Of a DNA stretch of 14,060 nucleotides, positions 1 to 14,060 are shown piece after piece; positions within the stretch are counted from its first letter, which is position 1, and the number at the start of each line of letters is the position of its first letter. This stretch comes from DASVDK01 sp036562265 [NCBI: Thermodesulfobacteriota bacterium]. GTDB taxonomy: Bacteria > DASVDK01. The translations under genes and the position numbers were made by a program. Location: the NCBI GenBank assembly GCA_036562265.1, contig DATCKS010000434.1, positions 1-14,060 on the forward strand. The letters run 5' to 3'. Below the pieces are notes generated by a model, which saw only the letters and a program-made list of their open reading frames with translations, did no database searches and was not told where the DNA came from.

Positions 1-135
<135 letters not shown>

Positions 136-151
136 CCCGGGTGGGCTGCGG

Positions 152-157
152 TATGCT
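152..157 (+). promoter_or_regulatory. -10-like box TATGCT for a leaderless MFS gene
   Basis: TATGCT lies 7 nt before the ATG at 165, so transcription would begin at or next to the start codon. No Shine-Dalgarno sequence lies before that ATG. CTGACC at 130-135, 16 bp upstream, is a weak -35 candidate and falls at or near the IS110 right end. The same layout recurs at two other genes in the window, which strengthens the call. Confidence 0.45.
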
Positions 158-164
158 CGGCCCC

Positions 165-1721
165 ATGCCGCGAGCCGTACCGGCGCTCCTCGCGCCGCTC
201 CGCTATGCCGACTTCCGCCGGCTCTGGCTCGGCACGATGATCTCTCACGCGGGCGACTGGATGGACACGGTCGCCCTCTCCTGGCTCGTGCTGGCCGTGG
301 CCGGCACGCCGGTGGCGCTGGGCTGGCTCGCGCTGGCCCGCGGCGGGCCGATCCTCCTCTTCACGCTCGTGGGCGGCGCGGTGGCGGACCGGGTCGACCG
401 CCGGCGGCTGGTGGTGGCGACGCAGGTGGCCGGCTTCGTGCTGGCGCTCGTGCTCGGCACCCTCGCGGTCGCGGGGTGGACGCCCCTCTGGCTCGTCCTG
501 ACCGTGGCGGCCGGTCGCGGCGTGGCGATGTCGTTCAACATCCCGGCGCGACAGTCGCTGGTGCCGGCGCTGGTGCCGCGGGAGGCGCTGGCGCCGGCGA
601 TCGCCCTCAACTCGGCGACCTTCAACACGATGCGCGCCATCGGCCCGGCGGCGGGCGGCCTCCTCCTGGCGGCGGCCGGCCCGGGGGTCGCCTTCCTGGC
701 GAACGCGGCCTCCTACGTGCCGGCGATCGCCGCCACGCTCGCCATCAGGACCTCCGGCCGCGTGGCCGCGGGGCCGGTCCCGGGTCGCAGCCTCGCGGCC
801 GAGATCGCGCAGGGCCTCGTGCACGTGGCGCGCACGCCGGCCCTGCGGGCGCCGCTCGCCCTCGTCCTCCTCCCGATGGTGCTCGGGCAGCCGTACATCT
901 CGCTGCTCGCGGTCTTCGCCCGCGACGTCCTGGAGGCCGGCCCGGCCGGCTACGGCTTCCTCGTCGCCGCCTCGGCGCTCGGCTCCATCGTGGGCGCGCT
1001 CTACGTCGGTCACCGGGCCGACGCGCCGCGCGACCTCTGGCAAGTGCGCGCGATCCTGCTGCACGCGGTCTCGCTCGTCCTCTTCGCCGCCTCTGGAGTC
1101 TACGCGCTCTCGCTCGTGCTCGTGGTGCTGGTCGGCGCCACGTCGACCGCCGCGATCGCCCTTGCGGTGACCCGCCTGCAGGAGTCGGCCGACGACGCCA
1201 TGCGGGGCCGGGTGATGAGCGTCTTCTTCCTGAACCGGGGCCTGGTCCCGCTCGGCACGATGGTCGGCGCGGCGGGCGCGGCGGCGGTCGGGGCGCCGCT
1301 GGCGCTGGCGGCGATGGGCGTGCTGATGGGGGCGCTCGTGCTACCGGTTCGACGAGCGGCCGGGCCTGGCGTACGCGACGAGGGAGAGGACGGTCACGAG
1401 GAGGGCGGCGGCGAGGACCAGACCGGGCGGAAGGTCGCCGTAGAGGACCGGCTCGAGCATCCGGGCGAGGAAGCCGCGATCGTCGACGGGCTGGCCGGCC
1501 AGACGGCGGAAGTAGTCCTCGACGTAGGTGAGCGGGCAGACCCAACGGAAGGCGGCCACGGCCACCGCGTAGGCCAGCGCGGCCAGGTGGAGTCGGCGCA
1601 GCCACGGCCGGCCCCGGGCGACGAGGGCGCCGAAGGCGACGAAGACGAGGAACGCGGCGTGCGCCACGAGCGCCAGGTCGGCGAGCACCGCGTAGAGGGT
1701 CGTCATCGCGAGGGATCGTAG
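165..1721 (+). CDS. MFS transporter (MFS_3 / EntS-like exporter) with antisense-derived C-terminal extension
   Basis: This is a major facilitator of the type annotated MFS_3 or transmembrane secretion effector (PF05977), probably a proton-driven exporter in the inner membrane. The start MPRAVPALLAPLRYADFRRL is chosen because family members begin like this and because a -10-like box sits 7 nt upstream; a TTG at 111 overlaps the transposase stop and is rejected. Motif A appears as GGAVADRVDRRR, and hydrophobic segments continue to about residue 392 (ALAAMGVLMGALVLPVRR). After that the frame stays open for about 125 codons of Gly/Glu/Arg/His-rich sequence with no membrane segment, exactly antisense to the DUF2784 gene at 1341-1706. 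Normal relatives stop after roughly 400-430 residues, so the tail is probably either untranslated because of an unseen stop or frameshift, or a non-functional extension. The transported substrate is unknown. Confidence 0.8.
   Translation: MPRAVPALLAPLRYADFRRLWLGTMISHAGDWMDTVALSWLVLAVAGTPVALGWLALARGGPILLFTLVGGAVADRVDRRRLVVATQVAGFVLALVLGTLAVAGWTPLWLVLTVAAGRGVAMSFNIPARQSLVPALVPREALAPAIALNSATFNTMRAIGPAAGGLLLAAAGPGVAFLANAASYVPAIAATLAIRTSGRVAAGPVPGRSLAAEIAQGLVHVARTPALRAPLALVLLPMVLGQPYISLLAVFARDVLEAGPAGYGFLVAASALGSIVGALYVGHRADAPRDLWQVRAILLHAVSLVLFAASGVYALSLVLVVLVGATSTAAIALAVTRLQESADDAMRGRVMSVFFLNRGLVPLGTMVGAAGAAAVGAPLALAAMGVLMGALVLPVRRAAGPGVRDEGEDGHEEGGGEDQTGRKVAVEDRLEHPGEEAAIVDGLAGQTAEVVLDVGERADPTEGGHGHRVGQRGQVESAQPRPAPGDEGAEGDEDEERGVRHERQVGEHRVEGRHREGS
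1341..1706 (-). CDS. DUF2784 family small membrane protein
   Basis: This 121-residue protein starts MTTLYAVLADLALVAHAAF and has the DUF2784 hallmarks: an N-terminal helix with A-D-x-x-L-V-x-H-A-A-F, a short R-P-W-L-R-R-L-H-L loop, then FRWVCPLTYVEDYFR, whose W-x-C-P-L-T-x-x-E core is the family signature. A final helix lies at about residues 90-115. Three or four membrane helices are predicted by eye. The function of the family is not known. The gene lies entirely antisense to the 3' third of the MFS open frame, but the family match, its codon pattern and its own -10-like box support it over that frame. It is divergent from the TPP enzyme, with 32 bp between the two start codons. Confidence 0.8.
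   Translation of the reverse strand: MTTLYAVLADLALVAHAAFLVFVAFGALVARGRPWLRRLHLAALAYAVAVAAFRWVCPLTYVEDYFRRLAGQPVDDRGFLARMLEPVLYGDLPPGLVLAAALLVTVLSLVAYARPGRSSNR
1715..1720 (-). promoter_or_regulatory. -10-like box TACGAT for leaderless DUF2784 gene
   Basis: On the minus strand TACGAT is followed by 8 nt and then the ATG at 1706. No Shine-Dalgarno sequence fits in this space, so a leaderless transcript is inferred. No convincing -35 was found. The box is back to back with the plus-strand box at 1727-1732, so the two promoters would overlap. Confidence 0.4.
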
Positions 1722-1726
1722 CGCGG

Positions 1727-1732
1727 TACACT
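1727..1732 (+). promoter_or_regulatory. -10-like box TACACT for leaderless TPP-enzyme gene
   Basis: TACACT ends 6 nt before the ATG at 1739, the usual distance from a -10 box to a transcription start. There is no Shine-Dalgarno sequence, so the mRNA is probably leaderless. A -35 match is not evident. Confidence 0.45.
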
Positions 1733-1738
1733 CGGCGC

Positions 1739-3358
1739 ATGGCGACGGTTGCCGAGGTCGTCGTACGCTGCCTCGTGCAGGAAGGGGTCGAGTACGTCTT
1801 CGGCGTCCCCGGCGAGGAGAACCTCGACCTGGTGGACGCGCTGGCCGCCTCCCCGATCCGCATGGTCACGACGCGGCACGAGCAGGGAGCGGCTTTCATG
1901 GCGGACGTCTACGGCCGCCTCACGGGCCGCGCCGGCGTCTGCCTGGCCACGCTCGGCCCCGGCGCGACGAACCTCGTCACCGGCGTGGCCGACGCCAACA
2001 TGGACCACGCGCCGCTCGTGGCGATCACGGGACAGGCGTCGCTCGACCGGATGCACAAGGAGAGCCACCAGTACCTCGACCTGGTGACGCTCTTCCACCC
2101 GATCACGAAGTGGAACGCCCAGATCCGGACGCCGGTCATGACGACGGAGGCGATCCGGAAGGCGTTCAAGCTCGCGCAGACCGAGCGGCCCGGCGCCACG
2201 CACGTGGACCTCCCCGAGGACGTGGCGAAGATGGCGGTCGAGCCGGGGGACGACCGCCCGCTGTTCGTCCAGCACCCGGTCCTGCCGGAGCCGACCCCGG
2301 CGCAGGTCGCGCGCGCGGCCCGCGTCCTCGACGACGCGAAGCGCCCGCTCATCCTGGCCGGCCACGGCGTCGTGCGGGGCCGGGCGTCGGACGCGCTCCG
2401 CCGCTTCGCGGAGCGGACCGGGATCCCGGTCGTGACCACCTTCATGGGCAAGGGGACCCTCCCCGCCTCGCACCCGCTGCACGTCGGCGCCATCGGCATC
2501 CCGGGAGACGACTACATCGCGAGGGCGCTCGCCGAGGAGGCCGACCTCGTCGTCGCGGTCGGCTACGACCTGGTCGAGATCGCGCCGTCCAGGTGGAACC
2601 CGCGGCGCGACCGGACGATCCTGCACGTGAACGCCATGCCGGCCGAGGTGGACGCCGACTACATCGTGGCGGTGGGGCTGGTGGGCGACCTCACGGCCGC
2701 GCTCGACGAACTGGGGAGGGCGGCCCGGCCGCGGCAGGCGGGTGCGTTCGACGCCCTCGTCGGGAAGGCGCGCGCCGAACTCGGCGAGGAGGCCGACGAC
2801 CCGGCCTTCCCGATGAAGCCGGCGCGCGTCGTGGCCGACCTGCGACGCGCCCTCGGGCCGGACGACATCGTCGTGTCGGACGTCGGCGTCCACAAGCTCT
2901 GGCTCGGCCGCCGCTACCCCTGCGAGCGTCCCAACACCTGCATCATCTCGAACGGCTTCGCCGCCATGGGCATCGCGGTGCCGGGCGCCGTGGCGGCGAA
3001 GCTGGCCCTGCCCGAGCGCACCGTCGTCGCGGCCACCGGCGACGGCGGCTTCCTCATGAACTCCCAGGAACTCGAGACGGCGGTGCGGATCGGCACGCCG
3101 ATCGTCGTCGTCGTCTTCGACGACCGGACCTTCGGTCTGATCCGCTACAAGCAGGAGCGGCTGTTCGGCCGCAGCGCCGCGGTCGACTTCTCGAATCCGG
3201 ACTTCGTCCGTTACGCGGAGAGCTTCGGCGCGAAGGGCTACCGGGTCGAATCGGCGGAGGCGCTCCTGCCGACCCTGCGCGAGGCGATCGCGAGCCGGAC
3301 GGTCGCCGTCGTCGCCTGCCCGGTCGACTACCGCTACAACGCGGCCCTCGCCCGCTAG
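1739..3358 (+). CDS. Thiamine-diphosphate enzyme, acetolactate synthase large-subunit type
   Basis: The 539-residue product has the three-domain layout of acetolactate synthase-type enzymes: N-terminal domain about 3-165, central domain about 190-320, C-terminal TPP domain about 370-525. The catalytic Glu that activates thiamine diphosphate is E48 in TRHEQGAAFMADVYGRLTG. The cofactor motif begins GDG at 434-436. The segment HKESHQYLDLVTLFHPITKW resembles the catabolic AlsS type (THQSLDN) and lacks the FQE motif of anabolic IlvB. The expected reaction is condensation of two pyruvates to acetolactate with release of CO2, but related decarboxylases or oxidases cannot be excluded. The metal-ligand position usually Asn (ND or NN) reads D461-D462. 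No regulatory small subunit lies nearby, which also fits a catabolic or divergent role. The start is the only ATG consistent with the family N-terminus. Confidence 0.85.
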   Translation: MATVAEVVVRCLVQEGVEYVFGVPGEENLDLVDALAASPIRMVTTRHEQGAAFMADVYGRLTGRAGVCLATLGPGATNLVTGVADANMDHAPLVAITGQASLDRMHKESHQYLDLVTLFHPITKWNAQIRTPVMTTEAIRKAFKLAQTERPGATHVDLPEDVAKMAVEPGDDRPLFVQHPVLPEPTPAQVARAARVLDDAKRPLILAGHGVVRGRASDALRRFAERTGIPVVTTFMGKGTLPASHPLHVGAIGIPGDDYIARALAEEADLVVAVGYDLVEIAPSRWNPRRDRTILHVNAMPAEVDADYIVAVGLVGDLTAALDELGRAARPRQAGAFDALVGKARAELGEEADDPAFPMKPARVVADLRRALGPDDIVVSDVGVHKLWLGRRYPCERPNTCIISNGFAAMGIAVPGAVAAKLALPERTVVAATGDGGFLMNSQELETAVRIGTPIVVVVFDDRTFGLIRYKQERLFGRSAAVDFSNPDFVRYAESFGAKGYRVESAEALLPTLREAIASRTVAVVACPVDYRYNAALAR

Positions 3359-3834
3359 CGCCGGTCGTCGGCCAGGAGGCCGTCTGGCCCCTCGATCCGC
3401 TCCTCGGCCAGCGCGGTGGTCACGCCGTAGACGGCGTGCGCCGCGATCATCGTCGCGGTCGTCGGCGCGCTCTCCTCGCCGTCCGGGCCGCGGTAGATCC
3501 GCAGGGCGGGGAGCAGGCCGAGGTAGCTGCCGGCCCAGACGAGGCCGCCGAAGAGGAGGCCCGACGCGACCGGCGAGGCGGGCAGGGCCCGCCGCGCGAG
3601 CGCGTAGAGCGCGCCGCAGGCGGCGCCGTAGGCGAAGTGCGCCGCGACCCAGGACGCCTCGAAGGCCTCACCGGAGAGCGCCTCCTCCACCCCCGAGCGC
3701 CTGGCGATGCGCTCGGTGATCCGCCGGGGCGGCGGCGGCCCCATGAGCCCGGCCGTGCGCGAGAGAACGAGCAAGGCCGACATCGCCGTCGTCCCGATCA
3801 CGCCGGCCACCGCGCCGTCGAGGAGCCTCGTCAT
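3355..3834 (-). CDS. DUF1440/YagU-like membrane protein
   Basis: The 159-residue protein begins MTRLLDGAVAGVIGTTAMSA. Its hydrophobic segments lie at about 6-25, 64-84, 91-112 and 135-150, with the pattern H-F-A-Y-G-A-x-x-G-A-L-Y and A-A-H-A-V-Y-G that recalls DUF1440/YagU-like integral membrane proteins of unknown function. The start at 3834 is chosen over an upstream TTG at 3903 because GGGGGTGA (3837-3844), a strong Shine-Dalgarno match, lies just ahead. Its TAG stop and the TAG stop of the convergent TPP gene share the palindrome CTAG at 3355-3358. Family assignment is by eye and moderate. Confidence 0.65.
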   Translation of the reverse strand: MTRLLDGAVAGVIGTTAMSALLVLSRTAGLMGPPPPRRITERIARRSGVEEALSGEAFEASWVAAHFAYGAACGALYALARRALPASPVASGLLFGGLVWAGSYLGLLPALRIYRGPDGEESAPTTATMIAAHAVYGVTTALAEERIEGPDGLLADDRR

Positions 3835-3836
3835 GG

Positions 3837-3844
3837 TCACCCCC
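3837..3844 (-). promoter_or_regulatory. Shine-Dalgarno deciding the DUF1440-like start
   Basis: GGGGGTGA on the minus strand matches the anti-Shine-Dalgarno complement GGAGGTGA at seven of eight positions and lies 2 nt before the ATG at 3834 (5 nt from the GG core). It selects this start over the longer open frame. Confidence 0.55.
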
Positions 3845-4041
3845 GGCACGTCCCCTGCCCCGGCCGTGCCGATCGCGTGGCAACCGCCCCCCTGCGGTGT
3901 CAATCGTCACGCCCGAGGGGCCCGCTTGGTGCGGCACCTACCAGGGATCGAACCGTTCGGCAGGCGAAGCGAGGACCCGGCGCCGCGGCCGCCGGCGGCG
4001 TACGCGCTGGTCCGGCGCCCCGCCGGGCCGGGCACAGCGAC

Positions 4042-4047
4042 AGGAGG
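4042..4047 (+). promoter_or_regulatory. Shine-Dalgarno AGGAGG of the PRC-barrel gene
   Basis: A perfect AGGAGG lies 5 nt before the ATG at 4053 and fixes that start; the open frame itself runs upstream to 3897 without family similarity. The 3835-4052 divergent region otherwise shows only a lone TTGACA on the minus strand (3898-3903) without a matching -10, and a tRNA-3'-end-like string at about 3927-3960. Confidence 0.7.
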
Positions 4048-4052
4048 CACGT

Positions 4053-4880
4053 ATGCTACGACCCGCCACGGAGTATCGGGGCCTGTCGATCGCGGCGAAG
4101 GACGGCGCCATCGGGCACGTGGACGATCTCTTCTTCGACGACGAGAGCTGGACGATCCGCTACGTCGTCGTCGATACGGGGACGCTCCTGCGAGGGCGAG
4201 AGGTGCTGATCTCGCCCATGGCCGTGACCGGCATCGACTGGTCGAAGCGCGAGATCGGGCTCGCGCTGACGCGCGAGCAGATCGAGAACGCCCCCGGTAT
4301 CGACACCGACCGGCCGGTCTCGCGCCAGGAGCAGCTCAAGCAGGAGGCGATCTACCACAACTACTTCGGCTGGCGATACTACTGGGGCGGTCCCGGGCTC
4401 TGGGGCGACTCCGCGATCCCGACGCCGGTCCCGCCGGCCGCGCCGGGCGGCCACCCGGGCGCGACGCGGCCCGAGGACGAGGTCATCGAGGCGGCCGAGC
4501 AGATGCAGATGGGCGACCCGCACCTGCGCAGCGTCGACGAGGTCCTCGGCTACCACATCGAGGCGACCGACGGCGACATCGGCCACGTCGAGGACTTCCT
4601 CGTGGACGAGTCGAGCTGGGCCATCCGGTACATGGTCGTCGACACGAGGAACTGGTGGCCCGGCAAGAAGACGCTCGTCGCGCCCGAGTGGATCGAGAGC
4701 ATCCGGTGGAACGACTCCCGCGTCCGCGTCGACCTCTCGCGGGAGGCGATCCGGCAGGCTCCCGAGTACGACCCGAACGCCCCGCTCTCTCGCGACTACG
4801 AGACGCGGCTCTACGCGGCGTACGGCCGCACGGTCTACTGGGTCGAGGAGGGACGGCTGCGGCGGCGCCGGCGGGCGTGA
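4053..4880 (+). CDS. Tandem PRC-barrel domain protein
   Basis: The 275-residue protein consists of two copies of one unit. Copy 1 (about 7-115) has GAIGHVDDLFFDDESWTIRY and copy 2 (about 163-270) has GDIGHVEDFLVDESSWAIRY; each is followed by a V-V-D-T strand, a Trp-containing strand, an L-x-R-E-x-I-x-x-A-P helix and a Tyr-rich tail (YFGWRYYW in copy 1, TVYWVEE in copy 2). PRC-barrels are small beta-barrels found in the photosynthetic reaction centre H subunit and in RimM, and free-standing ones are often linked to stress or surface functions. No signal peptide or membrane segment is seen, so it is likely cytoplasmic. A 29-bp gap leads to the PPC-domain gene, so the two are probably cotranscribed. 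The exact role is unknown. Confidence 0.85.
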   Translation: MLRPATEYRGLSIAAKDGAIGHVDDLFFDDESWTIRYVVVDTGTLLRGREVLISPMAVTGIDWSKREIGLALTREQIENAPGIDTDRPVSRQEQLKQEAIYHNYFGWRYYWGGPGLWGDSAIPTPVPPAAPGGHPGATRPEDEVIEAAEQMQMGDPHLRSVDEVLGYHIEATDGDIGHVEDFLVDESSWAIRYMVVDTRNWWPGKKTLVAPEWIESIRWNDSRVRVDLSREAIRQAPEYDPNAPLSRDYETRLYAAYGRTVYWVEEGRLRRRRRA

Positions 4881-4909
4881 TCGGGTGCTGGTGTGAGAGG
4901 GAGGCCGCC

Positions 4910-5341
4910 ATGAAGGCCAGAGTGCTCCACGAGGCCGGCGAGCGGACGTTCGCGGTCGTCTTCGACACGGACGACGAGGTGATCGGGGGCCTCCTCGACT
5001 TCGCCCGGAGGTGGAAGGTCACCGCCGCTCGCTTCACGGCCATCGGCGCCTTCCGCCGCGTGACGCTCGGCTACTTCGAGTGGGAGCGGAAGGACTACCG
5101 CAAGATCCCGATCGAGGAGCAGGTCGAGGTGCTCACGCTGGCCGGCGACATCGCGCACGCGGGCGGCCGCCCCGCCGTGCACGCCCACGTGGTCGTCGGG
5201 AAGGCCGACGGCACGGCCCATGGCGGCCACCTCCTCGAGGCGCACGTGCGGCCGACCCTCGAGGTGATGCTGGTCGAGTCGCCGGCGCACCTCGTCCGGG
5301 TGCACGACGACGCCACCGGGCTCGCCCTCATCCGGCTCTAG
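4910..5341 (+). CDS. PPC (DUF296) domain protein
   Basis: The 143-residue protein is a stand-alone PPC domain (PF03479, plant and prokaryote conserved; in plants fused to AT-hooks in AHL proteins). It shows the family's DFARRWKVTAARFTAIGAFR segment, the invariant acidic/aromatic strand LGYFEWERKDYRK, and the putative metal site H91-A-H93 with HGGH (H104, H107) in front of the L-E-A-H-V-R-P-T-L-E-V-M-L strand. Prokaryotic members form trimers with bound metal; their function is not settled, with DNA-binding suggested by the annotation but not proven. The ATG at 4910 is preceded by the purine-rich GAGAGGGAGG (4895-4904). It lies 29 bp behind the PRC-barrel gene and is followed directly by a strong hairpin. 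Confidence 0.85.
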   Translation: MKARVLHEAGERTFAVVFDTDDEVIGGLLDFARRWKVTAARFTAIGAFRRVTLGYFEWERKDYRKIPIEEQVEVLTLAGDIAHAGGRPAVHAHVVVGKADGTAHGGHLLEAHVRPTLEVMLVESPAHLVRVHDDATGLALIRL

Positions 5342-5386
5342 GGGGGCCGCGGCCAGCGAGCGCCGACCGTCCCGCTCGCGGCCCCC
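5342..5386 (+). terminator. GC-rich hairpin directly after the PPC gene
   Basis: GGGGGCCGCG (5342-5351) pairs perfectly with CGCGGCCCCC (5377-5386), and after a 3-nt bulge AGCG (5355-5358) pairs with CGCT (5373-5376). The stem begins on the base after the stop codon. No T-tract follows, so it is either an L-shaped or Rho-assisted terminator or an mRNA 3'-end stabiliser. Confidence 0.45.
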
Positions 5387-5797
5387 GACTCCGCGATCGC
5401 AACGGACCCGGCGCTCGACCAGTGGGGCGTCGTCCCGGCGTCCGGGAGCCGTCCTTCGGCGCGGGCAGCCGGGTCGTCCTCAGCCGTCCCATGCCGCCGC
5501 GCGTCGTTGGCGCCCCGATGGGCCATCCTCCCCTCCCCCTCTCCCCGATCTCGGCGGGATAGGCGCTCCACGGTCGATGACCGGTCGGCGCCTCGGGCGG
5601 CCTCCCCGTGGAGGCCGGCCGTGCCGGGGCGCCGGCGCGTCCGCTATGATCGAGCGGTCGGCCGATCGGGAACCAAACGGTGGGTGTCGCCGCTTGTGCA
5701 CATCGAGGCCACGGCGGCCGGCCCCCGGCCCCCGTGGTCCCGACGACACCATGGACCGCTGACCGCGGCGATGCCGCGTTTGCGAGGAGGACGCACC
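5387..5797. other. Non-coding stretch with hairpin and -10-like box upstream of dienelactone hydrolase
   Basis: Open frames exist here on both strands but are Arg/Pro/Gly-rich and show no family features, so no gene is called. Two things can be seen. An 8-bp stem with a tetraloop (CGGCCTCC, CCGT, GGAGGCCG) lies at 5598-5617. A TATGAT hexamer lies at 5645-5650, with only a weak upstream -35. If used, it would give the hydrolase an untranslated leader of about 140 nt containing the three-codon mini-frame ATG-GAC-CGC-TGA at 5751-5762. No known riboswitch was recognised. Confidence 0.5.
5645..5650 (+). promoter_or_regulatory. Candidate -10 box TATGAT upstream of dienelactone hydrolase
   Basis: TATGAT is near consensus and stands out in this GC-rich DNA. 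The best -35 at 18-bp spacing (GTGCCG) matches only three of six bases, so the call is tentative. It lies about 150 bp before the GTG start at 5798. Confidence 0.35.
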
Positions 5798-6661
5798 GTG
5801 TACGACACCCGCAACCCCGAGCCGCCGTCGGGCGAACTGTCACGCCGGACGTTCGTCGCCACGTCGATCGTCGCCGGGTTCGCCATGGCCGTGCAGCCCG
5901 TTTCCGCGCAGACCATGATCGTCACCGACACCCAGGGCCTCGACGCCGGCGAGGTGCGGATCCCCGTCCGGGACGGGACCATGGCGGCCTACCGCGCCAT
6001 GCCGGCCTCCGGGACGCGGTTCCCGGTCGTGCTCGTCATCTCCGAGATCTTCGGGGTCCACCAGTACATCCAGGACACCTGCCGCAGGCTCGCGAAGCGC
6101 GGGTACTGCGCCGTCGCGCCGGCCCTCTACGCGAAGTACGGCGACGTGTCCACGTTGCCCGACGCCCAGACGATCATCCGCGAGGTCGTGTCGAAGGCCT
6201 CCGACGAGGAGATCGCGAGCTACCTCGACTCGACCCTCGCGTGGGCCGGCCAGGAGAGCAAGGCCGACCTCGCGAGGGCCGGCATCACCGGCTTCTGCTG
6301 GGGCGGCCGGGTCACCTGGATGTACGCGGCCCACAACCCGAGCCTCAAGGCCGGCGTCGCCTGGTACGGCCGGCTCACCCAGGGCTTCCATCCGGGCAGC
6401 AAGAACCCGATCGACATCGCGGCGAGCCTCACGGTGCCGGTCCTCGGCCTCTACGGCGGCGCCGACACCGGCATCCCGCTGTCCGACGTCGAGAAGATGC
6501 AGGCCGAACTGGCGAAGGGGTCGAGCGGCTCGCAGATCCACGTGTACCCGGACGCGCCGCACGCCTTCCACGCCGACTATCGCCCCACCTACCGGAAGGA
6601 GGCGGCCGAGGACGGCTGGGCGCGGATGCTCGACTGGTTCAAGCGCCACGGCGTGGCGTAG
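5798..6661 (+). CDS. Tat-exported dienelactone hydrolase family protein
   Basis: The 287-residue alpha/beta hydrolase belongs to the dienelactone hydrolase family (PF01738), whose type enzyme hydrolyses dienelactone to maleylacetate in chloroaromatic breakdown; many members act on other esters. The catalytic triad is visible as C167 (TGFCWGG), D223 (GGADTGI) and H255 (PDAPHAF), with spacing like the classical Cys-Asp-His triad. The N-terminus carries a twin-arginine signal, SRRTFVATSIVAGFAMA, with likely cleavage after VSA, so the folded enzyme is exported. The GTG start at 5798 is chosen because GAGGAGG (5784-5790) lies 7 nt ahead; an in-frame ATG at 5771 and a longer frame to 5507 lack support. 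The gene stands alone, and a bidirectional hairpin follows its stop. Confidence 0.88.
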   Translation: MYDTRNPEPPSGELSRRTFVATSIVAGFAMAVQPVSAQTMIVTDTQGLDAGEVRIPVRDGTMAAYRAMPASGTRFPVVLVISEIFGVHQYIQDTCRRLAKRGYCAVAPALYAKYGDVSTLPDAQTIIREVVSKASDEEIASYLDSTLAWAGQESKADLARAGITGFCWGGRVTWMYAAHNPSLKAGVAWYGRLTQGFHPGSKNPIDIAASLTVPVLGLYGGADTGIPLSDVEKMQAELAKGSSGSQIHVYPDAPHAFHADYRPTYRKEAAEDGWARMLDWFKRHGVA

Positions 6662-6671
6662 GCTGCGCGGC

Positions 6672-6701
6672 GGGAGGCCGGCGCCGGCGCGCCGGCCTCC
6701 C
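6672..6701. terminator. Perfect 13-bp hairpin between convergent transcription units
   Basis: GGGAGGCCGGCGC (6672-6684), loop CGGC, then GCGCCGGCCTCCC (6689-6701): an uninterrupted 13-bp stem with a 4-nt loop. It sits between the stop of the dienelactone hydrolase (+) and that of the M20 amidohydrolase (-), the place for a bidirectional terminator. No T-tract is present on either side, as often in very GC-rich genomes. Confidence 0.6.
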
Positions 6702-6734
6702 CGCCGGCGGCCGTCATGGCCCCCCTTTCGTCGA

Positions 6735-7907
6735 TCAGGGCCGCTCCGCCCGCACCTTGTCGAGCGCGCCCGGCGTGAACAGGAGGTCGAGTGCCGTCTG
6801 CGCGAGGAGCGTCGCGCCGGCGCGGATCATCGCCTTCGCGCGCGGCGAGGCGGCCGCGGCGGCGAAGGCGGGCGTGTGGAGGCTCGTCCCCAGGTCGGCC
6901 ACCTCGAGGTAGGCGTGCAGGCCGGGGATCCGCTGGCTCACGTTGCCGAAGTCGGTCGATCCGGCCATCTCACCACCCCGCGGCCCCTCGGCGAGCCCGA
7001 GCGCCTCGAGATTCCCGCGAAAGAGCGCCGACAGCGTCGGGTACTCGCGCACCGGTTCGTACGGGTACCCGGTCGTCTCGGTCGTCATGCGGCAGCCGGT
7101 GGCCGTGGCCGCCCCCTCCGCGACGGCGAGGACCCGCCGGTGCAACTCCCGGACGTAGGCCGGGTCGAGCGCCCTCACGTAGAACTCGGCCTCGGTGTAG
7201 TCGGGGATGATGTTGGGCTTGTCGCCGCCGCGGGTGATCACGCCGTGGATGCGGGCGTCGCCGGTGATCTGCTGGCGCATGAGGCCTATGCCGGTGAAGA
7301 GGAGGATCATGGCGTCGAGGGCGTTCACGCCGAGGTGCGGCGCCCCCGCCGCGTGCGCGTTCCTGCCGTGGAAGGCGACCTTGAAGGGGATCAGGCCGAG
7401 CGCCGGGGCCCACGCGGCGGTGCGGTCCCAGGGGTGGATCATCATGGCGGCGTCGATGCCGTCGAAGACCCCGGCGTCGAGGAGCGCCTGCTTGCCGCCG
7501 CCGCCCTCCTCGGCCGGCGTCCCGAGGACGATCACGCGACCCGCCTCCGGCGGTACGAGGTCGCGGCAGGCAAGCCCGGCGCCGACCGCGATGGTCGCGA
7601 TGAGGTTGTGCCCGCAGGCGTGACCGATCTTCGGGAGCGCGTCGTACTCCGCCAGCATCGCGACCGTCGGCGCCCCCGGCTTCGCCGGACCGGTCTCGGC
7701 GAGGAAGGCCGTTGCCACCCCGCCGACGCCCTGGGTCACGCGGAAGCCGCGCGCGGCGAGGAACTCCCCGAGCCAGGCGGCCGCCTGGCGCTCCTCGTAG
7801 CCGAGTTCGGGGTTCGCATGGATCCGGTCGGCCAGCTGCTCGAGTTCGGGACCGGCAGCCTCGACCGCCGCCTTCGCCTTCGCCTTCCGTGTCGAGAGAT
7901 CCGCCAT
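6735..7907 (-). CDS. M20 family amidohydrolase/peptidase (M20D, AbgB-like)
   Basis: The 390-residue protein is an M20D-type metallohydrolase, the group with p-aminobenzoyl-glutamate hydrolase, IAA-amino acid hydrolases and N-acyl-amino acid amidohydrolases. Seen motifs are AEYDALPKIGHACGHN (H96, C98, H100), TPAEEGGGG (E133 catalytic base, E134 ligand), MMIHP (H158) and a central lid domain near HGRNAHAAGAP. These would bind two metal ions and cleave an amide of an amino acid. ATG at 7907 is preferred because AGGAG lies 8 nt before it; an ATG at 7913, six bases upstream, overlaps the stop of the upstream gene (TGATG) and is possible. It is the last gene of the leftward operon. The substrate is not known; its neighbour suggests an N-carbamoyl or N-acyl amino acid. 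Confidence 0.85.
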   Translation of the reverse strand: MADLSTRKAKAKAAVEAAGPELEQLADRIHANPELGYEERQAAAWLGEFLAARGFRVTQGVGGVATAFLAETGPAKPGAPTVAMLAEYDALPKIGHACGHNLIATIAVGAGLACRDLVPPEAGRVIVLGTPAEEGGGGKQALLDAGVFDGIDAAMMIHPWDRTAAWAPALGLIPFKVAFHGRNAHAAGAPHLGVNALDAMILLFTGIGLMRQQITGDARIHGVITRGGDKPNIIPDYTEAEFYVRALDPAYVRELHRRVLAVAEGAATATGCRMTTETTGYPYEPVREYPTLSALFRGNLEALGLAEGPRGGEMAGSTDFGNVSQRIPGLHAYLEVADLGTSLHTPAFAAAAASPRAKAMIRAGATLLAQTALDLLFTPGALDKVRAERP

Positions 7908-7912
7908 GCGCA

Positions 7913-8407
7913 TCACTCCTTCTTCCTGGCGACGAAGCGGAAGTCGCAGTGGGACGCCCCCTGCATCAGTGTCCGGGTACGGGTGAGCGTCACGTCCGGA
8001 TTGAAGCCCTCGATGAGCGCGAAGTCGCGGCTGCACGACAGAACGTCGCCCAGCTCCGGGATGCCGAGCGCGCGGTACATCTCGGCGTATCGGCAGCGCG
8101 TCACGTCGAAGGCGAGCCGCTCGTCCGTTTGCTCGTGCACCGTCATCCGGTAGGCGTCCCCCCGTTTCCAGTCGTCGAGCGCCTCGGCGAACCTCGAGAG
8201 GGAGTTGCCGCCCATCCGCCGCGCGAGCTGCCGCCCCTGCTCGCGCGCGACCTCGGTGATCACCCGCCGCACGATGCCGATCACGCGCTCGCGCCCGAAC
8301 TCCGCGCCGAGCGCCTCGATCACCGGCGCGAGGATCCGCGCCTCGACCTCTCGCCGCGTCAGCACCCCGATCCGCTCGTTCAGGGTATCCGGGAGCCCCT
8401 CCGCCAT
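7913..8407 (-). CDS. L-2-amino-thiazoline-4-carboxylic acid hydrolase family protein
   Basis: The 164-residue protein matches the ATC_hydrolase family (PF14196) by its C-terminal half: [20 protein letters not shown], then [16 protein letters not shown] and GASHCDFRF. Conserved C105, C125, D128 and C154 can be picked out as candidate functional residues. The founding member opens the ring of 2-amino-thiazoline-4-carboxylate to N-carbamoyl-cysteine; most relatives are uncharacterised, so the true substrate may differ. ATG at 8407 is chosen because GGAGG lies 5 nt ahead and family length fits; the frame runs further to 8689 only as antisense of the SDR gene. Its stop overlaps the possible ATG of the M20 amidohydrolase, which points to coupled translation and a shared pathway. 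Confidence 0.8.
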
Positions 8408-8451
8408 CGTCTCCTCCCCGGGTCGCGCCTCGACCCTCTCCCCACCCTTCG

Positions 8452-9252
8452 CTATTCCGCGGTCCAGCCGCCGTCGACGTAGAGCGTCTGACCGGTGATG
8501 TACGACGCCAGGTCGGACGCGAGAAAGAGGACCGGCCAGGCGATCTCGGCCGGCTCGGCGACCCGCCCGAGCGGTGTCCGCGCGCGCACCTCGTCGAGGA
8601 AGCCCGGACGCGCGAAGACCGGCTCGACGAGCGGCGTCCGGACGTAACCGGGGGCAACCGCGTTCACCCGCACGCCGTGGGGCGCCCACTCGAGCGCCAG
8701 GACCCGCGTGATCTGGTCCACCCCCGCCTTGGTCGCCCCGTAGGCCGCCATCTCCCGCCGGCCGACACGGCCGGCGATCGAGCCGATGGAGACGACCGCA
8801 CCCGACCGACGCGCGACCATGTGGCGGCCGACGGCCCGCGTGAGGAAGAAGAGCCCCCTGAGGTTGGTGGCGAAGAGTCGGTCCCAGACCGCCTCGGTCG
8901 CCGCGAGGGCCGGCTCGCGTGCGCTGGTCCCGGCGTTGTTCACGAGGACGTCGATGCGACCGTGCCGTGCCGCGACGGCGTCCGCGAAGCCCGCGGCAGC
9001 GCCGGTGTCCGCAACGTCGAGGGCAACCGTCTCGGCGCGCCCGCCCGCCTCCTCCACCGCATGCGCCACCTCGGCGAGCGGGGCCGGGTCCCGCGCCGTG
9101 AGCACCACCGTGGCTCCCGCCGCGCCGAAGGCTCTCGCCACCGCCTCGCCGATGCCGCGGGAGGCGCCGGTCACGACCGCCACCTTCCCGCGGAAGTCGA
9201 GCGACGGGTGGCGCTCGGCTGCCCTGCGGTCCACGGCCGGCCTGCGGCTCAC
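8452..9252 (-). CDS. Short-chain dehydrogenase/reductase (classical SDR)
   Basis: The 266-residue protein is a classical SDR oxidoreductase using NAD(P). Features: cofactor motif TGASRGIG (28-35), D79 for the adenine ring, NNAG (105-108), catalytic S158, Y171 and K175 (YGATK), and a C-terminal DGGW typical of FabG-like enzymes. LTARD after the second strand (R54) hints at NADP preference. The GTG start at 9252 overlaps the LivM stop as GTGA, and GGAG lies 8 nt upstream. An unusual 20-residue Arg-rich lead precedes the Rossmann fold, so a later start is possible but none with a good site was seen. Its place after the permease genes suggests it acts on the imported compound. Confidence 0.88.
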
Positions 9253-10196
9253 GGCCGTCTCCGCTTGCCGGTGAAGAGCGGGTAGAGCCCCTGCGGCAGG
9301 AAGAAGATCAGGGCCACGTAGGTGAGGCCGACGAAGATGAGCCAGGAGCGGAAGATCTCGCTCAGCACCTCGCGCGCCGCGATGACGAGGCTCGCCCCGA
9401 GGACGGGCCCCACGAGCGTCCCGGTCCCCCCGAGGACCGCGTACAGCACGGCGTCGCCGGAGAGCGCCCACCCGACGTTCTCCGGGGAGGCGATCTTCTC
9501 GTGCCAGGCGGTCACGACCCCGGCCAGACCGGCCACCGCGCCGGACACGCCGAAGGCGACCGTCTTGTAGGCCTCCACGCGGTACCCGGCGAACCGAATC
9601 CGGACCTCGTTCTCGCGGATCCCCTCGAGCACCCGCCCGAACGGCGTGCGCGTCAACGCCGAGAGGCCGAGGTAGGCGAGGACGAGCAGGACGAGGACCA
9701 CGTAATAGAGCGTCGTCTGGTCGTCGAGCGCGAGGCCGAGCATCGGCGCCACGCGCACGCCGTTCAGCCCGTTGTCGCCGCCGGTGAGGCCACCCGGGTC
9801 TGACAGGACGAGGAGGAAGATCGCCTCGGCGAAGGCAAAGGTCACCAGGAAGACCGCCACCGACCCCACGCGCGCGGCGAAGAAGCCGACGACGAGGCCG
9901 AGCAGCGCGGCGGCGCCGACGCCGAGCACGAGGCCGACGGGCGCCGAGGTGACGCCGCCCTTGACGACCAGCATCGCGGCGACGTACGCGCCGGTGCCGA
10001 AGAAGGCCGCGTGGCCGAAGGAGAAGAGGCCCACGAAGCCGTTGAGGAAGTCCCAGGCCATCGCGTAGAGCCCCATGAGCATCATCCGGACGACGACGTG
10101 CTCGTAGTACGTGGCACTCCCGGTCGCCGACAGGAGCGGCGGGAGCGCGGCCGTGGCCGCCACCGCGGCGACCCCGACCAGGCGGCGCGCCGTCAC
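9249..10196 (-). CDS. livM: Branched-chain amino acid type ABC permease LivM
   Basis: The 315-residue inner-membrane permease belongs to the BPD_transp_2 family. It has about nine or ten hydrophobic segments, the LivM motif [19 protein letters not shown], and the cytoplasmic coupling loop [19 protein letters not shown] that contacts the ATPase. The end [15 protein letters not shown] is typical. The GTG start at 10196 overlaps the LivH stop in GTGA, so translation is probably coupled. Together with LivH it forms the channel through which the solute bound by the periplasmic protein passes. Confidence 0.92.
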
Positions 10197-11065
10197 TTGA
10201 GGATCCCCGCGCGGCCGAAGAGGCCGAGCGGCCGGAAGACCAGTACGGCGATCATGGCCGCGAAGGCGAGGATCGTGCCGGCGGTCCCGGACAGGTAGGC
10301 CACCCCGAAGGCCGTGACCTGCCCCACGAGGATGCCCGCCACCACCACCCCCGCGAGGCTGCCGAGGCCCCCGAGGATGACCACGACGAAGAGGATCATG
10401 AGCAGGTCGAAGCACATGGTCGGGTAGACGGAGAGGATGGGACCCGCCAGCACGCCGGCCACGCCGGCGACGCCGGTGCCGAGGGCGAAGACGAGGGAGT
10501 TCACGCGGGGCGCATTGGTCCCCATCGCCTGCGACACCTCGCTGTCGAGGGCGATCGACTGGACGATGATCCCGAGCGTGGTGCGGTGGAACGCCAGGGC
10601 CAGCCCGCCCATGAGCGCCGCCGTGAACGCCATGACGAAGAGCCAGTAGGTCGGGTAGACGATCGGACCGATCGTGATCAGGCCGGTGAGCCCGTCCGGG
10701 ATGTCGGAGGTCCGGGGCACCGGCCCCCAGATGAGCTTGGCCACTTCCGAGGCCACGATGGCGACGCCGAGGGTCACCACGAGGACCTGCATCCCGTCGC
10801 GCTTCCACCGGACGAGCGGTCGGATGGCGGCGACCTCGAGCAGGAGCCCGAGCGCGGCGTTCACCGCGAAGGCCACGACGAGCGTGAGCGGGAACCCGAG
10901 CGTCGGCGTGAGCCCGATGCCGAGGTAGGCGCCGAGCATGTAGAAGACGCCGTGGGCGACGTTGACGATGCCCTGCAGCCCGAAGACGATCGTCAGCCCC
11001 GCGGCCAGCAGGATGTAGATCGCCCCGATGGTGAGGCCGTTGAGCACCTGGAGGACGATGGCCAC
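10193..11065 (-). CDS. livH: Branched-chain amino acid type ABC permease LivH
   Basis: The 290-residue permease has typical LivH length and motifs: QVLNGLTIGAIYILLAAGLT, FGLQGIVNVAHGVFYMLGAY, and the coupling-loop region TTLGIIVQSIALDSEVSQAM. It ends [14 protein letters not shown], normal for the family. GTG at 11065 is taken because GGAGG lies 7 nt ahead. It lies 11 bp after LivF and overlaps LivM by 4 bp. The open frame continues upstream as antisense-like Arg-rich sequence across livF, which is not part of the protein. Confidence 0.92.
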   Translation of the reverse strand: MAIVLQVLNGLTIGAIYILLAAGLTIVFGLQGIVNVAHGVFYMLGAYLGIGLTPTLGFPLTLVVAFAVNAALGLLLEVAAIRPLVRWKRDGMQVLVVTLGVAIVASEVAKLIWGPVPRTSDIPDGLTGLITIGPIVYPTYWLFVMAFTAALMGGLALAFHRTTLGIIVQSIALDSEVSQAMGTNAPRVNSLVFALGTGVAGVAGVLAGPILSVYPTMCFDLLMILFVVVILGGLGSLAGVVVAGILVGQVTAFGVAYLSGTAGTILAFAAMIAVLVFRPLGLFGRAGILK

Positions 11066-11076
11066 GACAGCGCCTC

Positions 11077-11799
11077 CTACACGTCCACGCCGAGGTAGCG
11101 CCCGAGGAGCGCCGAATCGGCCTCGAGGTCGCCGATGTCGCCGGCAGCCACGATCCGCCCCTTCTCGAGCACGTAGCCGCGGTCGGCCACGGCGAACGCG
11201 GTGCGCACGTTCTGCTCCACGAGGAGGATGGTGAGCCCCTGCCCCTTGAGGGTGCCGAGCGCCTCCACGATCGTCTCGACCACGCGCGGCGCGATCCCCT
11301 CGGTCGGTTCGTCGAGGACGATCAGCTCGTCGCCGCCGACGAGGGCCCGCGCGATGGCGACCATCTGCTGCTCGCCCCCGGAGAGGCTGCCGGCCTGTTG
11401 GTGGCGGCGCTCGGCGAGCACGGGGAAGAGCGCGAAGACCCGATCGAGCTGAGCCGACCAGTCGAGCCTCCCCCTGGCCTTGTTGGCGAACGGGATGCGG
11501 AGGTTCTGGAGGACCGTGAGCGGGCCGAAGAGCTGACGCCCCTCGGGCGAGTAGCCGAGGCCGAGCCGGGCGATCTCGTGCGGCGGCCGCCGGGTGATGT
11601 CCTCCCCCTTGAACGTGATGGTCCCCGACCGGGCGGGGTTGAGCCCCGTGATGGCCCGCAGCGTCGTCGTCTTGCCCATGCCGTTGCGGCCGAGGAGGGC
11701 GACCGCCTCGCCCCGGCGGACCTCGAGCGTCACCTCGAAGAGGACCGTCGTGTCGCCGTAGCCGGCGCTGACCCGATCGAGGCTCAGCATCGCGCTCAT
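11077..11799 (-). CDS. livF: ABC transporter ATP-binding protein LivF
   Basis: The 240-residue ATPase has the full motif set: Walker A GRNGMGKTT (37-45), signature LSGGEQQM, Walker B LIVLDEPTEGIAP and switch histidine region LLVEQNVRTAF. GRNGMGKTT and LDEPTEGIAP are typical of LivF rather than LivG. The ATG at 11799 overlaps the LivG stop as ATGA. It is expected to pair with LivG on the LivHM permease. Confidence 0.93.
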   Translation of the reverse strand: MSAMLSLDRVSAGYGDTTVLFEVTLEVRRGEAVALLGRNGMGKTTTLRAITGLNPARSGTITFKGEDITRRPPHEIARLGLGYSPEGRQLFGPLTVLQNLRIPFANKARGRLDWSAQLDRVFALFPVLAERRHQQAGSLSGGEQQMVAIARALVGGDELIVLDEPTEGIAPRVVETIVEALGTLKGQGLTILLVEQNVRTAFAVADRGYVLEKGRIVAAGDIGDLEADSALLGRYLGVDV

Positions 11800-12539
11800 G
11801 CCTGGCCCCCGCCGAGGTAGACGGCCTGCACGTCGGGGTTCGCCCGGATCGCGTCCGGCGGACCTTCCGCAAGGACCTCGCCGCGGTGGAGGACGGTGAC
11901 CCGGTCCGAGATGGACATGACGACCTGCATGTCGTGCTCGACGATCACGAGTGTGATCGCCGGGGCAAGCCCACGAAGGATCGCCGCGGTCCGCCGCGTC
12001 TCGTCGGGCGACATGCCGGCCGTCGGCTCGTCCAGGAGGAGGAGCTTCGGCTCGGCAGCGAGGACCATGGCCATCTCGAGCAGACGCTTGTCGCCGTGGG
12101 AGAGGAGCCCGGCCGGCAGGTCGGCCCGCGAAGCGAGGTCGAAGCGCTCGAGCGCCGCCGCCACGCGCCGATCGATCTCGTCGGGCGGTCGCGTGGCGCG
12201 GGCGAACGGTAACCCGGAGGCCCGTGCTCGGCCGCTCGCGAGGAGCGCCACGTTCTCCCGGACGGACAACCGGGGGAACACCGACGAGACCTGGAACGAG
12301 CGCACCACCCCCAGCCGGAAGATCTCCGGGGGCGCAAGCCCCGTGATATCGCGCCCTGCAAAGACGATCCGCCCCTCGGACGGTGCGAGCACACCCGTCA
12401 CGAGGTTGAAGAGCGTGGTCTTGCCGGCGCCGTTGGGCCCGATGATGGAGCGGACCTCGCCCGGCGCCACCTCCAGGCTCACCCGGTTGACGGCCGCAAG
12501 CCCCCCGAAGCGGCGGGTGAGGCCCTCGGTGCGGAGCAC
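11796..12539 (-). CDS. livG: ABC transporter ATP-binding protein LivG
   Basis: The 247-residue ATPase starts at GTG 12539 with LRTEGLTRRFGGLAAVN, the usual LivG opening. Motifs: Walker A GPNGAGKTT (34-42), Q-loop VVRSFQ, signature LSHGDKRLLEMAM, Walker B KLLLLDEPTAGMSP and switch VIVEHDMQVVM. The C-terminal NPDVQAVYLGGG is the LivG-type tail. The start lies 8 nt after the stop of the binding-protein gene with no good Shine-Dalgarno, so reinitiation by coupling is likely. Its stop overlaps the LivF start. Confidence 0.92.
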   Translation of the reverse strand: MLRTEGLTRRFGGLAAVNRVSLEVAPGEVRSIIGPNGAGKTTLFNLVTGVLAPSEGRIVFAGRDITGLAPPEIFRLGVVRSFQVSSVFPRLSVRENVALLASGRARASGLPFARATRPPDEIDRRVAAALERFDLASRADLPAGLLSHGDKRLLEMAMVLAAEPKLLLLDEPTAGMSPDETRRTAAILRGLAPAITLVIVEHDMQVVMSISDRVTVLHRGEVLAEGPPDAIRANPDVQAVYLGGGQA

Positions 12540-12547
12540 GGCGCGAG

Positions 12548-13807
12548 CTACAGCTTCGTGGCGGGCTCGCAGCCGGTCTTGCCGCAGGGGACGAGGAGCG
12601 CGTCCGGATCGCCGGCCGGCTCGACGTAGGCCGGGTAGATCCCGTACTTCTCGGTTTGCCGGCCCTCCACCATGAAGATCGGCATCACGGCCGCATGGTC
12701 GCACTCGCGGAAGTAGACGTCCCCCATGACCGAGTTGCGGTGCCGCAGGCGGCGGAGCTCCCGCACGACGGTGAGCGGGTCGGTCGTCCCCCCGTTCTGG
12801 AGCGCCATGGCGAGCATCTCGACCCCCGTGTACGCGCGGGCCGCCGTTGGGTCGGGCCACGCCTTGTGCAGGGCGTGGTAGGCCTGGGCAAACTGCTGCA
12901 TGCGCGGGGCCGACGGGTGCTCGTACGTGAAGCACTCGCCCGCCGTCATCCCGAGCACCGCGTCGCCCGCCGCGACGGCGTCGATCTGCGACCAGAAGTT
13001 GTGGTGCAGGTGCGCGCGGACGCCCATCTGCCGGATCTGCTTGATGATGCGGGCGTAGCCGGCGCCGAACACGACGAGGCCGATCACGTCGGGCTTGGCG
13101 GCGATCGCCTTGGTCACGTACGGCGCGTAGTTGGTCGTGCCGAGCGGAGGGTACTCCTCCCCCACGATCTCGATCTTCCGCCCGAGACTCGCGGCCTCCT
13201 TCATGAGCTCGACGGAGTTGCGGCCCCAGGAGTAGTCGTCGCCGATGAAGAACCACCTCGCGCCGTACTTCTTCGCCGCCTGCGCGGCCGGCAGCGAGAA
13301 GAGCCGCGAACTGGGGCAGAGGGCGAAGCTGTACGTCCCGCAGGCGGGCGGCTCGGAGATGGCCGGGTTGCCGGAGCCGGTGTTGATGAACGGGACCTTC
13401 CCTTCCTTGTTCAGGTACTCCTGGACCGCGAGCGACACCGAAGAGAAGATGACGCCGGTGAGGACGTGCACCCGGTCGCGCTCGACGAGCTTCTTGGCCT
13501 TCGAGAGCCCCGTGGCGACTTTGCTCTCGGTGTCCTCGAGCACGAGCCGCACCGGCCGGCCGCCGATGCCCGGCTTGCCGAGGACGCCGCCCGTCTTGTT
13601 GATCTCGTCGACCGCCATCTGGATGCCGAGCGCCTGCTGGCTCCCGATGGTGGAGGCGACGCCCGACAGCTCGCAGAGGGCGCCGATGCGGATCTCCTCC
13701 TGCTGGGCGAGCGCCCGCGAGCGGATGAAGGGCGTGGCGCCGAGGGCCGCCGCGCCGACGGCCGCGGCCCTGAGTACCTGTCGCCGAGTGGTCGCCGTGT
13801 CGCTCAT
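12548..13807 (-). CDS. Branched-chain amino acid type ABC substrate-binding protein, Tat signal
   Basis: The 419-residue periplasmic binding protein is of the Peripla_BP_6 type (LivK/AmiC-like). It has a twin-arginine leader, TTRRQVLRAAAVGAAALG, with likely cleavage after RALA (residue 34), followed by IRIGALCELSGVASTIG and AVDEINKTGGVLG typical of lobe 1. Lobe-2 features include the GDDYSWGRNS and GYARIIKQIRQMG stretches. Cysteines near the middle (PPACGTYSFALC) and at the end (PCGKTGC) could form disulfides outside the cytoplasm. ATG at 13807 is chosen for GGAGG 7 nt upstream and the Tat leader; the frame continues to 13921 without support. Such proteins bind amino acids, amides, urea or aromatic and short-chain acids, and the ligand is not evident here. 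Confidence 0.92.
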   Translation of the reverse strand: MSDTATTRRQVLRAAAVGAAALGATPFIRSRALAQQEEIRIGALCELSGVASTIGSQQALGIQMAVDEINKTGGVLGKPGIGGRPVRLVLEDTESKVATGLSKAKKLVERDRVHVLTGVIFSSVSLAVQEYLNKEGKVPFINTGSGNPAISEPPACGTYSFALCPSSRLFSLPAAQAAKKYGARWFFIGDDYSWGRNSVELMKEAASLGRKIEIVGEEYPPLGTTNYAPYVTKAIAAKPDVIGLVVFGAGYARIIKQIRQMGVRAHLHHNFWSQIDAVAAGDAVLGMTAGECFTYEHPSAPRMQQFAQAYHALHKAWPDPTAARAYTGVEMLAMALQNGGTTDPLTVVRELRRLRHRNSVMGDVYFRECDHAAVMPIFMVEGRQTEKYGIYPAYVEPAGDPDALLVPCGKTGCEPATKL

Positions 13808-13822
13808 GTCGCATCCTCCAAG

Positions 13823-13837
13823 GGCCCGGTCCGGGCC
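13823..13837. repeat. Perfect 15-bp dyad before the binding-protein gene
   Basis: GGCCCGG, central T, CCGGGCC: a perfect 7-bp inverted repeat in the 31-bp gap between the thioesterase stop and the binding-protein start. It may be an operator, an internal attenuator or a processing hairpin that sets the binding protein's higher expression. Palindromes of G and C arise easily by chance in such DNA. Confidence 0.4.
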
Positions 13838-13838
13838 G

Positions 13839-14060
13839 TCAACGCTGTCTCGGTGCGGCGTACACCCCGCGGGCCACCGCGACCAGCTCGCCGCTGGCGT
13901 CCCGGATCTCGACGTCGGCAACCCCGACGGTTCGACCGGTCCGCACGGCGCGGCCCACCGCGACGAGGTCGCCGCGGCGCGCGGGCCGCAAGTAGTCGAT
14001 CCGGAGGTCGATCGTCGGCACGCCGGCGCCGTAGCGCGTGGCCACCGCGTAGTCGCCCGT
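13839..14060 (-). CDS. Hotdog-fold thioesterase (PaaI-like), C-terminal part; 5' end outside window
   Basis: Seventy-three residues are visible, in frame up to the window edge, beginning TGDYAVATRYGAG. The run VPTIDLRIDYLRPARRGDL, then the strands VGRAVRTGRTVGVADVEI and a D-A-S-G-E-L-V-A-V-A-R-G turn, is the C-terminal half of the 4HBT/PaaI hotdog domain (T-x-D-L-x-x-x-Y-L-R-P-A). These enzymes hydrolyse acyl-CoA thioesters such as phenylacetyl-CoA derivatives in the cytoplasm. The active-site Asn/Asp of the long helix lies outside the window. A GTG at 14045 could be mistaken for a start, but the fold needs more sequence upstream. It lies 31 bp before the binding-protein gene in the same direction and likely heads or precedes the operon. 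Confidence 0.8.
   Translation of the reverse strand, partial: TGDYAVATRYGAGVPTIDLRIDYLRPARRGDLVAVGRAVRTGRTVGVADVEIRDASGELVAVARGVYAAPRQR

What the first reader, a model, noticed from the sequence alone, without database searches (positions are those of the whole stretch)
7907..9252. SDR, ATC-hydrolase-family and M20 amidohydrolase coupled to a Liv-type transporter: candidate catabolic system
Seen: one leftward operon joins a complete K-G-F-H-M Liv-type transporter with an SDR, a PF14196 protein and an M20D amidohydrolase, the last two with touching stop and start. Known: in Pseudomonas, thiazoline-carboxylate is opened by an ATC hydrolase and the N-carbamoyl-cysteine formed is cleaved by an amidohydrolase. 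Inferred: this operon imports a cyclic or N-substituted amino acid-like compound and hydrolyses it in two steps. The M20D type differs from the N-carbamoyl amino acid hydrolases usual for that pathway, so the substrate may be new.
Basis: partly seen in the sequence, partly recalled or inferred. Interest (0 to 1): 0.6.

Follow-up and report, generated by a model that had tools for sequence, protein, structure and literature searches.

The report
Catabolic operon with ATC-hydrolase-like enzyme
A bacterium carries a tightly packed set of genes that probably imports a small nitrogen-containing compound and breaks it down by hydrolysis; the parts are known kinds, but this combination was not seen in the relatives examined and the compound is unknown.

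Summary
In detail: LivK-G-F-H-M, SDR, PF14196 and M20D genes form one leftward operon, with six of eight junctions overlapping.

Import plus stepwise hydrolysis remains likeliest, but the link to ATC-to-cysteine chemistry is weak. The PF14196 protein lies outside the clade whose genes sit beside M20 enzymes (13 of 17 rows, mostly carbamoylase type); only 2 of its 80 nearest scanned relatives have a same-strand M20 within 5 kb. The M20D is HmrA/Xaa-Arg-dipeptidase-like. All five transporter subunits score best on urea-transporter models, below cut-off.

The exact combination was not found elsewhere, but pieces recur with other partners. The closest PF14196 (74%) directly follows the same thioesterase (69%) between AMP-binding ligases; its next neighbour in the tree ends a nitrile hydratase operon; the orthologous transporter precedes a luciferase-like monooxygenase. 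The fold resembles V4R/DmpR sensors (kinship already published), with three invariant cysteines.

Verdict: new variant of a known kind, substrate unknown, modest interest.

The parts
13839..14060 (-). 4HBT (PaaI-like) thioesterase, 5' end cut off by the window edge
   Evidence: PF03061 49.8 bits on 73 aa; 69% identical over 71 aa to the thioesterase directly upstream of PF14196 in G076
12548..13807 (-). LivK-type substrate-binding protein; RR motif near the N-terminus suggests Tat export (recalled motif)
   Evidence: PF13458 233.8 bits; only NCBIfam model at E <= 1e-20 is UrtA, 79.3 bits, cut-off 492.75
11796..12551 (-). LivG-type ATPase
   Evidence: PF00005, PF12399; best NCBIfam UrtD 254.1 bits, cut-off 304.1
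11077..11799 (-). LivF-type ATPase
   Evidence: PF00005; best NCBIfam UrtE 234.5 bits, cut-off 285.8
10193..11080 (-). LivH-type permease
   Evidence: PF02653 107.6 bits; best NCBIfam UrtB 171.9 bits, cut-off 250.3
9249..10196 (-). LivM-type permease
   Evidence: PF02653 134 bits; best NCBIfam UrtC 151.8 bits, cut-off 296.2
8452..9252 (-). short-chain dehydrogenase/reductase (SDR) with TGxxxGIG, NNAG and YxxxK motifs (motif names recalled)
   Evidence: PF13561 235.5 bits; PRK07231 subfamily 242.5 bits, cut-off 215; motifs located
7913..8407 (-). PF14196 (ATC_hydrolase) protein, 164 aa; Cys105, Cys125 and Cys154 invariant in the family sample
   Evidence: 135.2 bits; tree; residues; model pLDDT 91.8
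6735..7913 (-). M20D metallohydrolase, HmrA / Xaa-Arg dipeptidase branch; a second possible ATG at 7907
   Evidence: TIGR01891 221 bits; PDB 3ram E 7e-69, 7yh4 E 4e-67; CGH, EE and two His motifs located (their role as metal ligands is recalled)

Best explanation
A catabolic operon of a Methylomirabilota bacterium, probably of the Rokubacteria type (name recalled). An Urt-leaning member of the Liv/Urt importer family brings in a small polar nitrogen compound (amide-, ureido- or amino-acid-like). The SDR oxidises or reduces an alcohol/carbonyl on it. The PF14196 enzyme, taken to be a metal-dependent hydrolase on a V4R-like fold, hydrolyses a C-N or C-S bond, perhaps opening a ring. The M20D enzyme cleaves the resulting amide to free an amino acid or amine. 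The thioesterase upstream suggests that a CoA ester occurs somewhere in the pathway. Shown: gene order, families, close packing, motifs present, the thioesterase-PF14196 pair shared with G076, host affinity. Inferred: direction and order of steps, chemistry, substrate. PF14196 is treated as an interchangeable hydrolase module, not as an ATC hydrolase proper.
For: Close packing with 4-base overlaps. Family hits above cut-off. In its nearest relatives PF14196 again sits in catabolic-looking runs: G076, AraC - AMP-binding ligase - 4HBT - PF14196 - MDR - AMP-binding ligase - solute-binding protein; G065, nitrile hydratase beta - alpha - a second NHase_beta_N protein (activator-like by recall) - PF14196; Chloroflexota L047, DppA - luciferase-like monooxygenase - SBP3 - PF14196 - M20 (dipeptidase type) - DppB - DppC, an independent version of importer + oxidoreductase + PF14196 + M20. 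The window's thioesterase is matched in 4 of 94 genomes (E <= 1e-12), best in G076 (69%), where it adjoins the closest PF14196. Thirteen residues are invariant in both the catabolic clade (17 rows) and the window group (83 rows): R19, E22, W80, C105, Y111, S124, C125, R127, D128, R143, T146, C154, F156 (a selection, some small residues are too). Fold relatives Bet3, MopR/DmpR, H-NOX: Foldseek E down to 2.3e-5, VIA Z up to 9.3; DmpR binds zinc through Cys151, Glu172, Cys177 and Cys185 (PMC7264223, passages). All five transporter subunits score best on Urt models, whereas the control subunits tested (all five of L002; SBP and LivH of L006) score best on Liv models.
Against: No second copy of the operon was found. 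The orthologous transporter in G059 (LivH 82%, LivF 77% over 162 aa, LivG 69%, LivM 68%, LivK 65%) is followed by a luciferase-like monooxygenase, not the SDR. Most of the 80 scanned relatives of PF14196 show no consistent partner, so the protein may do a general job. Several positions invariant in the catabolic clade (for example 42, 114, 117, 119, 122, 131) differ in most of the window group, and Leu86 of that clade is Tyr in the window protein. No result fixes a substrate. The fold scores are moderate, and proteins of this fold often bind ligands without catalysis.
Confidence: 0.42

Rival explanations
1. The operon is a version of the known ATC route: PF14196 opens L-2-amino-thiazoline-4-carboxylate and the M20 enzyme releases cysteine from carbamoyl-cysteine.
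For: PF14196 match; thirteen residues shared as invariant with the catabolic clade; ABC importer and M20 beside PF14196 in proteobacterial plasmids and genomes.
Against: The protein falls outside the 17-row catabolic clade (support 100/99). The M20 is HmrA-like, not of the hydantoinase/carbamoylase type TIGR01879 seen beside the Pantoea and Sinorhizobium genes. No racemase among the window genes scanned. Differences at positions 20, 24, 114, 117, 121, 131.
Confidence: 0.06
2. PF14196 here is a general-purpose or housekeeping protein (hydrolase, metal binder or ligand sensor) that happens to sit in this operon; SDR, transporter and M20D make a pathway without it.
For: In the 80 scanned relatives the most widespread neighbour family within 5 kb, response regulators as I read the representative, is in 15 of 80 and on both strands; only 2 of 80 have an M20 and 1 of 80 a Dpp permease on the same strand within 5 kb.
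Against: Stop/start overlap with M20D; in run with catabolic genes in all three members of its subclade (window, G076, G065).
Confidence: 0.22
3. The pathway handles a (hetero)aromatic or branched acid as its CoA thioester; PF14196 hydrolyses a ring or thio-bond on the acyl-CoA, the thioesterase releases the product, and the M20D acts last.
For: 4HBT gene upstream of LivK; the same thioesterase next to PF14196 between two AMP-binding ligases in G076; AMP-binding ligase - MDR - 4HBT cassettes in G066 and G065.
Against: No CoA ligase seen in the window, which ends within the thioesterase; the M20D and the Urt-leaning transporter do not call for CoA chemistry.
Confidence: 0.16
4. Nitrile/amide assimilation: the substrate is a ureido, amide or nitrile compound, and PF14196 is an amide-bond hydrolase working beside or instead of an amidase.
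For: PF14196 directly after nitrile hydratase subunits in G065; transporter nearest the urea models.
Against: G065 is the only held locus with nitrile hydratase beside PF14196; none seen in the window; Urt scores are below cut-off.
Confidence: 0.14

Closest known systems
ATC-to-cysteine pathway of Pseudomonas (ATC racemase, L-ATC hydrolase, N- or S-carbamoyl-cysteine amidohydrolase); PMC10821248, passages seen; the primary papers were not read
   Same: PF14196 enzyme (Pfam name) with an M20-family hydrolase downstream (the M20 nature of the known amidohydrolase is recalled); importer genes nearby in proteobacterial loci that look like this pathway
   Different: Window PF14196 lies outside the catabolic clade; M20D instead of carbamoylase-type M20; SDR and thioesterase added; no racemase seen; Urt-leaning transporter
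PF14196 + FAD enzyme + M20D 'aminoacylase' + Dpp clusters on Alphaproteobacteria plasmids (L001, L005, L009)
   Same: Transporter + oxidoreductase + PF14196 + M20D in one run of genes
   Different: Dpp importer, FAD enzyme and another M20D branch; PF14196 of the catabolic clade, 44% or less identical to the window's
HmrA (3ram) and Xaa-Arg dipeptidase (7yh4; PM20D2 by recall)
   Same: Near full-length sequence similarity of the M20D enzyme, motifs aligned
   Different: No PF14196, SDR or importer link is known to me for them; substrate of the window enzyme unknown
V4R / DmpR / MopR / H-NOX / Bet3 fold group; kinship with the ATC hydrolase domain and a three-Cys cluster already stated in PMC5847659 (passage read)
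   Same: Fold of the predicted PF14196 model and a set of conserved cysteines
   Different: Those are mostly sensors or trafficking proteins; PF14196 holds a characterised enzyme (Tashima 2006 as cited in PMC5847659, not read)

Membership tests
PF14196 (ATC_hydrolase) | Pfam profile over its gathering score, full length | tested here: met
   135.2 bits against 28.1, profile 1-145 of 145
PF14196 (ATC_hydrolase) | Three conserved cysteines | tested here: met
   C105, C125, C154 in 117 of 117 aligned rows
ATC-to-cysteine pathway | PF14196 protein in the clade linked to carbamoylase-type M20 or racemase genes | tested here: not met
   Outside the 17-row clade, support 100/99 (bootstrap not settled, correlation 0.934)
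ATC-to-cysteine pathway | Carbamoyl-amino-acid hydrolase type M20 next door | tested here: not met
   M20 is TIGR01891/HmrA-like; the M20s of L004 and L006 are TIGR01879
ATC-to-cysteine pathway | Asp/Glu-type ATC racemase gene | tested here: inconclusive
   None among the window genes scanned, but the operon begins outside the window
ATC-to-cysteine pathway | Enzyme activity on L-ATC and carbamoyl-cysteine | not testable with these tools
   Needs purified proteins
M20D amidohydrolases | TIGR01891 over cut-off and the metal-binding motifs | tested here: met
   221 bits against 153.75; CGH, EE and His motifs
Liv (branched-chain amino acid) transporter | Five subunits K, H, M, G, F | tested here: met
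Liv (branched-chain amino acid) transporter | Subunits reach the Liv models of NCBIfam | tested here: not met
   All below cut-off and below their scores on Urt models; the L002 and L006 controls are below the Liv cut-offs too
Urea transporter (Urt) | Subunits reach the Urt models of NCBIfam | tested here: not met
   Best hits, but all below cut-off
V4R-like fold group | Same fold as DmpR/MopR, Bet3, H-NOX | tested here: met
   Model pLDDT 91.8; 32 PDB chains at Foldseek E <= 0.001, best 2.3e-5; VIA Z 9.3, rmsd 3.9-4.2, 135-139 aligned for the top four rows; moderate scores, in line with PMC5847659
V4R-like fold group | Metal bound by the cysteine cluster | not testable with these tools
   Only conservation seen; DmpR ligands from PMC7264223

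The most novel reading that the evidence does not exclude
The broad PF14196 group outside the catabolic clade, sampled here from 12 phyla, is an uncharacterised family of V4R-fold metal-dependent hydrolases that serves as an interchangeable bond-cleaving module in many catabolic operons (with nitrile hydratase, CoA ligases and thioesterase, luciferase-like monooxygenase, or SDR and M20D), and the window operon shows it coupled to an Urt-leaning importer and an M20D enzyme for a substrate class not yet described.
Probability: 0.3. Interest if true: 0.6.

Novelty: new variant of a known kind. Interest (0 to 1): 0.35.

Why it matters
PF14196 proteins are named after ATC hydrolase wherever they occur. 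The tree and the contexts here suggest that this name fits one clade, while a much wider group, to which the window protein belongs, has no substrate known to me although it keeps thirteen of the residues that are invariant in that clade. The window operon and its relatives G076, G065, L047 and L071 give concrete gene partners from which substrates could be guessed and tested.

Tried and rejected
Own genome: none is held for the window, so co-occurrence had to be tested in relatives. A canonical ATC pathway was considered and rejected on the tree and on the M20 type.

My first census by tblastn (four M20 queries, Liv and Dpp subunits, SDR, FAD and racemase queries) missed an M20 of another branch in L047. 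I found it by reading neighbours and repeated the M20, permease and monooxygenase counts with jackhmmer (installed). Same-strand M20 within 5 kb is thus 2 of 80 (L047, L048), plus M20 genes on the opposite strand in L043 and L082. One search also hit two permeases 1.1 and 4.1 kb downstream of PF14196 on the same strand in L011, a close relative (69-70%); tblastn had not found them, and they score best on B6-transporter permease models, below cut-off, so I do not count them as Liv. One search also shows a generic ABC-ATPase hit near PF14196 in L021 and L089 (25-28% identity). Of the 80 loci, 44 have 5 kb on both sides, so absences in the other 36 are weak.

The rough gene caller failed to call PF14196 in 24 of 80 loci; its spacing tallies are not used, though I read neighbours from it. 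In one search, 1 of 128 sources (L210) gave no PF14196 match; 128 matches became 120 after removing identical ones and 117 after dropping three short fragments (L109, L204, L206). In one search, 3 of 19 Bacillota loci (L247, L256, L258) gave no match to my profile although the Pfam search had found them, and are not in the 16. L003 carries a second, distant PF14196, left out of the scan alignment but kept in the tree.

Viral fold library: nothing at E <= 0.001. A search of 247 Acidobacteriota genomes for the M20 at E <= 1e-90 found none, with no positive control. A DNA-level search of the three-gene stretch in plasmids found no record covering 80% of it. G101 holds the most identical M20 (55%) and the only SDR match at E <= 1e-70 (50%), but on different contigs.

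Literature: seven searches. One search listed 8 papers holding any of five PF14196/ATC terms, none in title or abstract; I read passages of two (PMC5847659, PMC10821248) and saw the other six as listings only. Searches listed one paper each, none, and (first 20 of 327) nothing that looked relevant. Searches were listings, from which I read passages of PMC7264223. PMC127550 is not held. The library lacks most subscription journals, so I make no claim that the operon or the wider PF14196 group is absent from print.
Full report
What is there. The window's right half holds one leftward gene string: a thioesterase cut off by the window edge (13839-14060), LivK (12548-13807), LivG (11796-12551), LivF (11077-11799), LivH (10193-11080), LivM (9249-10196), an SDR (8452-9252), a PF14196 protein (7913-8407) and an M20D hydrolase (6735-7913). 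Five junctions overlap by four bases, PF14196 and M20D share one base of stop and start, and the two gaps are 31 and 44 bases.

Host. A genome in the phylum of a named NC10/Methylomirabilota record (G059) has the same five transporter genes in the same order with 65 to 82% identical proteins. The two nearest PF14196 proteins in the tree, G076 (74% identical) and G065 (67%), are in that phylum too; by identity alone some other rows, such as the Acidobacteria loci L011 and L028 (69-70%), lie between them. The window's GC content is 73%, against about 70% for those phylum loci. A Rokubacteria-type host is likely; that name is from recall.

Linkage in relatives. Within the phylum, PF14196 occurs in 9 of 95 genomes (E <= 1e-10) and the M20 type in 78 of 95 (E <= 1e-60), often as a tandem pair; in none of the 9 do they share a contig, though these are drafts. 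The SDR has one match at E <= 1e-70 in 94 genomes, 50% identical, on a contig where no other operon gene was found. In G059 the transporter is followed by a luciferase-like monooxygenase, cut off by the contig end.

What does recur. The window's thioesterase is matched in 4 of 94 genomes at E <= 1e-12. The best, G076 at 69%, lies directly upstream of the closest PF14196. There the order is AraC, AMP-binding ligase, thioesterase, PF14196, MDR dehydrogenase, AMP-binding ligase, solute-binding protein. G099, the other close match (71% over 68 aa), has it after OtnK-like (PF07005) and PdxA genes and before an amidohydrolase gene, without PF14196 in the stretch read. G065, the next neighbour of the window protein in the tree, has PF14196 behind nitrile hydratase beta, alpha and a second NHase_beta_N protein. 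In Chloroflexota L047 a member of the same broad group stands in DppA, luciferase-like monooxygenase, SBP3, PF14196, M20, DppB, DppC, and its sister L071 has monooxygenase, PF14196, DUF1684, with Dpp genes further on. These look like independent versions of importer and/or oxidoreductase plus PF14196, with or without M20.

Family tree. I collected PF14196 proteins from plasmids, the GTDB scan and the phylum searches and built a tree of 117 rows (its bootstrap had not settled). Seventeen proteobacterial rows form one clade (100/99). An M20 lies on the same strand within 5 kb in 13 of 17, and a Liv or Dpp permease in 8 of 17 (counted); the M20 of L004 and L006 is of the hydantoinase/carbamoylase type TIGR01879, that of L001 is TIGR01891. 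The window protein is outside, with G076 and G065 (99/94), in a broad, probably paraphyletic set of 83 rows from 12 named phyla. For the 80 GTDB-scan loci of that set the same-strand figures within 5 kb are 2 of 80 with an M20 (L047, L048), 1 of 80 with a Dpp permease (L047), none with a Liv permease and 3 of 80 with an SDR hit; L011 has two permeases of another type. The 80 were chosen for similarity to the window protein and 36 lack a full 5-kb flank on one side or both, so the contrast is clear but not an unbiased estimate. Liv cassettes next to PF14196 do recur elsewhere: in 5 of the 16 Bacillota loci where my profile found it, and in Pseudomonadota (2 of 27 with Liv permeases, 7 of 27 with Dpp permeases). 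In L143 of this phylum a distant PF14196 follows SDR-K-H-M-G-F and precedes dehydrogenase E1 genes.

Transporter. Scored against NCBIfam, all five window subunits do best on urea-transporter models (79.3, 254.1, 234.5, 171.9 and 151.8 bits for A, D, E, B and C) and worse on Liv models, all below cut-off. Control subunits beside catabolic PF14196 genes (all five of L002, though only 215.4 against 213.2 bits for its LivF; SBP and LivH of L006) do best on Liv models, also below cut-off. So the importer leans to the Urt side; the ligand need not be an amino acid.

PF14196 as an enzyme. The model (76-sequence alignment, pLDDT 91.8) resembles Bet3, MopR/DmpR sensor domains and H-NOX. That kinship and the three-cysteine cluster were already noted in PMC5847659 (passage read). 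Cys105, Cys125 and Cys154 are invariant in 117 of 117 rows, and Trp80 in all 100 rows of the window and catabolic groups. DmpR holds zinc with three Cys and one Glu, beside a strictly conserved Trp (PMC7264223, passages read). I infer a metal site. Thirteen residues, listed under the best explanation, are invariant in both groups; other positions invariant in the catabolic clade (42, 114, 117, 119, 122, 131 among them) differ in most of the window group, and positions 20, 24 and 121 also part the groups. I infer related chemistry with a changed pocket and substrate.

M20D. Best solved relatives are HmrA and Xaa-Arg dipeptidase (E 7e-69 and 4e-67), far ahead of IAA-amino acid hydrolase (E 6e-15). 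The metal-binding motifs are present. The enzyme should cut a peptide-like or acyl amide; nothing here points to N-carbamoyl activity.

Conclusion. The likeliest account is import, oxidoreduction, PF14196 hydrolysis and M20D amide cleavage of a small nitrogen compound, with a CoA step hinted at by the thioesterase. The families and the close packing are shown; the chemistry and its order are inferred. The ATC reading is unlikely in its strict form. The wider point is that the name 'ATC hydrolase' covers a large group of unknown substrate, to which this protein belongs.

Noticed in passing
L142:6200-9187 (G065): Nitrile hydratase beta, alpha and a second NHase_beta_N protein are followed by a PF14196 gene 67% identical to the window's.
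   Followed up: partly
L141:6182-13752 (G076): Run with two AMP-binding ligases, 4HBT thioesterase, PF14196, MDR dehydrogenase and a solute-binding protein; AMP-binding ligase - MDR - 4HBT cassettes also in L264 and L265.
   Followed up: partly
L047:6111-13994 and L071:8761-11288: Chloroflexota loci with a luciferase-like monooxygenase upstream of PF14196; in L047 with an M20 and Dpp importer genes around it.
   Followed up: partly
L012, L019, L020, L037, L061 (upstream of PF14196): Five Methylomirabilota-type loci of the scan have a homologous gene just upstream of PF14196; the L019 copy is a flavin-reductase-like protein (PF01613).
   Followed up: partly
L111-L140 (Methylomirabilota genomes): The window-type M20D is in 78 of 95 genomes of the phylum and often occurs as a tandem pair; a conserved gene nearby in six of the eleven wider loci compared is Thy1 (ThyX) in the one copy scanned.
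   Followed up: partly
L143:7209-15618 (G013): SDR, LivK-H-M-G-F, a distant PF14196 and dehydrogenase E1 genes in one direction.
   Followed up: no
window 111-6661: Left half holds ordinary genes: MFS transporter, DUF2784, TPP enzyme, DUF6789, PRC-barrel protein, PCC-domain protein and a dienelactone hydrolase convergent with the operon.
   Followed up: no
L207, L211-L213, L215-L217 (Pseudomonadota): A far PF14196 clade sits at the end of Dpp importer operons in seven genomes.
   Followed up: no
L079:8878-9920 (Gemmatimonadota): An SDR-like gene (32% identical to the window's) starts about 40 bases behind a window-group PF14196 gene on the same strand.
   Followed up: no
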